DNA of 64,000 nucleotides from Flagellimonas sp. MMG031 (GTDB lineage Bacteria > Bacteroidota > Bacteroidia > Flavobacteriales > Flavobacteriaceae). This document shows, piece after piece, positions 1 to 64,000 of the stretch. The position numbers and the translations under genes were made by a program. A model generated the notes under the pieces. It ran no database searches. It saw only the letters and a list, made by a program, of their open reading frames with translations, and had not been told where the DNA came from. Position 1 is the stretch's first letter. Every line of letters starts with the position of its first letter. The DNA is taken from positions 1,978,001-2,042,000 of the forward strand of contig NZ_CP157804.1 in assembly GCF_040112705.1 (NCBI RefSeq), given 5' to 3'.

Positions 1-1117
1 GGCAACCATCGATGAATTTGACGATGCATCCTTGGAAAAAGTGGTCAGAAGGGCAGAGGAGCTCGCGCAATTATCTCCCGAAAACCCTGAGTTTATGCCG
101 CCCTTGGGACCACAAACATACGATGAGGCTATCACATACAAGGAATCGACTGCCAACATCACTCCGGAGTACCGAGCTGAGGTGGCCAATAGCAGTATTG
201 TTCCCGCCGCTGCAAAAGATGTAACTGCAGCAGGCTTTTTGGATGATTCGGCCCAATTTTCGGCCATGATCAATTCCAATGGACTGTTTGCCTACAACCA
301 ATCCACCAACGTGGATTTTACGGTGACCATGCGTACCAATGACGGTACAGGTTCCGGTTGGGTGACCCGCGATTATAACGATATTGACAAGTTTGACGCT
401 GCCGAAGCATCAAAAATAGCAATAGACAAGGCAGTGATGTCCCGAGAGGCGCGTGCCATAGAGCCCGGTAAGTACACTGTGATCTTGGAACCGGCCGCAT
501 CCGCAGATCTTTTGCGTAATATGTTTGGTTCTTTCAATGCAAGGTCTGCCGATGAAGGAAGAAGCTTTATGTCCGCTAAGGACGGTGGCAATAAATTGGG
601 ACAAAAGATTGTGGACGAAAGAGTGAATCTTTGGTCCGATCCCTTACATCCCGATGTGCCTACCTCCACATGGAACGGAGCGGGACAGCCTTTGAAGAAA
701 ACCAGTTGGATCGAGAACGGGGTGGTCAAAAACTTGGCCTATGACCGTTACTGGGCAGAGCAAAAGGGTGTTGAGCCCGTGCCCTTCCCAAGCAATGCAA
801 TTATGGAAGGCGGCGACGAAAGTTTGGAAGACATGATCAAAGGAACCAAAAAGGGTATTTTGGTGACACGCTTTTGGTATATCCGAAGTGTAGACCCACA
901 AACCTTGCTATATACTGGTTTGACCCGGGACGGAACGTTCTACATTGAAAATGGACAGATCAAATTCCCTGTAAAAAACTTCAGGTTCAATGAGAGTCCA
1001 ATCATTATGTTGAACAATTTGGAATCGCTCGGGCAACAGGTTCGTGTAAACGGTAACCTGATACCTTACATGAAGATTCGCGACTTTACGTTCACCAGTC
1101 TTTCCGACGCGGTATAA
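1..1117 (+). CDS. TldD/PmbA-family metalloprotease (TldE-like), 5' partial
   Basis: The reading frame is open from base 2, so the gene starts left of the window; the apparent TTG at 32 is internal. The visible 372 residues match the second half of the TldD/PmbA family: an N-domain segment, then the all-beta C-terminal domain ending in a stretch like IMLNNLESLGQQVRVNGNLI. TldD and TldE form a cytosolic heterodimeric zinc protease that degrades unfolded peptides; TldE-type subunits lack the zinc site, and I see no HExxxH motif in this half. A terminator follows at 1136, yet the next genes continue in the same direction. In Bacteroidota this family is often found just before DUF4159/MoxR genes. 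A partner subunit probably lies upstream. Which paralogue this is cannot be settled without the N-terminus. Confidence 0.85.
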   Translation, partial: ATIDEFDDASLEKVVRRAEELAQLSPENPEFMPPLGPQTYDEAITYKESTANITPEYRAEVANSSIVPAAAKDVTAAGFLDDSAQFSAMINSNGLFAYNQSTNVDFTVTMRTNDGTGSGWVTRDYNDIDKFDAAEASKIAIDKAVMSREARAIEPGKYTVILEPAASADLLRNMFGSFNARSADEGRSFMSAKDGGNKLGQKIVDERVNLWSDPLHPDVPTSTWNGAGQPLKKTSWIENGVVKNLAYDRYWAEQKGVEPVPFPSNAIMEGGDESLEDMIKGTKKGILVTRFWYIRSVDPQTLLYTGLTRDGTFYIENGQIKFPVKNFRFNESPIIMLNNLESLGQQVRVNGNLIPYMKIRDFTFTSLSDAV

Positions 1118-1135
1118 GCATAATACACACAACAG

Positions 1136-1171
1136 ACTGGTGGTCGACTTGGTATCGACCGCCAGTTTTTT
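1136..1171 (+). terminator. Rho-independent terminator after TldD/PmbA gene
   Basis: Arms 1136-1147 and 1155-1166 (ACTGGTGGTCGA and TCGACCGCCAGT, one G.T pair) enclose a 7-nt loop and are followed by six T residues. It separates the protease gene from the DUF4159 gene, which starts 32 bp further on. Confidence 0.85.
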
Positions 1172-1202
1172 ATTTTGGCAAAGATTTTAGCCTACGACCC
1201 AA

Positions 1203-1829
1203 ATGGCATTGGATAACGAATTTTTTTTCACACGCTTGCAGTATGAATCAGGAGATTGGGATGTGGATCAGCGTATGCCCTCCAATTTGCTGAATTCCTT
1301 GGTTGAATACACTACACTTAAGGTAGATACACAGGAAAAAATCATCCCGTTGGCCAGTGACGATATCTTTAAAAGCCCGTTTTGTTATATCTCCGGCCAT
1401 AAACTGGTGCAGTTCACCAAAAAGGAAAGGGAAAATTTTGAAAAGTACGTCCGCAACGGCGGTTTTGTCTTTGCAGATGACTGCAACCACGATATTGACG
1501 GTCTTTTTGCTAAATCCTTTGAACGCCAAATGGAAGAAATTTTTGGGGCTGGCGAATTGAAAAAAATTCCCAACGATCACGAAATCTACACCATTTTTTT
1601 TGAGTTTGATGATGGTCCACCTACCACTTCCCAAGAATTGAACGGATGGGGAGATGATTTGGTGCACGAATACCTCAAGGCCATCGTCATCAACGGACGC
1701 ATAGGCGTGCTCTACAGCAACAAGGATTATGGATGCGAATGGGATTACGATTTTAGAAACAAACGATGGTACAAAATCGACAACACCCGTTTCGGGGTCA
1801 ACATCGTGCTGTACGCATTAACTTCTTAA
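1203..1829 (+). CDS. DUF4159 domain-containing protein
   Basis: 208 residues, no signal peptide; ATG start. The sequence fits DUF4159, a domain with a glutamine-amidotransferase/ThuA-like fold: an N-terminal FFFTRLQYESGDWDVD stretch, a central YVRNGGFVFADDCNH segment that would be the turn after a core strand, and a C-terminal FGVNIVLYALTS. In larger proteins the domain is usually fused to membrane parts; here it stands alone. It lies 11 bp before moxR and is probably co-transcribed with the MoxR/DUF58/BatA genes. Its biochemical role is unknown; a regulatory or structural role in the MoxR complex is inference from position only. Confidence 0.85.
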   Translation: MALDNEFFFTRLQYESGDWDVDQRMPSNLLNSLVEYTTLKVDTQEKIIPLASDDIFKSPFCYISGHKLVQFTKKERENFEKYVRNGGFVFADDCNHDIDGLFAKSFERQMEEIFGAGELKKIPNDHEIYTIFFEFDDGPPTTSQELNGWGDDLVHEYLKAIVINGRIGVLYSNKDYGCEWDYDFRNKRWYKIDNTRFGVNIVLYALTS

Positions 1830-1839
1830 CACTATTGAT

Positions 1840-2844
1840 TTGAACAAAGAACTACAACAAATTGCAAACGAAGTGGAGGGGCTTTCCGAAAAATTATCGG
1901 CCCTGAAGCAGGAGATTGGGAAGGTGATCATTGGTCAGGAAGAGACCGTTTCACAGCTGTTGATTACCTTTTTGGCAGGTGGACATGCCTTGCTGGAAGG
2001 TGTTCCGGGATTGGCAAAGACCTTGATGATACGGACCCTTTCGGATGCGATTGACCTAAAATTCAAAAGGATTCAGTTTACCCCGGATTTGATGCCATCC
2101 GATATTATCGGTACCGAGATACTGGAGGAAGACCACAGTACGGGCAAAAAATTCTTCAAGTTTAATAAAGGCCCTATCTTTTCCAATATCATATTGGCGG
2201 ATGAGATCAACAGGACCCCTCCCAAAACGCAGGCAGCACTTTTGGAGGCCATGCAGGAGTTTGAGGTGACCTACGGCGATAAAACCTATAAACTGGACAG
2301 GCCGTTTTTCATTTTGGCCACCCAAAACCCGATTGAGCAATCAGGGACCTTTGTATTGCCAGAGGCACAACAAGATAGGTTTCTGTTATACATTAAAATT
2401 GGCTACCCGACGGATAAAGAAGAAACCGAGATTTTAAAGGCAACCACCGGAACCAAAAAGGCACAATTGAACAAGGTGTTGTCAGGAGAGGACATCATCC
2501 GATTACAACAGTTGGTGCGGGAAGTCTCCATCAGCGATGGTCTGATTCAATATGTGAGCGATGTGATACGCGCCACCCGGCCCGACACCACATCAGTCGA
2601 CTACGTAAAAAAATGGGTGGATTGGGGTGCAGGTCCGCGCGCAGGTCAGGCCATGATCTTGACCGCCAAGGCCAATGCCCTCTTAAATGGAAAATTGGCC
2701 GTAACTCTGGAGGACCTACAAACCGTTGCCTTACCCGTGTTGAGACACAGGGTACTGGTCAATTTTAGGGCAGAGGCAGAAGGTACCACTTCGGATACGG
2801 TGACCCAGGAAATACTTAAAACCGTTCAAGTTAAGGATAACTAA
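1840..2844 (+). CDS. moxR: MoxR-family AAA+ ATPase
   Basis: 334 residues. Walker A GVPGLAKT at about residues 54-61, Walker B ILADEINR at 117-124, then the sensor-1 ATQNP and the MoxR lid domain. MoxR ATPases act as chaperones that mature or activate partner proteins, often ones with VWA domains. The start is TTG at 1840; the next in-frame Met lies beyond Walker A, so no ATG start could give a working protein. The stop overlaps the ATG of the DUF58 gene (TAATG), a sign of translational coupling. The order MoxR, DUF58, BatA-like is the classical moxR/bat arrangement, though VWA-type BatA/BatB proteins are not evident here. Confidence 0.95.
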   Translation: MNKELQQIANEVEGLSEKLSALKQEIGKVIIGQEETVSQLLITFLAGGHALLEGVPGLAKTLMIRTLSDAIDLKFKRIQFTPDLMPSDIIGTEILEEDHSTGKKFFKFNKGPIFSNIILADEINRTPPKTQAALLEAMQEFEVTYGDKTYKLDRPFFILATQNPIEQSGTFVLPEAQQDRFLLYIKIGYPTDKEETEILKATTGTKKAQLNKVLSGEDIIRLQQLVREVSISDGLIQYVSDVIRATRPDTTSVDYVKKWVDWGAGPRAGQAMILTAKANALLNGKLAVTLEDLQTVALPVLRHRVLVNFRAEAEGTTSDTVTQEILKTVQVKDN

Positions 2845-3743
2845 TGGCAACAAGGGACTACCACGACCTTTTAAAACCGGATGTGATCAATACGGTATCG
2901 GGCCTCAGCCTGATTTCGCGTATTGTGGTGGAAGGTTTTACCTCCGGTCTGCACCGTAGCAAGAGCGTGGGTCCTGGCATGGAGTTCAGTCAATATCGGG
3001 GTTATGAACCCGGTGATGACCTACGATTGCTCGATTGGAAAATGTTGGCCAGATCGGGACGATATTACATCAAACAGTCCGAAGTGGATAGCCATGTAGC
3101 CGTTAAGTTTATCGTGGATGCCAGTGATTCCATGGCACACGAGGAGAACGGCATTTCCAAACTGGAATTTGCGCGCGTCATGATCGCCTGTCTTTCCCAT
3201 TTGGCACAAAAGCAAGGTGATTCCGTGGGACTCTTTGCCCTTAACGAAGATGATTTTGTAAGCATTTATCCCAAAGCGGACAGAAAACACTTTAACAGAT
3301 TATTGTTGGAGCTGTTGAAGATTTCCACCAAAGGAAAGTGGCCGCAGTTTTCAATTGCCTCAAGAAAAATCCATAATCGGGGCGAAAAGGAACTTGTTTT
3401 CTTCCTGACCGATATGTACGAAGATGTTTCCGAGCTCTCCGATTTTGTAAAGAACCTGAAAACCGCACACAACGAGGTCGTGGTAATTCAAATTATGACA
3501 GGTGCGGAAATGGATTTCGATTACAAAAAATCCGTCACTTTTGAAGACTTGGAAACCGGAACCAAGGTCAAGGTAGATGTAAACAAGGCCAAAGCTGGGT
3601 ATTTGAAGGCATTGGACAACAAAATAGGGCAAACCAAGGAGCAATTGCTCTCACAAGGGGTACATTATCATCTGTTTCGGATGGATGATGATTTGGGTGA
3701 TGCCCTCCAATTATTTTTAAAGGAACGAATTCGGTTGGTGTAA
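2844..3743 (+). CDS. DUF58 domain-containing protein (MoxR partner)
   Basis: 299 residues, no membrane segment. The DUF58 signature GYEPGDDLRLLDWKMLARSG lies near residues 52-71, followed by a VWA-like fold beginning FIVDASDSM, where D-x-S-x resembles a degenerate metal-ion-dependent adhesion motif. DUF58 proteins are the usual immediate partners of MoxR ATPases. It overlaps moxR by one base and abuts the BatA-like gene directly (stop 3743, start 3744). Substrate and process are not known; aerotolerance and envelope integrity have been proposed for bat operons in other bacteria. Confidence 0.93.
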   Translation: MATRDYHDLLKPDVINTVSGLSLISRIVVEGFTSGLHRSKSVGPGMEFSQYRGYEPGDDLRLLDWKMLARSGRYYIKQSEVDSHVAVKFIVDASDSMAHEENGISKLEFARVMIACLSHLAQKQGDSVGLFALNEDDFVSIYPKADRKHFNRLLLELLKISTKGKWPQFSIASRKIHNRGEKELVFFLTDMYEDVSELSDFVKNLKTAHNEVVVIQIMTGAEMDFDYKKSVTFEDLETGTKVKVDVNKAKAGYLKALDNKIGQTKEQLLSQGVHYHLFRMDDDLGDALQLFLKERIRLV

Positions 3744-5015
3744 ATGGTTTTTGCGAATCCAACATATCTCTGGGCACTTTTGGGACTTTTGGTCCCTTTG
3801 GCCATTCATTTGTGGAGCAAAAAGGAGGCAAAGACCATCAAAATCGGAAGTGTTCAGTTGTTGGACGAATCAAATTCACGCCAATCCAGCAGCATTCAAT
3901 TGAACGAATGGTTGCTCCTGCTGTTACGTATGCTGATTTTGGCACTTATCGTACTGTTGATGGCTTGCCCACAATGGCGTACCAAGGGCAATCAACAACA
4001 GGTTACCTATTTGGTGGAGCCTTCGCTGGCCAACGAGCCCACTTTGGCCACCATTTTGGATAGTTTACAAGAAGATGCCTCCGTAAGGTTGTTTGCCAAC
4101 GGATTTCCGGAATGGGATTTGGATACGGATTACCGAGCGGAACAGGAGACTCCCAACTATTGGCAATTGGCACAACGATTGGATTCCTTGCGTTCGGATA
4201 GTTTGGTCGTATTCACTAAAGCATTGGCCAAGGGCATCAAATCCAAACGACCGAACACTCAAAAGAACATCCAATGGGTAGTCACCGAAGGTGAGGAAAT
4301 TCTTGACCGTCCCCTCATTGCCCTCAAAAACACCGAGGCTGTTCAACTTGTTTCGATTTCCAGCAATAGCATGAGAACCCGCATCAATAAGGAAATGATT
4401 AAAGATGGATACCAACTAACAAGGGCAGGAGATAGTTTGCAACTTGGAGAAGGAGCAAATACCATCGTTCCGCTACATAAAATGGATACCCTTCTAATCA
4501 ATCTGCAAGTGGATGAGGGTTTTGAAAGGGAAGAAAAGTACCTTGAAGCCTCTTTTCGTGCATTGTCCGCCTATTTGGGGCAGCCTATCAAAGTTATGAA
4601 GGACAGCTCAAGCGAAAGTACCGATTTACAGGTATGGTTGAGTGAAAAGTCCTTGACAACAAGCGAAGGGAAATGGTTGATTCTGAAACCGGACGTGATG
4701 GCAAAACAGTTGATCGAGCCCGGACCTACAAAAAACATTTTTCATTTAACCTCCCGTTTAAATCCCAAGAATACGGTGGAGCAGCGATTCACGGAACAAT
4801 TGTTGGGTATTTTGGGCGTGAACAAGGAGGTTGAAAGTCTTGCCAAAAATATGGACAGACGTCAGATGGAAGAAGCCTCTTTAAAGCCCAATTATGTGGC
4901 GCCCAAACGAAAAAGGGAACGCGCCACTTTAGTGGATATTTCACTTTGGGTATTTGGTCTAGTGGCGGGATTGATGCTGGCAGAACGATTGATTTCAAAG
5001 TATAGAAAACAGTGA
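3744..5015 (+). CDS. BatA-like membrane protein (aerotolerance regulator N-terminal domain)
   Basis: 423 residues. It begins with the BatA N-terminal signature, NPTYLWALLGLLVPLAIHLW (helix 1), then a KIGSVQLL stretch and a second hydrophobic helix at about residues 54-75; a third helix lies near the C-terminus (residues 400-416). The middle, some 300 residues, is an extracytoplasmic region without the MIDAS residues of full VWA BatA proteins. It follows the DUF58 gene with no gap and overlaps the next gene by four bases (GTGA at 5012). It is probably an inner-membrane partner of the MoxR/DUF58 complex. Its precise function is unknown. Confidence 0.88.
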   Translation: MVFANPTYLWALLGLLVPLAIHLWSKKEAKTIKIGSVQLLDESNSRQSSSIQLNEWLLLLLRMLILALIVLLMACPQWRTKGNQQQVTYLVEPSLANEPTLATILDSLQEDASVRLFANGFPEWDLDTDYRAEQETPNYWQLAQRLDSLRSDSLVVFTKALAKGIKSKRPNTQKNIQWVVTEGEEILDRPLIALKNTEAVQLVSISSNSMRTRINKEMIKDGYQLTRAGDSLQLGEGANTIVPLHKMDTLLINLQVDEGFEREEKYLEASFRALSAYLGQPIKVMKDSSSESTDLQVWLSEKSLTTSEGKWLILKPDVMAKQLIEPGPTKNIFHLTSRLNPKNTVEQRFTEQLLGILGVNKEVESLAKNMDRRQMEEASLKPNYVAPKRKRERATLVDISLWVFGLVAGLMLAERLISKYRKQ

Positions 5016-7246
5016 ACGGAGCAGCCCACATAAAACAGTTTCAGAAACGTTGGCAACAATTGCTGTATGCCGAGGCACTGTTATATGCCGTTGGTTTTGG
5101 AGGGATGATGTACCTGTTTACCCACAACATGGGATATGGTATCCTAAGCCTTTTGGTGGCCCTGGTTGTTTCCGTATGGATCAAAAGACCTTGGAAAATA
5201 AATGAAGCAAGGGCTGTCAACTATATTGATGCCCACTTGCCACAGGCTGGATATAGCAGTGGACTATTATTGGTGTCTGCCCAAGAGCTTTCAGACCTAT
5301 CAAAATTACAGCAGTACCGCGTTTCCGCCCAGTTAGAACCTGTTTTACCCAAGACACGGCCACCTCAAAAACTATTCAAGGCGGCATTGGTCATGTTCGG
5401 ACTGGTGCTTATCGGACTGATGGCCAATACCCTCTGGACATCCTTGAATCCATTTTCGAGTAATGGTTCATCCAATCAGGACGTTATTACTTTCGCTCCG
5501 AAGGATAGTTTATCATCATCCATCAAAATCCCTGAGCTCACCGATACGAAAGTGACCGTTCAATACCCATCCTATACCAAAAAACCAACCATACAGACTT
5601 CTTTACCCAACATCAAAGCGGTGCAAGGTTCCAGGATCACATGGCATCTCGAATTTGATGTCGAAGTACAAAAGGTTCAAATGGACCTGATGGGAGAGCA
5701 TTTTGATTTTGTCAAAGTGCAAAACCAATACCGATTGACCAAGCCCTTGGAAGCTTCGGGCTTTTATAGCTTCACTTTTACCGATGGTGACGCAAACGAT
5801 TATGTAAGCGACCTGTATTCCATGGAAATGGTCAGCGACGAACCACCCTTGGTACAGCTGGAGGGATTGGACTATTACAGCTATTTTGAGTTTGAGGACG
5901 ATAAGCGGTTGATGTTCAATGCTAATATTTCCGATGATTTTGGAGTTGAGGATGCCTACATCATCGCCACGGTCAGTAAGGGTTCGGGAGAGTCCGTAAA
6001 GTTTAGGGAGGAGTCCGTTCGCTTTGATCAAACTATCCCAAAAGGAGGTAAGTTGGTGCAATTGCGACAACAACTGGATTTGAATGCCCTCAACATGGAC
6101 CCGGGGGATGAACTCTATTTTTATGTGGAGGCCCTGGACCAAAAATCACCAACACCCAATGTGGCGCGTAGCGAAACCTACTTTGCGGTGATTCGGGATA
6201 CGGTCACGGATATGTTTGCGGTGGAAGGAAACTTGGGAGTGGACTTGATGCCCGATTATTTTAGGAGTCAGCGCCAACTCATAATTGATACTGAAAAACT
6301 GATTTCCGAACGTGGTAAAATTTCCGAAAAAGATTTCAAGTTCAGGAGCAACGAACTTGGTTTTGATCAAAAACAATTGCGCTTAAAGTACGGACAATTT
6401 ATGGGCGACGAGACCGAAATGCAATCCGCCCCTGGGCAAGTATCGCCTGAAGCCGGTGAGGCAGACCATGACCACGACCACGAGGGTGGGGAAGAGGACC
6501 TGCTGGATGCATATAGCCACAAACATGACAGCGATAACGAGCACAACCTGGTGGTGGAAGACGATCACGATCATGGCACCGAGGAAGAGAAAGAAGACCC
6601 TTTGCACGAATACGTGCACGACCATGGTGACCCTGAAGCATCCACACTTTTTGAAAAATCCCTCAAAGCGAAGCTTCGGGATGCCTTGACCATAATGTGG
6701 GATGCGGAATTGTACCTCAGATTGTATGAGCCGGAAAAATCCTTGCCCTATCAATACGATGCCTTGGAGATTATTCAGGACATTAAGAACAGTGCCCGAA
6801 TCTATGTCCACCGAATCGGTTTTGATCCTCCACCGATCAAGGAGGAGAATCGACTTAGTGGTGATATCGAGGGGATTACCAACGTTACCAAAGAGGAAGG
6901 ATTTGATTACGAAATGTCCTTTGCTGCCACTCGTGAAGCCATATATCGTTTGGAACTCCTCATTCAAAGTGAAACAAATTTTAGCGAAACCGATGCCGCC
7001 CTTTTTGAAGAGGCAGGAAATGAACTGGCCCAAAAAGCCATCGCCGAACCCCTTACATATGTTAAAGTGCTACAAGGACTTCGGGATTTACAAAAGGCTC
7101 CGGATAGGACCAGAGAAAGCTATATGGAAGTGCAACGAAAATTATTGTCGGTGTTGCCCGAAGTGGATGATAACCCTTTCAAAAGAACGGTATACCCTGA
7201 TGAAATCAATCAACTGTACCTAAAGGAACTGGAGGCGTATGAGTGA
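5012..7246 (+). CDS. DUF4175-like large membrane protein with His/Asp-rich insert
   Basis: 744 residues; GTG start overlapping the previous stop by 4 bp. Two N-terminal transmembrane stretches (about residues 18-55) and one more near 125-145, then a long extracytoplasmic part with beta-sandwich-like segments (FYVEALDQKSPTPN near 375) and a helical C-terminal half. From about residue 484 to 541 there is an acidic, histidine-rich insert with HDHDH, HKHDSDNEH, DDHDH and VHDH clusters, eleven His in all, typical of weak metal-binding linkers. I assign DUF4175 on architecture and operon position (MoxR, DUF58, BatA, this). The role is unknown; the insert could buffer or sense Zn, Ni or Cu. Confidence 0.75.
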   Translation: MNGAAHIKQFQKRWQQLLYAEALLYAVGFGGMMYLFTHNMGYGILSLLVALVVSVWIKRPWKINEARAVNYIDAHLPQAGYSSGLLLVSAQELSDLSKLQQYRVSAQLEPVLPKTRPPQKLFKAALVMFGLVLIGLMANTLWTSLNPFSSNGSSNQDVITFAPKDSLSSSIKIPELTDTKVTVQYPSYTKKPTIQTSLPNIKAVQGSRITWHLEFDVEVQKVQMDLMGEHFDFVKVQNQYRLTKPLEASGFYSFTFTDGDANDYVSDLYSMEMVSDEPPLVQLEGLDYYSYFEFEDDKRLMFNANISDDFGVEDAYIIATVSKGSGESVKFREESVRFDQTIPKGGKLVQLRQQLDLNALNMDPGDELYFYVEALDQKSPTPNVARSETYFAVIRDTVTDMFAVEGNLGVDLMPDYFRSQRQLIIDTEKLISERGKISEKDFKFRSNELGFDQKQLRLKYGQFMGDETEMQSAPGQVSPEAGEADHDHDHEGGEEDLLDAYSHKHDSDNEHNLVVEDDHDHGTEEEKEDPLHEYVHDHGDPEASTLFEKSLKAKLRDALTIMWDAELYLRLYEPEKSLPYQYDALEIIQDIKNSARIYVHRIGFDPPPIKEENRLSGDIEGITNVTKEEGFDYEMSFAATREAIYRLELLIQSETNFSETDAALFEEAGNELAQKAIAEPLTYVKVLQGLRDLQKAPDRTRESYMEVQRKLLSVLPEVDDNPFKRTVYPDEINQLYLKELEAYE

Positions 7247-8993
7247 TGGAGTGCAGTTGTTGAACCAAAACATCTTATGGCCTGTGGTGTTGATCGCGCT
7301 ATTGTTGTTGACGGTATTTGTTTGGAAGGAATGGGAACAACGGAATGGGAAACGTTTTTGGGTAAAATCGGTGTTGGGGTTAATGGCCGTGGCATCTTTG
7401 GCCATGATAATATGGCGTCCCGCCACCTTTCAGGAAGAAACCAAGGGCAAAGCCATTATTCTGACCAAAGGATACCGTACCGCCCAATTGGACAGTTTAC
7501 GATCTATCTACAAGCGGATTCCGATGGAAAATTATTCCCCTGGAAAAACCTTATCCATTTTGGAGGAAGCTGATTCGTTATTCTTGTTGGGGCAGGGATT
7601 GGAGACCTACGACCTTTGGCAGCTCAACGATGCCACCATATCCTTTTTGGGAGCGGAACCCCTTATGGGATGGACTAAAATTTCTCATCATACCAACATT
7701 CCCCTTGGCGAACAGTTTTCCTTGTTCGCACAATATGCCCAACCAACCGAAGGACATTGGGCCATTTTAGCGGATAATGGAGGTAATCCATTGGATTCCG
7801 TAGTTTTTGGAAAGGCGGAGCAGCAAACGGTCCGATTGTCTGCCACTACAAAGGCAAGCGGCACATTTGTGTACCAACTGTGGGAAAAAGATGGTGATGG
7901 CAAAGTACTTTCAAAAGAGCCAATTCCCATACATGTGGAAAAAGGTACATCATTGCGCATTTTGATGGTCAATACCTTTCCAACTTTTGAAACCAAATAC
8001 CTCAAAAACTTTTTGGCGGAGAACGGCCATGAACTACAGGTCAGGACCCAGCTCACCAAGGGCAAATACAAATTTGAATACTTTAACGGAGCATCCGAAG
8101 CAGTATATGGATTTACCATGGACCAGCTAGAGAAATACGACCTTTTGATTCTGGATACCGATACTTACACAGGTCTTTCCAATGTTGCAAAAAGAGCCAT
8201 TGAAGCATCTGCACGTGTAAATGGTCTCGGAATTTTTGTCCAGCCCAATGAGCGTATGTTCCGATTGTCCAAAAATCGTTTTCCATTGGGATTTGAACGC
8301 GATGGAAGGACTGAAATCTCCTTGGAACAATCAGGTGTAACACTGGCAACATATCCTTATCAATTTGAAACAGGTGTCAGACAACAGCCAATAGCAATCG
8401 ATTCCACCATAATAGCCGGCTACGTGCCCATGGAAAAAGGGAAATTGGGCAGTACGGTGCTGCAAAACACCTATCAATTGGTGTTGGAGGGTCATGAAGG
8501 GATTTACGCAAGCATTTGGACCCAAATACTCAATGGAATTGCCAAACCGCAAGAATCCGAAATGGCTTTTGAGGCATTGACCCCCATCCCAAAGGTAGAT
8601 GAACCATTTTTGTTTAAAATTCGAACCCTTGAGGAAAACCCTCAATTGGAGAATTCGGATGGAAGGCCTATTGCGTTACAGCAAGATGCGAGTCTTCCGT
8701 CAAAATGGTCAGGCACCCAATATCCTAGAAAAATAGGTTGGAATCAAGTTCGGTCCGGAAAGGATAGTACGGTCGTGTTTTCCTATTACGTTTTTGATAA
8801 AGATCGATGGTCGTCTGTTGCTACGGCACATACCATCCGAGCCAACAAGCGTAAATTTGGAACGGACAACCGTTTTAGGGGCAAGTCAGCTTCCTCCAAT
8901 GGGAGCTTGCAACCTATTTCTCCGCTATGGTTTTACGTTTTACTTCTTTTGTGTTTGGGTTGGCTATGGTTGGAGCCCAAATTGGTGTCGTAG
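7239..8993 (+). CDS. Membrane-anchored protein of the MoxR/BatA operon (amidotransferase-like fold suspected)
   Basis: 584 residues, overlapping the previous gene by 8 bp. Two N-terminal transmembrane helices (residues 12-27 and 43-61) and one at the C-terminus (about 562-580) enclose a roughly 500-residue extracytoplasmic region. Segments such as LRILMVNTFPTFETKYLKNF and YDLLILDTDTYTGLS resemble the core strands of class-I amidotransferase/ThuA-like folds seen in membrane proteins next to BatA genes, but I see no catalytic Cys-His pair. It is the last gene of the operon and meets the minus-strand DUF6090 remnant 19 bp downstream. No function can be assigned. Confidence 0.7.
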   Translation: MSDGVQLLNQNILWPVVLIALLLLTVFVWKEWEQRNGKRFWVKSVLGLMAVASLAMIIWRPATFQEETKGKAIILTKGYRTAQLDSLRSIYKRIPMENYSPGKTLSILEEADSLFLLGQGLETYDLWQLNDATISFLGAEPLMGWTKISHHTNIPLGEQFSLFAQYAQPTEGHWAILADNGGNPLDSVVFGKAEQQTVRLSATTKASGTFVYQLWEKDGDGKVLSKEPIPIHVEKGTSLRILMVNTFPTFETKYLKNFLAENGHELQVRTQLTKGKYKFEYFNGASEAVYGFTMDQLEKYDLLILDTDTYTGLSNVAKRAIEASARVNGLGIFVQPNERMFRLSKNRFPLGFERDGRTEISLEQSGVTLATYPYQFETGVRQQPIAIDSTIIAGYVPMEKGKLGSTVLQNTYQLVLEGHEGIYASIWTQILNGIAKPQESEMAFEALTPIPKVDEPFLFKIRTLEENPQLENSDGRPIALQQDASLPSKWSGTQYPRKIGWNQVRSGKDSTVVFSYYVFDKDRWSSVATAHTIRANKRKFGTDNRFRGKSASSNGSLQPISPLWFYVLLLLCLGWLWLEPKLVS

Positions 8994-9012
8994 AGCGACA
9001 CATTTTTATAAA

Positions 9013-9728
9013 TTATTTTTCCAACTCGGGAGATAACCTGTTCAAAATCCTATCAATGGATTGGATTACCTGAGAAATACGTGTGGTTCCCCCCGAATAG
9101 TTATCCTTGTTCAAGATTAGATTGTTTCTTGCTACAGATGACCTATCAAATATGTTAGGATCATTTACTATGACGTACTGTCTGAACTTAAAATCCTCAA
9201 TGGAAAGTTCTTTCAACAAAGGTTTCCAATCATTTAGAAATGCATACTCTACATCAATTATGGCTCGGCTTACCTGTTCCACTTCGTTTTCGTAATAATT
9301 ACTCAATAGCCTACGGAGTTTATCATCGGATACTTTATCTAGGCCATTCGATTTTAAGGTTTCGTACGAATTTGTTATGGCTGCGAACCGTTCAAACTGT
9401 AGAATATCGCCCAACCAAAATTTCAAACTGTCAGGATACTGTTCCTGTTCATGTTCCAAGATTTTAGTAATCGACGAAATGGCTTTTTCAAATTTCTATG
9501 GACCTTTTTCAAATCCATTTTATCTACTTCCAGGTTTTCGCGAATTTGTGCTAGCATCTCCTGTTCAAATGAACGGCTCTTTCTATTTTCGTTCCAATTG
9601 TTTACCTGTAGGGCAATCAATATGCCTATTACTACCAGAATGATTTCGCCAATAGCGTACTTTAGGTATTTTCCAAGGTTTCCTTCTGAAACCAACTGTT
9701 TTCTGATTCTTCTAAAGAGGGCAAACAT
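9013..9728 (-). pseudogene. DUF6090 family membrane protein, frameshifted
   Basis: Two overlapping minus-strand frames make one DUF6090-type protein. The first (from 9728) has the family hallmark: a basic amphipathic N-terminus (LFRRIRKQLVSEGN), then YAIGEIILVVIGILIALQVN as a single transmembrane helix, then a helical domain. The second (ending 9013) supplies the C-terminal 150 residues. The join is at 9484-9488: the coding strand reads TTG AAA AAG CC, whereas one extra A (six instead of five) would restore AISSITKILEHEQEQ in frame. Family members are about 240 residues, which the repaired product would match. It starts 4 bp after the esterase gene, so the two are probably co-transcribed. Function unknown. 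Real decay and a homopolymer sequencing error are equally possible. Confidence 0.8.
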
Positions 9729-9732
9729 ACTT

Positions 9733-11463
9733 CTATCGGTATCTCCAACTGGTTAAATCGGCACCTTGTGGTGCGCTTTCCGCAATGCGCTTCATGATTT
9801 TGGGCACATACATGGAATTGTACCGCAAACGGCTGATGGCGTTCGGCAGTTCTGGGTCGCCGTTCCAGCAATGTTCGGCACGGTCGCCGTACAACACTTC
9901 GCCTTCATAATAGGGCTCTGTGGTACTTTCCAAAAAGTCTTCCATCAAATAAACGGCATTGTTCAAATAGTAGTTGTCCATATCCCCGCAATAAATATGG
10001 ATCTTGCCCCGCAGTTTTGGGCCCAATTTGTCCCAATCCCGTTCCAGAATGTGCCGCAGATCGTAGTTTTCTTTCCAGTATTCGGCGACCTCGTGGTCAA
10101 TGTCTCCCGTCATTTTGTCCCAAATGCGCACAGGATAGCCATCATCACCCTGTGGGGAATAGGTCGCTTCCCAAATATCCCATTGTTGTCCCGATCGGGA
10201 TTTATCGCCCAAAACCAATTCCAGATGGTTTCCCTGTCGTAAATTGGATTGGATATCGCCCAAATAATTTCTGTGGGAGGGAACTTCCAATTGCTTGTGC
10301 TCGGAATCGTAATAATAAGCATTATCGTCTTCGTAAATATTGGTAAGGCAGTAGGCCCTAAAATCGATGGGGTCTGGACAGGCAGCAAAGCAGCCGTTAT
10401 ACTCATCCGGATATTTCACCTGCACGGCCAAGGCTTCCCATCCTCCGGTAGAACCTCCGTACAGGAATCGGGACCAACCTTCACCCATTCCCCTGAACTC
10501 TTTTTCGATATATGGGATGAGTTCATAGGTAATAGCGTCGCCATAGGGGCCTTGACTGGCTGAATTTACCGCATACGAATCGTCGTAATAGGGGGTAGGG
10601 TGCTGGATTTCTATGATGAGGAAACGCGGAAAATCCGGTTCGTTCCATCTTTTGTAAAAATCGTAGGCTTCTTGTTGCTGAATGATGTTGTACCCCTCCA
10701 AGTCAAACCGTTCTGAATATTCGGGTTCCAAATTGGGGTCGGGCGGAGTAGTCCGGAAACCTCCAAAATCGCTCGGAAAATGCCCGTGAAACACCATCAA
10801 TGGGTATTTGGCCTCGGGATGTTCTTCAAACCCTTTTGGCAACAATACGTGGGCCCCCAAATACATGTCCCTCCCATAGAATTCGGAGAGCTTTTCCGAC
10901 TTGATTTTAATATGCTTGATCCACTCGGTATCCTCGGGCTCGGGGATAGGAGGGATGACTTGATCCAAGGTTACGGAAACATTGTCGATGCCATTTTCAC
11001 CTACTGTTATTTTGAAAGGTGTACTGTACAGATTGCCGGGAGAGGTATTCCAATGTTGCCCCTCGCCATTGTCCATAGGAAGTTTCACGGTATGGCCTGT
11101 GGACAGATTGAAGGTTTCATACACGTGTAGCAAGGCCTGTACATTGTATTCGCCAGGGGGAACATCCTTTAAACTAGGGTAGGGATATCCAAAAATGGAT
11201 TCATCAAAAGTAATGGATGTCCCGGGTGCCATATTATCCACGTTCATCCCAAAAATGAGCTGGGTATTCAATCCATCATTGATTTGAAATCGGGGCTCCT
11301 TACTGTCATCAGTTGAAAGCATGAGCAATAATCGTCCATCTTTGTTCTCTGGACTAACGTTTTCATCGAAACTGACAGCAATATCAAATTTTGATTTTTC
11401 GGTCTGCGCGCAGGAAAACAACAAAATGGTGCAACAACAGATAAAAAGGGAAAGCTTGGTCAT
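9733..11463 (-). CDS. Putative esterase-family (alpha/beta hydrolase) lipoprotein
   Basis: 576 residues. Signal peptide with lipobox LLFSC (Cys about residue 18), so a surface or periplasmic lipoprotein. Residues 25-200 form an N-terminal beta-rich domain; from about 215 (YPLMVFHGHFPSDFGGF) a putative-esterase domain of the esterase D/feruloyl esterase type begins. The nucleophile elbow is YGGSTGGWEAL, and a likely catalytic His lies in RAEHCWNG near residue 530. Relatives cleave acyl esters from carbohydrates or siderophores; the substrate here is unknown. A strong hairpin just upstream (11516-11549) is the ppdK terminator, so this gene has its own promoter in the 113-bp gap. The DUF6090 remnant follows 4 bp downstream. 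Confidence 0.88.
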   Translation of the reverse strand: MTKLSLFICCCTILLFSCAQTEKSKFDIAVSFDENVSPENKDGRLLLMLSTDDSKEPRFQINDGLNTQLIFGMNVDNMAPGTSITFDESIFGYPYPSLKDVPPGEYNVQALLHVYETFNLSTGHTVKLPMDNGEGQHWNTSPGNLYSTPFKITVGENGIDNVSVTLDQVIPPIPEPEDTEWIKHIKIKSEKLSEFYGRDMYLGAHVLLPKGFEEHPEAKYPLMVFHGHFPSDFGGFRTTPPDPNLEPEYSERFDLEGYNIIQQQEAYDFYKRWNEPDFPRFLIIEIQHPTPYYDDSYAVNSASQGPYGDAITYELIPYIEKEFRGMGEGWSRFLYGGSTGGWEALAVQVKYPDEYNGCFAACPDPIDFRAYCLTNIYEDDNAYYYDSEHKQLEVPSHRNYLGDIQSNLRQGNHLELVLGDKSRSGQQWDIWEATYSPQGDDGYPVRIWDKMTGDIDHEVAEYWKENYDLRHILERDWDKLGPKLRGKIHIYCGDMDNYYLNNAVYLMEDFLESTTEPYYEGEVLYGDRAEHCWNGDPELPNAISRLRYNSMYVPKIMKRIAESAPQGADLTSWRYR

Positions 11464-11510
11464 AACGGTTGGATTTTAGATAGTTAAGATAGTCCATTCC
11501 AACCGTAAAG

Positions 11511-11549
11511 AAAAAATCCCCGACATTTAAAATTTTAAACATCGGGGAT
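11511..11549 (-). terminator. Terminator of ppdK
   Basis: On the minus strand the arms ATCCCCGA (11549-11542) and TCGGGGAT (11523-11516) enclose a near-palindromic AT-rich centre, followed by a run of T (complement of the A run 11511-11516). It lies 28 bp after the ppdK stop and insulates the downstream esterase gene. Confidence 0.9.
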
Positions 11550-11576
11550 CAAAACAAAATGGTTGGTTACATACGC

Positions 11577-14297
11577 TTACATTAGGGCGGCTTGCGCTGC
11601 AGCTACCCGTGCAATGGGTACCCTAAATGGGGAACAACTTACGTAGTTCATGCCCACTTTTTGGCAGAACGCAACCGAGCTGGGTTCACCACCATGTTCG
11701 CCACAGATACCTACTTTAAGATTGGATTTGGTCTTACGTCCCAATTGGGTTCCCATTTCCACCAATTGTCCGACACCTTCTTGATCCAATACTTCAAAAG
11801 GATCATGTTTTAGAATACCTTTTTCGAGATAGGTTGGGAGGAACTTTCCTGAGTCGTCCCTGGAGTATCCAAAAGTCATCTGGGTCAAATCGTTGGTTCC
11901 GAAGGAAAAGAAATCCGCATCTTCGGCGATCTTGTCGGCAATCAATGTGGCCCTTGGGGTTTCCATCATGGTACCTACGGAATACTCCACGGTATCCTTA
12001 CGTTTTTTAAACACCTCCTCAGCGGTGGCGTCAATTATGGCTTTTTGTTGTTTGAACTCTTCCACAGTGCCTACCAGCGGAACCATAATTTCAGGTTTTA
12101 CAATGATACCGTCTTTTTTCACTTTGAGCGCTGCTTCCAAGATGGCTTGGGTCTGCATTTCGGTGATTTCCGGATATGAAGTGCCCAATCGACAACCACG
12201 GTGTCCCATCATGGGGTTGAATTCTTCCAACTCGGCCACTTTGCTTTTTACGGCTGATAGCGAAATATGTAAATCTTCGGCCAATTCTTTTTGCGTAGCC
12301 AGTTGATGGGGTACAAACTCATGTAATGGGGGATCCAACAATCGAACGGTTACTGGATAGCCCTCCATGGCCCTAAAGATGCCTTCGAAGTCGCTGCGTT
12401 GCATGGGCAATAGTTCTTTTAAGGCCTGTCTGCGTCCTTTGACCGTGTCTGCCAAAATCATTTCGCGCATGGCCTTGATGCGGTCTACCTCAAAGAACAT
12501 GTGCTCGGTACGGGTCAACCCAATACCTTTGGCACCGAAGTTCCTGGCAACCAAAGCATCTTTTGGAGTATCTGCATTGGTTCTAACGTCTAAAGTTGCG
12601 TAGGTATCGGATAGATTCATTAAGTCAGCGAACTCACCACTAAGTTCTGGTTCTTTGGTGGCTACTTTTCCCTCCAAAATATTACCTGTGGAACCATTGA
12701 TGGAAATCCAATCTCCTTCGTGATATTCATGGTCTCCCACTTTTAGTGTTCTGTTCTTATAGTTGATTTTTAACGCTCCTGCTCCGGATACACAACATTT
12801 GCCCATTCCACGCGCAACAACGGCAGCGTGGGAGGTCATCCCACCGCGAGCGGTAACGATACCTTTGGCGATATGCATCCCTTCCACATCCTCTGGGGAG
12901 GTTTCGACCCGAACTAGAATACTGTTCTTGAACTTGGATGCTTCATCTGCAAAGAATACGATTTGACCCGTTGCAGCACCGGGAGAGGCGGGTAGCCCTT
13001 GTGCGATGACATCGGCCTCATTCAAAGCCTCAGGATCAAAGATTGGGTGTAGCAGTTCGTTGAGCTTATTGGGTTCAATGCGCTTGAGTGCTGTTTTTTC
13101 ATCGATCAATCCCTCTTTGAGGAGATCCATGGCAATCTTTACCATGGCCGCCCCGGTTCGTTTACCGTTACGGGTCTGAAGAATCCAAAGTTTACCCTGC
13201 TGGATGGTAAATTCCATGTCCTGCATGTCTTGGTAATGGGTCTCCAATTTATTTTGATATTCGAAGAGTTCCTTGTAGATGTCAGGCATCAATTCTTCCA
13301 AGGAGGGATATTTTTCCTTGCGTTCCTCTTCTTCAATTTGGGCAAGTCTCGCCCAGCGTTGGGAACCAAGCAGGGTAATTTGCTGCGGTGTACGTACTCC
13401 GGCCACCACGTCTTCGCCTTGGGCATTGATCAAGTATTCGCCGTTGAACATATTTTCACCGGTTCCGGCATCCCTGGTAAAGCAAACCCCTGTTCCGGAA
13501 TCTTCGCCCATATTACCAAATACCATGGCCTGTACGTTTACTGCGGTACCCCAATCTTCGGGATATCCGTTCATTTTACGGTAATAAATGGCTCGGTCAC
13601 CGTTCCAGCTATCAAAAACAGCAAGAATGGCTCCCCAAAGCTGGTCCCATGGGTTGGTAGGGAAGGGTTTGCCAGTTCTTTTTTTGACGATGTCCTTAAA
13701 ATCGTATACGAGATCTTGTAGGTCTTGTACGGTAAATTGGGTGTCCTGTTCGATTCTTCTCTTATCCTTTAGATGGTCGATAATCTCTTCAAAAGGATCC
13801 AAATCGTCCTTGGATTCTGGTTTAAGGCCCATGACCACACTGCTGTACATTTGGATGAATCGACGATAGGAGTCCCAGGCAAAACGCTCGTTGCCTGTCA
13901 TTTTAATGACTCCTTTTATGGATTCATCGTTGAGTCCCAAGTTCAGCACGGTGTCCATCATGCCCGGCATGGAAACCCTAGCGCCAGAGCGTACCGAAAT
14001 CAATAGTGGATTTTCATCATCTCCAAAAATGGCTCCCATAGTTTGCTCAATATTGGTAATGGCATCCCTTACCTCGGGTTCAATGCGCTTGATGACTGCT
14101 TCTTTTCCTTCCTCGTTGTATTGGGTGCATACTTCTGTGGTTATGGTAAAGCCAGGTGGCACGGGTATTCCTATTCGGCTCATTTCGGCAAGGTTGGCTC
14201 CCTTTCCTCCGAGCAGGTTCTTCATTTCGCGTCCACCATCGGCCTTTTTGTTGCCGAAGGAATAGACGCTGAGTTGATTTGCTGTGAGTGTTTCCAT
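11577..14297 (-). CDS. ppdK: Pyruvate, phosphate dikinase
   Basis: 906 residues, full length for the family. Cytosolic enzyme interconverting pyruvate + ATP + phosphate and PEP + AMP + diphosphate, linking glycolysis and gluconeogenesis. Order: N-terminal ATP-grasp domain (LLGGKGANLAEMSRIGIPVP near residues 28-47), swivelling phospho-His domain with GGMTSHAAVVARGMGKCC (catalytic His in TSHA), and C-terminal PEP/pyruvate barrel with VGICGEHGGEPSS (catalytic Cys and pyruvate-site residues). All key motifs are present. It is monocistronic: its own terminator follows, and it diverges from the YceI gene across a 332-bp gap. With lactate oxidase and the rhamnose route in this window producing pyruvate, the enzyme would support PEP formation from C3 substrates (inference). 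Confidence 0.98.
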   Translation of the reverse strand: METLTANQLSVYSFGNKKADGGREMKNLLGGKGANLAEMSRIGIPVPPGFTITTEVCTQYNEEGKEAVIKRIEPEVRDAITNIEQTMGAIFGDDENPLLISVRSGARVSMPGMMDTVLNLGLNDESIKGVIKMTGNERFAWDSYRRFIQMYSSVVMGLKPESKDDLDPFEEIIDHLKDKRRIEQDTQFTVQDLQDLVYDFKDIVKKRTGKPFPTNPWDQLWGAILAVFDSWNGDRAIYYRKMNGYPEDWGTAVNVQAMVFGNMGEDSGTGVCFTRDAGTGENMFNGEYLINAQGEDVVAGVRTPQQITLLGSQRWARLAQIEEEERKEKYPSLEELMPDIYKELFEYQNKLETHYQDMQDMEFTIQQGKLWILQTRNGKRTGAAMVKIAMDLLKEGLIDEKTALKRIEPNKLNELLHPIFDPEALNEADVIAQGLPASPGAATGQIVFFADEASKFKNSILVRVETSPEDVEGMHIAKGIVTARGGMTSHAAVVARGMGKCCVSGAGALKINYKNRTLKVGDHEYHEGDWISINGSTGNILEGKVATKEPELSGEFADLMNLSDTYATLDVRTNADTPKDALVARNFGAKGIGLTRTEHMFFEVDRIKAMREMILADTVKGRRQALKELLPMQRSDFEGIFRAMEGYPVTVRLLDPPLHEFVPHQLATQKELAEDLHISLSAVKSKVAELEEFNPMMGHRGCRLGTSYPEITEMQTQAILEAALKVKKDGIIVKPEIMVPLVGTVEEFKQQKAIIDATAEEVFKKRKDTVEYSVGTMMETPRATLIADKIAEDADFFSFGTNDLTQMTFGYSRDDSGKFLPTYLEKGILKHDPFEVLDQEGVGQLVEMGTQLGRKTKSNLKVGICGEHGGEPSSVAFCQKVGMNYVSCSPFRVPIARVAAAQAALM

Positions 14298-14629
14298 CTT
14301 TTTATCTATTAAGAGATTGATACATGCTAATTGTTCCTGTAAAATTACTGGCTAACCTATGCGCAGAATATGATATAAATCAGGATTTTGACCAAGAAGG
14401 GTTTGATAATGTGGTCTTTGAGTAGGTAAATTAAAAATGCGCCAAATTTTTGCGAAAATTTTATTCAAATGAGGTTGAAATACCATCAAAATATATTGGG
14501 AAACCAAAAAAAATAAAAAAATATGGGGTGTTTTTTCCTTTAAAATCAAGGCTTTAGGAAATAACTGACATATATCATCTTTTAAAAATATTTCGCAATA
14601 GATCTTTGTCCCATCAAAAACCAAAAACT
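14298..14629. promoter_or_regulatory. Divergent AT-rich intergenic region between ppdK and YceI gene
   Basis: 332 bp with no convincing gene; a 90-codon minus-strand frame here has no recognisable features. For ppdK a near-consensus minus-strand -7 box TAATTTTA lies at 14347-14340, about 40 bp before the start codon. For the YceI gene a GATCTTTG stretch at 14601-14608 resembles the 3' part of a Bacteroidota -7 box. Neither has a clear TTG at the proper distance, so both are tentative. Confidence 0.3.
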
Positions 14630-15232
14630 ATGCAATATCATATCACACATCGACCTTCGCTTTTAAAAGCAGTCATTTTTTGGCTATCGTTCGCCCTTGT
14701 TCCGATGGCACTTTTTGCACAAGATTTTACCCTCAATAATTCGGAAGGAGAAGTACTGGTTACAGGAACTTCCACCTTGCACGATTGGGAAGAAGTGGCA
14801 GAGCAAAAATCAGGTTCCATCAATTTGGACAAGACGGGAGAACTGCCCCAAATCACATCCTTAAAGTTTGTGGTGGAAGCGGAAAGCTTAAAAAGTGGTA
14901 AAGGAGCCATGGACAAAAACACCTATAAGGCCTTGGATACCAAAATGCACAAACAAATTGTGTTTGAGATGAAGAACGTGAAAAGCATTTCGCCCATCAC
15001 AGCCACTTCCAACAAATACAAAGTAGTGGCAACAGGCAACCTGACCATTTCGGGAAGTACCAAGACCATTGACCTACCTTTTAACCTAAGTATCAACGGT
15101 GACAAGGTGGTCCTGGAAGGCAAAAAGGCCCTGAAAATGACCGATTACAATATTGAACCTCCCAAAGCTCTTTTGGGAACGATTACCACTGGAGATGACA
15201 TCGAGGTTCACTTCAATACCGTTTGGAAATAA
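14630..15232 (+). CDS. YceI-family periplasmic protein
   Basis: 200 residues from ATG 14630 (a TTG eight codons upstream is less likely). A cleavable signal peptide ends near LFAQD. The mature part fits the YceI/lipocalin-like beta-barrel: TGTSTLHDWEE near the start, a central FEMKNVKSISP, and the closing PPKALLGTITTGDDIEVHF. YceI proteins bind isoprenoid-type lipids or quinones in a long hydrophobic pocket and are often linked to stress or respiratory functions. It sits 35 bp before the porin gene, and a more divergent relative follows that gene, so the three probably serve one envelope function. Confidence 0.9.
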   Translation: MQYHITHRPSLLKAVIFWLSFALVPMALFAQDFTLNNSEGEVLVTGTSTLHDWEEVAEQKSGSINLDKTGELPQITSLKFVVEAESLKSGKGAMDKNTYKALDTKMHKQIVFEMKNVKSISPITATSNKYKVVATGNLTISGSTKTIDLPFNLSINGDKVVLEGKKALKMTDYNIEPPKALLGTITTGDDIEVHFNTVWK

Positions 15233-15267
15233 TTTAATCTTAATACTCAACTAATAAATCTACAATC

Positions 15268-16530
15268 ATGAAAAAATACACAAAATTTGGATTGTTGGCT
15301 GCTGCTTTCCTAGTTAGCCTATCGGGATTTTCCCAAAACCGTCAACTCGACAACTTCCGTAACCCGGACAAAACAGGCATCAATGTATTTGAGGCCCCTA
15401 AGGATTCCGTTTCCACTTTCGATGGGATTAAGGTACGTGTAGGAGGATCTTCTACATTGCAATTTCAGGCTATCGACCATGAAAACTCTGGAGCTGTGGA
15501 ACTGATAGAGATCGGGAACAACTTTAACTTGGCAACGGCCAACTTGGATTTGGACGTGGCCTTGGCCAAAGGGGTGCGTATGCACTTAAGGACCTATTTG
15601 TCTTCCCGTCACCACCCAGAACCTTATGTAAAAGGCGGGTATTTTCAGGTAGATAATTTGGATTTCATCAGCCCTGGATTCTTGGAGAATGCCATGAAGT
15701 ACCTCACCATTAAGGTGGGTCACATGGAAAACAACTATGGTGATGCCCATTTTAGAAGAACGGACAACGCCCAGGCCATGCACAACCCTTTTGTAGGAAA
15801 CTTGATCATGGATGCCTTTACCACAGAGGTAGGTGGGGAAGTATACTTTAGAAAGAATGGTTTCATCGGGATGTTTGGGCTTTCCAATGGAAAATTGAAC
15901 CAAGCTGTTACCAACCCAGAGACTACAGGAGCTTCCATTTTGGCCAAATTGGGTTACGATGGTCAAATCAATGAAGATTTGCGATTGAGACTTACAGGTT
16001 CCATGTACAGCACCAACAAATCAGGAAGGGTATACCTTTACAGTGCAGACCGTGCAGGATCAAGATATTACTTGGTGATGGAGGATACAGAGGCATCTGC
16101 CACCAGCAACTTTAGGTCAGGTAGGTACAACCCAGGATTCAATAATGAAATTACTGCCTTTATGATCAACCCATTTGTAAAATACAAAGGATTGGAATTC
16201 TTTGGTACCATTGAAACTGCTTCTGGTAAGACCAATGCAGAAACCGAGGATAGAAAGGCTACTCAGTTGGCCGGTGAATTGATCTACAGATTCGGAAACA
16301 ATGAAAACTTCTATTTGGCTACCCGTTACAATACGGTAACTTCCGATGACCCTTCCGGTTCCGAAGTAACCATTGATAGATTCCAATTGGGCGGTGGCGT
16401 ATTCTTGACCAAGAACATTTTGGCAAAAATAGAATACGTAAACCAACAGTATGATGGATTCGATACCACTAGTATCTTCAACGAAGGTCAGTTTAAAGGA
16501 CTTTTGTTGGAAGCGGTGATCAGCTTCTAG
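15268..16530 (+). CDS. Outer-membrane beta-barrel porin-like protein
   Basis: 420 residues. Signal peptide MKKYTKFGLLAAAFLVSLSG..FSQ; alternating hydrophobic strands through the whole length and a C-terminal FKGLLLEAVISF with terminal Phe, the hallmark of outer-membrane barrels. Motifs such as KVGHMENNYGDAHFRRTDN resemble phosphate-selective (OprO/OprP) porins and related uncharacterised Bacteroidota porins, but specificity cannot be read off. It is flanked by two YceI-like genes (35 bp upstream, 77 bp downstream), with a hairpin after it at 16549-16578. The substrate is unknown; co-occurrence with YceI suggests a hydrophobic or respiratory-chain-related ligand, which is inference. Confidence 0.8.
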   Translation: MKKYTKFGLLAAAFLVSLSGFSQNRQLDNFRNPDKTGINVFEAPKDSVSTFDGIKVRVGGSSTLQFQAIDHENSGAVELIEIGNNFNLATANLDLDVALAKGVRMHLRTYLSSRHHPEPYVKGGYFQVDNLDFISPGFLENAMKYLTIKVGHMENNYGDAHFRRTDNAQAMHNPFVGNLIMDAFTTEVGGEVYFRKNGFIGMFGLSNGKLNQAVTNPETTGASILAKLGYDGQINEDLRLRLTGSMYSTNKSGRVYLYSADRAGSRYYLVMEDTEASATSNFRSGRYNPGFNNEITAFMINPFVKYKGLEFFGTIETASGKTNAETEDRKATQLAGELIYRFGNNENFYLATRYNTVTSDDPSGSEVTIDRFQLGGGVFLTKNILAKIEYVNQQYDGFDTTSIFNEGQFKGLLLEAVISF

Positions 16531-16548
16531 AAATTATAAATGTTCAAA

Positions 16549-16578
16549 AAGACCTAGGGCAATAATGTCCTAGGTCTT
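16549..16578. terminator. Strong hairpin after porin gene
   Basis: Perfect 10-bp arms AAGACCTAGG (16549-16558) and CCTAGGTCTT (16569-16578), extendable inward by C-G and G.T. There is no T run on the plus strand; on the minus strand it is followed by TTTTT. It may be a processing or termination hairpin between the porin and the next YceI-like gene. Confidence 0.55.
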
Positions 16579-16607
16579 GGCCATTAAAATTGTTATATTT
16601 AAGTATC

Positions 16608-17207
16608 ATGATAACCTCTATTCCACAAATAACGAAAACACTTTTCATTGGCCTCGTGCTTGTGTCTTGGTTTTCCTTTAGCGACCCTGAACGGGAAACT
16701 AAGGTAAGGGTGGAGCCACAAAGCGAGGTAGTGATCGCTGGTACTACCAATGTCAATAACTTTACCTGCAAATACAATTTACAGGAATTGGAGGTACCCA
16801 TTCGTTTGATCTACGACGAAAAATCCGAGCATATTCTTTTTAAGAATGCAGAGCTTAAATTGGTCAATGATTGTTTTGATTGCGGAGGAAAGGCCATCAA
16901 CAGGGATTTTCAAGAGTTGCTCAAAACGGAGAAGCATCCGCAAGTCGGGCTAAGATTATTGTACGTAGACCCCCCATCAGTCAATCAAAATATGGTGAGT
17001 GTTGGCTTGGAGATCAAAATCGCCGGGGTTACCCGCAAGTACCAGACCCTATTGCATTGTGAGCAAGCCAAGGATATTTGCGTAAAGGGTACTTTAGACT
17101 TGAAATTGAGTGATTTTGAGTTGAAAGCTCCCAAAAAAATGCTGGGTATGATCAGGGTAGACGACGAAATCAAAGTGCATGTTACCCTTCAAATGAGCGA
17201 AATCTAA
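16608..17207 (+). CDS. YceI-like exported protein (divergent)
   Basis: 199 residues from ATG 16608. A hydrophobic N-terminal segment (residues 9-25) acts as signal peptide or anchor. The body resembles YceI: VVIAGTTNVNNFTCKYN (compare the GTSTLHDW of the first copy), a central KIAGVTRKYQTLLHC and a closing PPKK-like APKKMLGMIRVDDEIKVHV. Unlike standard YceI it has five Cys, including DCFDCGG and HCEQAKDIC, which could form disulfides in the periplasm. It follows the YceI/porin pair and is followed by a terminator at 17232. Probably a paralogue that co-operates with the first YceI; the ligand is unknown. Confidence 0.72.
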   Translation: MITSIPQITKTLFIGLVLVSWFSFSDPERETKVRVEPQSEVVIAGTTNVNNFTCKYNLQELEVPIRLIYDEKSEHILFKNAELKLVNDCFDCGGKAINRDFQELLKTEKHPQVGLRLLYVDPPSVNQNMVSVGLEIKIAGVTRKYQTLLHCEQAKDICVKGTLDLKLSDFELKAPKKMLGMIRVDDEIKVHVTLQMSEI

Positions 17208-17231
17208 GCATTGTATGCTGTTAGAGTAAAG

Positions 17232-17267
17232 AAATCCGTTTTGATAAAATTATCTAACGGATTTTTT
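17232..17267 (+). terminator. Terminator of the YceI/porin group
   Basis: Arms AAATCCGTT (17232-17240) and AACGGATTT (17256-17264) with a 15-nt AT-rich loop, followed by TTTT. It lies 24 bp after the stop of the second YceI-like gene. Confidence 0.85.
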
Positions 17268-17349
17268 GTTTGAGCACATATTTCATAAAACCAATAATCA
17301 GTATCTTGTGTGCTACATAGATAACTGAAACTAAATTCAAACACTTCAA

Positions 17350-18216
17350 ATGAAACGATTAGTATTGACAAAGGGTATACTTGCGTTGGCCTTTGTGCTA
17401 TTGACAACCACTTTTTACGCTCAGGACAACTTTGGTGGACTTGCACTTTATACCGTTAGGGACAACATGGGAGAAGATGCTAAAGGCACTCTTCAAAAAG
17501 TTGCCGACGCGGGCTATGCTTACATAGAGGCCGCAGGCTACAATGAAGGAAAATTTTACGGAATGGAACCAGAGGAGTTCAAATCCTATCTGGAAAGTAT
17601 TGGATTGACCCCGGTAAGCACACACATGGGAATGGTTACTTTGGACAATGCTGATCAATTGATCGCCGATACCAAAGCAGCTGGCTTCACCTATTTTACC
17701 ATTCCGGTTCCACCGATGGGTATGTTCACTTTTGATCGTGAGAAGAGGACAATGGGGATGAAAGGTACCATGGAAGATTTTGCCAACGTACTGACAACCT
17801 TGGGGAAGAAATGTGAGGCGGCAGGATTAAAGCTATTGTACCACAACCATGATTTTGAATACAAGGATAATGAAGATGGCATAAAGCCTATTGACTATCT
17901 ATTGGAAAACACAGACCCGGAATATGTCAATTTTCAGATGGACCTCTATTGGGTGACGAAAGCCGGTGCTGATCCAGTGGCCTATTTTGAGAAATATCCC
18001 GGCAGGTTCAAACTATGGCATGTTAAGGATATGGACGACGAAGGGCGATTCGCCCCTGTTGGTGAGGGAAACATTGATTTTGGTAGAATTTTGAACGAGA
18101 AAGAGGCTTCGGGAATGCAAATGTATTTTGTGGAGCAAGACAGGACTTGGGACAAGGAACCATTGGAAGTGATCAAAATCAGCCATAAAGCGTTGAAAGC
18201 GATAGGGTTTCAATAA
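17350..18216 (+). CDS. Exported sugar phosphate isomerase/epimerase-like TIM barrel
   Basis: 288 residues with an N-terminal signal peptide (ALAFVLLTTTFYAQ). The rest is an AP-endonuclease-2/xylose-isomerase-like barrel: GYAYIEAAGYNEGKFYG, metal-ligand stretches LLYHNHDFEY (His/Glu), VNFQMDLYWV (Asp), KLWHVKDMD (His/Asp) and YFVEQD (Glu). This is the pattern of metal-dependent sugar isomerases/epimerases (3-keto-sugar and inositol-type relatives), which in Bacteroidota are frequently exported. Substrate unknown. It is monocistronic between a terminator (17267) and the tRNA-Arg gene. The 13-bp inverted repeat beginning at 18222 directly follows its stop. Confidence 0.87.
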   Translation: MKRLVLTKGILALAFVLLTTTFYAQDNFGGLALYTVRDNMGEDAKGTLQKVADAGYAYIEAAGYNEGKFYGMEPEEFKSYLESIGLTPVSTHMGMVTLDNADQLIADTKAAGFTYFTIPVPPMGMFTFDREKRTMGMKGTMEDFANVLTTLGKKCEAAGLKLLYHNHDFEYKDNEDGIKPIDYLLENTDPEYVNFQMDLYWVTKAGADPVAYFEKYPGRFKLWHVKDMDDEGRFAPVGEGNIDFGRILNEKEASGMQMYFVEQDRTWDKEPLEVIKISHKALKAIGFQ

Positions 18217-18221
18217 AAACC

Positions 18222-18296
18222 AATGTAAGCGGTTATGATAGCATTGCAATAAAAGGGCAAGAAATCAAAAAAATATTTTTTACAACCGCTTACATT
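18222..18296. repeat. 13-bp inverted repeat flanking tRNA-Arg promoter region
   Basis: AATGTAAGCGGTT (18222-18234) and its exact reverse complement AACCGCTTACATT (18284-18296) are 49 bp apart. The right arm ends 2 bp before the -7 box of the tRNA gene. The loop is AT-rich and contains AAAAAAATATTTTTT. It could form a large hairpin ending the isomerase transcript or act as a binding site near the tRNA promoter. Confidence 0.6.
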
Positions 18297-18298
18297 AG

Positions 18299-18306
18299 TA
18301 TCTTTG
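18299..18306 (+). promoter_or_regulatory. -7 promoter box of tRNA-Arg
   Basis: TATCTTTG matches the Bacteroidota -7 consensus TAnnTTTG exactly and ends 14 bp before the tRNA 5' end. A T-rich stretch, not a clear TTG, occupies the -33 region. Confidence 0.7.
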
Positions 18307-18320
18307 CACCCGCAAAGTTT

Positions 18321-18394
18321 GGTCGCGTAGCTCAGCTGGATAGAGCATCTGCCTTCTAAGCAGACGGTCGAAGGTTCGAATCCTTCCGCGATCA
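18321..18394 (+). tRNA. tRNA-Arg (anticodon TCT)
   Basis: 74 nt folding as a complete cloverleaf: acceptor GGTCGCG/CGCGATC (one G.T), D-stem GCTC/GAGC, anticodon stem TCTGC/GCAGA with loop CTTCTAA (anticodon TCT at 18355-18357, reads AGA), T-stem GAAGG/CCTTC with TTCGAAT loop, discriminator A. From 18353, inside the anticodon loop, its 3' part is duplicated at 28951. The gene is therefore the integration site of the element to its right, which supplied the present 3' half unchanged. Confidence 0.97.
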
Positions 18395-18397
18395 CTA
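18353..18397. repeat. attL: 45-bp direct repeat (tRNA side)
   Basis: Identical to 28951-28995. It starts at the anticodon loop of tRNA-Arg and extends 3 bp past the discriminator base; the flanking bases (18352 C versus 28950 G; 18398 G versus 28996 A) differ. It marks the left junction of the integrated element. Confidence 0.95.
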
Positions 18398-18403
18398 GTA
18401 TTC

Positions 18404-18445
18404 ATAGGGCCTCAGAGAGTTTCTCTTTCTGAGGCCTATTTTTTT
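18404..18445 (+). terminator. Terminator supplied by the element behind tRNA-Arg
   Basis: Arms TAGGGCCTCAGA (from 18405) and TCTGAGGCCTA (18428-18438), one bulged G, followed by seven T. It lies inside the element 10 bp after the tRNA and replaces the chromosomal terminator now found at 28996-29028. Confidence 0.85.
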
Positions 18446-18463
18446 GCAAACAATTTGCAAACA
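18443..18463. repeat. Left copy of TTTGCAAAC doublet (probable recombinase arm site)
   Basis: Two TTTGCAAAC units separated by AA, followed by A: 21 bp identical and in the same orientation as 28823-28843. It lies about 50 bp inside attL. Short direct repeats inside both ends are typical of integrase arm-type or excision-factor sites. Confidence 0.7.
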
Positions 18464-18578
18464 CCTCATTTTTTAACAGTATTTAACACGATAATAGCCT
18501 ATTTGTCAAATCTTGAATCGATTTATCTTGATTTCACTTGGTTTAATATTTAGTTCTATCTCTTCTTCATTGAAATTG

Positions 18579-18866
18579 TCAAACTTTGTTTTTAAGGCGT
18601 TTTTTAATTCGATTAAATACATTCAAACATATTGAGGCCAAAATCATGGGCAGAATAACACAAATAGCTGTTTGTAGCTCTAGATTATCTTTTCTGAATT
18701 GTGGTGAGGTATAATATTCCCAGATATACGAAAACAACTTTATAAAAAGTATTATCAATCCAAGAAACAATATAATCCCAAGAATAATAAGAACCCCATT
18801 GCCAAACATCGAAAATTCGTCTTTTAGGTTTTTTATAATCTTTGATTTACTTGGTTTTTCGTACAT
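18579..18866 (-). CDS. Small two-helix membrane protein of the element
   Basis: 95 residues, very Lys/Ile-rich. Two transmembrane stretches (about residues 22-46 and 68-85) with basic cytosolic ends (KSKIIKNLKD at the start, NRIKKRLKNKV at the end). It diverges from the next gene with only 18 bp between start codons, so the two share a very compact promoter zone. No recognisable family. It may be the small partner of the following membrane-protein operon, or only a neighbour. AT-rich codon use differs clearly from chromosomal genes outside the element. Confidence 0.6.
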   Translation of the reverse strand: MYEKPSKSKIIKNLKDEFSMFGNGVLIILGIILFLGLIILFIKLFSYIWEYYTSPQFRKDNLELQTAICVILPMILASICLNVFNRIKKRLKNKV

Positions 18867-18884
18867 TTTCAGGAATATTTAAAC

Positions 18885-19388
18885 ATGAAAATAAAGAGTA
18901 TAACATTCTCTCCACAGGAACCAAAGTTAAAAATCATCAAGAATGTATTTGTTTATATTTCTGAAAAGCATGAACAAATCATAGTCACCCCATTTTATAA
19001 AGAACCTAATCAAGGATACAGATACTCCCAAGAAGAGTGTGAAGTATTAAAAATTGATTCTTCTTATGACTTGATTGGAGAAGCGATAAAACGAAACATC
19101 CAGAAATTTGATATAAAAGAATATGATGCAAAGCGATCTAGTAAAAAGGACGGTTACACGGCTTTTCATGTGAGTAAAGAAAAATCAATGAGGGGTTTTG
19201 AAAAAAACTATACACTTATTGATGTAAGCGGATTAACGGATAGGAACAATACTTTCAGAATTCAAACTAGACTTGGGTTTATCAATAGACTTGAAATTAC
19301 ATCTACAATTTCGGCACATTGTGATAATGCAGAATTAGGGAAATTGGTCATGAAAATGTTTAATTCTGAAATCGTTGAAAGGAAATAA
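18885..19388 (+). CDS. Unrecognised soluble protein, first gene of element cargo operon
   Basis: 167 residues, no signal or membrane helix. It starts with a strand-rich segment (KIKSITFSPQEPKLKIIKNV), has a central charged stretch YSQEECEVLKIDSSYDLIGEAIKRN and ends with alternating strands and a helix (AELGKLVMKMFNSEI). The fold looks alpha/beta; small immunity-type proteins share such a look, but I cannot name a family. Its last base overlaps the ATG of the next gene (19388), so translation is coupled to a membrane protein. Function unknown. Confidence 0.65.
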   Translation: MKIKSITFSPQEPKLKIIKNVFVYISEKHEQIIVTPFYKEPNQGYRYSQEECEVLKIDSSYDLIGEAIKRNIQKFDIKEYDAKRSSKKDGYTAFHVSKEKSMRGFEKNYTLIDVSGLTDRNNTFRIQTRLGFINRLEITSTISAHCDNAELGKLVMKMFNSEIVERK

Positions 19389-19840
19389 TGAATGAGGTAT
19401 TTCCTTGGATAGTTTTAAAGGATGAATTCTTTTTCAATGGGACCATTGAGCAATTAGAAGAAAAATTAAGGTTTCAGAATAACCAAAAATTTAGAGTTGA
19501 ATGGATAGACTATCAATCATTTAAATTTTTATCCAACTTTTCGGTGGGAACAATAATGGTAAAATTTAATCCAGGGTTTGCAGATGGAATAAAAGGCTAT
19601 GCCAATTTAATTGAAACGGAGTCAGGCAAGACAAAAGTTTCACTTAGAACCAAAATCCGAATTGAATTATACTTTTTCCTAGCAGTTATGGTAATTGCAA
19701 TTATTGCAGCGTTAGCATCAGAAGAAGTTTTTCTAACTTGGGCGCTATGGCTTACACCTTTTGGTTTATTATGGTTTTGGTTTGTGTATCGAATACAAGA
19801 AAGAATCCTTTTCAATAAGTTGAAAAGCTACTTAAGTTAG
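19388..19840 (+). CDS. Two-helix membrane protein with N-terminal domain (cargo operon)
   Basis: 150 residues. A soluble N-terminal domain of about 95 residues (FFFNGTIEQLEEKLRFQNN, then KFRVEWIDYQSFKFLSN) is followed by two hydrophobic helices (about 96-112 and 115-134) and a short amphipathic tail IQERILFNKLKSYLS. The layout of an N-domain binding or sensing something in the cytosol, two helices and a short helix recurs in the next gene, although sequence identity is low. No family recognised. Coupled to the upstream gene by a one-base overlap. Confidence 0.62.
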   Translation: MNEVFPWIVLKDEFFFNGTIEQLEEKLRFQNNQKFRVEWIDYQSFKFLSNFSVGTIMVKFNPGFADGIKGYANLIETESGKTKVSLRTKIRIELYFFLAVMVIAIIAALASEEVFLTWALWLTPFGLLWFWFVYRIQERILFNKLKSYLS

Positions 19841-19865
19841 TTAAAGAAAGACTTAAAATTAAACT

Positions 19866-20270
19866 TTGAGCATTACACTAATCAAAACAGATTATACTAT
19901 TTCAGCCCTACATAAACTTGTATCAGGCGGAAAATATAAAGGCTTTGTCAATATGAAGGAATTCGAATTGGTAAGGCTAAAATCTCATAAGTTTTACAGA
20001 GTTAAGGGAAAATTGAACGAAAAGAATGAATTCGTTGTTGAAACAGACTTTATAAAATCTTTGAAAATTTTGGTCAAGACCTTTAATATTTTTGGGGTTT
20101 TGACTTCTTTGATTTTAGCGTTTGTAATTTCCAACTGGACACTTGTGATATTATACTTTGTTTTGAGGCTGTTTATGGAATTATATACAAGGTATCATGA
20201 AGAAAGGGAGATACGTTTGTTTTCTGAAGCCTATTATGGGCTAATTCGAGAAGTACAGCATAACTATTAG
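19866..20270 (+). CDS. Two-helix membrane protein, same architecture as previous gene
   Basis: 134 residues from a TTG start at 19866; no closer ATG gives the N-terminal domain. A soluble N-terminal part (ALHKLVSGGKYKGFVNMKEF, then KFYRVKGKLNEKNEFVVETD) is followed by two helices (about 74-90 and 95-107) and an amphipathic tail EIRLFSEAYYGLIREV. The order and spacing of these parts copy the preceding gene, suggesting old duplication or a shared functional design. No family recognised. 25 bp after the previous stop and 4 bp before the next start, so operonic. Confidence 0.58.
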   Translation: MSITLIKTDYTISALHKLVSGGKYKGFVNMKEFELVRLKSHKFYRVKGKLNEKNEFVVETDFIKSLKILVKTFNIFGVLTSLILAFVISNWTLVILYFVLRLFMELYTRYHEEREIRLFSEAYYGLIREVQHNY

Positions 20271-20274
20271 AATA

Positions 20275-21234
20275 ATGGAAGGATTGATTAATGTAAAAGG
20301 CTATTCTGAGAAGAATCTAAAGTTGGCTATCAGACAATGGATTGATTTGTATTTCGAAAGTTTAGATAGCAAATTGACCATTAATCTGTTCCAAGTTGAA
20401 GACTCAATCCAGATAGAAGTTAATAACCTCTCTAACCAATTGTTCTTTTTCTTAATTAACTATTTAAAGTACCCTGAAGATATAAAGGGGGCCATAGAAA
20501 TATTGGGATATACAGGAGGTGATGAGAGTAGTAATTTTAAAGGTCAGGACATATTGATTTATATTCCTTCTGATGATACTGAATATGATAACGTTTATGT
20601 GGTTACAGAAAATAATATTCATTTCAAGATTGACTTTGGTGGTGGAATAAAAAAAGTTAATTCCAGCATTCCAGAATTTTTTAAGTTAACACCAGTAAGC
20701 ACATCACCGATAGATTCTATTATAGTTTCTAAAAAAGCGAGTGTCTATTTTGATAAGAAGCAATTCTTTAAAACCATTGAAGGAAGGTTTACCATAATAT
20801 CTTTGGTACTCTTCATACTATTAATATTTCATTTTCTGTATATCAATGGAGATAGAGACATGCTTGAAAAAGAAAGAGCAACTTGGTTTTTATATGCCGG
20901 AGTTTCTATTTGGTTTTTTATTGATAATGAAATGCTTAAAAAAGATATTCTGTATCTAGGTTGTTTTGCAATAGCAATTGTATTGATGGTTTATGGGGGG
21001 GATTTTGTAAATAATTTTCCAAAAACATTAACTGAAAAGTTAGGGCCATTTACCTTAATGCCATTAACTTTTTTAATGTTGCAATGGCCTCTTCGAAGAA
21101 TATACAAAGGATTATTTAAGAAAGAACCGAAGACTGATAGGGACGGGGGTGTAACTGATTTCATATATTCAATGGCACTTACATTTGGCTCAATTATTTT
21201 GCCATTCGTATTGTATGGATTAATAAATAAGTGA
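20275..21234 (+). CDS. Larger membrane protein closing the cargo operon
   Basis: 319 residues. A cytosolic N-terminal domain of about 165 residues (SEKNLKLAIRQWIDLYFESL, then IEILGYTGGDESSNFKGQDI) is followed by four or five hydrophobic helices (about 173-192, 206-217, 226-241, 258-270 and 300-316) with a basic, polar loop FKKEPKTDRDGG before the last. It resembles no family I recognise. As the last and largest gene of the four-gene plus-strand group, it could be the effector or channel component, the smaller two-helix proteins being partners; this is speculation from layout only. Confidence 0.6.
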   Translation: MEGLINVKGYSEKNLKLAIRQWIDLYFESLDSKLTINLFQVEDSIQIEVNNLSNQLFFFLINYLKYPEDIKGAIEILGYTGGDESSNFKGQDILIYIPSDDTEYDNVYVVTENNIHFKIDFGGGIKKVNSSIPEFFKLTPVSTSPIDSIIVSKKASVYFDKKQFFKTIEGRFTIISLVLFILLIFHFLYINGDRDMLEKERATWFLYAGVSIWFFIDNEMLKKDILYLGCFAIAIVLMVYGGDFVNNFPKTLTEKLGPFTLMPLTFLMLQWPLRRIYKGLFKKEPKTDRDGGVTDFIYSMALTFGSIILPFVLYGLINK

Positions 21235-21694
21235 TTGTTATATCTAAAAAAATAACTATTCAAATCAGTTCATATTACCATTCATCAATTCACAACGTAT
21301 TTTTCTTTTAGTAAAAAGGTTATATTTATAATATGCTTTCAAGCATAATTTGTGCGGCAAATAAATAATTGATTTGACTTTCCTAAAGTCCGTACAAACC
21401 AAAGAAAATTTATAGGGCAGCTGATTTTCAATCATGCTGTATTCATTTGGTCCCGCTTGCGGGACGAAGGAATAGCAAGAGGGTGATGCGCAGATTGCGC
21501 CATCACGGTTGTTTTCGGGTCTTCAACAAGTTGAAAACCAGTCAATTGAACAGATTTTGGAATACTGTGCAAAATCAAGGGCTACAGTAGGCTTTTCCGA
21601 AATCTACAGTAAACCCTTTGGGAAGCCCCATAAACACTGGAAATTTTTGACGAAAAAATTGACACAATTTCACTAAAAAAACAAAATCGCACTT
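21235..21694. other. Intergenic region with oriT-like hairpin cluster
   Basis: 460 bp without a gene. At 21450-21465 GTCCCGC-TT-GCGGGAC is a perfect hairpin; at 21483-21506 GTGATG/CATCAC with inner CGCA/TGCG (one bulged C) forms a second; at 21522-21535 TTCAAC-AA-GTTGAA a third. All three lie within 90 bp, directly upstream of the mobilization genes, where the origin of transfer of Bacteroidota mobilizable elements is usually found. A very short frame starting at 21436 (13 codons, MLYSFGPACGTKE) spans the first hairpin but is unlikely to be a gene. Confidence 0.55.
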
Positions 21695-22279
21695 ATGGAA
21701 AAGCAATCAACCAACGGTAAAATAAAGAAAGGGACGGGGGGTTATTCCAATATCACCGTAAAGAAGGAAACGGCCACACGCTTTCGCAGCTATTCCAAAA
21801 GGTTCAACAAATCCCATAGCGAGGTTTTGGAAGGAATGATACAATACTTCAAGGAGAACAACCTTGATCCTTTTGGAGAGGGAACAAAGGTCATCCTTGA
21901 CAGCATCAAAAAATTGGAGCGTCAGATGATGAAAAAATTCGATAGGCTCATCGCCATTATCAAGAACATGGAAAAGACCAGTATCAGGCCCACCTATGAA
22001 ATGGTACTCATCCTTTATGAAGCCTATGTAAAGGATGGGAGGAAACCTAAACGTGAACCAATCAAGATACAGGAAGAGCGAATGGATTTTTTGGAGTCTA
22101 GAAACACTGTTCCAAAAGTTGAGCACGAGAGAATCCTTCATGAATTTGAAAGCTATAAAAAGCGTTGCAATGAAATCATCGACAATGTGGAAAAGGTGGA
22201 GCCTATGATGGGAAAGCCCTATCTAAAGATCAATATGGGCATGGGGGATTATGAAAGTATTAAGTATCAATTAAAATGA
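21695..22279 (+). CDS. BfmA/BtgA-family mobilization protein
   Basis: 194 residues, basic and helical. It begins with a Lys/Gly-rich tail and a ribbon-helix-helix-like stretch (YSNITVKKETATRFRSYSKR then SHSEVLEGMIQYF, residues 17-50), then coiled-coil helices. This matches the small DNA-binding mobilization proteins of Bacteroidota mobilizable transposons (BfmA, BtgA), which bind near oriT and help the relaxase nick. Its stop overlaps the relaxase start by 4 bp (ATGA at 22276), a clear two-gene unit. The oriT-like hairpins lie 160-250 bp upstream. Confidence 0.82.
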   Translation: MEKQSTNGKIKKGTGGYSNITVKKETATRFRSYSKRFNKSHSEVLEGMIQYFKENNLDPFGEGTKVILDSIKKLERQMMKKFDRLIAIIKNMEKTSIRPTYEMVLILYEAYVKDGRKPKREPIKIQEERMDFLESRNTVPKVEHERILHEFESYKKRCNEIIDNVEKVEPMMGKPYLKINMGMGDYESIKYQLK

Positions 22280-23307
22280 CACTTATGTACCTTACCATCT
22301 CAGCACAGAAAATAGGCAGTACCTATAACTCCAGTGTGGGGAGCTATGTGGACTATCTGGAAAAGGAAAACGAGGATAGGTCGCCCGAACAAAGGGAGGA
22401 ATTCTTTGACCAAGAGAACGACAGCGTAAGCCCTGAAAAGGTCATCGATGAAATTGATGCCAATACCGCCAAATTAAGGCAGAAGGACCCGAAATTCTAT
22501 TCCATTGTGGTCAGTCCCAACCAAAGGGAACTTAAAGCCATAGGAAATGACCAGAAACTGTTAAGGGAATACACTAGGAAACTCATGGAGGACTATGCCA
22601 AGAGTTTCCATAGGAACCAAGAGGTAAAGGCCGAGAACCTGAAATACTATGCCAAGATCGAACATGAACGCACCTATAGGGGCTTTGACAAACAGGTTCA
22701 GGAGAATGCTCCCTACCGAGGGGAGATAGCAAGGCTCAAAAACGAGATACGGAAAGTGGAACGTGGCGAATCCATTGGGAATGTCAAAGAGCTTGAAAAG
22801 AGGATTGCAGAGCAAACAAGATTGGCCCCACACAAACAGAACGGGCAGCTTGTGGCCGCAGGGATGCAAAAGGAGGGGCCACAGACCCATATCCATATCA
22901 TAGTCAGCAGGAGGGATGTGACGAACACCTATACACTTTCACCCATGGCCAAGCACAAGGCCTCGGAAGTGGAACTGAACGGAAAGACGGTAAAGAGGGG
23001 ATTTGATCGGGACAGCTTCTACCAAGCAGCCGAAAAGACCTTTGACAGGACAACTGGGTTCAAGAGGAACTATGTGGAATCCTATGTTGGGAGAAAGGCC
23101 CATGCCAAGGAACCGGGGAAGTTCTTTGCCAAGGTCATGGGACTGCCCACCAAGGAAAAGGACATGGCCTTTAAACTCCTTAAGACGATGGGTATCAAAG
23201 CTCCCAGCATACCTACCAATAAAGTGCAGATGGCGGCCAAGATCATTAAGGCACTTGGAAAGGGTATCGATAAGGCTAGGGGAGCAGGTGAGGACATGGG
23301 TTACTGA
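22276..23307 (+). CDS. MobB/BtgB-type relaxase (DUF5712 family)
   Basis: 343 residues. An N-terminal relaxase-like domain has YLTISAQKIG, a Tyr-rich SSVGSYVDYLEKEN as candidate nicking region, and a divalent-metal motif THIHIIVSRRD (His-x-His) near residue 213. The C-terminal part is basic (KAAKIIKALGKGIDKARGAG). This is the BtgB/DUF5712 relaxase type paired with BtgA in mobilizable Bacteroidota elements; it would nick oriT and lead the strand into a helper's secretion channel. No coupling protein is encoded here. Base composition is closer to the chromosome than the AT-rich cargo upstream. Confidence 0.85.
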   Translation: MTLMYLTISAQKIGSTYNSSVGSYVDYLEKENEDRSPEQREEFFDQENDSVSPEKVIDEIDANTAKLRQKDPKFYSIVVSPNQRELKAIGNDQKLLREYTRKLMEDYAKSFHRNQEVKAENLKYYAKIEHERTYRGFDKQVQENAPYRGEIARLKNEIRKVERGESIGNVKELEKRIAEQTRLAPHKQNGQLVAAGMQKEGPQTHIHIIVSRRDVTNTYTLSPMAKHKASEVELNGKTVKRGFDRDSFYQAAEKTFDRTTGFKRNYVESYVGRKAHAKEPGKFFAKVMGLPTKEKDMAFKLLKTMGIKAPSIPTNKVQMAAKIIKALGKGIDKARGAGEDMGY

Positions 23308-23328
23308 AATCCCAGAAGTAGGTTGCGC

Positions 23329-23384
23329 CCTTTCGGGTTTTTGCTTTACGCTTATCTACCGGAACACTACAAAAACCCGAAAGG
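23329..23384. repeat. 14-bp inverted repeat downstream of the relaxase
   Basis: CCTTTCGGGTTTTT (23329-23342) and AAAAACCCGAAAGG (23371-23384) are exact reverse complements 28 bp apart, starting 22 bp after the relaxase stop. GCGC also occurs just outside both arms (23325-23328 and 23391-23394). It may terminate the mobilization transcript or form part of a transfer or processing site. The remaining 195 bp up to 23578 hold nothing I recognise. Confidence 0.6.
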
Positions 23385-23578
23385 ATCCATGCGCAAAAGT
23401 TGGGGGTAAGATTTGGGGACACTTACAGCACTTCACTGTGTTCCGTTCGCCCTTCATTTATCTAGCCTTCCCTCTTTTAGGATATCGCTAAATTCATAAA
23501 ATTATCATTAATGTCTTCTGTTTCGGGGAAGAATTGGTTGGACAATAAATTGAAAGGGGTTGATCTAGGGGCTGATGG

Positions 23579-25198
23579 TTACCTTATTAACGAAAAATGC
23601 CCTTTAAAAACCTGTCCGTCCTTAAAATTTATAATAAACCAATAGTCTGCTGGAGGCATTCTATTTCCATTAAATACTCCATCCCACGAGCCATTTTTCA
23701 GGGAGAAGTTATTCAGCATCTTACCATATCTGTCATAGATAAAAACATTACCATCTTTACTGATATTGCCCATATTAGGTCTCCAAATATCATTGATGTC
23801 ATCTCCATTGGGGGAAAAAAACTTTGGATAATCAACTATTGTAAAATCCAAGCCGGCTTCACCACAACCGTTGATATCTTTAACTACCAAATGATATGTA
23901 CCTGGAGCAATACTTGTAAAAGTTGATGAAGATTGTTCTATTCCATTTAAGGAGTACAAATAGTCACTTATTCCTGTCGTACTAATTTCAACTGTTTGTT
24001 GGTTCGTAAAAAGTTCTCCGGACAGGGAATATGCTAAATCAAACGGAATTGAAGATTCAACAACAGAAAAGGAGTAAGTTCTTGAACATCCGTTGGGAGC
24101 TACAATATTTACCGAATATTCTCCCGGAACAAATACCTCAACGTTATTATTTGTTTGATCGGATAAAAGGTCGCCATCTAAAAACCATTGAAAAGAATAC
24201 TTTGGGTCATCAATGTCTGTGTCAATGAAAATGCTTTGATAGTTGTTACTGTTTGTATTTTCTTTACATATAAAATATGTGTCTTCTAAATCAGGCACAA
24301 TAGGCTTCTGTGCAAATTCAATAAAAAGCCAAGAATCCAAGCTATTGTCCCCTCTATTGGTCAATATAATTTCCAATTCATAGACTTCACCGGGAATGAT
24401 CGGTGAGACAGCGGTTAGCGGCACGGTTCTACCGTTCGCCTCAATTTCGCCCGTACCAACTTCTTGCTCTATAAAGTATGATTGGAATCCAAGATTGTTA
24501 CACTCCGGATTGTTATGAATGCTATGTAGGCCTACTTGCGTAACTTGATCCGGTAGTAATGCAATGTTTTTACCGTGATGTACATATTCTATTTCAGGTG
24601 TTGTCGTGTCATTGTCATGATCAAAGGTATCTGGTGTAATACCTGGACCGGTCAATAATATTGCAAATCCATCCTGTTTTGAACTATCGCCATCAAAACA
24701 TTCAATGTCCCCAACTTTATAAGACTCAGAAGCAAATATGTAATTTAAATTGAAAAAATCAGTTTGAGATACAAATCTCAATTTAATAGCTTTTGATTCC
24801 GAATATTGACCGACAGTACCAATTCTATCGTCGAGAATTTCCTGTATGGTATATATCCCGCCAAACGGTTCGCTGACCGAACTCGTCCTTAGTGATTTGT
24901 TTGGTCCGATTGACATCTGTGCTTGACCTGTTGATAGTACGAAACCTGTATCAAACGGAAATTCTGAGTTACCTCTATTAAATGTGCTGATTCCATTTAA
25001 CGATAGATTGGTCGCCCTTTCAATAGAAACATCAAGGCAATCGGTATCGAAAGAGTCATCAAATATATCCTTCAATTTACCATTTATGTCAGCATATTCT
25101 CTGTCTTCAATAACAATGGATTGCCCAGATAACGCTACCGAATAGCCTAAAAGAGTTATAAAAATAACAAGCTTTGGATAATTCAATTTCATGGGCAA
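23579..25198 (-). CDS. Choice-of-anchor L domain protein with T9SS type B sorting domain
   Basis: 539 residues. N-terminal signal peptide (VIFITLLGYSVALSGQ). Residues 40-300 form a choice-of-anchor L domain: NGISTFNRGNSEFPFDTGFV and LRFVSQTDFFNLNYIFASES are characteristic. Then Ig/PKD-like modules (about 305-460) and, from about 458, a gliding-motility-type C-terminal domain: FFSPNGDDINDIWRP, FIYDRYGKMLNNF and PPADYWFIINFKDG. The last directs secretion by the type IX system and surface attachment. It would be a surface adhesin or structural protein. It is cargo of the mobile element, transcribed toward the mobilization genes. Confidence 0.9.
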   Translation of the reverse strand: MPMKLNYPKLVIFITLLGYSVALSGQSIVIEDREYADINGKLKDIFDDSFDTDCLDVSIERATNLSLNGISTFNRGNSEFPFDTGFVLSTGQAQMSIGPNKSLRTSSVSEPFGGIYTIQEILDDRIGTVGQYSESKAIKLRFVSQTDFFNLNYIFASESYKVGDIECFDGDSSKQDGFAILLTGPGITPDTFDHDNDTTTPEIEYVHHGKNIALLPDQVTQVGLHSIHNNPECNNLGFQSYFIEQEVGTGEIEANGRTVPLTAVSPIIPGEVYELEIILTNRGDNSLDSWLFIEFAQKPIVPDLEDTYFICKENTNSNNYQSIFIDTDIDDPKYSFQWFLDGDLLSDQTNNNVEVFVPGEYSVNIVAPNGCSRTYSFSVVESSIPFDLAYSLSGELFTNQQTVEISTTGISDYLYSLNGIEQSSSTFTSIAPGTYHLVVKDINGCGEAGLDFTIVDYPKFFSPNGDDINDIWRPNMGNISKDGNVFIYDRYGKMLNNFSLKNGSWDGVFNGNRMPPADYWFIINFKDGQVFKGHFSLIR

Positions 25199-25332
25199 TT
25201 AATTGAAAGATAAAATATTCAATAAATTAAGAAAAAATAAAATAATTTGTAATATATTACATACGAAAATAATTTTATTATTACGTTATAATGAATTTCG
25301 TTGAACTCACTTAGAAAAGTAAACAATTTAAA

Positions 25333-25737
25333 ATGAAAATGTTTCTATACGTTATATCAATTCTGTTATTTTCTTGTTCTGATAATTCTGGTCAAGAAGG
25401 TTACCAGGTGAATCAATTTTTAGGAACCTGGAAATTGACAGCAACCTATCAAACCAAATTGGATGGAAGTGCCGATTGGGAAACTGTTGATGATAGTGCG
25501 AGTTATACCATAACTTTTGCTGATGGCAATGAAGCTGTCGTTAGTTATAGTTCATGCAGTGGCACCTATGAATATTCAGAAGAACAATCAAAAATTTCTG
25601 TTTTTTTTGAATGCCTAGATGATAGGACTGATTATTTCATTGATGATGAAAGTGATCTTCCGGATATTTTGATAGTTAGTGCATTAGGGAATAATACGCC
25701 GGATGAGGGTATTAAGCTCAAATTTTTGAAAATATAA
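25333..25737 (+). CDS. Lipocalin-like lipoprotein
   Basis: 134 residues. Lipobox LLFSC at residues 11-15 gives a lipoprotein. The mature part has the lipocalin-like start FLGTWKLTATYQTKLDGSAD and alternating strands (SASYTITFADGNEAVVSYSS, then CSGTYEYSEEQSKISVFF), a common Bacteroidota outer-membrane lipoprotein type. Cys 73 and 92 could pair. It sits 28 bp before the metalloprotease gene and is probably co-transcribed with it. A role in holding or protecting the secreted protease is possible but not shown. Confidence 0.75.
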   Translation: MKMFLYVISILLFSCSDNSGQEGYQVNQFLGTWKLTATYQTKLDGSADWETVDDSASYTITFADGNEAVVSYSSCSGTYEYSEEQSKISVFFECLDDRTDYFIDDESDLPDILIVSALGNNTPDEGIKLKFLKI

Positions 25738-25765
25738 ATTATAAATCTCATAATCACGGTCCAGC

Positions 25766-27394
25766 ATGAAAAAAATTACTACGTTAATAGTTTTTATTGG
25801 TTTTAATTGCCTCATCCACGCCCAAGAATGTGCTACCCCTACACCGACCGCATATTCAGTTTCATCAGGTATTTCTGGAAAATCTTCAGTCTCTTCCTCC
25901 TATTGTTTGAATTTATATTTCCATATTGTTCGCAGAACCAATGGTACCGGTGGGGTCAATCCAACGGTTATCGACGATATTCTTAATGTCATGAACAGTG
26001 CATTTTTACCACACGAAATTTCAATACAATCTGTCGGCAATGATTACATCGATAGTGATGCTTTATTCGATATCGGAACGGACAATGAGGCGAACCAGCT
26101 ATTTGGTACAAACAACCAAGCGAATGCCATAAATGTTTATCTTGTAAATTCAGGTCAAACCTCCAGTGGAATTGTTTACGCTGGATTGGCCCAGGATATT
26201 CCTAGCAGGAATATGATAATAGATAATGATTTTGTGCTTACTTCTACAGCTCCCCATGAATTGGGACATTGTCTTAACTTATTGCATACTCATGAAACTT
26301 ACTATGGGGTTGAAAATATAAATGGTTCAAATTGCTCAACGGCTGGGGATAAAATTTGCGATACGCCAGCTGACCCGCAGCTTTCGAGTTTTAACGTCGA
26401 TGTTACCTGTAATTACACTGGCGGAAATGGTTACAGTCCCCTTACGGATAACATTATGTCCTATTCAAGGTCGGCATGCCGAGATTTATTTACTGATGGA
26501 CAAGTGGCGGTTATGAAAAATGCGATACCACAATATTCTATTTTATCAGATGCTGTAGCAACGAACTGTCAGATAACCAAGTTGATTGGTGACGATTGTA
26601 CTTGTTCGAATATAAATACAGTAATAACCCTGCAATATCCCCCAAGTACCACTGTTAACTGGACTACTTCAACCAATATGACCATTGTAAGCAGTACTAA
26701 TAGTTCGGTTACGGTCAAGGGGGTAAGTGGTACTCGAAGTCAGGGTCAGGTCACGGCAAGTTTTAATGGTATTCAATTAACAAAAGATGTTTGGGTAGGC
26801 GAACCCAGTGCACCATCTTCCCTTTCCGGTCCATCATCTGTTTTAACAGGTGCATTTGTAAATTATAACTCGTCCGTAGCTTCTGGAGCCAGTAGCTATG
26901 AATGGCGTCTGCCTTATCCTTTTGATGTAGTTACAAGCTGGAATTACAATGGTCAGCGTTGGCAAATGAGGACAACAACGGATCGCTATCTTACAGCTTA
27001 TACTGGAATGGGACAGATTTCCGGATTGGTACAGGTCATGGGGAAAAATAAATGTGGTGTTGGAGGAGCTAAGACTAAAAGTGTATCCCATTCAAGCAGT
27101 GGTGGAGGTGGAATTCCACTTAAGACTCAATTCGATGGTATAGGAGTAGCTATAACTGAAAACCAAATTTATCCTAACCCTGCAAATGAACGGATAAATA
27201 TCTTGCTGAAGAATCGCGCTGATTTAACTTTTGTAAATGTCACTTTAAGCAGTATGGACGGGAAGGTTTTATTCAAAAGCCAAAACAAGAACTTATCGGT
27301 TGTTCCAACTGAACATTTAACGAACGGGGTTTATATACTTAATATAATAACTGATCAAGAAATAGTTCAAAAATCAATTATTATATCTCACTAG
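25766..27394 (+). CDS. Secreted M43-type zinc metalloprotease with T9SS type A sorting domain
   Basis: 542 residues. Signal peptide (TLIVFIGFNCLIHAQ). The zinc-binding motif HELGHCLNLLH (HExxHxxxxxH) lies near residues 165-175, followed by a Met-turn region NIMSYSRSACRDLFTDGQ near 228-245, the pattern of pappalysin-like M43 peptidases. After it come beta-sandwich modules (about 270-440) and a C-terminal T9SS type A domain (IYPNPANERINILLKN to the end). It would be exported by the type IX system and degrade extracellular proteins. Cargo of the mobile element, behind a lipoprotein gene. The 185 bp after it up to the integrase stop contain no gene. Confidence 0.92.
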   Translation: MKKITTLIVFIGFNCLIHAQECATPTPTAYSVSSGISGKSSVSSSYCLNLYFHIVRRTNGTGGVNPTVIDDILNVMNSAFLPHEISIQSVGNDYIDSDALFDIGTDNEANQLFGTNNQANAINVYLVNSGQTSSGIVYAGLAQDIPSRNMIIDNDFVLTSTAPHELGHCLNLLHTHETYYGVENINGSNCSTAGDKICDTPADPQLSSFNVDVTCNYTGGNGYSPLTDNIMSYSRSACRDLFTDGQVAVMKNAIPQYSILSDAVATNCQITKLIGDDCTCSNINTVITLQYPPSTTVNWTTSTNMTIVSSTNSSVTVKGVSGTRSQGQVTASFNGIQLTKDVWVGEPSAPSSLSGPSSVLTGAFVNYNSSVASGASSYEWRLPYPFDVVTSWNYNGQRWQMRTTTDRYLTAYTGMGQISGLVQVMGKNKCGVGGAKTKSVSHSSSGGGGIPLKTQFDGIGVAITENQIYPNPANERINILLKNRADLTFVNVTLSSMDGKVLFKSQNKNLSVVPTEHLTNGVYILNIITDQEIVQKSIIISH

Positions 27395-27579
27395 CAGAAT
27401 CCTTTTGTAGATTTACCTCTTCTAAGTACATCGCTAATTTCATGATATTAAAATAAATGATGCTATTTAAGAAGGGATATATCATGAAAAAATTCAACTA
27501 AAACAATGATTTTCAATAATATATGATTTCATGGATGATTCCAGTCATGACGGCCTCCCTTAAATTGTCGTTAATAACT

Positions 27580-28800
27580 TTAGATAGCTTCAATTAACTT
27601 CTCATTGTAATCATCCAGGATAGTAGTCGGCAACGATTTGAGATAGATTTGAGTTGTATTCAGCTTACTATGTCCAAGCATGGCAGAAATGGCCTCCAAA
27701 GGAATGTTGTGAAGCATAGCTTGTGTAGCAAAGCTATGTCTGCTAACGTAGGTTGTAAGCTTCTGCTCAATTCCACATAACTCCTGAATTGTTTTTAACC
27801 CGCGATTATAACGCTGCCTTTCCCAATTAATCTCTCGTTCCTGTTTAGCAGGATTTTCTCGTTTTATTACAGGAAATATGTAATCCTCCGCTTTCTTTCC
27901 TTTCAAATAACTGTTCAAGATTTCTGAAAGTTGTCCGGTTATTTTTATGTCATATAGTTTTCCTGTTTTCTTTCTGCGAAATTTAATACGACCGTTCACT
28001 ATATTGCTTACTTGGAGGTATGCCATGTCCGTGAAGTTCATACCATAGAGAAAAAAGGAACAAATGAAATAGTTTCGATATCTAAACAATGCTTGATCCT
28101 CTGGAATTTCCAATTCTAGGATCTTTCTGATATCTTCAATTTCCAAAGCTCGTTTTTCGGTTGGAATTTGTCTTATTGTATAATTCATAAAAGGATAGGC
28201 TTCCTTTTCAATTAACCCTGCTTTTATACCCTTATTGAAGAGTGCTCGTAAGCCGCGTAAGTAAGTAGATAATCCATTCCAACTATTTCCCTTTGCTAAA
28301 TGATATTTTTCAAAGCGTTTGATAAAGGAGTAATTCACTTCATTGAACTTAAGATCTTTGCCCTTATTGAAGGTCTTCAAGACCGATAAAATGCCTTTAT
28401 AATGTCTTGCCGTCCCATATCTGTGTGCCGCCTTTAAATCCTCAACTACAGAATTCCCAAATTCAAAAAAGGATTCATAGGTACTGTTTCTTGTGATTCG
28501 ATTTTTCACTTCAACAATTGACAAATAGTTCAACTTACCTTGATCAGAAAGTTTGTTGAGAATGTCATTTGCACGAGCTTCTTCTTTTAATAAAAGTGTA
28601 TTCAATCGGGCAATGGATTCCGTGCGAGTGTAGTTTCTTTTAATGGAACATTTTTGATGATCCCAAAATATTTCGGATATTGAAAAACCAGTTGCGATGG
28701 ATGTTGTTTTTCGCAAATGAGTGAGGCGAAAAATGATAGGGTAGGTGCCATCTTTTTTTGCTCTTCTTGTATCCAATAAAAGGGTCAAATATGTTCTCAT
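27580..28800 (-). CDS. Tyrosine recombinase (integrase) of the element
   Basis: 406 residues. N-terminal arm-DNA-binding domain (TLLLDTRRAKKDGTYPIIFR), SAM-like core-binding domain (about 110-210), then the catalytic domain: the Lys of the beta-hairpin in RRKKTGKLYDIKI, SRHSFATQAML (Arg of box II), LGHSKLNTTQIYLKSL (His and nucleophile Tyr). In box I (FLYGMNFTDMAYL) the canonical Arg after Gly is absent, as in other Bacteroidota integrases with altered Arg I. It reads away from the right end, its start codon 150 bp from attR, and the arm-type doublet lies 23 bp upstream, so integrase binding could also repress its own gene. No excisionase gene is visible. Confidence 0.95.
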   Translation of the reverse strand: MRTYLTLLLDTRRAKKDGTYPIIFRLTHLRKTTSIATGFSISEIFWDHQKCSIKRNYTRTESIARLNTLLLKEEARANDILNKLSDQGKLNYLSIVEVKNRITRNSTYESFFEFGNSVVEDLKAAHRYGTARHYKGILSVLKTFNKGKDLKFNEVNYSFIKRFEKYHLAKGNSWNGLSTYLRGLRALFNKGIKAGLIEKEAYPFMNYTIRQIPTEKRALEIEDIRKILELEIPEDQALFRYRNYFICSFFLYGMNFTDMAYLQVSNIVNGRIKFRRKKTGKLYDIKITGQLSEILNSYLKGKKAEDYIFPVIKRENPAKQEREINWERQRYNRGLKTIQELCGIEQKLTTYVSRHSFATQAMLHNIPLEAISAMLGHSKLNTTQIYLKSLPTTILDDYNEKLIEAI

Positions 28801-28822
28801 TTACTTCAAGTTAGCAAAAAAA

Positions 28823-28843
28823 TTTGCAAACAATTTGCAAACA
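28823..28843. repeat. Right copy of TTTGCAAAC doublet
   Basis: Exact copy, same orientation, of 18443-18463. It lies between the integrase start and attR, about 108 bp inside the right junction. Probable arm-type site for integrase or a host/element accessory factor. Confidence 0.7.
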
Positions 28844-28950
28844 AATAATTGATTCCATTTGATTTCAAATGAGGTTAAAATAAATGTAACACATTGAAAT
28901 ACAATAAAATATAGTGATTTTGGTTTTTGGAAGATTTGGTATTAAAGCGG

Positions 28951-28995
28951 CTTCTAAGCAGACGGTCGAAGGTTCGAATCCTTCCGCGATCACTA
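28951..28995. repeat. attR: 45-bp direct repeat (tRNA 3' remnant)
   Basis: Identical to 18353-18397: the tRNA-Arg sequence from the anticodon loop to 3 bp past the discriminator. The preceding bases do not continue the tRNA, so this is a remnant and not a second tRNA gene. Confidence 0.95.
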
Positions 28996-29028
28996 AAAAA
29001 AAGCTCCCAAACATGGGGGCTTTTTTTT
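28996..29028 (+). terminator. Original terminator of tRNA-Arg, displaced by the element
   Basis: AAGCTCCC (29001-29008) pairs with GGGGGCTT (29015-29022, one G.T), followed by eight T. It sits right after attR, where the terminator of the uninterrupted tRNA gene would have been. The next 190 bp up to the promoter at 29220 hold nothing I recognise. Confidence 0.8.
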
Positions 29029-29219
29029 CATCTCACCTAAGAGTTAAAAGCATCCTTACACCCATAAGTGAGCTGCATTACTGCCTCCTATATCCTTTGG
29101 AAACAATTGGAGACTGCCAGACCCTTTGGGTCGGTAAAAACAGAAAGGAGACTGGATAAATTGTAAATCCAGGTACTTTTCCTGTAAAAATGGTATGTCT
29201 TTCCGTAATAGGGGTATGA

Positions 29220-29247
29220 TTGAAAATACGGATACCTAGTATTTTTG
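29220..29247 (+). promoter_or_regulatory. Bacteroidota-type promoter of the outer-membrane protein gene
   Basis: -33 TTG at 29220-29222 and -7 TATTTTTG at 29240-29247 (matches TAnnTTTG) with 17 bp between. Transcription would start near 29254, so translation must begin at ATG 29268 and not at the in-frame TTG at 29220. Confidence 0.6.
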
Positions 29248-29267
29248 AGGTTGTTAATCAACTAAAC

Positions 29268-30077
29268 ATGCTAGCATTAATTTTTGACCGACTGAGCTTG
29301 CGCATACCACCATCTTTTCTCCCTAAGTTTTGCCACGTTGGATTTACCAATTACCTGCTTGTATTTTTGTGTTTGTTTGTCCATGGACTTTCATTTGCAC
29401 AGGACGAAAAAGAACGCTTCTTGGATGATTTTAGAGGGACAGCAAGTGTTACCCAAAATGGAATTTCCCTTATCCCATCATTTTCTTTGGGAGATCCTGC
29501 ACTAATATTTGACCTAAAATTTACCAAAGGAAGATTGAGTTTTGAACCTGACATGCGGTTTGCTTTGGAGGGAAAACCCTGGACTTTTATTTTCTGGTGG
29601 CGTTATAAGGCCATTTCCAAGGAAAGGTTTTCCCTTAGGGTAGGTGCACACCCCGCATTGAATTTTAGGACCATTTCCATTATGCGAAATGGACAGTCGG
29701 AGGAAATCTTGGAATCCAGAAGATATTTGGCGGCAGAAGTGGTTCCAACCTATAAGATTTCGGATAATATCGATGTTGGTTTCTATTATCTTCACGGAAG
29801 AGGTTTTGATGAAGGCGTAAAGCAGACAAATTTCTTTGTGCTGAATACCTTTTTTAAGAATCTTTATATAACGGAGCAATATTATTTTGATATTAATCCA
29901 CAGGCCTATTTTTTGGCTACGGATAACCTACAAGGGTATTATTTGGCGGGTTTCTTATCTCTGCATAAGAAGGATTTTCCACTTTCGATTGCTGCCATAT
30001 TGAACAAGGCTTTGGATACGGAAATTTCACCAGAGGATGATTTCACTTGGAATCTGTCCTTGGTATACAGTTTTTGA
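29268..30077 (+). CDS. Outer-membrane beta-barrel protein, unknown function
   Basis: 269 residues from ATG 29268, a start fixed by the promoter at 29220-29247. A hydrophobic signal region (YLLVFLCLFVHGLSFAQ) lies about 27-43 residues in, an unusually long n-region. The mature part alternates short hydrophobic strands (KGRLSFEPDMRFALEGKPWT, RFSLRVGAHPALNF, YLAGFLSLHKKDF) and ends LSLVYSF with terminal Phe, as in outer-membrane barrels. It is the first chromosomal gene right of the integrated element and is followed by the acetyltransferase gene 91 bp downstream. Function unknown. Confidence 0.7.
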   Translation: MLALIFDRLSLRIPPSFLPKFCHVGFTNYLLVFLCLFVHGLSFAQDEKERFLDDFRGTASVTQNGISLIPSFSLGDPALIFDLKFTKGRLSFEPDMRFALEGKPWTFIFWWRYKAISKERFSLRVGAHPALNFRTISIMRNGQSEEILESRRYLAAEVVPTYKISDNIDVGFYYLHGRGFDEGVKQTNFFVLNTFFKNLYITEQYYFDINPQAYFLATDNLQGYYLAGFLSLHKKDFPLSIAAILNKALDTEISPEDDFTWNLSLVYSF

Positions 30078-30168
30078 ACTTTTAAACATCAAGCGGAATC
30101 ATTTCAGGTAATTTAAAAGTTCTTTATACCTTAAGGAAACTAACCCATCAGAATATTGAATGTAAGTC

Positions 30169-30732
30169 ATGAATATATTTGAAAGATTAACATCGGGCGA
30201 AGAAATTCCAATGAACCACCCGGATTACGGTGAAATTGGGGTTGAGGTGAACAAGACCATAGCACTTTCCACCAAATTGAATTCATCGAAAAACGTGCAT
30301 GAAATTAGACAGACGTTGAGCGAAATCATTGGTTCGCCCATTGATGAAAGTACTACTGTTTTTACTCCCTTTTATACCAATTATGGGAAGAATATTTCTT
30401 TGGGGAAAAACGTGTTCATCAACCATGCTTGTAGCTTTTTGGACCTTGGGGGTATCATTATTGAAGACAACGTCATGATTGGTCCAAGAGTAAGTATAAC
30501 TTCGGAAAATCACCCCACGGCTATTGAAACAAGAAAAACGATGCTGCCCAGTAAAGTACATATCCAAAAAAATGTATGGATTGGTGCCAGCGCCACAATT
30601 TTACCTGGGGTGACCATAGGAGAAAATTCAGTCGTGGCAGCAGGTGCTTTGGTCAATAAAGATGTCCCATCCAATACTGTGGTTGCAGGAGTGCCAGCAA
30701 AAATCCTTAGAAAATTGAAAAACGGTGTTTGA
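30169..30732 (+). CDS. Sugar O-acetyltransferase (maltose/galactoside type, left-handed beta-helix)
   Basis: 187 residues, cytosolic. An N-terminal Mac domain-like helical part (residues 1-55), then hexapeptide repeats building a left-handed beta-helix: VFTPFYTNYGKNISLGKNVF, then VWIGASATILPGVTIGENSV and VAAGALVNKDVPSNTVVAGV, and a closing PAKILRK. The catalytic His is probably in SENHPTAIET near residue 115. The family transfers acetyl from acetyl-CoA to sugars. The substrate is not known. Converges with the permease gene 7 bp downstream. Confidence 0.93.
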   Translation: MNIFERLTSGEEIPMNHPDYGEIGVEVNKTIALSTKLNSSKNVHEIRQTLSEIIGSPIDESTTVFTPFYTNYGKNISLGKNVFINHACSFLDLGGIIIEDNVMIGPRVSITSENHPTAIETRKTMLPSKVHIQKNVWIGASATILPGVTIGENSVVAAGALVNKDVPSNTVVAGVPAKILRKLKNGV

Positions 30733-30739
30733 ATTCCAG

Positions 30740-32140
30740 TTATTTACTCTTCTTTGAAATCAACAAAAACAGTACACCACAAAGTAACCATGCGGGCAAG
30801 GTCATAAAGGATAAAAAGACATCAAAGTAAACAGAAATACCATAGCAAAGTCCAAAGCTGATGGCCCATGCCCAAAACACCGCACGATTGAATTTCATGT
30901 TCATTTTTTCCGCATAATCCAGTATGATATTCGCTTTCTTCCCATAAAAGTGTTCGAACACGATGATAGCTCCCATAGGTGCCAAAATAAAGCCATAGAG
31001 TGCCACGAAGTCCAATAATTTCATCGCAAATGCAGGAAAGAGTCCAGCTAAGGTCGCTACGCTGCCCGCGATGATGGTAACCCAAAAAGTAGAGGTTTTA
31101 GGGATGATCGCTTGAAATGCCAAACCTGCCCTATAAATGGTAGGGTTGGCCGTTGTCCACCCTGCCAGCACCACGGCAATGGCACCAAAGATTCCCAGTG
31201 CATTGTAGGCTAGGGGACCGGGAGCTACATTTGGAGCGTTTCCACCGGCCAATGCAGCTTGTGCTTCTGGTGATTCCAAGTAAACAGCATAAAGTAGTGC
31301 CGCAGCGATCCATGCCATATAATGGCCTACATACATCCCTGCCGCAGTGGTCCATCCAGAACTTGCCTTTTTGGCAAACCGGAACACGGAGAGGTCGGAC
31401 ATGCCCACGTGCATGGCCGCATTCGCGAACCAAGACCAAATGGCAACATGCCAGAAGGTATATTTGATTTGCCCTGGAAAAGGTTCACTGCCTTCTCCCC
31501 AAATATTCCAGAAATCAGAGAAACTGTTCACATCAAGATCGCGCAAAGCCACAATGCCGCTCGCCAAAAACGCCAGCACTATGATGGGGGACATATAGTT
31601 GGCCGCCTTGGAAACGGTTTCATAACCCTTGGCCGCAATAATGGAGATTACGGCCCCAATGGCCAAAACGATGATGATCCAGGTAATTCCGTTGGGCATG
31701 GTATCGGTCAACTTGGGCATTTCCATATCAAAAGGAATACCAACGGCGGTGGCCGAGACCGTAATCATAGCTCCCGCCAGAAAACAGAAAAGGATGCCAT
31801 TGGCCAGATTGTAAACCGTCACTAAATTTTTGCCCACGATCTTTTCCAATTGATAGTAGAGCGTGAGCCGATATTTAACGGCTATTTCTGCGGTAAGGAA
31901 ACGCCAACTGAGCACGGCCAGTAGGTTTCCCAAAAGAAGTCCGATAATTAAATCAAAAGCGCTGACCCCTGTGGTCAAAAAGAGTGGCCCGATTACAAAC
32001 TCGGTACCGGCTGCATGCTCACCGGCATACATCCCCAAAAAGCTTTTCCAGCTTTTAAGTTTTGATTGTGGCACTGGTTCCCTTTCGAATTCGCCACCTG
32101 CGATTTCCTCGATTTCTTCATCAATATTGTATTGGCTCAT
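30740..32140 (-). CDS. NCS1-type (purine-cytosine permease family) transporter in rhamnose operon
   Basis: 466 residues, about 12 transmembrane helices. An acidic N-terminal tail is followed by PLFLTTGVSAFDLIIGLLLG, then AGWTTANPTIYRAGLAFQ and APMGAIIVFEHFYG, typical of NCS1 permeases for nucleobases and related cation symporters. It is the last gene of the minus-strand rhamnose operon, 40 bp after the lactate oxidase gene, and no RhaT- or FucP-like permease is present in the window. It may therefore carry L-rhamnose or a product such as L-lactate. That would be outside the known range of the family, so the specificity is open. Confidence 0.85.
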   Translation of the reverse strand: MSQYNIDEEIEEIAGGEFEREPVPQSKLKSWKSFLGMYAGEHAAGTEFVIGPLFLTTGVSAFDLIIGLLLGNLLAVLSWRFLTAEIAVKYRLTLYYQLEKIVGKNLVTVYNLANGILFCFLAGAMITVSATAVGIPFDMEMPKLTDTMPNGITWIIIVLAIGAVISIIAAKGYETVSKAANYMSPIIVLAFLASGIVALRDLDVNSFSDFWNIWGEGSEPFPGQIKYTFWHVAIWSWFANAAMHVGMSDLSVFRFAKKASSGWTTAAGMYVGHYMAWIAAALLYAVYLESPEAQAALAGGNAPNVAPGPLAYNALGIFGAIAVVLAGWTTANPTIYRAGLAFQAIIPKTSTFWVTIIAGSVATLAGLFPAFAMKLLDFVALYGFILAPMGAIIVFEHFYGKKANIILDYAEKMNMKFNRAVFWAWAISFGLCYGISVYFDVFLSFMTLPAWLLCGVLFLLISKKSK

Positions 32141-32180
32141 GCGGTTTGGTTTGTATCGTTATTTCTTAGGTGAATGCTGG

Positions 32181-33326
32181 TTAGATCAGGTGCTTATGTA
32201 GGTCACCAATATCCTCACAACACAATTGATCCATGATCTGCTGTAATTGCACTTTTAATATGGTCATGGTATGGTCGCCTCCCTTTTTGCCCAAGGCTGC
32301 GGCTCCGTACATAAAGGAGCGTCCCATGAATGTAAATTCGGCCCCTCTGGCCAGTGCTCGTGCCATATCCGGACCGGAGCGCATGCCACTGTCCATCATT
32401 ATGGTAATCTGGTCCTTGTATTTCGCGGCAATACGTGTCAGTGGGGCAATGGTAGATTCCCCCGCATCCAATTGTCGTCCGCCATGGTTGGAAACAATAA
32501 TACCGTCAAATCCCAACCGAATGGCCTGTTCGGTATCTTCCTCTGAGGCCACACCTTTCAACACCAACTTTCCTTTCCATTTGTCCCGAATGGGCTTGAT
32601 GCGTTCCTCATTTAGCCTTCCAGAGAAGGTTTTGTCCATAAACTTGCCCAATTGCTTTAGATTGAGTCCTTCAGGGGTGTAGGGCCGCAAGGTCTCAAAT
32701 GTGGGTATGCCATATTTAAGTGTTTGCATGGCCCAAGTTGGCTTGCCCAATACTTGAAGTATATTGGCCATTGTCATCTTCGGGGGCAGGGCCAATCCGT
32801 TTTTAAAATCGCGGGGTCGGTAACCAAAGGTGGGTACGTCGCAAAGCAGCACCAAAACAGGGCATCCCGCAGCTGCTGCCCTATCCAAAATATCATTTCT
32901 GACCGCGTCCTCCGCTGGATTGTACAATTGGAACCAAGCCTTACCTTCGGTAAGTTCGCTGGCCCGTTCAATATCCATGGTCGTCACGGTGCTTAGGATA
33001 AAGGGCACATTGTGTTTGTGGGCCGCTTTGGCCAGTATTTCAGGGGAATTGGGCCACATCAAACCTTGTAGACCCACGGGAGCGACACCAAAGGGGGCAT
33101 CGTATTCTTCCCCGAAAAGCGTGGTCTTTATAGAGGCACCTTTAAAGTCCTTGATGTAGGTAGGCTTTAGGGTAATGTCCCGTATTTCCGAGGTATTTCT
33201 GTGGATGTTCACATCCTCGTTGCAGCCACCGTCCAAGTATTCGAAGGCAAAGCGTGGGATTCTTTTTTTGGCTTTTTCCCTCAGATCGTCAACGGAAGGA
33301 TATCGGGTATCGAAACTTTGGGCCAT
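32181..33326 (-). CDS. lldD: FMN-dependent alpha-hydroxy-acid oxidase/dehydrogenase (L-lactate type)
   Basis: 381 residues. TIM-barrel FMN enzyme: N-terminal FEYLDGGCNEDVNIHRN, flavin-binding PVGLQGLMWP, catalytic SNHGGRQLDAGEST (His abstracts the C2 proton, Arg binds the carboxylate), and MDSGMRSGPDMARALARGA then FMGRSFMYG. Family members oxidise L-lactate, glycolate and similar acids to 2-oxo acids. In this operon L-lactate is the expected substrate, because the aldolase/dehydrogenase fusion upstream would make L-lactaldehyde and then L-lactate from rhamnose. Stop-to-start gap to the kinase is one base. Confidence 0.93.
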   Translation of the reverse strand: MAQSFDTRYPSVDDLREKAKKRIPRFAFEYLDGGCNEDVNIHRNTSEIRDITLKPTYIKDFKGASIKTTLFGEEYDAPFGVAPVGLQGLMWPNSPEILAKAAHKHNVPFILSTVTTMDIERASELTEGKAWFQLYNPAEDAVRNDILDRAAAAGCPVLVLLCDVPTFGYRPRDFKNGLALPPKMTMANILQVLGKPTWAMQTLKYGIPTFETLRPYTPEGLNLKQLGKFMDKTFSGRLNEERIKPIRDKWKGKLVLKGVASEEDTEQAIRLGFDGIIVSNHGGRQLDAGESTIAPLTRIAAKYKDQITIMMDSGMRSGPDMARALARGAEFTFMGRSFMYGAAALGKKGGDHTMTILKVQLQQIMDQLCCEDIGDLHKHLI

Positions 33327-33327
33327 A

Positions 33328-34701
33328 TCAATTGGTAATTAAGGGTCTGTGTTTTTTTAAAGCGTAATTTTCTTTTAAGAACTTTTGGTCCAATTGGATA
33401 TTGGAAATGGCAATGGCAGCCCCCAAGGCCGAACCTAACGATGCGTCGGTTGTTTTGATCTTCATGTCTTCCAGACCGCGGGCCAATAGTTCCACAAAAA
33501 TTTGATTATTGGCAAAACCACCGTCAATGTACAACTGTTTGATATGGTCCTTTCCAATGGCACGTTTTATACTATCTATCTGTAATTCAACAAATTCCAT
33601 CATTAATTGGTGATATGCTTCTTCATAGGAATTGAATTGTACAGGCGTTGGAATGTTTGAAGGTGCCACATCCAGACTTATCCATTTGAATTTATGTGTA
33701 AAACCGTCCTTTAGCTTGCGATAGATGTCGGCATCAAAGTTCATGGTCTTGTGATGATCTTCCGAAACTCCGAAAAGAACTGCCAGTTTCTTGATCTGTT
33801 CGTTGTATTCATTCCCCAGAAACAAGCGTGCCGCTTTTATGGGAGCTCCATTGATACGCATGTAGTTGATACAATTGGAATCCGTATCCTCGTCCGTAAG
33901 GAGTTGTTTTGAAAATGGATTGAGTGCAATGCTCCAGGTTCCTGTGGAAAGCAGCAGGAATTTTTTGTCAATACTGCGTATATAGGGCAACAGGGCAGCT
34001 GAACTGTCGTGGATGCCCACACCTATCTTGATTTGGTGACCAAAGAGTTTGGAGTTGATACTGGTACCCGTATCCACTATCGATGGCAATATCTTATGGA
34101 TTTCCTCTTGATAGACCCAGTCGTGATAATCCTGCTTTTCATAGTTCCAAAGCGCAGTATGGCAACCGATACTGGTATATTCACTGACCGGAATTCCCGT
34201 AAACAAATAGCTTAGATATTGTGGTAAATGAAGCGAATGTTTGATTTTTGAAAATACGTCCGGTTTTTCGTGTTTTAACCAATACAATTGGATGCCCGAG
34301 TTGAGCATACCCTCCCGGGTTGTGCCTGTTTCCCTACAAAACTGTATCTCGGGTCCATACTGCGCATAGAACTTGTCAATGATGGTTGCATTGATAGGCT
34401 TTGTATAATTGTAGAGAGGTGTAACCACCTTTCCCATATCATCCAAATTAACAAAGCTTGCGCCATAGGATGAAAAATTGACCGCCTTTATTTTGTAATC
34501 CTTTGCTTTGAGTATGTCTTGAAAAGTACGTTGTACCCAACTCTCAAGTGCTTTCAGGTTCTCGGTAGGGTGTCCATCCTCATCTTCAATGGTTTCCAAA
34601 TAGGTGTAATCGCGATGGACTTCCCTAAAGTCCATATCAAAAAGGAAAAACTTTTTATTGGTTTTACCAATGTCAAAAACCGCAATTACTTCTTGTGCCA
34701 T
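33328..34701 (-). CDS. FGGY-family carbohydrate kinase (rhamnulokinase)
   Basis: 457 residues, cytosolic. N-terminal phosphate-binding loop VFDIGKTNKKFFLFD, central GIHDSSAALLPY with the catalytic Asp and LSTGTWSIALNPF, and C-terminal IDGGFANNQIFVELLARGL then GSALGAAIAI (adenosine-binding). Operon context (isomerase 11 bp upstream, aldolase further up) makes L-rhamnulose the likely substrate, giving L-rhamnulose-1-phosphate. L-fuculose or another ketose is possible by sequence alone. Confidence 0.9.
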   Translation of the reverse strand: MAQEVIAVFDIGKTNKKFFLFDMDFREVHRDYTYLETIEDEDGHPTENLKALESWVQRTFQDILKAKDYKIKAVNFSSYGASFVNLDDMGKVVTPLYNYTKPINATIIDKFYAQYGPEIQFCRETGTTREGMLNSGIQLYWLKHEKPDVFSKIKHSLHLPQYLSYLFTGIPVSEYTSIGCHTALWNYEKQDYHDWVYQEEIHKILPSIVDTGTSINSKLFGHQIKIGVGIHDSSAALLPYIRSIDKKFLLLSTGTWSIALNPFSKQLLTDEDTDSNCINYMRINGAPIKAARLFLGNEYNEQIKKLAVLFGVSEDHHKTMNFDADIYRKLKDGFTHKFKWISLDVAPSNIPTPVQFNSYEEAYHQLMMEFVELQIDSIKRAIGKDHIKQLYIDGGFANNQIFVELLARGLEDMKIKTTDASLGSALGAAIAISNIQLDQKFLKENYALKKHRPLITN

Positions 34702-34711
34702 TTGCTTCGGA

Positions 34712-35992
34712 TTATAGGCCTGTTGCCATGGTATGTTTGCCTCTTTCGTCCACCAATTTTTTACGGACTTCCAAATGCCTGTAAGTGTCCAATGGGTTTA
34801 GCGCTCCACCGTTGGATATTCTGGCTCGCTCCAATAGTGGGCGTATATCCGTAAGATAGGCTTCCTGTAAAATTTCCTGGCACAAAGTCACATCATGGTT
34901 CTGTTGTGCATCACGAAGGGCCTTTTGGTCTACCAATAATGCTTTTGCGTAGGACGAGCGTATGGCCTCCAATGACTGCATCAAATCTTCCAAAGGATCT
35001 TTTAGATTGTGGCTGGTATCGATCATCCAAGCAGGGTAGGGATTCTGTGGATTGTTTTCCATGCCGTACACCAATTCGTTGAATATCAAAAATAGGGAAT
35101 ACGGTTTGATGCTCCCTACGGTAAGGTCATCGTCCCCATATTTGCTGTCGTTAAAATGAAATCCTCCCAACTTGCCCTTCATCATTAAAGTGGCGACTAT
35201 CTGTTCAATATTGGTATTGGGCAAATGGTGACCCAGATCGACCAAGGTATAGGCTTTTGGACCACATTCATTGGCCAACATAAAGGAAGTGCCCCAATCT
35301 TGGATTACCGTGCTATAGAAATTAGGCTCGTACGGTTTGTATTCAATAAAGAGCTTCCAATCCTCAGGTAAGGTTCTGTAGATTTGCTGCAAACTGTCCT
35401 GCGTATTTTTGAGTACGGTCTGGAAGTTGTTCTGTCCGGGAAAACTGGAACCATCGGCCAGCCATACGGTCAAACTTTTGGACCCTAATTTTTCGCCCAG
35501 TCGGATGACATCGATATTGTGTTGTATGGCCTGTTGCCTCGCATTATCGTCCGTACTGCAGAGAGACCCGAACTTATAGGAATGCTTTTGGTCGGGTTGG
35601 TCTTGAAAGGTATTGGAGTTCATGGCATCAAAAGTGAGCCCCAACGATTTGGTCAATGTCTTTATCTTTTCGGTATCTTCTGGCACGTCCCAAGGGATGT
35701 GCAGGGAAATGGCGCCTGCTGATCTGGTAAGCGTATGAATGAGTCCAACGTCCTCAATTTTTTGCTCCAAAGTGCCCGGTTCACCATGGTATGAGAAACG
35801 ACCAAAACGTGTTCCTCCTGCACCCAAGGCCCAACTGGGAATGGCTACTTGAAAATCGCTTATTTTCTTTAGGATATGTTCAACATCAAAACCTTTTTTG
35901 GCTAGGGTATTGGCCAAAAAATCAAAACTTTGATCATGTTTGTCAAAGTTATTTTGGTTGTGTGATGTAATGTGTTCCTTATCTAAAACCAT
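34712..35992 (-). CDS. rhaI: L-rhamnose isomerase (RhaI type)
   Basis: 426 residues, the size of the RhaI (Pseudomonas stutzeri-like) isomerases and not the E. coli RhaA type. TIM-barrel metal ligands are visible: FIEYKPYEP (Glu), LVDLGHHLPN (Asp, His), GGFHFNDSKYGDDD (His, Asp). It converts L-rhamnose to L-rhamnulose. The gene is the second of the minus-strand operon, 75 bp after the aldolase/dehydrogenase gene with a hairpin between them, and 10 bp before the kinase. Confidence 0.92.
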   Translation of the reverse strand: MVLDKEHITSHNQNNFDKHDQSFDFLANTLAKKGFDVEHILKKISDFQVAIPSWALGAGGTRFGRFSYHGEPGTLEQKIEDVGLIHTLTRSAGAISLHIPWDVPEDTEKIKTLTKSLGLTFDAMNSNTFQDQPDQKHSYKFGSLCSTDDNARQQAIQHNIDVIRLGEKLGSKSLTVWLADGSSFPGQNNFQTVLKNTQDSLQQIYRTLPEDWKLFIEYKPYEPNFYSTVIQDWGTSFMLANECGPKAYTLVDLGHHLPNTNIEQIVATLMMKGKLGGFHFNDSKYGDDDLTVGSIKPYSLFLIFNELVYGMENNPQNPYPAWMIDTSHNLKDPLEDLMQSLEAIRSSYAKALLVDQKALRDAQQNHDVTLCQEILQEAYLTDIRPLLERARISNGGALNPLDTYRHLEVRKKLVDERGKHTMATGL

Positions 35993-36006
35993 GAGTTGAT
36001 TTTTTT

Positions 36007-36036
36007 AAAACCGTAGGCTATGGTATAACCTACGGT
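36007..36036 (-). terminator. Intra-operon hairpin between aldolase and isomerase genes
   Basis: Read on the minus strand, ACCGTAGG (36036-36029) pairs with CCTACGGT (36017-36010), followed by TTTTAAAAAA. It resembles an attenuator or weak terminator and sits 32 bp after the stop of the aldolase gene. It probably lowers expression of the downstream genes or protects the upstream mRNA end. Confidence 0.6.
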
Positions 36037-36067
36037 CATTCTTAAATTAACTAAACCAAAAACTTAT

Positions 36068-38167
36068 CTATCTTGTAAATGCGTTGGCCATGCCACCATC
36101 TACATTGATAATGTTTCCAGTACTTTTATCCAATAGCCCTACAAAAGCGAATACACCGTTGGCTATATCTTCTGGATATATAATTTCATTGAGCAGGTTT
36201 CGTTTGGCATAGTGGGCCGGCAGGTCTTCCACTTCAATGCCATAGGCCTTGGCACGGCCTTCGGCCCATTCACCTTCCCAGATTTTGCTTCCTACGATAA
36301 CGCCATCGGGATTTACCGTATTCACACGTATCCCTTTACCGCCCAATTCTGCTGCCAATAAACGGACCATGTGTTGCTGTGCCGCTTTAGCGGTTCCGTA
36401 GCCCACGTTGTTGGGTCCGGACACCAAACCATTTTTGCTGGCGATGCTGATGATATCTCCGCCCAAATCTTGCTTGTTCATAATTTCCACTCCTTGTTTA
36501 AAGAGCTCGAACTGTCCTTTTACCAGTACGTTTTGAAGTAAGTCCCAGTCTTGCTCGGTGGTCTCTGCCAAGGGTTTTGAAATGGCCAAACCTGCACTAT
36601 GTACGACCAGGTCCACGCCCCCGAATTCCAAACAAGCGGACTTATAAGCATCTTCAATGGATACTGAGCTGGTTACATCACACACCGCATAGCTTGCTAC
36701 ATCCCTTGGGTAGGTTTCCACGGCCTCTTTTAATCGGTCTTCGGCGATATCCGTCAAAACCACATTGGCCCCTTGTTCGGCAAGTTTATCGGCAATGGCC
36801 TTACCGATTCCGCCTCCAGCACCAGTGACCAAGGCCACTTTTCTGGACAAAGGCTTTTCTTTGGGCATCCGTTGCAATTTCGCCTCTTCCAATAACCAAT
36901 ACTCAATATCAAAGGCCTCTTGCCTTGGTAAAGAGGTATAAGCCGAAATGGCTTCTGCACCGCGCATTACGTTGATGGCATTGATATAGAATTCACTCGC
37001 CACACGGGTGGTCTGCTTGTTTTTGGCAAAGCTGAACATCCCAATTCCCGGATAGATAATGATGACAGGGTTGGGGTCTCGCATAGCCGGACTATTGTCA
37101 TGCTTGCAACTTTCGTAGTAAGCTGCATATTCTTTTCGGTACTGTTCAAAGGCCGGCTCCAGCTTTTTGAGAATGTCATCCACGTTGGATAAATCTTCCT
37201 CGGGGTCCAGTTTAAGTACCAAGGGTTGTATTTTAGTGCGCAAAAAGTGGTCGGGACATGAGGTTCCCATAGGCGCCAATCTTTCCAGATCGTTGCTGTT
37301 GATGTATTCCATGACCACATCCGCATCGGTGAAATGCCCGATCATACGGTTTTCTGAAGAACAGAGACCGCGTAACAATGGCATTAACTGTGCAGCTTTT
37401 TCCTTTCGTTCATTTGCTGGCAAGGATGCTACTTTTTGTCCACCGAAGACGCTGCCTTGTTGCTTGATTTTTTTCTCAATATATTCAGAAGCCATTTCTA
37501 TGACTTCCAGACTGTTGATGTAGCATTCATATGAAGTGTCTCCCCAAGTGAACAGACCATGGCTCCCCAATACGATACCTCGTATTCCGGGGTTATCGTT
37601 CAAGCATTTTTCCAATTGAAGTCCAAGGTCGAAGCCTGGTCGTTGCCAAGGCACCCAGCCCATGGTGTCTCCCCAAATTTCCTTGGTCACTTTTTCACTG
37701 TCCTTTGCGGCGGCAACGGCAATCAAAGCATCAGGGTGTAAGTGATCAATGTGCTTAAAGGGCAACAGGCCATGCAGAGGGGTGTCGATAGATGGGGCAC
37801 GGCTGTCCAAGTCATAGATGCAATGGTTAAATAGTCCCACCATCCTATCCTCATCATGGAGACCCTTGTAAACTTTCTTTAAGTTTCTCAAGCGCTCCGT
37901 ATAAAGTCCTGCGATTCCCGATCGGGTCAGGGTACCAATATCACCTCCAGATCCTTTAATCCACATCACTTCGACCTCTTCGTTGGTCAAAGGGTCCTTT
38001 TCTATGGTCTTGCAGCTCGTATTCCCACCTCCATAGTTGGTAATCCTAAGATCGGAGCCCAAAATATTTGATCGGTACAGGAACAGGGCCACTTGGTCGT
38101 TTCCAAGCTCCAAAGCCTTTTTTTCGTCCCATAGATAATCCACGTGTTTAAAAGTCTTAATCCCCAT
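36068..38167 (-). CDS. Bifunctional rhamnulose-1-phosphate aldolase / short-chain dehydrogenase
   Basis: 699 residues, a fusion. Residues 1-420: class II aldolase/adducin-type domain with MWIKGSGGDIGTLTRSGIAG, metal His ligands in FKHIDHLHPDALIAVA and VLGSHGLFTWGD. Residues 435-699: Rossmann SDR domain with VALVTGAGGGIGKAIADKLA, catalytic YGTAK (Tyr, Lys) and a C-terminal NIINVDGGMANAF. Known members split L-rhamnulose-1-phosphate to DHAP and L-lactaldehyde and oxidise the latter to L-lactate. This is the first gene of the minus-strand operon; its start is 99 bp from the divergent regulator. No truncation or missing catalytic residue is seen. Confidence 0.95.
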   Translation of the reverse strand: MGIKTFKHVDYLWDEKKALELGNDQVALFLYRSNILGSDLRITNYGGGNTSCKTIEKDPLTNEEVEVMWIKGSGGDIGTLTRSGIAGLYTERLRNLKKVYKGLHDEDRMVGLFNHCIYDLDSRAPSIDTPLHGLLPFKHIDHLHPDALIAVAAAKDSEKVTKEIWGDTMGWVPWQRPGFDLGLQLEKCLNDNPGIRGIVLGSHGLFTWGDTSYECYINSLEVIEMASEYIEKKIKQQGSVFGGQKVASLPANERKEKAAQLMPLLRGLCSSENRMIGHFTDADVVMEYINSNDLERLAPMGTSCPDHFLRTKIQPLVLKLDPEEDLSNVDDILKKLEPAFEQYRKEYAAYYESCKHDNSPAMRDPNPVIIIYPGIGMFSFAKNKQTTRVASEFYINAINVMRGAEAISAYTSLPRQEAFDIEYWLLEEAKLQRMPKEKPLSRKVALVTGAGGGIGKAIADKLAEQGANVVLTDIAEDRLKEAVETYPRDVASYAVCDVTSSVSIEDAYKSACLEFGGVDLVVHSAGLAISKPLAETTEQDWDLLQNVLVKGQFELFKQGVEIMNKQDLGGDIISIASKNGLVSGPNNVGYGTAKAAQQHMVRLLAAELGGKGIRVNTVNPDGVIVGSKIWEGEWAEGRAKAYGIEVEDLPAHYAKRNLLNEIIYPEDIANGVFAFVGLLDKSTGNIINVDGGMANAFTR

Positions 38168-38193
38168 CAGGTTATTTTTTTTATTATTGTTGT

Positions 38194-38250
38194 GGGTAAA
38201 TGTAGTTACCCATTTTCTTTTAAGTGTTCTGCACTGTTAAGTAAACACTT
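38194..38250. promoter_or_regulatory. Regulator/aldolase intergenic control region
   Basis: Contains (a) GGGTAA-ATGTAG-TTACCC, a 6-bp perfect dyad at 38194-38211, which overlaps a minus-strand near-consensus -7 box TACATTTA (38205-38198); (b) GTTCTGCACTGTT at 38226-38238, matching 12 of 13 bases of a minus-strand motif in the susC promoter (39347-39335); (c) AAGTGTT (38222-38228) with inverted AACACTT (38244-38250). These are candidate operators for the adjacent GntR-type regulator. Confidence 0.5.
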
Positions 38251-38266
38251 CTTAAAAGTTACTAAA

Positions 38267-39295
38267 ATGATGGGATTGATTGACATAAAAGAGGAATCAA
38301 AAGTACCAAAGTACAAACAGATTGTAGATTCCATTTTGGCAGCTATTGAAAATGGCAAGATAAAATTGGATGATAGGTTGCCGTCGGTGAACGAACTGCT
38401 GATCGAATTTGATATTTCTCGGGATACCGTGGTAAGGGCTTACGACCACCTTAAAAAAAACAAGATTATTGAATCCGTTCCCGGCAAGGGATATTATGTA
38501 AAAAGGGATGAGCTTGCCCTTAAAGCCAAGGTGTTTCTATTGTTCAATAAATTGAGTCCCCATAAAAAAATTATTTATGATGCATTTGCGAGGACACTTG
38601 GTGACAATGCGACCATAGATTTCTTTATATATGAAAACAATTACCGGCATTTTAAGGAATTGATCCTGGATTCCAAAAAACGGTCCTATACCTATACCCA
38701 TTATGTTGTAATCAGCCATTTTGAAGAAGGAGGAGACGATGTACTTAATTTTATCAAAAAAGAGATCCCATTGGAAAAATTAATCGTTCTGGATAAACGT
38801 TTGGACGGACTGCCCAATACTGTGTCCAGTATTTATCAAGATTTTGAAAAGGATATTTATTCGGCCTTGGTTACGTTAAACCCAAAACTTCGTAAGTACA
38901 AACAGATCAAGTTGCTTCTAAGAAAAAAGACCTATCATCCCATTGAGATTAAAAAAGGATTCATAAAATTTTGCGGTCAATATGCCTATGAGTTCGGAAT
39001 CATCGAAGAGATAGAGTCCAGTGAAATCGAAAAGGAAACGGTATATATCAACCTTAAAGAAAGTGATCTAGTGGTGTTGATCAAAAAAATAAAGCAGACC
39101 AAATTTGTGCTGGGCAAGGATGTGGGAATCATTTCCTATAACGAGACGCCTTTAAAGGAGGTCTTGCTCGAAGGTATTACGGTCATCTCCACCGATTTTG
39201 AAAACCTTGGTAAAAAGGCTGCGGAGATCGTGCTTAAAAACCAGACCATCTACACGGAAAACCCATTCCACGTTATCCAGCGGAACTCCCTTTAA
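38267..39295 (+). CDS. GntR-family transcriptional regulator with sugar-binding-like C-domain
   Basis: 342 residues from ATG 38267 (a second ATG follows at once; the 41-codon upstream extension runs through the promoter and is not credible). Winged-helix GntR domain at about residues 8-75: YKQIVDSILAAIENGKIKLD, LPSVNELLIEFDISRDTVVR, KGYYVKRDE. Residues 80-340 resemble LacI-type periplasmic-binding domains (DVGIISYNETPLKEVLLEGI, ITVISTDFENLGKKAAEIVL), the arrangement of Bacteroidota pentose/deoxyhexose regulators. It is divergent from the rhamnose catabolic operon and followed by susC, so it probably responds to L-rhamnose or a derivative. Confidence 0.9.
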   Translation: MMGLIDIKEESKVPKYKQIVDSILAAIENGKIKLDDRLPSVNELLIEFDISRDTVVRAYDHLKKNKIIESVPGKGYYVKRDELALKAKVFLLFNKLSPHKKIIYDAFARTLGDNATIDFFIYENNYRHFKELILDSKKRSYTYTHYVVISHFEEGGDDVLNFIKKEIPLEKLIVLDKRLDGLPNTVSSIYQDFEKDIYSALVTLNPKLRKYKQIKLLLRKKTYHPIEIKKGFIKFCGQYAYEFGIIEEIESSEIEKETVYINLKESDLVVLIKKIKQTKFVLGKDVGIISYNETPLKEVLLEGITVISTDFENLGKKAAEIVLKNQTIYTENPFHVIQRNSL

Positions 39296-39334
39296 TTTAC
39301 TTCCATTTTTTGCCAACTTTCCTATCTGTATCAG

Positions 39335-39359
39335 AACAGTACAGAACGGAATAGTTTTG
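39335..39359 (+). promoter_or_regulatory. susC promoter with putative regulator site
   Basis: -7 box TAGTTTTG (39352-39359) matches TAnnTTTG. Just upstream, 39335-39347 reads AACAGTACAGAAC, the reverse complement of GTTCTGTACTGTT, differing in one base from the motif in the regulator/aldolase intergenic region. CAGAAC occurs twice here (39332 and 39342). No TTG at -33 is seen, which would fit an activator-dependent promoter. 5' UTR about 115 nt. Confidence 0.5.
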
Positions 39360-39481
39360 CCCTAACATTAGCTTAACATTGTCGTGAATCAGGTGTCATT
39401 CAAGGCTTATGATTCAATTTTTGACCTAAAAAACAAACTAACTAAAGGTCTATTGCACAATTAATTAACTAAAAACAAACT

Positions 39482-42400
39482 ATGAGGACTAAACAGACAT
39501 TATGGCTAGCGGTTCTTTTTATGGCAATTTTCTGTGGCTTTTCCGCCAATGCACAGCAGAGAATTACAGTAGAGGGAACTGTTACAGACGCCGAAACGGG
39601 CCAGCCTTTGCCGGGGGTTACTGTAGTGGAGCAGGGCACCACTAATGGTACAAGTGCCGATTTTGATGGTAATTATACCATTGAGGTGGCTTCAAATGGA
39701 GTATTGATCTTTTCTTCCGTGGGCTATGCGGCCCAGAACGTGCCTGTCAATGGAAGGACACAAATTGACCTTGCGTTATCAGTGGACAGCCAACAGCTTG
39801 ATGAGGTAGTAATCGTGGGATACGGTACACAGAGCAGTAGAAAGGTGACGGGAGCTGTACAGCAACTTAATACACAAGAGTTGGCAGATTTGCCTGTTCC
39901 CCAAATAACGCAAAAACTTCAAGGTAGACTTGTGGGTGTTCAAATCAATCAGACCACAGGTAGACCAGGAGAAGGAGTGCAAGTTCGGGTAAGGGGTCAA
40001 GCCTCGATATTGGCGGGTAGTGACCCGTTATACGTTGTGGACGGATTTCCAATTGTTGGTGATATCAGTACCATTAACCCGGATGAAATTGAAAGCATAT
40101 CCGTATTGAAAGATGCCGCTTCTACCTCCCTATATGGGTCAAGAGCTGCGAATGGGGTTGTTTTGATCACCACTAAAACTGGTAAAACCGAAAGGGGAGA
40201 ACTTTCCGTCAATTATTTTGGAGGGGTTCAGACTGTTCCGCAGCAGGGGCGTCCAGACATGATGAATGCAAGGGAGTTTGCCCAGTTTAAAAAGGAATCT
40301 GCCGAAGATTTGGGCGTTCCGGTTCCAGAGCCATTTCAGAATCCAGAACAATATGGAGAAGGTTTTGATTGGTACGATGGAATGTTCAGAACTGCCGCTA
40401 TCCAGAGTTTAAACCTAACCTGGTCGTCACGCACCGAACGTTCATCCCATGCTATTGTCGCTGGATACTTTGATCAAGAAGGAGTTATGATTAACTCCGA
40501 TTTCAAACGTTATTCCATGCGTGCGAATTCTTCCTTTAAGTTAGGAAAAAAAGTAAATCTTGGACTATCGGTTGCACCAACCTACACCATCGATAATATT
40601 CCAAACTCAGACGGTGCCTTTTATAGTGGTAACGTAGACGGTGTTGCCGGAGGTGGTCTTATTAACAATGCCTTGTTGACATGGCCTATATTTCCATTTC
40701 AGAATGAGGATGGATCGTATCCACCAACCGCATTTACACCGGGCATCAGTGCTTTTCCAACGCCTAACTGGGTGTATGCTGCCAATGAGATTACCAACGA
40801 AACCAGGGAAACACGAATCTTGGCCAACCTTTTCCTTGATTATGAAATCATAGATGGGCTCAAATTCAAAACAACGATCAATGGTGATTTTGGTCAAACC
40901 AATTTCTTCAGCTTTAGCCCATCAACGGTATCGAATGTATTTACAGCGCTACCGCCGGTTATAGCTACGAGCACAAGGAGGCAGAACGAATATCTTAGCT
41001 GGTTGAATGAAAATACGTTAACCTATACCAAAACTTTCGGTGACCACAGCATAGAGCTTTTGGCAGGAGCTGCTTATCAAAAGTTTGATGGTGAAACGTC
41101 TCAACTTCGATTGTCAAACTTCCCGGATGACCGTGTGCAAACTATTCAGTCAGCACTCAATATTGAGCGAGGAGCATCATTCAATAACATCAATGAGTGG
41201 AGTTTAACTTCTTATTTCTCCAGATTCAATTATGATTACAAGGGCAAATATTTGTTTACCCTTGCTTTAAGACGAGATGGTTCATCCCGTTTTGGGTCGG
41301 AGAATCGTTGGGGTAATTTCCCATCAGCTTCTGCTGGTTGGGTGTTCAGTGACGAAGACTTTATGCAGGGCGTAGATTGGCTCAGTTTCGGAAAAGTAAG
41401 GGCTAGTTACGGTGTAATCGGTAACAACAATATTGGTAACTTCACACAGTTTGCACTTGTAGATAATTCGCTGAACGCTGTTTTTGGAAACTCTATTGTG
41501 AGTGGTGCTGCGGTTACTACCCTTGGAAACAACAATTTGGGGTGGGAGCGTACCAACCAGTTCGATATTGGATTGGATTTGAGATTGTTTGACGGTAGAG
41601 TGGAATTCATCTACGATTACTACAAAAAGAATACCACTGATTTATTGTTCAATGTGGATATCCCACAAGAATCCGGATTCACAAACTTCAATGATAATGT
41701 TGGTGAAATTGAGTTTTGGGGTCACGAGGTTGCGTTGATCACTAGAAACTTTGCGAGTGAAGACTTTACCTGGACATCAAATTTCAATATTGCGTTCAAT
41801 CGTAATAGGGTCGTTTCCCTTGCTGAAGGGGTTGACAGGATTTTCTCCGGTGCAGGAAACTACCAGAGTATTACCCGACCAGGCGAACCATTGGGTCAAT
41901 TTTGGGGCTTGATTTGGGACGGAGTTTATGATAACCAAGCCGAATTCGACAGTTCTCCAGTGGCTGCAGAATCCCAAGTGGGTACCATTAAGTTTGCAGA
42001 CGTCAATGGCGATGGAGTAATTACCTTTGGAGGAAACGAGGATGACCGTACTGTAATCGGAAACCCATTTCCTGACTATATCTTTGGTTTCACCAATGAC
42101 TTTAAATACAAGAATTGGGATGCAACCATTGTAATGCAAGGGTCTATTGGTAACGATATTGCGGTTACCTCCGATCAGGGAACTACCAACCTTGATGGTG
42201 TATTTAATGTGTTGCGCGATGTGCAAGACCGATGGAGGTCTCCAGAAAACCCAGGTAGTGGTAGATATGGTAAAACAACTGCGGCAACATTCATGGAGCG
42301 TGACTGGTTCTCCACTCGCTTTATAGAGGATGGTAGCTACCTTGCTGTACGTAATATTACTGTGGGATATAATTTCCCGCTTAAGGAAGACTTTTTCCTT

Positions 42401-42586
42401 AAAAGAGCAAGGCTATATGGATCGGTACAAAATGCATTTATGTTTACTGGGTATCGTGGCGTCAATCCAGATGTCAGCACTACTCAAACAGGTGCAGGCC
42501 AGTTGAACGCTCTGGCTTTGGGATATGACTGGGCCGCATACCCATTACCAAGAACTTTTACCTTAGGCTTTAACCTATCATTTTAA
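39482..42586 (+). CDS. SusC/RagA-family TonB-dependent outer-membrane transporter
   Basis: 1034 residues. Signal peptide ending FSANAQ, a carboxypeptidase-regulatory-like domain (VEGTVTDAETGQPLPGVTV, about 28-105), TonB box-like DEVVIVGYG near 117-125, plug with VDGFPIVGDISTINPDEIES and GSRAANGVVLITTKTGK, then a 22-strand barrel ending TLGFNLSF. It imports oligosaccharides with the SusD-like lipoprotein encoded 10 bp downstream. Context (rhamnosidases, rhamnose catabolism) points to rhamnose-containing glycans or glycosides. No anti-sigma/sigma pair is present; the GntR-type regulator just upstream is the likely controller. Confidence 0.97.
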   Translation: MRTKQTLWLAVLFMAIFCGFSANAQQRITVEGTVTDAETGQPLPGVTVVEQGTTNGTSADFDGNYTIEVASNGVLIFSSVGYAAQNVPVNGRTQIDLALSVDSQQLDEVVIVGYGTQSSRKVTGAVQQLNTQELADLPVPQITQKLQGRLVGVQINQTTGRPGEGVQVRVRGQASILAGSDPLYVVDGFPIVGDISTINPDEIESISVLKDAASTSLYGSRAANGVVLITTKTGKTERGELSVNYFGGVQTVPQQGRPDMMNAREFAQFKKESAEDLGVPVPEPFQNPEQYGEGFDWYDGMFRTAAIQSLNLTWSSRTERSSHAIVAGYFDQEGVMINSDFKRYSMRANSSFKLGKKVNLGLSVAPTYTIDNIPNSDGAFYSGNVDGVAGGGLINNALLTWPIFPFQNEDGSYPPTAFTPGISAFPTPNWVYAANEITNETRETRILANLFLDYEIIDGLKFKTTINGDFGQTNFFSFSPSTVSNVFTALPPVIATSTRRQNEYLSWLNENTLTYTKTFGDHSIELLAGAAYQKFDGETSQLRLSNFPDDRVQTIQSALNIERGASFNNINEWSLTSYFSRFNYDYKGKYLFTLALRRDGSSRFGSENRWGNFPSASAGWVFSDEDFMQGVDWLSFGKVRASYGVIGNNNIGNFTQFALVDNSLNAVFGNSIVSGAAVTTLGNNNLGWERTNQFDIGLDLRLFDGRVEFIYDYYKKNTTDLLFNVDIPQESGFTNFNDNVGEIEFWGHEVALITRNFASEDFTWTSNFNIAFNRNRVVSLAEGVDRIFSGAGNYQSITRPGEPLGQFWGLIWDGVYDNQAEFDSSPVAAESQVGTIKFADVNGDGVITFGGNEDDRTVIGNPFPDYIFGFTNDFKYKNWDATIVMQGSIGNDIAVTSDQGTTNLDGVFNVLRDVQDRWRSPENPGSGRYGKTTAATFMERDWFSTRFIEDGSYLAVRNITVGYNFPLKEDFFLKRARLYGSVQNAFMFTGYRGVNPDVSTTQTGAGQLNALALGYDWAAYPLPRTFTLGFNLSF

Positions 42587-42596
42587 AAAAGAAATC

Positions 42597-44093
42597 ATGA
42601 AAAAAACAACATATTTTCTACAGCTGATTATAGCCCTATTTCTTTTTGGGTGTAGTGAGGATTTCCTTGATATTCCTCCAGAAGACTCATTAAGTAAAGC
42701 TATTTTCTTTGAATCTCAAGCAGATTTCGAACAAGCTATAAATGCTACATATGCTCCTTTGCGCGACCTTCAACAGGCAGGAGGCAACGCTCCTGGTTCT
42801 GCATGGGGTATGGGTGAACTTACATCGGACAACACGTATTATAAGTTTAACCCCAACTATAGAGCTGTGCAAGACGGCGAAGGTTTGGCCGACCATTATC
42901 CAAATAACGCCAATGCTACCATTGGAGCTAAGTACGTAACGAACTATTTGATCATTGCGAGGGCCAATCAAATTTTAGATTTGATAGATGATATTGAATT
43001 TGAAGATCAAGCCCTTCAATCGAACATAAAAGGTCAAGCATTGTTTTTAAGAGGACTAAGTTACTTCGATTTGGTGCAATTCTATGGCGCCGTGCCTTTA
43101 CATACAGTGCCAGTTACCAGTAGGGAAAATGCTGCATTACCATTATCATCTGCAGATGAAGTTTATGCGCAAATTGTGAACGACGTTAGTGAGGCAATTT
43201 CGTTGTTGCCACCTAAGTCATCCCAAGAAGCTGGTAGAGCCACTCGCGGGTCTGCACGAATGCTGCTTGGAAATGTTTACGTAGTTCGAGAAAATTGGTC
43301 GGCTGCGTCAACGGTTTTGGGTGAGTTGATCAATTCTGGGGAATACGCACTTCTTCCCGATTATGCCAGTGTATTTGAATTGGCAAACAAAAATAGTAGT
43401 GAGTCTATTTTTGAAGTCCAATTTTTGGAAGGAACAGAGGGCTTTGCTAGTTTCTTTCCATACAATCAGATACCCATGCCGTTAACTGCAGAACAAGTAG
43501 CTGCAATAAGTGGAGTGCCAAATTCCCAAGCAATTAATGAACAGGGATTCAATATTCCAACTCCTGACATTATTGATAGCTATGAGGATGGTGACCCACG
43601 AAAATCCGTATCCATTGATAGTGTAAATGTAGATGGGGTATTTTATCCATACATCAATAAGTTTTGGCAGCCACATTCTACACCAGGACTAACCGGTGTG
43701 AATTTCCCTATTTATAGATACTCCGAAGCTCTATTGTTCTACGCGGAAGCATTGAATGAAGCTGGACAATCCAGTGAAGCCATTACCTTTTTGAATCAGG
43801 TGCGGGAACGCGTTGGTCTAGCTCCTTTGGCAGGTTTAGATCAAACTGCGTTAAGACAGGCTATCATGGATGAAAGAAGGGTAGAATTGGCTTTTGAAAA
43901 TAAAAGATGGCTTGATTTGGTTCGCACAGGTACAGCACAAGCGGTTATGACCGCATTCGGTGAGCGGGTCAAGGCCAATCCACAAGACTATTATTTTCCT
44001 GATGGTATAGCGCCACCACCGGTGGCTTTCACTACCATTTCGGAGTTGTTTCCAATACCTGCTGGTGAAACATTATTGAATCCCAACTTCTAA
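42597..44093 (+). CDS. SusD/RagB-family outer-membrane lipoprotein
   Basis: 498 residues. Signal peptide with lipobox LFLFGC (Cys 19). SusD hallmarks: LSKAIFFESQADFEQAINAT near the N-terminus, TPR-like helices (KGQALFLRGLSYFDLVQFYG), and C-terminal YRYSEALLFYAEALNEAGQ, LNQVRERVGLAPL and MDERRVELAFENKRWLDLVR. It captures glycans at the surface and delivers them to SusC. A strong terminator follows at 44145. Confidence 0.97.
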   Translation: MKKTTYFLQLIIALFLFGCSEDFLDIPPEDSLSKAIFFESQADFEQAINATYAPLRDLQQAGGNAPGSAWGMGELTSDNTYYKFNPNYRAVQDGEGLADHYPNNANATIGAKYVTNYLIIARANQILDLIDDIEFEDQALQSNIKGQALFLRGLSYFDLVQFYGAVPLHTVPVTSRENAALPLSSADEVYAQIVNDVSEAISLLPPKSSQEAGRATRGSARMLLGNVYVVRENWSAASTVLGELINSGEYALLPDYASVFELANKNSSESIFEVQFLEGTEGFASFFPYNQIPMPLTAEQVAAISGVPNSQAINEQGFNIPTPDIIDSYEDGDPRKSVSIDSVNVDGVFYPYINKFWQPHSTPGLTGVNFPIYRYSEALLFYAEALNEAGQSSEAITFLNQVRERVGLAPLAGLDQTALRQAIMDERRVELAFENKRWLDLVRTGTAQAVMTAFGERVKANPQDYYFPDGIAPPPVAFTTISELFPIPAGETLLNPNF

Positions 44094-44144
44094 CCATAGC
44101 AATATGGAACAGTTGGCAATTGAGTTGGGTTATGTTTAGTTAAT

Positions 44145-44180
44145 CTAACCCGGTATTTACGATACCGGGTTAGTTTTTTT
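44145..44180 (+). terminator. Terminator of susCD
   Basis: Perfect 12-bp arms CTAACCCGGTAT (44145-44156) and ATACCGGGTTAG (44162-44173), 5-nt loop, then seven T. Confidence 0.95.
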
Positions 44181-44397
44181 GTTTCCGCCTTTGGTTAAGA
44201 ATATTTCATGCTAAGAAAAAAGAAGGGGAAGTTGAAAAGAAAGCAATGGTTGAAAGTTTGGAAAATCATTGATGTTTTCAAACAAGCTCAGCTCTTGCAT
44301 GGGGAAAGGGTTTGGTGTAAATTGACGGATGCAGCTGGAATAGGATAATTTTAGAGGTTTAGTGAAACACCTCACAGGCAGTAGAATAAGTGAAAAG
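44181..44397 (+). promoter_or_regulatory. Intergenic region with candidate promoter for the esterase/rhamnosidase genes
   Basis: No gene seen. TTG at 44322-44324 and TAATTTTA at 44346-44353, 21 bp apart, approximate the Bacteroidota -33/-7 pattern (last base of TAnnTTTG not matched). It would give the four hydrolase genes downstream their own start. Confidence 0.3.
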
Positions 44398-46077
44398 ATG
44401 AAAACACGAAGAGATTTTATAAAAACGGTTGGAACCGCATCAGGATTACTGTTCCTTCCTGGTACAATACTGCCTTTCGGATATAATGCATGGGACATCC
44501 CTGAAGAATGGGTGGAAGTTGAAACCTCAAAAGGCAAGATAAAGGGGATGCGCTCCACTGGAGTGAACATTTTTAAAGGTATACCCTACGCAGGTAAAGT
44601 TTCGGGTGACCGAAGGTTCAAAAGACCTGCTCCATTAGAGCCTTGGACGGGCGTACGGGACACTTACGAACTGGGTGCTCCCGCCATTCAGGCGCCGCGG
44701 CGCAACGAGCCAACACCTGCAGAGGACTGCTTGTTTCTAAACGTGTGGACACCGGCCAACGATGGTAAGAAGCGCCCTGTGATGTTCTACAGCCACGGCG
44801 GTGGATTTGTTATTGGTTCTGGAGGTTCGCAAGCACAGGACGGAGCCAATTTAGCCCGTAATTTTGATGTAGTCGTGGTACAGACCAACCACCGTTTGGG
44901 AATGCTCGGATTTTTGTATCTGGACGAAATAGCAGGACTTGACTATGCGGGATCTGGCAATATGGGACTTTTGGATATCACTGAAGGATTGAGGTGGGTA
45001 AGCGAAAATATTGATATGTTCGGAGGTGACCCCAATAATGTGATGATCTTTGGGGAATCCGGAGGTGGGGCAAAAACCTCCTGCCTCTATGCCATGCCAG
45101 AGGCGGCACCTTACTTTAACAAAGCATCAATAGAAAGTGGACCAGGAGTCCGCATGCTCACCAAAGACATGGCAGCACAGAACACTGAATTGGTGCTCAG
45201 GGAGTTTGGGTTGACCCAAAATAATTGGGAGAAACTTTTGGAGGTGCCGACTGATGAAATATTAAAAGTACAAGCAAGAATTCCATTTGTACCTCCTTTT
45301 CAAGAAAAGAAAAATACAGGGGGACTGACCGAACCGACCATAGGCGGTTTTGGACCGGTGGTGGACGGTACAGTACTACCTCATCATCCTTTTGACCCAA
45401 CCGCTCCGATCATTTCCAAGGATAAACCATTAATGGTCGGGTGGAACGAAGACGAATACACCTTTTTTGCCTGGGAACGGAAGGATACCGAATTTGCCAC
45501 TTTGGATTTCGAAGGATTAAAAACGAGATTGATGCCTCAATTTGGGGAAGATACCCCCAACATAATCGAGGTATACAGAAAAGCACGGCCAAAGGCTTCA
45601 CCGGCCGACATTTTTGTAGCAGTTTCGTCCATTGTGATGATGGGGCTGGGCTCCATAGAGATTGCGCAGCGAAAAGCTCAGCAGGGAGGAGCCCCGGTAT
45701 ACCTATACAATTTTGGGTATAAATCTGAAAAGTTGATTCCCGGAACAGATTATCCCATGGGAACGCCACATGCCATGGATATTTCCTTCAAATTCAACAA
45801 CGAACAGCCGCCCAAGGATGGGGAAGAAGACCGACCCAGTTTTTTTGGAGGTGGACGTCCCGAGCGCTTTACCGCATCCCACAATATGGCTGCGTATTGG
45901 ACTGGTTTTGCCAAAAAGGGAAAACCTACCGCCGAGAATCTGCCCCAATGGCCCGAGTATAATATGAAAACCAAGCCCACTATGCGGATCGATGCCTCAT
46001 GTGAGGTTATCGAGGATAGATTTTCGGAAGAGCTTGCCATGTGGAAGCAAATAGGGAGATTACCTAAAGAACAATAA
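44398..46077 (+). CDS. Carboxylesterase (type B) with Tat signal
   Basis: 559 residues from ATG 44398; an upstream in-frame GTG is less likely because the Tat motif MKTRRDFIKTVG begins at this ATG. A twin-arginine signal, then a carboxylesterase type-B fold: GKIKGMRSTGVNIFKGIPYA, oxyanion YSHGGGFVIGSGGS, nucleophile elbow FGESGGGAK (Ser about residue 221), acidic residue in GWNEDEYTFF and catalytic His in GTPHAMDISF. Exported folded to the periplasm or beyond. It would remove acyl or aryl ester groups from rhamnosides handled by the neighbouring GH78 enzymes. A second esterase of this family lies at 48509. Confidence 0.9.
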   Translation: MKTRRDFIKTVGTASGLLFLPGTILPFGYNAWDIPEEWVEVETSKGKIKGMRSTGVNIFKGIPYAGKVSGDRRFKRPAPLEPWTGVRDTYELGAPAIQAPRRNEPTPAEDCLFLNVWTPANDGKKRPVMFYSHGGGFVIGSGGSQAQDGANLARNFDVVVVQTNHRLGMLGFLYLDEIAGLDYAGSGNMGLLDITEGLRWVSENIDMFGGDPNNVMIFGESGGGAKTSCLYAMPEAAPYFNKASIESGPGVRMLTKDMAAQNTELVLREFGLTQNNWEKLLEVPTDEILKVQARIPFVPPFQEKKNTGGLTEPTIGGFGPVVDGTVLPHHPFDPTAPIISKDKPLMVGWNEDEYTFFAWERKDTEFATLDFEGLKTRLMPQFGEDTPNIIEVYRKARPKASPADIFVAVSSIVMMGLGSIEIAQRKAQQGGAPVYLYNFGYKSEKLIPGTDYPMGTPHAMDISFKFNNEQPPKDGEEDRPSFFGGGRPERFTASHNMAAYWTGFAKKGKPTAENLPQWPEYNMKTKPTMRIDASCEVIEDRFSEELAMWKQIGRLPKEQ

Positions 46078-46116
46078 ATTCAAGATCAATATTATCAAAA
46101 GTATTACACCGACAAC

Positions 46117-48465
46117 ATGAAAAATTTACTAGCACTACTGATTTTATTTTCGACTTTGGCCGTTACCGGCCAGCGTAGACAGAACACCGAACCAGAATGG
46201 ACCGCAACATGGATTACCTTGGGCGGAGTCGATGCTGAGGAGGCCGGAATGTACCTGTTCCGCAAATCCTTTACCCTGGACAGCACACCTGCTGAATTCC
46301 CTATCCGCATTTCCGCGGATAACCGATACAAGCTTTTTGTAAACGGTACGCTTGTTTCCGTAGGTCCCAACTGGGGCGACATTAAGCATTGGAATTACCA
46401 ATCCATGGATATCGCTAAGCATTTACAGCAAGGAAAAAATACCTTGGCCGTAAAGGTTTGGAACGAAGCCGATTTGCGTGCCGTGGCTCAGTTTTCCTTT
46501 AAAACGGCCCTAATCCTACAAGGGCAAAACGAATTGGCCAAGGTTGTGGATACCGATAAAAGCTGGAAAGTGATAGAGGATAAGAGCTATACTCCCTTGG
46601 AACAGCACATTAGGGGGTATTATGCAGCAGGTGCCGGTGATTTTATCGATATGAACAAAGCAGTAACGGGTTGGAAGCAGCAAGATTTTGATGATAGTTC
46701 GTGGGAAGCTGCCGATACCGTTTTTGAAGCGGTGCAACAAGGTTTTGGATTCAGACAGCAAGAAGGATGGAATTTGGTACCATCCATATTGCCCGAAATG
46801 GAATTGACCAAGGAACGCTTGGCCAAGATACGTAAATCGGAAGGCGTAAAAATACCATCCAGCTTTCCTCAAAAACCAGCCTCAATAAAGGTGGCCGCCA
46901 ACTCCAGTGCTAAATTTTTATTGGATCAGGAACACCTGACCAATGCTTATTTGACCTTATTGTTCAGTGGTGGTAAAAATAGCGTAATAACCCTGCAGTA
47001 TGCGGAAGGGCTGTATGATAGTGAAGGCGCCAAGGGCAACCGGGATATTATCGAAGGGAAGACCATGACCGGAAGAAGGGACAGTATCATTTCCAACGGA
47101 ATGGATAATCAAGAATACACCTCTTTGACCTATAGGACCTACCGCTATGTGGAACTGGATGTGAAGACCAAAAATGAACCGCTGGTTATTAATGATATCT
47201 ACGGAACTTTTACAGGGTACCCCTTCCAAATGAAGGCTAATTTGCTCTCCGATAGCGAAGAACTTTCCGAGATGATGGAAATCGGTTGGAGAACAGCTCG
47301 CCTTTGTGCGGTGGATACCTACATGGATTGCCCTTATTACGAACGATTGCAATACGTAGGGGATACCCGAATACAACATTTTGTGTCCTTTTACAACAGT
47401 GGTGATGACCGCTTGATCAAAAATGCCATCAATTTGATTGATTATTCAAGACAGCCCAACGGGCATACGTTGAGCAGATATCCAGATAGGCAAGATCAAG
47501 TGATCCCAACCTATTCGCTTTGGTATGTAAGCATGCTTTATGATTATATGATGTATGGTAGCGATGCCGACTTTATTGCGGAAAAGTTAATGGGGTCCCG
47601 TCAAGTATTGAACTATTTTATCACCTATTTGGACGAAGATGGCTCCTTAAAAAATGTTCCGGGTTGGAATTACACGGATTGGGTGCCCGAATGGAACTTT
47701 GGAATGGCTCCAATGGCCGAGGATGGCTCTTCCGCAGCCCTAGATCTGCAAATGTTGCATGCTTTGCAATCGGGGATAGCGCTAGAAAAGGAATTGGGTA
47801 AACCAGAATTTGTCACGCTATACACCACTATGGCAGATCAGCTTACGGAAACCATCAAACGAAAGTATTGGGACCAATCCAAACAATTGTTCGCTGATAC
47901 CCCAGCCAAGGACAAATATTCCCAGCATGCCAATTCATTGGCGATTTTGGCCAACATTGTGGATAATGACACCAAGAAAGCTATCGGCAAGTCACTGTTG
48001 GAGGACAAGTCGTTGGCACCCGCATCCATTTATTTCAGCTATTATTTGCATTTGGCCCTGAATGAAGCGGGCTATGGAGACCAATATTTGGACTGGTTGG
48101 ATGTTTGGAGAAAAAATATGGAGCTTGGTTTGACCACATGGGGCGAAACATCACAAGTAGAAACCACCCGTTCTGACTGTCATGCTTGGGGATCCAGTCC
48201 CAATATTGAGTTCTTTAGGATTCTACTAGGTATCGAAAGTGCCGCACCCAATTTCAAATCTATCAAAATTGAACCCCACTTGGGCGATATCAAAAAAATT
48301 GGTGGAGAGATGCCACACCCAGCAGGGATGATATCGGTGAACTATGAAAAGTCCGGAAAAAAATTGAAGGCTACCATCGTATTGCCTCAAGGAGTTGATG
48401 GGGAATTTGTTTGGAATGGAGAGCGTAAAGCCCTTAGCTCAGGCAATAATGTTATCAATCTTTAA
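46117..48465 (+). CDS. Alpha-L-rhamnosidase-type glycoside hydrolase (GH78-like)
   Basis: 782 residues. Signal peptide (ALLILFSTLAVTGQ). A beta-sandwich N-terminal domain (FPIRISADNRYKLFVNGTLV) is typical of rhamnosidases; the (alpha/alpha)6 catalytic domain begins about 380 and contains MDCPYYERLQYVGDTRIQ (403-420), corresponding to the DCPxRxERxxWxGD region with the general acid. A C-terminal beta domain has AGMISVNYEKSGKKLKATIV. The catalytic segment has Tyr-Tyr where classical members have Gln-Arg, so it belongs to a divergent subgroup. Expected to release terminal L-rhamnose. Between two esterase genes, 39 bp after the first and 43 bp before the second. Confidence 0.88.
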   Translation: MKNLLALLILFSTLAVTGQRRQNTEPEWTATWITLGGVDAEEAGMYLFRKSFTLDSTPAEFPIRISADNRYKLFVNGTLVSVGPNWGDIKHWNYQSMDIAKHLQQGKNTLAVKVWNEADLRAVAQFSFKTALILQGQNELAKVVDTDKSWKVIEDKSYTPLEQHIRGYYAAGAGDFIDMNKAVTGWKQQDFDDSSWEAADTVFEAVQQGFGFRQQEGWNLVPSILPEMELTKERLAKIRKSEGVKIPSSFPQKPASIKVAANSSAKFLLDQEHLTNAYLTLLFSGGKNSVITLQYAEGLYDSEGAKGNRDIIEGKTMTGRRDSIISNGMDNQEYTSLTYRTYRYVELDVKTKNEPLVINDIYGTFTGYPFQMKANLLSDSEELSEMMEIGWRTARLCAVDTYMDCPYYERLQYVGDTRIQHFVSFYNSGDDRLIKNAINLIDYSRQPNGHTLSRYPDRQDQVIPTYSLWYVSMLYDYMMYGSDADFIAEKLMGSRQVLNYFITYLDEDGSLKNVPGWNYTDWVPEWNFGMAPMAEDGSSAALDLQMLHALQSGIALEKELGKPEFVTLYTTMADQLTETIKRKYWDQSKQLFADTPAKDKYSQHANSLAILANIVDNDTKKAIGKSLLEDKSLAPASIYFSYYLHLALNEAGYGDQYLDWLDVWRKNMELGLTTWGETSQVETTRSDCHAWGSSPNIEFFRILLGIESAAPNFKSIKIEPHLGDIKKIGGEMPHPAGMISVNYEKSGKKLKATIVLPQGVDGEFVWNGERKALSSGNNVINL

Positions 48466-48508
48466 GATTGAATGATGGGCCCAATCAATCTGTAACCAAT
48501 ACAAAGCG

Positions 48509-50134
48509 ATGAAAAATAAACTATTCTTTTTAGTACTGTTTTTATGTGGGACAATGTTCCATGTACAAGCACAATCCGAAGTTATCACAGGGGAAAATAT
48601 TGCCGTGACCAATACCGAATCAGGAAAGGTGAGAGGTTACATCCATAATGGTATAGTTACCTATAAGGGTATTCCGTATGCCATAGCGGAACGGTTTAAA
48701 CCGGCAACAAAGGTGGAGCCCTGGGAAGGAGTGCGCAGTTCCACCATGTATGGCCCTGTAGCACCCTTATTGACACCGACCACTCAGGTTCAGGATGAAT
48801 CTGAGTTTGTATTTGATCATGACTGGGGCTACACCAACGAGGATTGTCTTCGAATCAATATTTGGACACCAAGTATCGAAGATGATAAGAAAAGACCCGT
48901 CCTTTTTTGGATTCATGGAGGTGGTTTTACGGCTGGTTCAAGTCAAGAATTACCTTCTTATCATGGTGAAAACCTAAGCAAAAAGGGTGATGTGGTAGTC
49001 GTTTCCATCAACCATAGGCTGAATATCCTTGGTTTTTTAGATCTATCAGAGTATGGAGAAGAATATCGGGAATCAGCCAACAACAGTATTTTGGATATTG
49101 TCGCTGCATTGCAATGGGTGAAGACCAATATTTCCAATTTTGGTGGCGACCCCGATAATGTGACCATTTTTGGACAATCGGGTGGTGGAGCCAAGGTAAA
49201 TACCTTAATGGCGATGCCACGGGCCAAGGGTCTATTTCATAAGGCCATCAACCAAAGCGGTGCCTTTAGGGGCAATTTGACCACAAAGGAAGTTACCCAG
49301 TCCATTGCCGCGGAGGTATTGAACCAACTCTCCATCTCACCAGAGCAGGTGGACAGTCTCCAAAACATCCCATTCAAAGATCTTAGTGCGGCAGGGGCAA
49401 AGGCATTGAAAATCGTTTCGGATAAATTGAAGGAGAAAGGAAACACATCATCTGGAGTTAATCTCAATTGGGGTCCCAGTAGGGATGGATCTGCTTTACC
49501 TTATGATTTAATGTCCGCTGAGGCGCTTGAACTTTCCAAGGAGGTACCCTTATTGATCGGCACTACCAAAAACGAGTTCGCGCCATTTGCCAACATGCGG
49601 TTTTTTAATGCATCAGAAAAAGAAGTGATGGACCATATTGAACAAGTCTACAAGGATAAAGCGGACGATTATGTTGCAGCAGTGAAAAAGGCCTATCCCA
49701 ACGATACCAAACCTGAAGACCTACTATCAATAGATACGAGGTTCCGACCAGGGGCTGTGTGCCAAGCCAATCAGAAATCGAATTTAGAAGGCGGTGCACC
49801 TGTATATATGTACCTGTTTACTTGGCAATCACCTGTTTTTGATGGTAAATACAAATCACTTCACTGTATGGAGCTGCCTTTTGTGTTTGATAATATCGAA
49901 CGGGCGAATCATATGACCGGTGGAGGTGAAAAGGCACAACTATTGGCAGATAAAATGAGCAGTGCTTGGATCAATTTTGCAAAAACTGGAGATCCAAATC
50001 ATGCCGGGTTGCCCACATGGCCCAAATACAATACGGTGAATACCGCCACGATGCATTTGGACAATACCTGCGAAGTAAAGCCCCAATTGGACAAAGAATT
50101 GTTTGAATTAGTGGCAAGTATGCCAAGTAATTGA
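48509..50134 (+). CDS. Carboxylesterase (type B), second copy
   Basis: 541 residues. Sec signal peptide (LFFLVLFLCGTMFHVQAQ) in place of the Tat signal of the first copy. Type-B carboxylesterase motifs: GKVRGYIHNGIVTYKGIPYA, FWIHGGGFTAGSSQEL, nucleophile FGQSGGGAKV (Ser near 224), acidic GTTKNEFAPF and His in SLHCMELPFVF. The two esterases are clearly homologous throughout but diverged, which suggests different acyl or glycone preference. Role: removing ester substituents so GH78 can act, or cleaving an ester-linked aglycone. Start at 48509 is supported by the signal peptide. Confidence 0.9.
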   Translation: MKNKLFFLVLFLCGTMFHVQAQSEVITGENIAVTNTESGKVRGYIHNGIVTYKGIPYAIAERFKPATKVEPWEGVRSSTMYGPVAPLLTPTTQVQDESEFVFDHDWGYTNEDCLRINIWTPSIEDDKKRPVLFWIHGGGFTAGSSQELPSYHGENLSKKGDVVVVSINHRLNILGFLDLSEYGEEYRESANNSILDIVAALQWVKTNISNFGGDPDNVTIFGQSGGGAKVNTLMAMPRAKGLFHKAINQSGAFRGNLTTKEVTQSIAAEVLNQLSISPEQVDSLQNIPFKDLSAAGAKALKIVSDKLKEKGNTSSGVNLNWGPSRDGSALPYDLMSAEALELSKEVPLLIGTTKNEFAPFANMRFFNASEKEVMDHIEQVYKDKADDYVAAVKKAYPNDTKPEDLLSIDTRFRPGAVCQANQKSNLEGGAPVYMYLFTWQSPVFDGKYKSLHCMELPFVFDNIERANHMTGGGEKAQLLADKMSSAWINFAKTGDPNHAGLPTWPKYNTVNTATMHLDNTCEVKPQLDKELFELVASMPSN

Positions 50135-50191
50135 TATTGAAAAACTAGGGTTTCTTCATCCAGAAGATTGACTGACCATAAAAAACTACAA

Positions 50192-53100
50192 ATGAAAACC
50201 GCTTGGATTAAAACTTGCTTTCTGTCGCTTTTTGGAGTGGTGTTGCTGAATTCTTGTACCAACCCAGATACCAAAATCGATACCCTTAGAGTCGCTTACA
50301 TGGAGCATCCCATGGCCGTTGAAGATACCAACCCACTGTTTGGGTGGAAAATGGTATCGGACAAGGTGGGACAAAAACAGGTGGCCTATCAAATTATGGT
50401 GCGCAAGGACCAAGACGGTTATGTGGTTTGGGACAGTGGCAAAGTCCTGAGTGGAATTTCCAATAATATTTCTTATCAAGGCGATGACTTAAAAGCTGAA
50501 ACTGCCTATACATGGGAGTTGACAGTTTGGGATGTCGAAAATCGGCAATATAAAAAAGAAGGCCACTTTGAAACGGGTATCATGAATCCGGATAGAGCAG
50601 CTTGGCAAGGAGCGCAGTTTATCGGCACCAATAATCTAACACTTGATGCGGCGTCCGCCTTGTTGTTTGATTTGGAAACGGAATTCCAAATTTTGGAAGG
50701 AAACACTGCCTCATTAATCCTAGGGGCCAATGATTTTAGGTTGAATGACAGGTTTCAGAACATCAACAATGCCGAGGGGGAAAACTACTTGAGGTTACAA
50801 TTGGATATTGCTGGGGTTGGAGGTGAGCAGGGTGCCAAGTTGAACATCTATCGTGTAGGATTTACCAAAGAGGATTCTGCAACGACCCCCTACATGGTTA
50901 TTTCCAAGGCGAATTACCCCAATACCAATATCAACAAATTGATTACCGCTTCGAATAAATTGGATTCCCATCAACTAAAAATAGCGGTCAATGCCAGCAC
51001 GATCACTCTGTATATTGATGGAGAAAAATTGCTTTTGGAATTGGATGACCCCGATAACCCCATCCCCCCTCAATTTAGAAATACAGGTTTTACGGTAACT
51101 GGTGGGGGCGGAGGTAATTTCTTGACCTATCCCCATATCAATTCAATAGGATTTGCAGCGGAACCTGGAAGCAAAGTGGTTTATAGAAATTATAAACTGT
51201 TGAATTCAGGACACAGCGACCCTAACAATAATGAAGTATTTGGAGCCAAAACCGGTCCGGGCTATGGTATTTTTAAAGAATTTGAGGGAGTTGAGGTACA
51301 GGAAGGTGATAGGATAGTGGTGTCTAACATATCCGATGAAACTCGGCTTCAATATGCAGACCCTAGTCACGGGTCCGTGAGCATGCTACGAACAAATTTT
51401 GTGACCAAAGAAGGTTCCGAAGTGGTTAAAGCGAAATTGTACGCCACCTCCATGGGTTCCAATGAAATGTATATCAATGGGGAGCGAATTGGGGAAGATT
51501 GGTTTGCACCTGGCGCCACTCAGTTTCGGGAGACATTGGGATACTACGCCTATGATGTTACTTCCAGCATCAAATCCGGTGAAAATACCATGGGTGCCAT
51601 CATTTTTCCTGGCTGGTACACGGGCTACATGACCTACACCCCTGGCAATTATAACTTTTTCGGGGATACGGAAGCCCTTTTGGCTCGACTAGTGATTACC
51701 TACGCTGATGGAAGTAGCCAAAATGTGGTGACCGACCCTACCTCATGGAAACTGTTTCAAGATGGTCCTATTGAGTACGGTAGTTTTTTCCAAGGAGAGC
51801 GTTACAATGCGCAAAAGGAAACATTGATCTCTGTGGATGGAGATGTTAATGGATGGTCCACCACGTCTTATGACGATTCCCAATGGAAAGCTGCTGAGGT
51901 TGTTAAGCCAAGAGACTGGATTGATTTTGACATTGTTTCCCGCCATGACCGCCCCGTTCGGGTCGTTGAACGGATAAAGGCCCAGGAGGTTATGGAAACT
52001 CATAGCGAAGATGGCAGCACTTACACCTACAATATGGGTGTGAACATGGTCGGCGTACCCCACATCACCATTCCAGAAGGCTGGCTTAAAAAAGGGGATA
52101 CGGTAATATTACGTTATGCCGAACAGTTGTATCCTGGTTTTGAAGGCGATGATCAGGAATATGTAGCGATGTATGGCTATAATGGTGGAAAAGGCATAGC
52201 GGGACGTATTTTGACGGAGAACTATCGTGCTGCCATGGCCACAGATTTTTATATTGCTAAAGATGCTGCTGAAACGATAATTCAACCAAGGACTACTTTT
52301 AGAGGATATCAGTATGTACAGGTTACCATTCCCCAGCATTCTGGACCTCTTCCTTTGGAAAATGTGACAGGACTGTCCTTGTCTTCAGATAACCTACCAA
52401 CTGGAACTTACACTGCGGTTACCTTTGATGGAACCACTGGAGATTTGGCCAATCAACTCTTCAAAAACATTCAGCGGAGTCAATTGGGTAATTTTTTCAC
52501 CTTGCCCACGGATTGTCCACAACGGAACGAGCGTATGGGTTGGACGGGAGATGCCCAAGCCTATACGAGAACAGGAACCTATAACTCCGATACCTATAAC
52601 TTTTTCAGGCAATGGATGGTGGCTCTTCGCGATGACCAAGGGGTAGGTAGTGAAACGGAAGCTCCAGGGGGAATCGGCAGTACCGTTCCTACCTACAATA
52701 TGAAGGATGATACCACTTTCGCCAATGGGACCACTTGGGCAGCTGCAGTATGTATGGTGCCATGGCAGTTGTACGTTCAATATGGGGACACCCAAATTAT
52801 AGAGGAAAACATGGAAACCATGCGTTTATGGTTGGAGGGGATGGACTACTATGATTTTAGTGAGGAGTATCCGCACTTGTCTTCGAAGACGGATGGACTT
52901 GCCGATTGGTTGGCCATGGATAACAATACCCCCGCCGAATTGGTGAACAATGCCATATACATTTACATGATGGAAGTTACGGCCATTATGGCTGATGCCA
53001 TTGGAGAAACGGAATATGCCAAAGTGTTGCGTAATCGTCATGCAATGGCCAAAGAAGAATGGAACAGGCTATTTGTAGACCCAGAATCTGGAAGGACACG

Positions 53101-53965
53101 CAACTTGGAAGGACTTATTGTGCACTCCCAAAGCTCTTATGCCACACCGTTGAACTTTAATGTGTTTAACGATGCAAATCAAGCTAAGGCTGAATCACAT
53201 TTGGCAGAATTGGTTCAAAAACCTTCCAATAGCAATACCACGGCAGATGGGAGTAGGGTGGTTTATCCGGAAAGAACGGGACCATTGGGAGGTTTTGGGA
53301 TTAACTCGGAGCAGGTTACGGAGGACTTTTTACCCTACACCATAACCACTGGATTCTCTGGTACGCCAAACATACTTCCGTCCCTAAGCAAGGGAGGAAA
53401 AATTGAAGAGGCCTACCGTTTGTTTTCAAGTACCGATTACACCTCATGGCTGTATCCGGTAACCAAAGGAGCAACCTCCATTTGGGAACGTTGGAACGGA
53501 TATAAGGCCGCATTTAAAAAGAATAATGATAACCGCATGAATTCCTTTAATCATTTTGCCCTAGGTGCGGTTGGACAATGGATGTATGAATACCAATTGG
53601 GCATCACAACAGACCATGAGCAAGGTCAGGCAGGTTACAAACAGTTTGTTTTACAGCCCCAAGCTTTTGGGAATTTCAAATCGTTGGAAGGGAGCTACGA
53701 ATCCAATTATGGTACCATCAAAAGTCATTGGCAGATGAACAATGATGACCAAATGATCACATACAATGCAACCGTCCCGGCCAATACTACGGCCACCTTA
53801 TATTTGCCCATGGTCTTGGATAATGATGAATACCCATCTATTGAAGGTGCAAATTATAGGGGCGAAACCATTAGAAATGGCGTATCTGTTTTAAAATATG
53901 AGCTGGATTCAGGAACATATTCGTTTAGCCTATCGGAAGGTAAGCTAATGGTAGTTTCAAATTGA
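50192..53965 (+). CDS. Large GH78 alpha-L-rhamnosidase lipoprotein
   Basis: 1257 residues from ATG 50192 (signal MKTAWIKTCFLSLFGVVL; an in-frame TTG eight codons earlier is less likely). Lipobox LLNSC, so membrane-anchored. Order: N-terminal beta domain (NPLFGWKMVSD, then TAYTWELTVWD), a long inserted beta-sandwich (about 135-390), Bac_rhamnosid N-domain (YATSMGSNEMYINGERIGED), then (alpha/alpha)6 catalytic domain with TDCPQRNERMGWTGDAQAY from residue 773 (general acid Glu about 780), and a C-terminal beta domain. This is the classical GH78 active-site sequence. It lies 57 bp after the second esterase and is followed by a terminator at 54103. Confidence 0.95.
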   Translation: MKTAWIKTCFLSLFGVVLLNSCTNPDTKIDTLRVAYMEHPMAVEDTNPLFGWKMVSDKVGQKQVAYQIMVRKDQDGYVVWDSGKVLSGISNNISYQGDDLKAETAYTWELTVWDVENRQYKKEGHFETGIMNPDRAAWQGAQFIGTNNLTLDAASALLFDLETEFQILEGNTASLILGANDFRLNDRFQNINNAEGENYLRLQLDIAGVGGEQGAKLNIYRVGFTKEDSATTPYMVISKANYPNTNINKLITASNKLDSHQLKIAVNASTITLYIDGEKLLLELDDPDNPIPPQFRNTGFTVTGGGGGNFLTYPHINSIGFAAEPGSKVVYRNYKLLNSGHSDPNNNEVFGAKTGPGYGIFKEFEGVEVQEGDRIVVSNISDETRLQYADPSHGSVSMLRTNFVTKEGSEVVKAKLYATSMGSNEMYINGERIGEDWFAPGATQFRETLGYYAYDVTSSIKSGENTMGAIIFPGWYTGYMTYTPGNYNFFGDTEALLARLVITYADGSSQNVVTDPTSWKLFQDGPIEYGSFFQGERYNAQKETLISVDGDVNGWSTTSYDDSQWKAAEVVKPRDWIDFDIVSRHDRPVRVVERIKAQEVMETHSEDGSTYTYNMGVNMVGVPHITIPEGWLKKGDTVILRYAEQLYPGFEGDDQEYVAMYGYNGGKGIAGRILTENYRAAMATDFYIAKDAAETIIQPRTTFRGYQYVQVTIPQHSGPLPLENVTGLSLSSDNLPTGTYTAVTFDGTTGDLANQLFKNIQRSQLGNFFTLPTDCPQRNERMGWTGDAQAYTRTGTYNSDTYNFFRQWMVALRDDQGVGSETEAPGGIGSTVPTYNMKDDTTFANGTTWAAAVCMVPWQLYVQYGDTQIIEENMETMRLWLEGMDYYDFSEEYPHLSSKTDGLADWLAMDNNTPAELVNNAIYIYMMEVTAIMADAIGETEYAKVLRNRHAMAKEEWNRLFVDPESGRTRNLEGLIVHSQSSYATPLNFNVFNDANQAKAESHLAELVQKPSNSNTTADGSRVVYPERTGPLGGFGINSEQVTEDFLPYTITTGFSGTPNILPSLSKGGKIEEAYRLFSSTDYTSWLYPVTKGATSIWERWNGYKAAFKKNNDNRMNSFNHFALGAVGQWMYEYQLGITTDHEQGQAGYKQFVLQPQAFGNFKSLEGSYESNYGTIKSHWQMNNDDQMITYNATVPANTTATLYLPMVLDNDEYPSIEGANYRGETIRNGVSVLKYELDSGTYSFSLSEGKLMVVSN

Positions 53966-54303
53966 TCTTGAATCCCAAAGAAGGTTATTGAACATAGATT
54001 ATGAAGGCCAAAAGTATTAAAATGATTAGGTAAACAAGAATTGTTTGAGCCCTTTTGGGCAGAAGCAATAACGTTCAAAACCTGTCGAAATCGCTTTCTT
54101 ATAGCCTCTGTAAAAACAGGGGCTTTTTTGCTTTTATCAAGATATTCAACCACACCATCGAGGATTAAATTTTAAACCTGTAACTTGTAAATGAATGCGT
54201 AATCAATTTATAGGATCCTTGTTTTTTTCCAACACTAGTATTGATCAGAAACAACACTTGATCTTTCCCATACGCGATTGCAGCCATACATTAAATGTGA
54301 AAT
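53966..54303. other. Intergenic region after the rhamnose locus
   Basis: 338 bp. Contains the terminator at 54103-54129; otherwise nothing recognisable. A 109-codon plus-strand frame from 54195 shows no domain or signal and overlaps the better-supported small gene at 54304, so I do not call it. Confidence 0.6.
54103..54129 (+). terminator. Terminator after the GH78 gene
   Basis: AGCCTCTG (54103-54110) pairs with CAGGGGCT (54117-54124, one G.T), 6-nt loop, then T run to 54129. Ends the rhamnosidase/esterase transcript. Confidence 0.8.
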
Positions 54304-54444
54304 ATGAAAAAGCTACTTCTTGTCATTTTGCTTCTTATAGCCATTGCGATGATTTTCATCTCCGTAAATGCCCGTATTCTTCCACCAGGCCTAACGGGTT
54401 TAGGATTTATACTGATTGCAATCATACTCTACAAAAAACCATAG
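54304..54444 (+). CDS. Small two-helix membrane protein (46 aa)
   Basis: ATG 54304 to TAG 54442-54444. Basic start MKKLLLVIL, a first hydrophobic helix (residues 4-20), a turn NARILPPGLTG, and a second helix (GFILIAIILY) ending KKP. The regular hydrophobic-turn-hydrophobic design with positive ends supports a real small membrane protein. It precedes the FAD oxidoreductase gene by 170 bp. No family recognised. Confidence 0.55.
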   Translation: MKKLLLVILLLIAIAMIFISVNARILPPGLTGLGFILIAIILYKKP

Positions 54445-54614
54445 TCGCTGGCTTAGAAACAAAGTATAATATCCACCAGTTGTACCATAGCACAAAGAAA
54501 AAACCACACTCGAAGATAATTTGACCAATAAACAACGACCAATATCCATAGAACAGCATGTAATCTTCCCTGAACAAAAGGAAACAGTTGAAGGAAGCAA
54601 TAAAAGAACGAATT

Positions 54615-56003
54615 ATGGACCGTAAACAGATTACCACTTTTGATGCAATCATCATTGGTTCTGGGCAAGCAGGGACCCCATTGGTTTTTAAATTGGCATC
54701 GGAAGGTCAAAAAGTGGCGTTTATCGAAAAAGAACATTTCGGAGGCACCTGTGTCAATAATGGCTGTACACCCACCAAAGCCTACGTGGCCAGTGCCCGA
54801 CGTATGTGGGAGGCACAGCATGGAGGGGACCTTGGGATTGAAATTCCACCGGGATCCAAAGCAAACCTACGCGCCATAAAAGCTCGAAAGGACAAATTGG
54901 TTCAAAATTCGGTGAATGGCATTGCCAAAGGGGTGGAGAATCATGAAAATATCAGTTTTTTTAAGGGAGAGGCACGTTTTGAAGGCGATAAGATTGTGGA
55001 AGTAAACCATACATTCTTGACCGCCAAGGAAATTTATATCAATGTTGGTGGCAGCCCATTTATTCCTGATGGCTATGAGGACATCCCGTATCTCACCAAT
55101 CAGAGTATATTGGAGTTGGAAGAATTGCCTGAGCACCTTTTGATTATCGGTGGAAGCTATATTGGTCTGGAATTTGGCCAAATGTTTTCGCGATTGGGTT
55201 CAAAGGTCACCATTATTGAACGGGGTAAGACCATTATTGGAAAGGAGGACGAGGAAACCAGCCAAACTATTCAACGAATGATGGAAGAGGAGGGGGTGGA
55301 TTTCAGGCTCGGGGCAACTTGTCTGTCCGCCAAGAAAAATGGACAAGGTGGAATTACTGCACAAATCAATTGCTCCAAGGAGGGTCGATTGGAAATAGAT
55401 GGTAGTCATCTTTTGTTGGCCGTTGGTAGACGCCCCAATACCGCAAACCTGCAGCTTGAAAAGACCGGTGTAAAAATAGATGATAAAGGATTCATAGCGG
55501 TGAACGATTACTTAGAAACCAATGTGAAAGGCATTTTTGCCTTGGGCGATTGCAATGGCAAAGGAGCATTTACGCACACCGCTTACAATGACTACGAGAT
55601 TCTTGCTGAGAATAAATTTGATGGAAAAAACAGGAAGGTATCCGATAGAATCACAACCTACGGACTTTATGTTGACCCACCTTTGGGCAGGGTCGGCATC
55701 ACCAAAAAGGAGGCCCAAGAAAAGGGAATGGATGTGCTCATGGGACATCGACCCATGAAAAAAGTTGCCCGTGCCAGGGAAAAAGGGGAAACCAAAGGTT
55801 ATATGAGCGTGGTGGTCGATGCAAAGACCAAAAAAATATTGGGAGCCACGGTACTTGGTGTGGGCGGGGATGAGATTATCAGTGGCCTCATCAACATGAT
55901 GTATGCGGATAAAAGTTATGAGGTGATACGCGACTCCGTACAACCCCATCCTACCGTTTCCGAGCTTATTCCCACCATGTTGGAATCATTGACTAAATTG
56001 TAG
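54615..56003 (+). CDS. FAD-dependent pyridine nucleotide-disulfide oxidoreductase
   Basis: 462 residues from ATG 54615 (an in-frame TTG at 54588 is possible). FAD motif IIIGSGQAGTP (12-22), redox-active disulfide GGTCVNNGCTPTK (Cys 46 and 51), NAD(P)-binding LLIIGGSYIGLEFGQMFSRL, FAD-binding FALGDCNGKGAFTHTAYND and the C-terminal QPHPTVSE with the proton-shuttling His. It belongs to the mercuric reductase/lipoamide dehydrogenase class but lacks a MerA metal-binding extension. It sits 6 bp before the DUF427 gene and the EgtB/EgtD pair, so it may reduce ergothioneine disulfide or a similar low-molecular-weight thiol; this is inference. Confidence 0.88.
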   Translation: MDRKQITTFDAIIIGSGQAGTPLVFKLASEGQKVAFIEKEHFGGTCVNNGCTPTKAYVASARRMWEAQHGGDLGIEIPPGSKANLRAIKARKDKLVQNSVNGIAKGVENHENISFFKGEARFEGDKIVEVNHTFLTAKEIYINVGGSPFIPDGYEDIPYLTNQSILELEELPEHLLIIGGSYIGLEFGQMFSRLGSKVTIIERGKTIIGKEDEETSQTIQRMMEEEGVDFRLGATCLSAKKNGQGGITAQINCSKEGRLEIDGSHLLLAVGRRPNTANLQLEKTGVKIDDKGFIAVNDYLETNVKGIFALGDCNGKGAFTHTAYNDYEILAENKFDGKNRKVSDRITTYGLYVDPPLGRVGITKKEAQEKGMDVLMGHRPMKKVARAREKGETKGYMSVVVDAKTKKILGATVLGVGGDEIISGLINMMYADKSYEVIRDSVQPHPTVSELIPTMLESLTKL

Positions 56004-56009
56004 AAAAAT

Positions 56010-56291
56010 ATGAAAGCTATTTGGAACAATCAGATTGTGGCCGAAAGTGCCAACACAATCATAATCGAAAACAACCATTATTTTCCACCGGAAAGCATCA
56101 ATCCAACGTATTTTAAGGACAGCGATACCACTAGCACTTGCCATTGGAAAGGCACCGCCAATTACAAGACAATCGTGGTGGACGGAGTTGCCAACGAGGA
56201 CGCAGCTTGGTATTATGCAAATCCTTCTGCCTTGGCGAAGGGGATTGCTGGCTATTATGCTTTTTGGAAGGGAGTAAAGATTGAAAGTTAA
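56010..56291 (+). CDS. DUF427 domain-containing protein
   Basis: 93 residues covering the whole DUF427 domain: KAIWNNQIVAESANTIIIEN, YFPPESINPTYFKDSDTTST, HWKGTANYKTIVVDG and DAAWYYANPSALAKGIAGYY. These small beta-rich proteins have no established reaction. Its last base overlaps the first base of egtB (56291), so it is translationally coupled to ergothioneine-type genes. Confidence 0.92.
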   Translation: MKAIWNNQIVAESANTIIIENNHYFPPESINPTYFKDSDTTSTCHWKGTANYKTIVVDGVANEDAAWYYANPSALAKGIAGYYAFWKGVKIES

Positions 56292-57439
56292 TGAAGTTAA
56301 AAGACCAGTTTTTAAAGACCAGAAAAGAAACCGAAACGATATGCAGCCCGCTTCAAACCGAAGATTATGTGGTACAGCCCATGGAAAATGTGTCACCACC
56401 AAAATGGCATTTGGCCCATACCACATGGTTTTTTGAGCAGTTTGTCTTGGTGAAATACGACAATAATTACAAGGTATTCCATCCCGATTTTGCCTATTTG
56501 TTCAACAGCTATTACAACAATATGGGCAAAAGAACGCAACGGCAAGACCGTGGGTTCATGACCCGGCCTAGTGTCTCCAAGGTTTACGAATATCGGGAAT
56601 ATGTTACCAACGCTATCGAGAACATCTTGAAGGACCACCCCGGTAATGAAGTACTCGACCTGGTTGAAATAGGGATACATCACGAACAACAGCACCAAGA
56701 ATTGTTGGCCTATGATATCAAATATATCTTGGGAACACAGCCCACATTTCCCAGCATCGGAAATGTTTTTGGATGGGAAGCGGAGCGCCAAAAACAGGAA
56801 TGGATTTCTTTTCAAGAAGGTTTGTATGAAATCGGTCATACAGGGGGCGGATTTTGTTTTGATAACGAACTCCCCTCGCACAAGGTCTATCTACAAGATT
56901 TCCAAATCAGTAATAAGTTGGTGACCAATGGCGAATTTTTGGAGTTTATGGAAGATGGCGGTTACACCAATTTCAATCTATGGCACGATGAAGGATGGCA
57001 TTTTATCCAAAACAATGGCATTGCACACCCCCTTTATTGGCATTACCATGACAGTGAATGGCAACAGTACCACTTTCATGGGCTGGAAAAGCTAAATCCA
57101 GATGTACCGGTATCCCATATTTCCATGTACGAAGCCTATGCCTTTGCTAATTGGAAAGGAATGCGATTGCCTACCGAATTTGAATGGGAAGTGGCCTCCG
57201 ATAAACTGGCTTGGGGTCAACTATGGGAATGGACGCACTCTGCCTATTTACCTTATCCCGGCTTTAAGCAGGCCGAGGGAGCTCTAGGGGAATACAACGG
57301 CAAGTTTATGCTCAACCAAATGGTGTTGAGAGGAGCTTCGGTAGCTACGGCCCAAGGCCACGAAAGAAAAACGTACCGTAATTTTTTTCATGCCTCCAGC
57401 AGATGGATTTTTTCAGGGATTCGATTGGTAAAAAAGTAA
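56291..57439 (+). CDS. egtB: Ergothioneine biosynthesis sulfoxide synthase EgtB
   Basis: 382 residues. N-terminal DinB-like domain with iron-ligand His in PKWHLAHTTWFFE (His 43) and HEQQHQE (HxxxHxE, residues 131-137), then an FGE-sulfatase domain: GGGFCFDNELPSHKVYL, NKLVTNGEFLEFMEDGGY, FANWKGMRLPTEFEWEVAS and the closing ASSRWIFSGIRLVKK. Non-haem iron enzyme forming the C-S bond between hercynine and a sulfur donor (gamma-Glu-Cys or Cys in different lineages). It is followed 6 bp later by egtD. No fused methyltransferase, so not an OvoA. EgtA, EgtC and EgtE homologues are not seen in the window. Confidence 0.93.
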   Translation: MKLKDQFLKTRKETETICSPLQTEDYVVQPMENVSPPKWHLAHTTWFFEQFVLVKYDNNYKVFHPDFAYLFNSYYNNMGKRTQRQDRGFMTRPSVSKVYEYREYVTNAIENILKDHPGNEVLDLVEIGIHHEQQHQELLAYDIKYILGTQPTFPSIGNVFGWEAERQKQEWISFQEGLYEIGHTGGGFCFDNELPSHKVYLQDFQISNKLVTNGEFLEFMEDGGYTNFNLWHDEGWHFIQNNGIAHPLYWHYHDSEWQQYHFHGLEKLNPDVPVSHISMYEAYAFANWKGMRLPTEFEWEVASDKLAWGQLWEWTHSAYLPYPGFKQAEGALGEYNGKFMLNQMVLRGASVATAQGHERKTYRNFFHASSRWIFSGIRLVKK

Positions 57440-57445
57440 AATAGC

Positions 57446-58387
57446 ATGGGAGAATTTTTTGAACACGTAAAAGAAGGACTGAGCAAATCCCCAAAGGAAA
57501 TTTCGTCCCGATACTTTTATGATGCCAAGGGCGATGCACTGTACCAAGGTATCATGAAGTTGGATGAATACTATCTTCCCCGTTGCGAAATGCAGATCAT
57601 AGACGACAAAAGCCATCAGATTGCCCAAGATATTGCTGCGCAACATTCGTCTTTGCAAGTTGTGGAACTAGGGGCGGGCGATGGCTCAAAAACCAAGCAT
57701 TTGCTCAAACAATTCCGACCCTATTTTAGCGATTTGGAATATGTTGCCATGGATATCTCCGAAAATGTGTTGGATATCAACCAAACGGAGATCAGAAATG
57801 AAATTGAATCCATTGACTACAACGGTATCGCCGGTAACTATTTTGAAACCTATCAATCCCTCACCGAAACATCCAACGGAAGATTGGTCCTGTTTTTGGG
57901 AGCGAATATCGGAAATTATACCACGGAGGAGGTAATCGACTTTTTCAAGTTTGTACAGTCTGGATTGGACAGGAACGACTATTTTTTGGTCGCTTTCGAC
58001 CTTGTAAAAGACCCCAGAAAAATCCTTGCGGCTTACGATGATAGTCAAGGAATCACCAAACAGTTCAACCTTAATTTGTTGGAACGGATGAATCGGGAAC
58101 TGGGTGCGAACTTTGATACCCGACATTTTGATCATTTTCCGTTTTATGATCCACTGACGGGTATAGCCTCCAGTCAGATCATCAGTATGAAAAAGCAGAC
58201 TGTCGATTTTTCCCATGGCTTTTCCGCATCCTTTGACCTATATGAAGCCATCCACACGGAGATTTCCAAAAAGTTCTTTTGGAGCGATATTGAAGAAATA
58301 GCCGAGGAATCAAACATGCATATTGCACAGAATTATTTCAACACGAACAAGGGATATTCGTTTGTTCTGTTTCAGCCGGCTGGCTAG
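57446..58387 (+). CDS. egtD: L-histidine N-alpha-methyltransferase EgtD
   Basis: 313 residues, the usual EgtD length. Characteristic N-terminus SSRYFYDAKGDALYQGIMKL, DEYYLPRCEMQII, SAM-binding VVELGAGDGSKT (about 72-83), LFLGANIGNYTTEE and the C-terminal histidine-binding FWSDIEEIAEESN. Converts L-histidine to hercynine with three SAM. It forms a compact four-gene unit with the oxidoreductase, DUF427 and egtB; it converges with the small minus-strand gene 14 bp downstream. Confidence 0.96.
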   Translation: MGEFFEHVKEGLSKSPKEISSRYFYDAKGDALYQGIMKLDEYYLPRCEMQIIDDKSHQIAQDIAAQHSSLQVVELGAGDGSKTKHLLKQFRPYFSDLEYVAMDISENVLDINQTEIRNEIESIDYNGIAGNYFETYQSLTETSNGRLVLFLGANIGNYTTEEVIDFFKFVQSGLDRNDYFLVAFDLVKDPRKILAAYDDSQGITKQFNLNLLERMNRELGANFDTRHFDHFPFYDPLTGIASSQIISMKKQTVDFSHGFSASFDLYEAIHTEISKKFFWSDIEEIAEESNMHIAQNYFNTNKGYSFVLFQPAG

Positions 58388-58401
58388 TATTTTATTATTT
58401 T

Positions 58402-58641
58402 TCAATTATTGCGCAACGCCTCGATGAGTTCTTCTTTATCCATTTTGGACCGCCCCTCAATGCCTACGTCTTTGGCTTGGTCATAAAGTTTTTCCTTTGT
58501 CCATTCCTCATAAGGACTTGCTTTTCCTCCATTTTTTCCAGCGTCGGGAGTATTGGCGATTCTGGCGGATTTTTCTTTACTGTACCCTTGCTCGCGAAGG
58601 GCTTCGTATTGTTCTTCGTTTTGTATGCTTGGATTTGGCAT
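58402..58641 (-). CDS. Small Rho termination factor N-domain-like protein
   Basis: 79 residues starting MPNPSIQNEEQYEALREQGY; a frame extending 26 codons further upstream starts with an unlikely peptide, and the ATG pair at 58644/58641 is preferred. After EKSARIANTPDAGKNGG the C-terminal half (WTKEKLYDQAKDVGIEGRSK, then MDKEELIEALRNN) is a SAP/Rho-N-like helical motif. Such proteins are common stress-related small proteins in many bacteria; the molecular role is not established. Not in operon with neighbours. Confidence 0.85.
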   Translation of the reverse strand: MPNPSIQNEEQYEALREQGYSKEKSARIANTPDAGKNGGKASPYEEWTKEKLYDQAKDVGIEGRSKMDKEELIEALRNN

Positions 58642-58867
58642 CATTACATATTTTAGTGAAACGTAAAGACTTTCTTTACTCCGTAAGAAGATGGCCAAGT
58701 GCCTGGAATTCATTTGCCTCATTTGAGATTTTTATTGCCTTTGCAGATTATTTGGAGTTTGTCCAAAACTTGTCCCTACGAACGAATCACGTTAACATTA
58801 AGACGTAATGGGCTAAGTTGTACTTATCTAAGGCTATATCTTAAAAGCTTTCAAAGGATGTTTTGGC

Positions 58868-59323
58868 ATGACAGAAGTATTTACGAATGATTGGTCCCAA
58901 GTGATGGATTTTGCCCTAAAAGTGGGCATTGCAACCATTTCTGGGTTATTGATAGGGTTGGAAAGGGAATTTAAAGGCAAGGAAGCTGGTTTAAAAACAA
59001 ATACCTTGGTCGCCATTGGTGCAGCGGTATTTGTATTGATTTCCATGCGGTTTTATGGTGAGGAATATACGGATGTCACTAGGGTATTGAGCCAAATTGT
59101 TACCGGAATCGGCTTTTTGGGCGCAGGCGTTATTCTGCAAAATGAAAAAGAAGAGCGCGTAAAAGGCTTGACCACCGCAGCCACCCTTTGGTGCAGTGCC
59201 GGAGCTGGTTGTCTGGCGGCAATGGCTATGTGGCTGGAATTGGTTATACTTACGGTATTGGTAGTAATCGTAAACATTGTTTTTGGATATATCGACGATA
59301 GATTGTCAAAAAACAGTAATTAG
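58868..59323 (+). CDS. MgtC/SapB-family membrane protein
   Basis: 151 residues with four or five transmembrane helices. Family motif KVGIATISGLLIGLEREFKG near residues 17-36, LVAIGAAVFVLIS, VTGIGFLGAGVILQN and GLTTAATLWCSAGAGCLAAM. Known relatives affect magnesium homeostasis or F-type ATPase under stress. It lacks the C-terminal cytosolic domain of longer MgtC. Monocistronic between the small Rho-N-like gene and the histidine kinase. The Cys pair in LWCSAGAGC is a common feature of the family. Confidence 0.93.
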   Translation: MTEVFTNDWSQVMDFALKVGIATISGLLIGLEREFKGKEAGLKTNTLVAIGAAVFVLISMRFYGEEYTDVTRVLSQIVTGIGFLGAGVILQNEKEERVKGLTTAATLWCSAGAGCLAAMAMWLELVILTVLVVIVNIVFGYIDDRLSKNSN

Positions 59324-59524
59324 CGTCAGGAAAGTTGCTCGGATAGAAAACCTTTTTTAGGAAGGAGCTAAGTGCTTGAAATTGAACAAAACAGACCTTA
59401 AAAATATTTGTAAGAAAAATATTTCATTTTTGAATACGATTACAATGAAATTCACGTTCTGGGATGTAAGGGATGATCTTTTGGAAAAGACATGGATTTG
59501 ACTATTTTAAGTAAAATTTGAATT

Positions 59525-60718
59525 ATGAAGATGGCTGATGTAGAGCACAATAGAATGGAATACAGACGTATAAAAAGGCTAAGTGAGTTTGACCTTGATT
59601 ATGGCAACCTCCACGAAGAATTCAAGGGTTTGGTGGAACTGGCAGCCCATGTCGCGGGCACCGAAATTTCCCTGATCAATTTGATTGACCAACACTCACA
59701 ATGGAGTGTATCCCGGCATAATCTGGATGTATTTCAGATGGATTTGGAATACTCCATTTGCCAGCATACCATTCAGTCCGACCATATTATGGAAATACCG
59801 CACCTTGGGCGCGATGAGCGTTTTAGCGACAGGCCTTTTGTAAAGGCTGATGACGGGTTCCGCTACTACTTGGGCATTCCGTTAAAGGTAAAGACCGGGG
59901 AGAATATCGGGGCACTATGTGTGATGGACCATCAGGAGAAAAACGTTTCAGAAGAAAAGAAAAAGTTGCTACGGCTCATTGCAAACGAGATTGTGGAGAA
60001 ACTGGAGAATAAGTTAAATATGGATGAACTTCAGGAAGCATTGGATAAAGCAACGGTGCAGCGCAATCAATTGGCCCACGATGTACGAGGTCCTATTGGA
60101 GGTATTCTCGGTTTAGCTACGAGCACTGAAAATGTACCTTTGGAAGAAGAAGAATTCATGCAGTATATGCAAATGATCAAAGCATCTGCTGCCAAGTTAC
60201 TGGAGTTGACCGACGATATTCTGGAAAGACAAAAAGCTCAACAAAAGGAGAATTATTTCAATCTATCTGGTTTTAAGCAGCATCTGGATGGGCTTTACGA
60301 ACTTTCAGCCCGTAATAAGGAAATCCATCTGGACATTGATATCAACCAAAAAGAAGACCATCAAAAGTTTCCAAGAAGAAAGCTGCTGCCCATAGTGGGG
60401 AACCTCATCGCGAACGCCATCAAATTTACCCCCTCGCAAGGAACTATCGGTGTGGACCTCGATATTTCGGGTAAAGACGGAAAGAGAGCCTTATTGATCA
60501 AGGTTAGCGACAACGGCAAGGGAATCCCAAAGGAACGCTTGGAAAATATTAAAAAATTAGCTTGGTTCGAGGATTATGGCACCGACTACGAAAAAGGGTA
60601 TGGCCTAGGGCTTCAACTCGTAACTGAAATGGTCGAGGATATCCATGGAACACTGCATATCGATTCCGAAGAAGGGAAGGGTACAAGTGTACGTATTGTG
60701 GTACCTTTAAAGGATTAA
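59525..60718 (+). CDS. GAF-domain sensor histidine kinase (soluble)
   Basis: 397 residues, no transmembrane helix. GAF domain at about residues 30-165 (GTEISLINLIDQHSQWSVSR, YYLGIPLKVKTGENIGALCV), dimerisation/phosphoacceptor H-box LAHDVRGPIGGILGL (His near 185, HD instead of the more common HE), then ATPase domain: N-box NLIANAIKFTPSQG, G1 VSDNGKGIPK, G2 GYGLGLQLVTEM and TSVRIVVPL. It senses a small cytosolic ligand or redox/light cue through GAF. No response regulator lies next to it, so the partner is elsewhere. It is followed 18 bp later by the frameshifted lipoprotein gene. Confidence 0.93.
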   Translation: MKMADVEHNRMEYRRIKRLSEFDLDYGNLHEEFKGLVELAAHVAGTEISLINLIDQHSQWSVSRHNLDVFQMDLEYSICQHTIQSDHIMEIPHLGRDERFSDRPFVKADDGFRYYLGIPLKVKTGENIGALCVMDHQEKNVSEEKKKLLRLIANEIVEKLENKLNMDELQEALDKATVQRNQLAHDVRGPIGGILGLATSTENVPLEEEEFMQYMQMIKASAAKLLELTDDILERQKAQQKENYFNLSGFKQHLDGLYELSARNKEIHLDIDINQKEDHQKFPRRKLLPIVGNLIANAIKFTPSQGTIGVDLDISGKDGKRALLIKVSDNGKGIPKERLENIKKLAWFEDYGTDYEKGYGLGLQLVTEMVEDIHGTLHIDSEEGKGTSVRIVVPLKD

Positions 60719-60736
60719 AAAGTATATCCCTTTTTT

Positions 60737-61080
60737 ATGGTACTAAAAAGAATCCTTCCTTTTGTTCTGGGTTCCCTAGTGGTTTCTTCCTGTGGAAAAC
60801 GAAGTAGAACACACGTGATCACTGATTTTTCGCAACCGGTTTTTGATACCTTGGTTCCTTACGAAAAGCCCCTTAAGCCCTATGGTGTTGCTCTGTTTAA
60901 AGTGCAAGGTTCCGTAAATGATACCATAGCCATTCGCTTTTTAGGGTTGGATAGAAAATATATGGGCTCTTTTTCAGACGACCTGAAAATGGGTACTACG
61001 GTATGATTCCCGTTGCCTTTTTGTTTGATCCATTACAGGCTAACGAGGGTGAGGTGAGGGTAGAATACTCCATTGAATAA
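60737..61080 (+). pseudogene. Small lipoprotein, frameshifted
   Basis: The first frame (60737-61006) encodes a lipoprotein with lipobox VVSSC and a body FDTLVPYEKPLKPYGVALFK, ending early in KMGTTV. The +1 frame from 61003 continues MIPVAFLFDPLQANEGEVRV with a stop at 61078-61080. One extra G in the GGG at 60991-60993 would join them as KMGYYGMIPV. The intact product would be about 114 residues, a beta-rich lipoprotein without a recognised family. As for the DUF6090 gene, a homopolymer sequencing error cannot be ruled out. Confidence 0.75.
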
Positions 61081-61141
61081 ATAGTCTTCATGCTCAGCAA
61101 ATCCCTAATGTCTGACTGAGACGATAAATTCAATACAAATA

Positions 61142-61171
61142 AAAGGCTGCCATTTTCGGCAGCCTTTCTCT
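61142..61171. terminator. Bidirectional terminator
   Basis: Perfect 10-bp arms AAAGGCTGCC (61142-61151) and GGCAGCCTTT (61158-61167), 6-nt loop. T-rich on the plus side and A-rich before it (T on the minus strand), so it ends both the lipoprotein transcript and the porP/sprF operon. Confidence 0.88.
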
Positions 61172-61189
61172 TTTGGTAAACTATATAGT

Positions 61190-62080
61190 TTACATTTTCA
61201 GCCGCATAAAAAGCTCGTGGGTATTATTATCCAGTCCATCAATCGGATTTTGGATAGAGGTCTCATAGGCATAGCCCAAATTGAACCCATTGCTGATATT
61301 GAACAGGAACAGTCCGCTGATGCTCTCATCGTGCCTATAACTGGCCCCGAACTCAAAGCGTTCCCCAAAGTCCAAGATTCCGGTTACTTCCACAGAGATG
61401 GGAGATGCATCCACATAGCGGAACATGCCCATGGTCTTAAGGTCCAATGTCTTTCCTAGCAAGAAGGTGTATCCACCGCTCAAGTAGGCGTGCATTCGGT
61501 CCACACCCAAGAAAGCGTTTCCGTCACGTTCTTGCAAACGGTCCGGGGTCAACAGCTTTGGAGCAGAAAGGGAAGCAAAATACCTATCGTGTTTCAAATA
61601 GACCCCGGCTCCCACATTGGGGGTAAATCGGCTTTCGTAATCCATTAATGCGCCATCCTGACCAACGCCGTAAGTGATAAGGCCCTGGGTATTGGCATCG
61701 TAGGAGTTCGCGCTTCCCTTGATTCCGAAATAAAGGGTGTGCTCTTCATCCAACTGGACATTATAGGACACATCAATGGCCACCCAAGTCTGTTGTTCTA
61801 TAAAGGTCCTGTCGTTTAGAATGGAGGCACCGAGTCCCACATTTTTCCCGACCGGCATCCCGAAAATAGCACTCTGGCTCTCCGGTGCCCCTTCGATGCC
61901 TGCCCATTGGCTACGGATGCCCAAAGCGAATTCCGCAGCCTCTGAACTTCCTACGAAGGCCGGGTTGTAAATGTTCATGTTGTAACGGTAAAAGGTATAG
62001 TTGGGGTCCTGTTGGGCATTTGCCGTAGCACAAACCACGAGGAACAGTGCCAGTAATCGTATGTTATTTAAAAGTTTCAT
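61190..62080 (-). CDS. Type IX secretion PorP/SprF-family outer-membrane protein
   Basis: 296 residues. Signal peptide (LLALFLVVCATANAQ) and the PorP/SprF start DPNYTFYRYNMNIYNPAFVG; alternating strands and a C-terminal THELFMRLKM. These barrels work with the type IX system, attaching type B C-terminal-domain proteins to the outer membrane. It is 26 bp downstream of the giant repeat protein, whose C-terminus is of exactly that type; such pairs are common in Bacteroidota. Confidence 0.96.
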   Translation of the reverse strand: MKLLNNIRLLALFLVVCATANAQQDPNYTFYRYNMNIYNPAFVGSSEAAEFALGIRSQWAGIEGAPESQSAIFGMPVGKNVGLGASILNDRTFIEQQTWVAIDVSYNVQLDEEHTLYFGIKGSANSYDANTQGLITYGVGQDGALMDYESRFTPNVGAGVYLKHDRYFASLSAPKLLTPDRLQERDGNAFLGVDRMHAYLSGGYTFLLGKTLDLKTMGMFRYVDASPISVEVTGILDFGERFEFGASYRHDESISGLFLFNISNGFNLGYAYETSIQNPIDGLDNNTHELFMRLKM

Positions 62081-62106
62081 TGTTGTAGTATGGTTTTTTG
62101 TTGGTA

Positions 62107-64000
62107 TTAATAGTTGATGAATATCCAGCCCTGCAATGGTGCACTGCCATCGCCCAGGTCTATGATGTATAGATATGAACCTGCGGGAAGCTTTTCGTTT
62201 CTACTTTTATAAAAACCTTCCCAATCGTTACGATAGGATTTGGTGGCGAACACTTCGTGCCCCCATCGGTTGTAAACCTTGACCACGTTGTTGGGATAGT
62301 TGTCTATTCCCGGGATGATCCAGGCATCATTGTTACCGTCGCCATTGGGCGTAAAGGCTTGGGCAGGTACCAATAATGGTTCTTCGTCCGTTGGGAATGC
62401 GTCATCGAAATCGGAAACGCCGTCGTTGTCGTCATCTTCGTCCATGGTATCGGGGATACCATCGCCATCGGTGTCCACGGGTTTGCTGGACGCATCGGTT
62501 GGGTTGGTTCCTTCCATCAGTTCTACCTCATCAGAGTATCCATCGCCGTCATCATCCGTATCGGCATTGTCGCCAATACCATCTCCATCGGTATCCACAG
62601 TTTCACTGGCATCCGTTGGGAAAGCATCTTCACTATCCGGGATTCCATCATTGTCATCGTCGTTGTCCACATTGTCCCCTAGGCCGTCCCCATCGTTGTC
62701 CGTATCGGTTACGCCATCGTTATCATCGTCGTTATCTGCATTGTCGCCAACACCATCGCCGTCCACATCGGAGGTTTCGTTGGGATCATTTGGGAAGGCG
62801 TCCTCAGTGTCTGGCACACCATCATTGTCCGCATCATCGTCGGCGTTGTCGCCTGTTCCGTCACCATCGGTATCGGTATCCTCTGAAGCATCTTTTGGGA
62901 AAGCATCCTCTGAATCTGGAGTACCGTCGTTATCATCATCGTCATCGGCATTGTCGCCTGTTCCGTCACCGTCGGTGTCGGTATCTTCAGATGAATCCTT
63001 CGGGAAAGCATCCTCTGAATCGGGAGTACCGTCGTTGTCATCGTCGTCATCGGTATTGTCACCTGTTCCGTCACCATCGGTATCGGTATCCTCAGAAGCA
63101 TCTTTTGGGAAGGCATCTTCACTGTCCGGAGTACCGTCGTTATCATCATCGTCATCGGTATTGTCCCCTGTTCCGTCACCATCGGTATCGGTATCCTCGG
63201 AAGCATTCTTCGGGAAGGCATCTTCACTGTCCGGAGTACCATCGTTGTCATCGTCATCATCGGTATTGTCGCCTGTTCCGTCACCATCGGTGTCGGTATC
63301 CTCAGAAGCATCTTTTGGGAAGGCGTCCTCTGAATCTGGGGTACCGTCGTTATCGTCGTCGTCATCGGTGTTGTCACCTGTTCCGTCACCATCGGTATCA
63401 GTATCCTCGGAAGCATCCTTCGGGAAGGCATCTTCGGTATCCGGAGTACCATCGTTGTCATCATCGTCATCGGTATTATCCCCCGTTCCGTCACCATCGG
63501 TGTCGGTATCTTCAGATGAATCCTTCGGGAAAGCATCCTCTGAATCTGGAGTACCGTCGTTGTCATCGTCATCATCGGTATTATCCCCCGTTCCGTCTCC
63601 ATCGGTATCGGTATCTTCTGAAGCATCTTTCGGGAAAGCATCCTCTGAATCTGGGGTACCGTCGTTATCATCATCGTCATCGGCATTGTCGCCTGTTCCG
63701 TCTCCATCGGTATCGGTATCCTCGGAAGCATCTTTCGGGAAGGCATCCTCTGAATCTGGAGTACCGTCGTTGTCATCGTCGTCATCGGCATTGTCGCCTG
63801 TTCCGTCACCATCGGTGTCGGTATCCTCAGAAGCATCTTTTGGGAAGGCGTCCTCTGAATCTGGGGTACCGTCGTTATCATCATCGTCATCGGTATTGTC
63901 CCCTGTTCCGTCACCATCGGTGTCGGTATCCTCAGAAGCATCTTTTGGGAAGGCGTCCTCTGAATCTGGGGTACCGTCGTTATCGTCGTCGTCATCCAGA
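62107..64000 (-). CDS. Giant T9SS type B surface protein with Asp-rich TSP3-like repeats, 5' partial
   Basis: 631 residues visible; the frame is open to the right edge, so the N-terminus lies outside. The C-terminal domain (about last 85 residues) is the gliding-motility/T9SS type B sorting domain: FTPNGDGNNDAWIIPG, VVKVYNRWGHEVF and PAGSYLYIIDLGDG. Before it lie degenerate Asp-rich repeats (DTDGDGIPDTMDEDDDNDGV), then 35-residue units of the kind DSEDAFPKDASEDTDTDGDG followed by TGDNTDDDDDNDGTP. DxDxDGxxD is the calcium-binding pattern of thrombospondin type-3 repeats. The protein is probably an extended, calcium-stiffened surface stalk or adhesin, exported with the help of PorP/SprF. Confidence 0.93.
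   Translation of the reverse strand, partial: LDDDDDNDGTPDSEDAFPKDASEDTDTDGDGTGDNTDDDDDNDGTPDSEDAFPKDASEDTDTDGDGTGDNADDDDDNDGTPDSEDAFPKDASEDTDTDGDGTGDNADDDDDNDGTPDSEDAFPKDASEDTDTDGDGTGDNTDDDDDNDGTPDSEDAFPKDSSEDTDTDGDGTGDNTDDDDDNDGTPDTEDAFPKDASEDTDTDGDGTGDNTDDDDDNDGTPDSEDAFPKDASEDTDTDGDGTGDNTDDDDDNDGTPDSEDAFPKNASEDTDTDGDGTGDNTDDDDDNDGTPDSEDAFPKDASEDTDTDGDGTGDNTDDDDDNDGTPDSEDAFPKDSSEDTDTDGDGTGDNADDDDDNDGTPDSEDAFPKDASEDTDTDGDGTGDNADDDADNDGVPDTEDAFPNDPNETSDVDGDGVGDNADNDDDNDGVTDTDNDGDGLGDNVDNDDDNDGIPDSEDAFPTDASETVDTDGDGIGDNADTDDDGDGYSDEVELMEGTNPTDASSKPVDTDGDGIPDTMDEDDDNDGVSDFDDAFPTDEEPLLVPAQAFTPNGDGNNDAWIIPGIDNYPNNVVKVYNRWGHEVFATKSYRNDWEGFYKSRNEKLPAGSYLYIIDLGDGSAPLQGWIFINY
62787..64000 (-). repeat. 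105-bp tandem repeats within the surface protein gene
   Basis: The FPKDASED-coding segment recurs at 62892 and then every 105 bp up to about 63942: eleven copies in register, plus a more diverged one at 62787, continuing past the right edge. The units differ mainly at silent positions and by Ala/Thr and Ala/Ser swaps. All are in frame (35 codons). Confidence 0.93.

What the first reader, a model, noticed from the sequence alone, without database searches (positions are those of the whole stretch)
18353..28995. 10.6-kb mobilizable element in the tRNA-Arg gene with exact 45-bp att repeats
The sequence shows a perfect 45-bp direct repeat (18353-18397 and 28951-28995) beginning in the tRNA anticodon loop. 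Between the copies are an integrase reading inward from the right end and a BtgA/relaxase pair, but no conjugation genes. Known integrative elements use tRNA 3' ends in this way. The combination defines a complete mobilizable element with its exact boundaries and an unusual cargo.
Basis: partly seen in the sequence, partly recalled or inferred. Interest (0 to 1): 0.8.

Follow-up and report, generated by a model that had tools for sequence, protein, structure and literature searches.

The report
Mobile DNA island with hitchhiking relatives
This is a 10.6-kb stretch of DNA that sits in a tRNA gene of a marine bacterium and has evidently moved between species, probably by borrowing other elements' transfer machinery; its likely transfer start site is also found, without the matching enzyme gene, on other islands that may ride along.

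Summary
An exact 45-bp repeat (18353-18397, 28951-28995) bounds a 10,598-bp unit in an intact tRNA-Arg(TCT) gene, with a tyrosine integrase, BtgA, a MobB relaxase and cargo; no scanned protein matched a conjugation-pore family. A same-species genome has the empty site. [Muricauda] okinawensis (identity inferred) carries the element with one SNP in 10.55 kb plus an inserted IS-like sequence, while chromosome beside it is 80.5% identical: recent interspecies transfer. It is a canonical integrative mobilizable element (IME).

The new part is its oriT-like block (21440-21694). Sixty congeneric genomes hold 69 strong copies; 24, in 15 genomes, have no BtgA/MobB nearby, and 19 of these lie within 2 kb downstream of integrase sequence. 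The adjoining btgA segment shows no such orphans (43 of 43 lie beside a block). The window's own genome has a 13.3-kb island of this kind in tRNA-Met, with no relaxase found: exact repeats, empty site in the same species, one mismatch in 13,367 bp to another species. I infer three tiers: ICE pore, MobB IME, orphan-oriT island. That the block is an oriT and that MobB acts in trans are inferred, not shown.

The parts
18321..18395 (+). tRNA-Arg(TCT), target gene, intact
   Evidence: ARAGORN
18353..18397 (+). attL, left copy of the 45-bp core repeat, within the tRNA 3' part
   Evidence: exact repeat; empty site in G059
18407..18437 (+). terminator-like hairpin carried by the element behind the tRNA
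   Evidence: the left end 18398-18463 recurs in L116 and L123 and in G027 and G063, and is absent from the empty site
18443..18470 (+). left copy of inner direct repeat, probable integrase arm site
   Evidence: family D3; role inferred
18579..18866 (-). 95-aa membrane-like protein, cargo
   Evidence: only matches below cut-off; 89% relative in L137
18885..19388 (+). 167-aa protein, cargo
   Evidence: no family; 90% relative in L137
19388..19840 (+). 150-aa membrane-like protein, cargo
   Evidence: YwiC just below cut-off
19866..20270 (+). 134-aa membrane-like protein, cargo
   Evidence: no family
20275..21234 (+). 319-aa protein, soluble N-terminal part and helices, cargo
   Evidence: 12 homologues, none with a named function; model pLDDT 86, pTM 0.51, no PDB match at E<=0.001
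21440..21694 (+). oriT-like noncoding block; hairpins about 21450-21465, 21483-21506 and 21522-21535; nearly invariant part about 21470-21541
   Evidence: oriT function inferred
21695..22279 (+). BtgA (BfmA/BtgA family mobilization protein)
   Evidence: NF041200, 77.2 bits over cut-off 24
22276..23307 (+). MobB family relaxase
   Evidence: NF041495, 370.5 bits over cut-off 200; DUF5712
23579..25198 (-). choice-of-anchor-L protein with type IX secretion type B sorting domain, cargo
25333..25737 (+). 134-aa lipoprotein-like protein, cargo
   Evidence: GH43_C lipocalin-like match below cut-off
25766..27394 (+). M43-type metalloprotease with type IX secretion type A sorting domain, cargo
27580..28800 (-). 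tyrosine integrase (Arm-DNA-bind_5, SAM-like, catalytic domain)
28823..28850 (+). right copy of inner direct repeat, probable integrase arm site
   Evidence: family D3; role inferred
28951..28995 (+). attR, right copy of the 45-bp core repeat
28996..29026 (+). native terminator of the tRNA, displaced by the insertion
   Evidence: follows the tRNA directly in G059

Best explanation
The 10,598-bp unit is a canonical integrative mobilizable element. Its tyrosine integrase recombines a core of 43-45 bases in the 3' half of tRNA-Arg(TCT), probably with arm sites at both ends, and leaves the tRNA intact with a terminator brought by the element. After excision BtgA and MobB would bind and nick the oriT-like block at 21440-21694, and a helper ICE's pore would carry the strand to a recipient. 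The same block is a mobilization tag on other integrated islands without BtgA and MobB; most likely MobB IMEs such as this one supply the relaxosome in trans, and resident ICEs the pore. Shown: boundaries, empty site, gene content, recent interspecies movement of the IME and of one orphan island, orphan blocks with controls. Inferred: excision, oriT function, trans action of MobB, choice of pore. I put about 0.93 on the IME part alone and 0.6 on the helper part; the figure below is for the whole.
For: Exact repeats and intact tRNA. Empty site in the same species. One SNP plus an IS-like insert in 10.55 kb against G072, with 757 of 940 compared upstream bases identical. BtgA, MobB and integrase over cut-off. 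Same layout with other cargo in Euzebyella marina. Block: 69 strong copies in 60 genomes; 24 orphans in 15 genomes; 43 of 43 btgA segments beside a block against 26 of 69 blocks without btgA, two of these at contig ends; 14 of 15 genomes with orphans hold MobB of 90% or more, against 8 of 45 without orphans; 16 of 29 weak hits of the block lie 473-766 bp before a diverged MobB gene on the same strand, 15 of them with the same 5' part. Orphan island in tRNA-Met of this genome: empty site in G059, one mismatch in 13,367 bp to another species, no relaxase among 14 of its 16 ORFs. Three TraG homologues over cut-off in this genome.
Against: No excision or transfer was tested. Orphan blocks differ more among themselves than paired ones (85.9 against 90.6% in the outer part). 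The hairpins show almost no covariation. G030 has an orphan but no close MobB. The Fisher test ignores relatedness, and the labels are clustered on the block tree (7 changes, shuffled mean 14.4). Three orphans keep short btgA remnants, as decayed IMEs would. Of 16 loci with integrase of 67% or more, only 3 show MobB within the fetched DNA, so the integrase family often travels without it. The block was not found on plasmids or phages.
Confidence: 0.7

Rival explanations
1. The element is an ordinary MobB IME, and orphan blocks are passive remnants of IMEs that lost btgA and mobB.
For: btgA remnants of 36 aa in L149 and of 47-48 bases at two other orphans; orphan blocks vary more; one orphan has a broken integrase (L156).
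Against: 43 of 43 btgA segments keep a block, none survives alone; the inner part changes at 0.36 (paired) and 0.38 (orphan) of the rate of the rest, so the constraint persists; 16 of 24 orphans have integrase sequence within 300 bp upstream; one orphan island is almost identical between species with empty site and exact repeats.
Confidence: 0.2
2. Orphan islands move by another route (transduction, transformation, or a relaxase not in Pfam), and the block has another role, for instance in integrase control.
For: Block lies directly downstream of integrase sequence in most orphans; several island proteins have no family; SGI1 needed its own atypical mobilization proteins (PMC6414798 and PMC9299015, abstracts' beginnings only).
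Against: In the window the block is far from the integrase and next to btgA; a part of it recurs at a similar distance before diverged MobB genes.
Confidence: 0.15
3. The window element is a dead or immobile island.
For: No circular form shown; in G072 an insert separates btgA and mobB.
Against: Exact repeats, full-length int, btgA and mobB reading frames here, one SNP between species.
Confidence: 0.05

Closest known systems
NBU1 and NBU2, Bacteroides IMEs (PMC5704250: passages and section 10 seen)
   Same: Tyrosine integrase, 3' end of a tRNA gene, own relaxase, no pore, moved by ICEs
   Different: tRNA-Leu and tRNA-Ser, MobP relaxase with a single mobilization protein; here tRNA-Arg and BtgA plus MobB
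Tn4399 and cLV25 (PMC5704250, table passages)
   Same: Relaxase plus one accessory protein, mobilized by helpers
   Different: Listed as MobP and with other or unknown integration sites
BtgA/BtgB of plasmid pBFTM10 (passages of PMC10865816, citing Hecht 1991)
   Same: BtgA-type accessory protein, reported to bind oriT, and partner mobilization gene
   Different: A plasmid; MobB relatives on plasmids are all under 60% identical (126 records)
MGIVflInd1-type mobile genomic islands (PMC5704250 section 10)
   Same: Like the orphan islands: integrase, oriT resembling that of a helper, no relaxase
   Different: Helper relaxase sits on an ICE; Gammaproteobacteria; 63% oriT identity over 282 bp against 86-94% here
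iMOB/iOriT scheme (PMC11389934, passages)
   Same: Foresees an iOriT using the relaxase of an iMOB and the pore of an ICE
   Different: A general scheme; the passages seen give no case in Bacteroidota

Membership tests
Integrative mobilizable element (IME, iMOB) | Site-specific recombinase and flanking att copies | tested here: met
Integrative mobilizable element (IME, iMOB) | Unoccupied site in a relative | tested here: met
   G059
Integrative mobilizable element (IME, iMOB) | Own relaxase | tested here: met
   NF041495
Integrative mobilizable element (IME, iMOB) | No mating-pore genes | tested here: met
   11 proteins
Integrative mobilizable element (IME, iMOB) | Excision, circular form, transfer with a helper | not testable with these tools
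   only indirect: one SNP between species
BfmA/BtgA-MobB mobilization module | Both proteins over curated cut-offs and adjacent | tested here: met
BfmA/BtgA-MobB mobilization module | oriT next to btgA that is nicked | tested here: inconclusive
   conserved noncoding block with hairpins; nick not testable
Integrative conjugative element (ICE) | Own mating-pore genes | tested here: not met
iOriT / mobile genomic island without relaxase (orphan-block islands, not the window element) | Integrase, att copies, empty site | tested here: met
   for the tRNA-Met island of this genome; other orphans only in part
iOriT / mobile genomic island without relaxase (orphan-block islands, not the window element) | No relaxase | tested here: met
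   tRNA-Met island: Pfam on 14 of 16 ORFs; G001-type island: 6 of 7 ORFs of 90 aa or more; 24 loci: BtgA/MobB search only
iOriT / mobile genomic island without relaxase (orphan-block islands, not the window element) | Transfer through a helper's relaxase | not testable with these tools
   inferred from shared block and co-occurrence
Cis-mobilizable island (CIME) for the 25-kb block right of the element | Flanked by att copies, no integrase | tested here: inconclusive
   attR at 28951 and an att-like 28/45 site at 54052 at the synteny joint; an 11-bp repeat offers another route

The most novel reading that the evidence does not exclude
MobB IMEs such as this one are relaxase helpers for a population of islands without relaxase in Flavobacteriaceae: 24 orphan-block loci in 15 of 60 congeneric genomes, with several integrase groups and cargoes, depend on an IME's relaxosome, which in turn depends on an ICE's pore. 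This would be a three-tier dependency in a phylum whose few known IMEs were all called canonical in the 2017 review seen here.
Probability: 0.6. Interest if true: 0.75.

Novelty: new variant of a known kind. Interest (0 to 1): 0.62.

Why it matters
Many genomic islands have an integrase and att sites but no visible means of transfer. Here one class becomes testable: a 255-bp tag shared with a relaxase-bearing IME would predict which islands can move, and one such island moved between species almost unchanged while chromosome to its left is 78-81% identical. The 2017 review seen here places relaxase-less IMEs in Firmicutes and Proteobacteria and calls all the few known Bacteroidetes IMEs canonical (PMC5704250). 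If the model holds, mobility predictions for Bacteroidota must look for oriT tags and not only for relaxase genes. The window element itself is a new member of a known kind; the orphan-block islands make the system a variant.

Tried and rejected
ICE: rejected, no pore genes found. Defence cargo: PADLOC gave no match for 10 proteins. Phage origin: of 10 proteins PHROGs matched the integrase, and one short weak family for the lipoprotein-like protein. CTnDOT TraJ as a helper marker: no match in 3 genomes and none in the 14 controls, so uninformative; TraG was used instead. Block on plasmids or phages: no match in either collection. A family-wide scan of 299 genomes found the near full-length block only in G000 and G254, otherwise short hits; two candidates per genome were scored, so it is no count of orphans. 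MobB: no sequence relative among solved structures at E<=1. orf319: no PDB fold match at E<=0.001. RNAalifold on the 43 blocks: covariation term -0.06, so the hairpins rest on invariance. Origin of the 25-kb block right of the element: followed in part only.

Rows dropped before counts: of 27 blocks without listed MobB within 4 kb, three were set aside by hand (G072:C3, cut off from mobB by an insert; G063:C22 and G013:C1, contig ends), leaving 24. MobB lists were copied from the rows shown, whose weak end was cut. In one search the 123-aa MobB fragment of G028 was not counted; with it the comparison is 14 of 15 against 9 of 45. The alignment holds 43 distinct of 48 fetched copies; two of its 23 paired rows (L116, L138) come from outside the 60 genomes.

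Mended: TraG distances, size of the compared element (10.55 kb), the 0.36/0.38 ratio, the 16 of 29 count.
Full report
OBSERVATION. The repeat is exact: 45 bp at 18353-18397 and 28951-28995, spaced 10,598 bp. No other place in the window comes near it (next best 28/45 on the same strand, 25/45 on the other). The left copy lies in an intact tRNA-Arg(TCT), 18321-18395, and starts in the anticodon loop. Just inside both ends is a second direct repeat with two TTTGCAAAC units (18443-18470, 28823-28850). Core plus arm sites is what one expects of an arm-binding tyrosine integrase, and the integrase has the Arm-DNA-bind_5 domain. A 13-pair terminator-like hairpin at 18407-18437 comes with the element.

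CONTENT. BtgA (NF041200) and MobB (NF041495) are over their cut-offs; the integrase has all three expected domains. The cargo is an M43-type metalloprotease and a choice-of-anchor-L protein, both with type IX sorting domains, a lipoprotein-like protein with a lipocalin-like match below cut-off, and five small or membrane-like proteins without a family above cut-off. None of 10 proteins matched PADLOC. orf319 has 12 homologues at E<=0.001, none with a named function.

EMPTY SITE. In G059, labelled the same species, window 6312-18397 (95.9%) runs through one tRNA-Arg and the terminator of window 28996-29026 into window 54114-61013 (96.6%); the fetched stretch ends there. It also shows a second difference: about 25 kb right of the element (29027 to about 54113) is missing at this place in G059.

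TRANSFER BETWEEN SPECIES. G072 carries the element on two contigs. Of window 18398-22270, 3,872 of 3,873 bases are identical; of window 22259-28950, 6,691 of 6,692; just upstream in the chromosome 757 of 940 compared bases. One of the two differences adjoins an insert of at least 1.3 kb, present at both contig ends and with a 396-aa reading frame, probably an insertion sequence (not family-scanned), which lies between btgA and mobB. One SNP remains. In the named genome collection 26 loci encode a relative of the integrase. Euzebyella marina CY01 (L116) has the same arrangement at tRNA-Arg with integrase 99%, MobB 93% and BtgA 81% identical and other cargo. L123 and L137 share the left end and a related integrase at tRNA-Arg but show no BtgA or MobB; of the 16 loci with integrase of 67% or more only three (L115 = G072, L116, L138 with an integrase fragment) show MobB in the fetched DNA. 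The integrase and the mobilization cassette are thus separable modules. The site is a hot spot: by my reading of the cut table, nine relatives carry a partial tRNA-Arg 3' copy of about 42-50 bases on the same contig as the full gene, roughly 7-97 kb away.

THE BLOCK UPSTREAM OF BTGA. The shared mobilization cassette runs from about 21320 to 23450 (L116, L138). Its noncoding part 21440-21694 folds better as single-stranded DNA than any of 200 shuffles (z -4.29). In 60 genomes of the genus one search lists 69 strong copies (260 bits or more; next best 69.8 bits). Forty-two have a listed MobB within 4 kb, 27 do not. Three of the 27 were set aside (one cut off by the insert in G072, two at contig ends), leaving 24 orphans in 15 genomes. 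I fetched all 24 with up to about 10 kb on each side where the contig allowed. With BtgA and two MobB queries at E<=1e-4 the only hit at an orphan was a 36-aa btgA remnant in L149; one search shows two further remnants of 47-48 bases. Nineteen of 24 have integrase sequence upstream on the same strand within 2 kb, 16 of 24 within 300 bp, and the integrases fall into several groups.

CONTROLS. A segment of equal length directly downstream, the start of btgA, has 43 strong copies in the same 60 genomes; 43 of 43 lie beside a block, while 26 of 69 blocks lack it, two of these at contig ends. Fourteen of 15 genomes with orphans have MobB of 90% or more, against 8 of 45 without orphans (Fisher p 2.3e-7; relatedness not corrected). 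In the alignment of 43 distinct copies (23 paired, 20 orphan) the 5' part is nearly invariant. Departures from the consensus per column in columns 5-76 are 0.36 (paired) and 0.38 (orphan) of those in columns 77-215, though orphans vary more overall. Paired and orphan copies are mixed on the tree: 7 changes, at least 3 forced by supported branches, yet more clustered than shuffled labels (mean 14.4); only 5 of 40 inner branches are well supported. Of 29 weak hits of the block, 16 lie 473-766 bp before a diverged MobB gene on the same strand, 15 with the same 5' part; two more lie 1,000 and 2,443 bp before MobB genes of the close class; 11 have no listed MobB nearby. The diverged MobB genes look like ICE relaxases: in 8 genomes 22 of 33 lie within 30 kb of a TraG gene, against 2 of 22 of the close class; 5 of the 33 and 14 of the 22 are on contigs without TraG, many of them short, so the contrast is suggestive only.

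AN ORPHAN ISLAND IN THE SAME GENOME. G000:C1:74780-88113 is bounded by an exact repeat of about 46 bases of a tRNA-Met(CAT) 3' part, start-to-start 13,287 bp. G059 has the empty site. G076, another species, has the island: one mismatch over 13,367 aligned bases, while the chromosome to its left is 78-81% identical and the right flank is not the same there. Fourteen of the 16 reading frames of 60 aa or more were scanned with Pfam at E<=0.001: integrase, SDR dehydrogenase, peroxiredoxin, two DoxX-like proteins (one just below cut-off), AraC regulator, esterase, acetyltransferase, SUKH protein and proteins without a family; no relaxase. Another orphan island of about 9.4 kb is shared at about 99% by G001, G026, G081 and G064; in G001 it follows a tRNA-Arg att copy in tandem behind another element, in G081 and G064 it lies at tRNA-Arg itself; six of its seven reading frames of 90 aa or more were scanned, none a relaxase. 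So islands with the block and without the genes do move.

MECHANISM. Excision and integration by the integrase at the tRNA; nicking by MobB with BtgA at the block; export through an ICE pore (three TraG homologues over cut-off in this genome); the same relaxosome acting on orphan blocks elsewhere in the cell. Not shown: excision, nicking, trans action, choice of pore. In this genome the orphan block is about equally close to the window's block (203 of 220) and to that of a second MobB IME (202 of 220), so sequence does not say which IME would help.

KNOWN WORK. The 2017 review (PMC5704250; [quoted passage not shown] The 2024 review (PMC11389934; passages seen) names iMOB and iOriT elements and foresees an iOriT using an iMOB's relaxase. 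PMC10865816 (passages seen) cites BtgA binding the oriT of pBFTM10. Searches cover open-access papers only; in their listings (titles and beginnings of abstracts) I saw no iOriT from Bacteroidota. Subscription papers and preprints were not searched.

VERDICT. The window element is a new member of a known kind, an IME with BtgA and MobB. The orphan-block islands that share its oriT-like site make the system a probable new variant: relaxase-less islands in Bacteroidota whose matching relaxase sits on an IME that itself needs a helper.

Noticed in passing
window 29027-54113: A 25-kb block that looks like a sugar (perhaps rhamnose) utilization locus (names by eye, mostly not family-scanned) lies here but not at this site in same-species G059, which has part of it (window 30747-38153, 90-96%) about 130 kb away on the same contig; G016, G060 and G008 have larger parts elsewhere.
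   Followed up: partly
window 54052-54131: An att-like sequence (28/45, third best in the window) sits at the right synteny joint of the 25-kb block, followed by a terminator-like stretch; GGGGCTTTTTT occurs at both joints (29016, 54119), so either an old att copy or a deletion or insertion between short repeats is possible.
   Followed up: partly
L081:1-1312 and L083:1-1317 (G072): In G072 a probable insertion sequence, with about 9 bp of duplicated target by eye, sits at the btgA-mobB border of the otherwise identical element.
   Followed up: no
L155:10401-11009, L156:8906-9259, L163:10305-11102, L164:9036-9485, L168:8731-9405, L151:9554-9742: At least six orphan blocks are followed on the same strand by a resolvase-like serine recombinase frame or fragment (by eye), where paired copies have btgA.
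   Followed up: no
L173:7834-10944 (G000:C1:3024000-3043500): The same genome holds a second close MobB module (94%) with BtgA and an integrase ending about 12 bp before the block: a second likely IME of another integrase type.
   Followed up: partly
L118 and L157 (G001): tRNA-Arg in G001 appears to hold two elements in tandem: one with a 97% integrase, then an orphan-block island.
   Followed up: partly
L138 (Maribacter sp. PR1): The mobilization cassette (window 21320-23418, 87%) occurs beside only the first 99 residues of a 95% identical integrase.
   Followed up: no
G058: One genome of the same order has many partial tRNA-Arg 3' copies on several contigs, perhaps arrays of tandem elements.
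   Followed up: no
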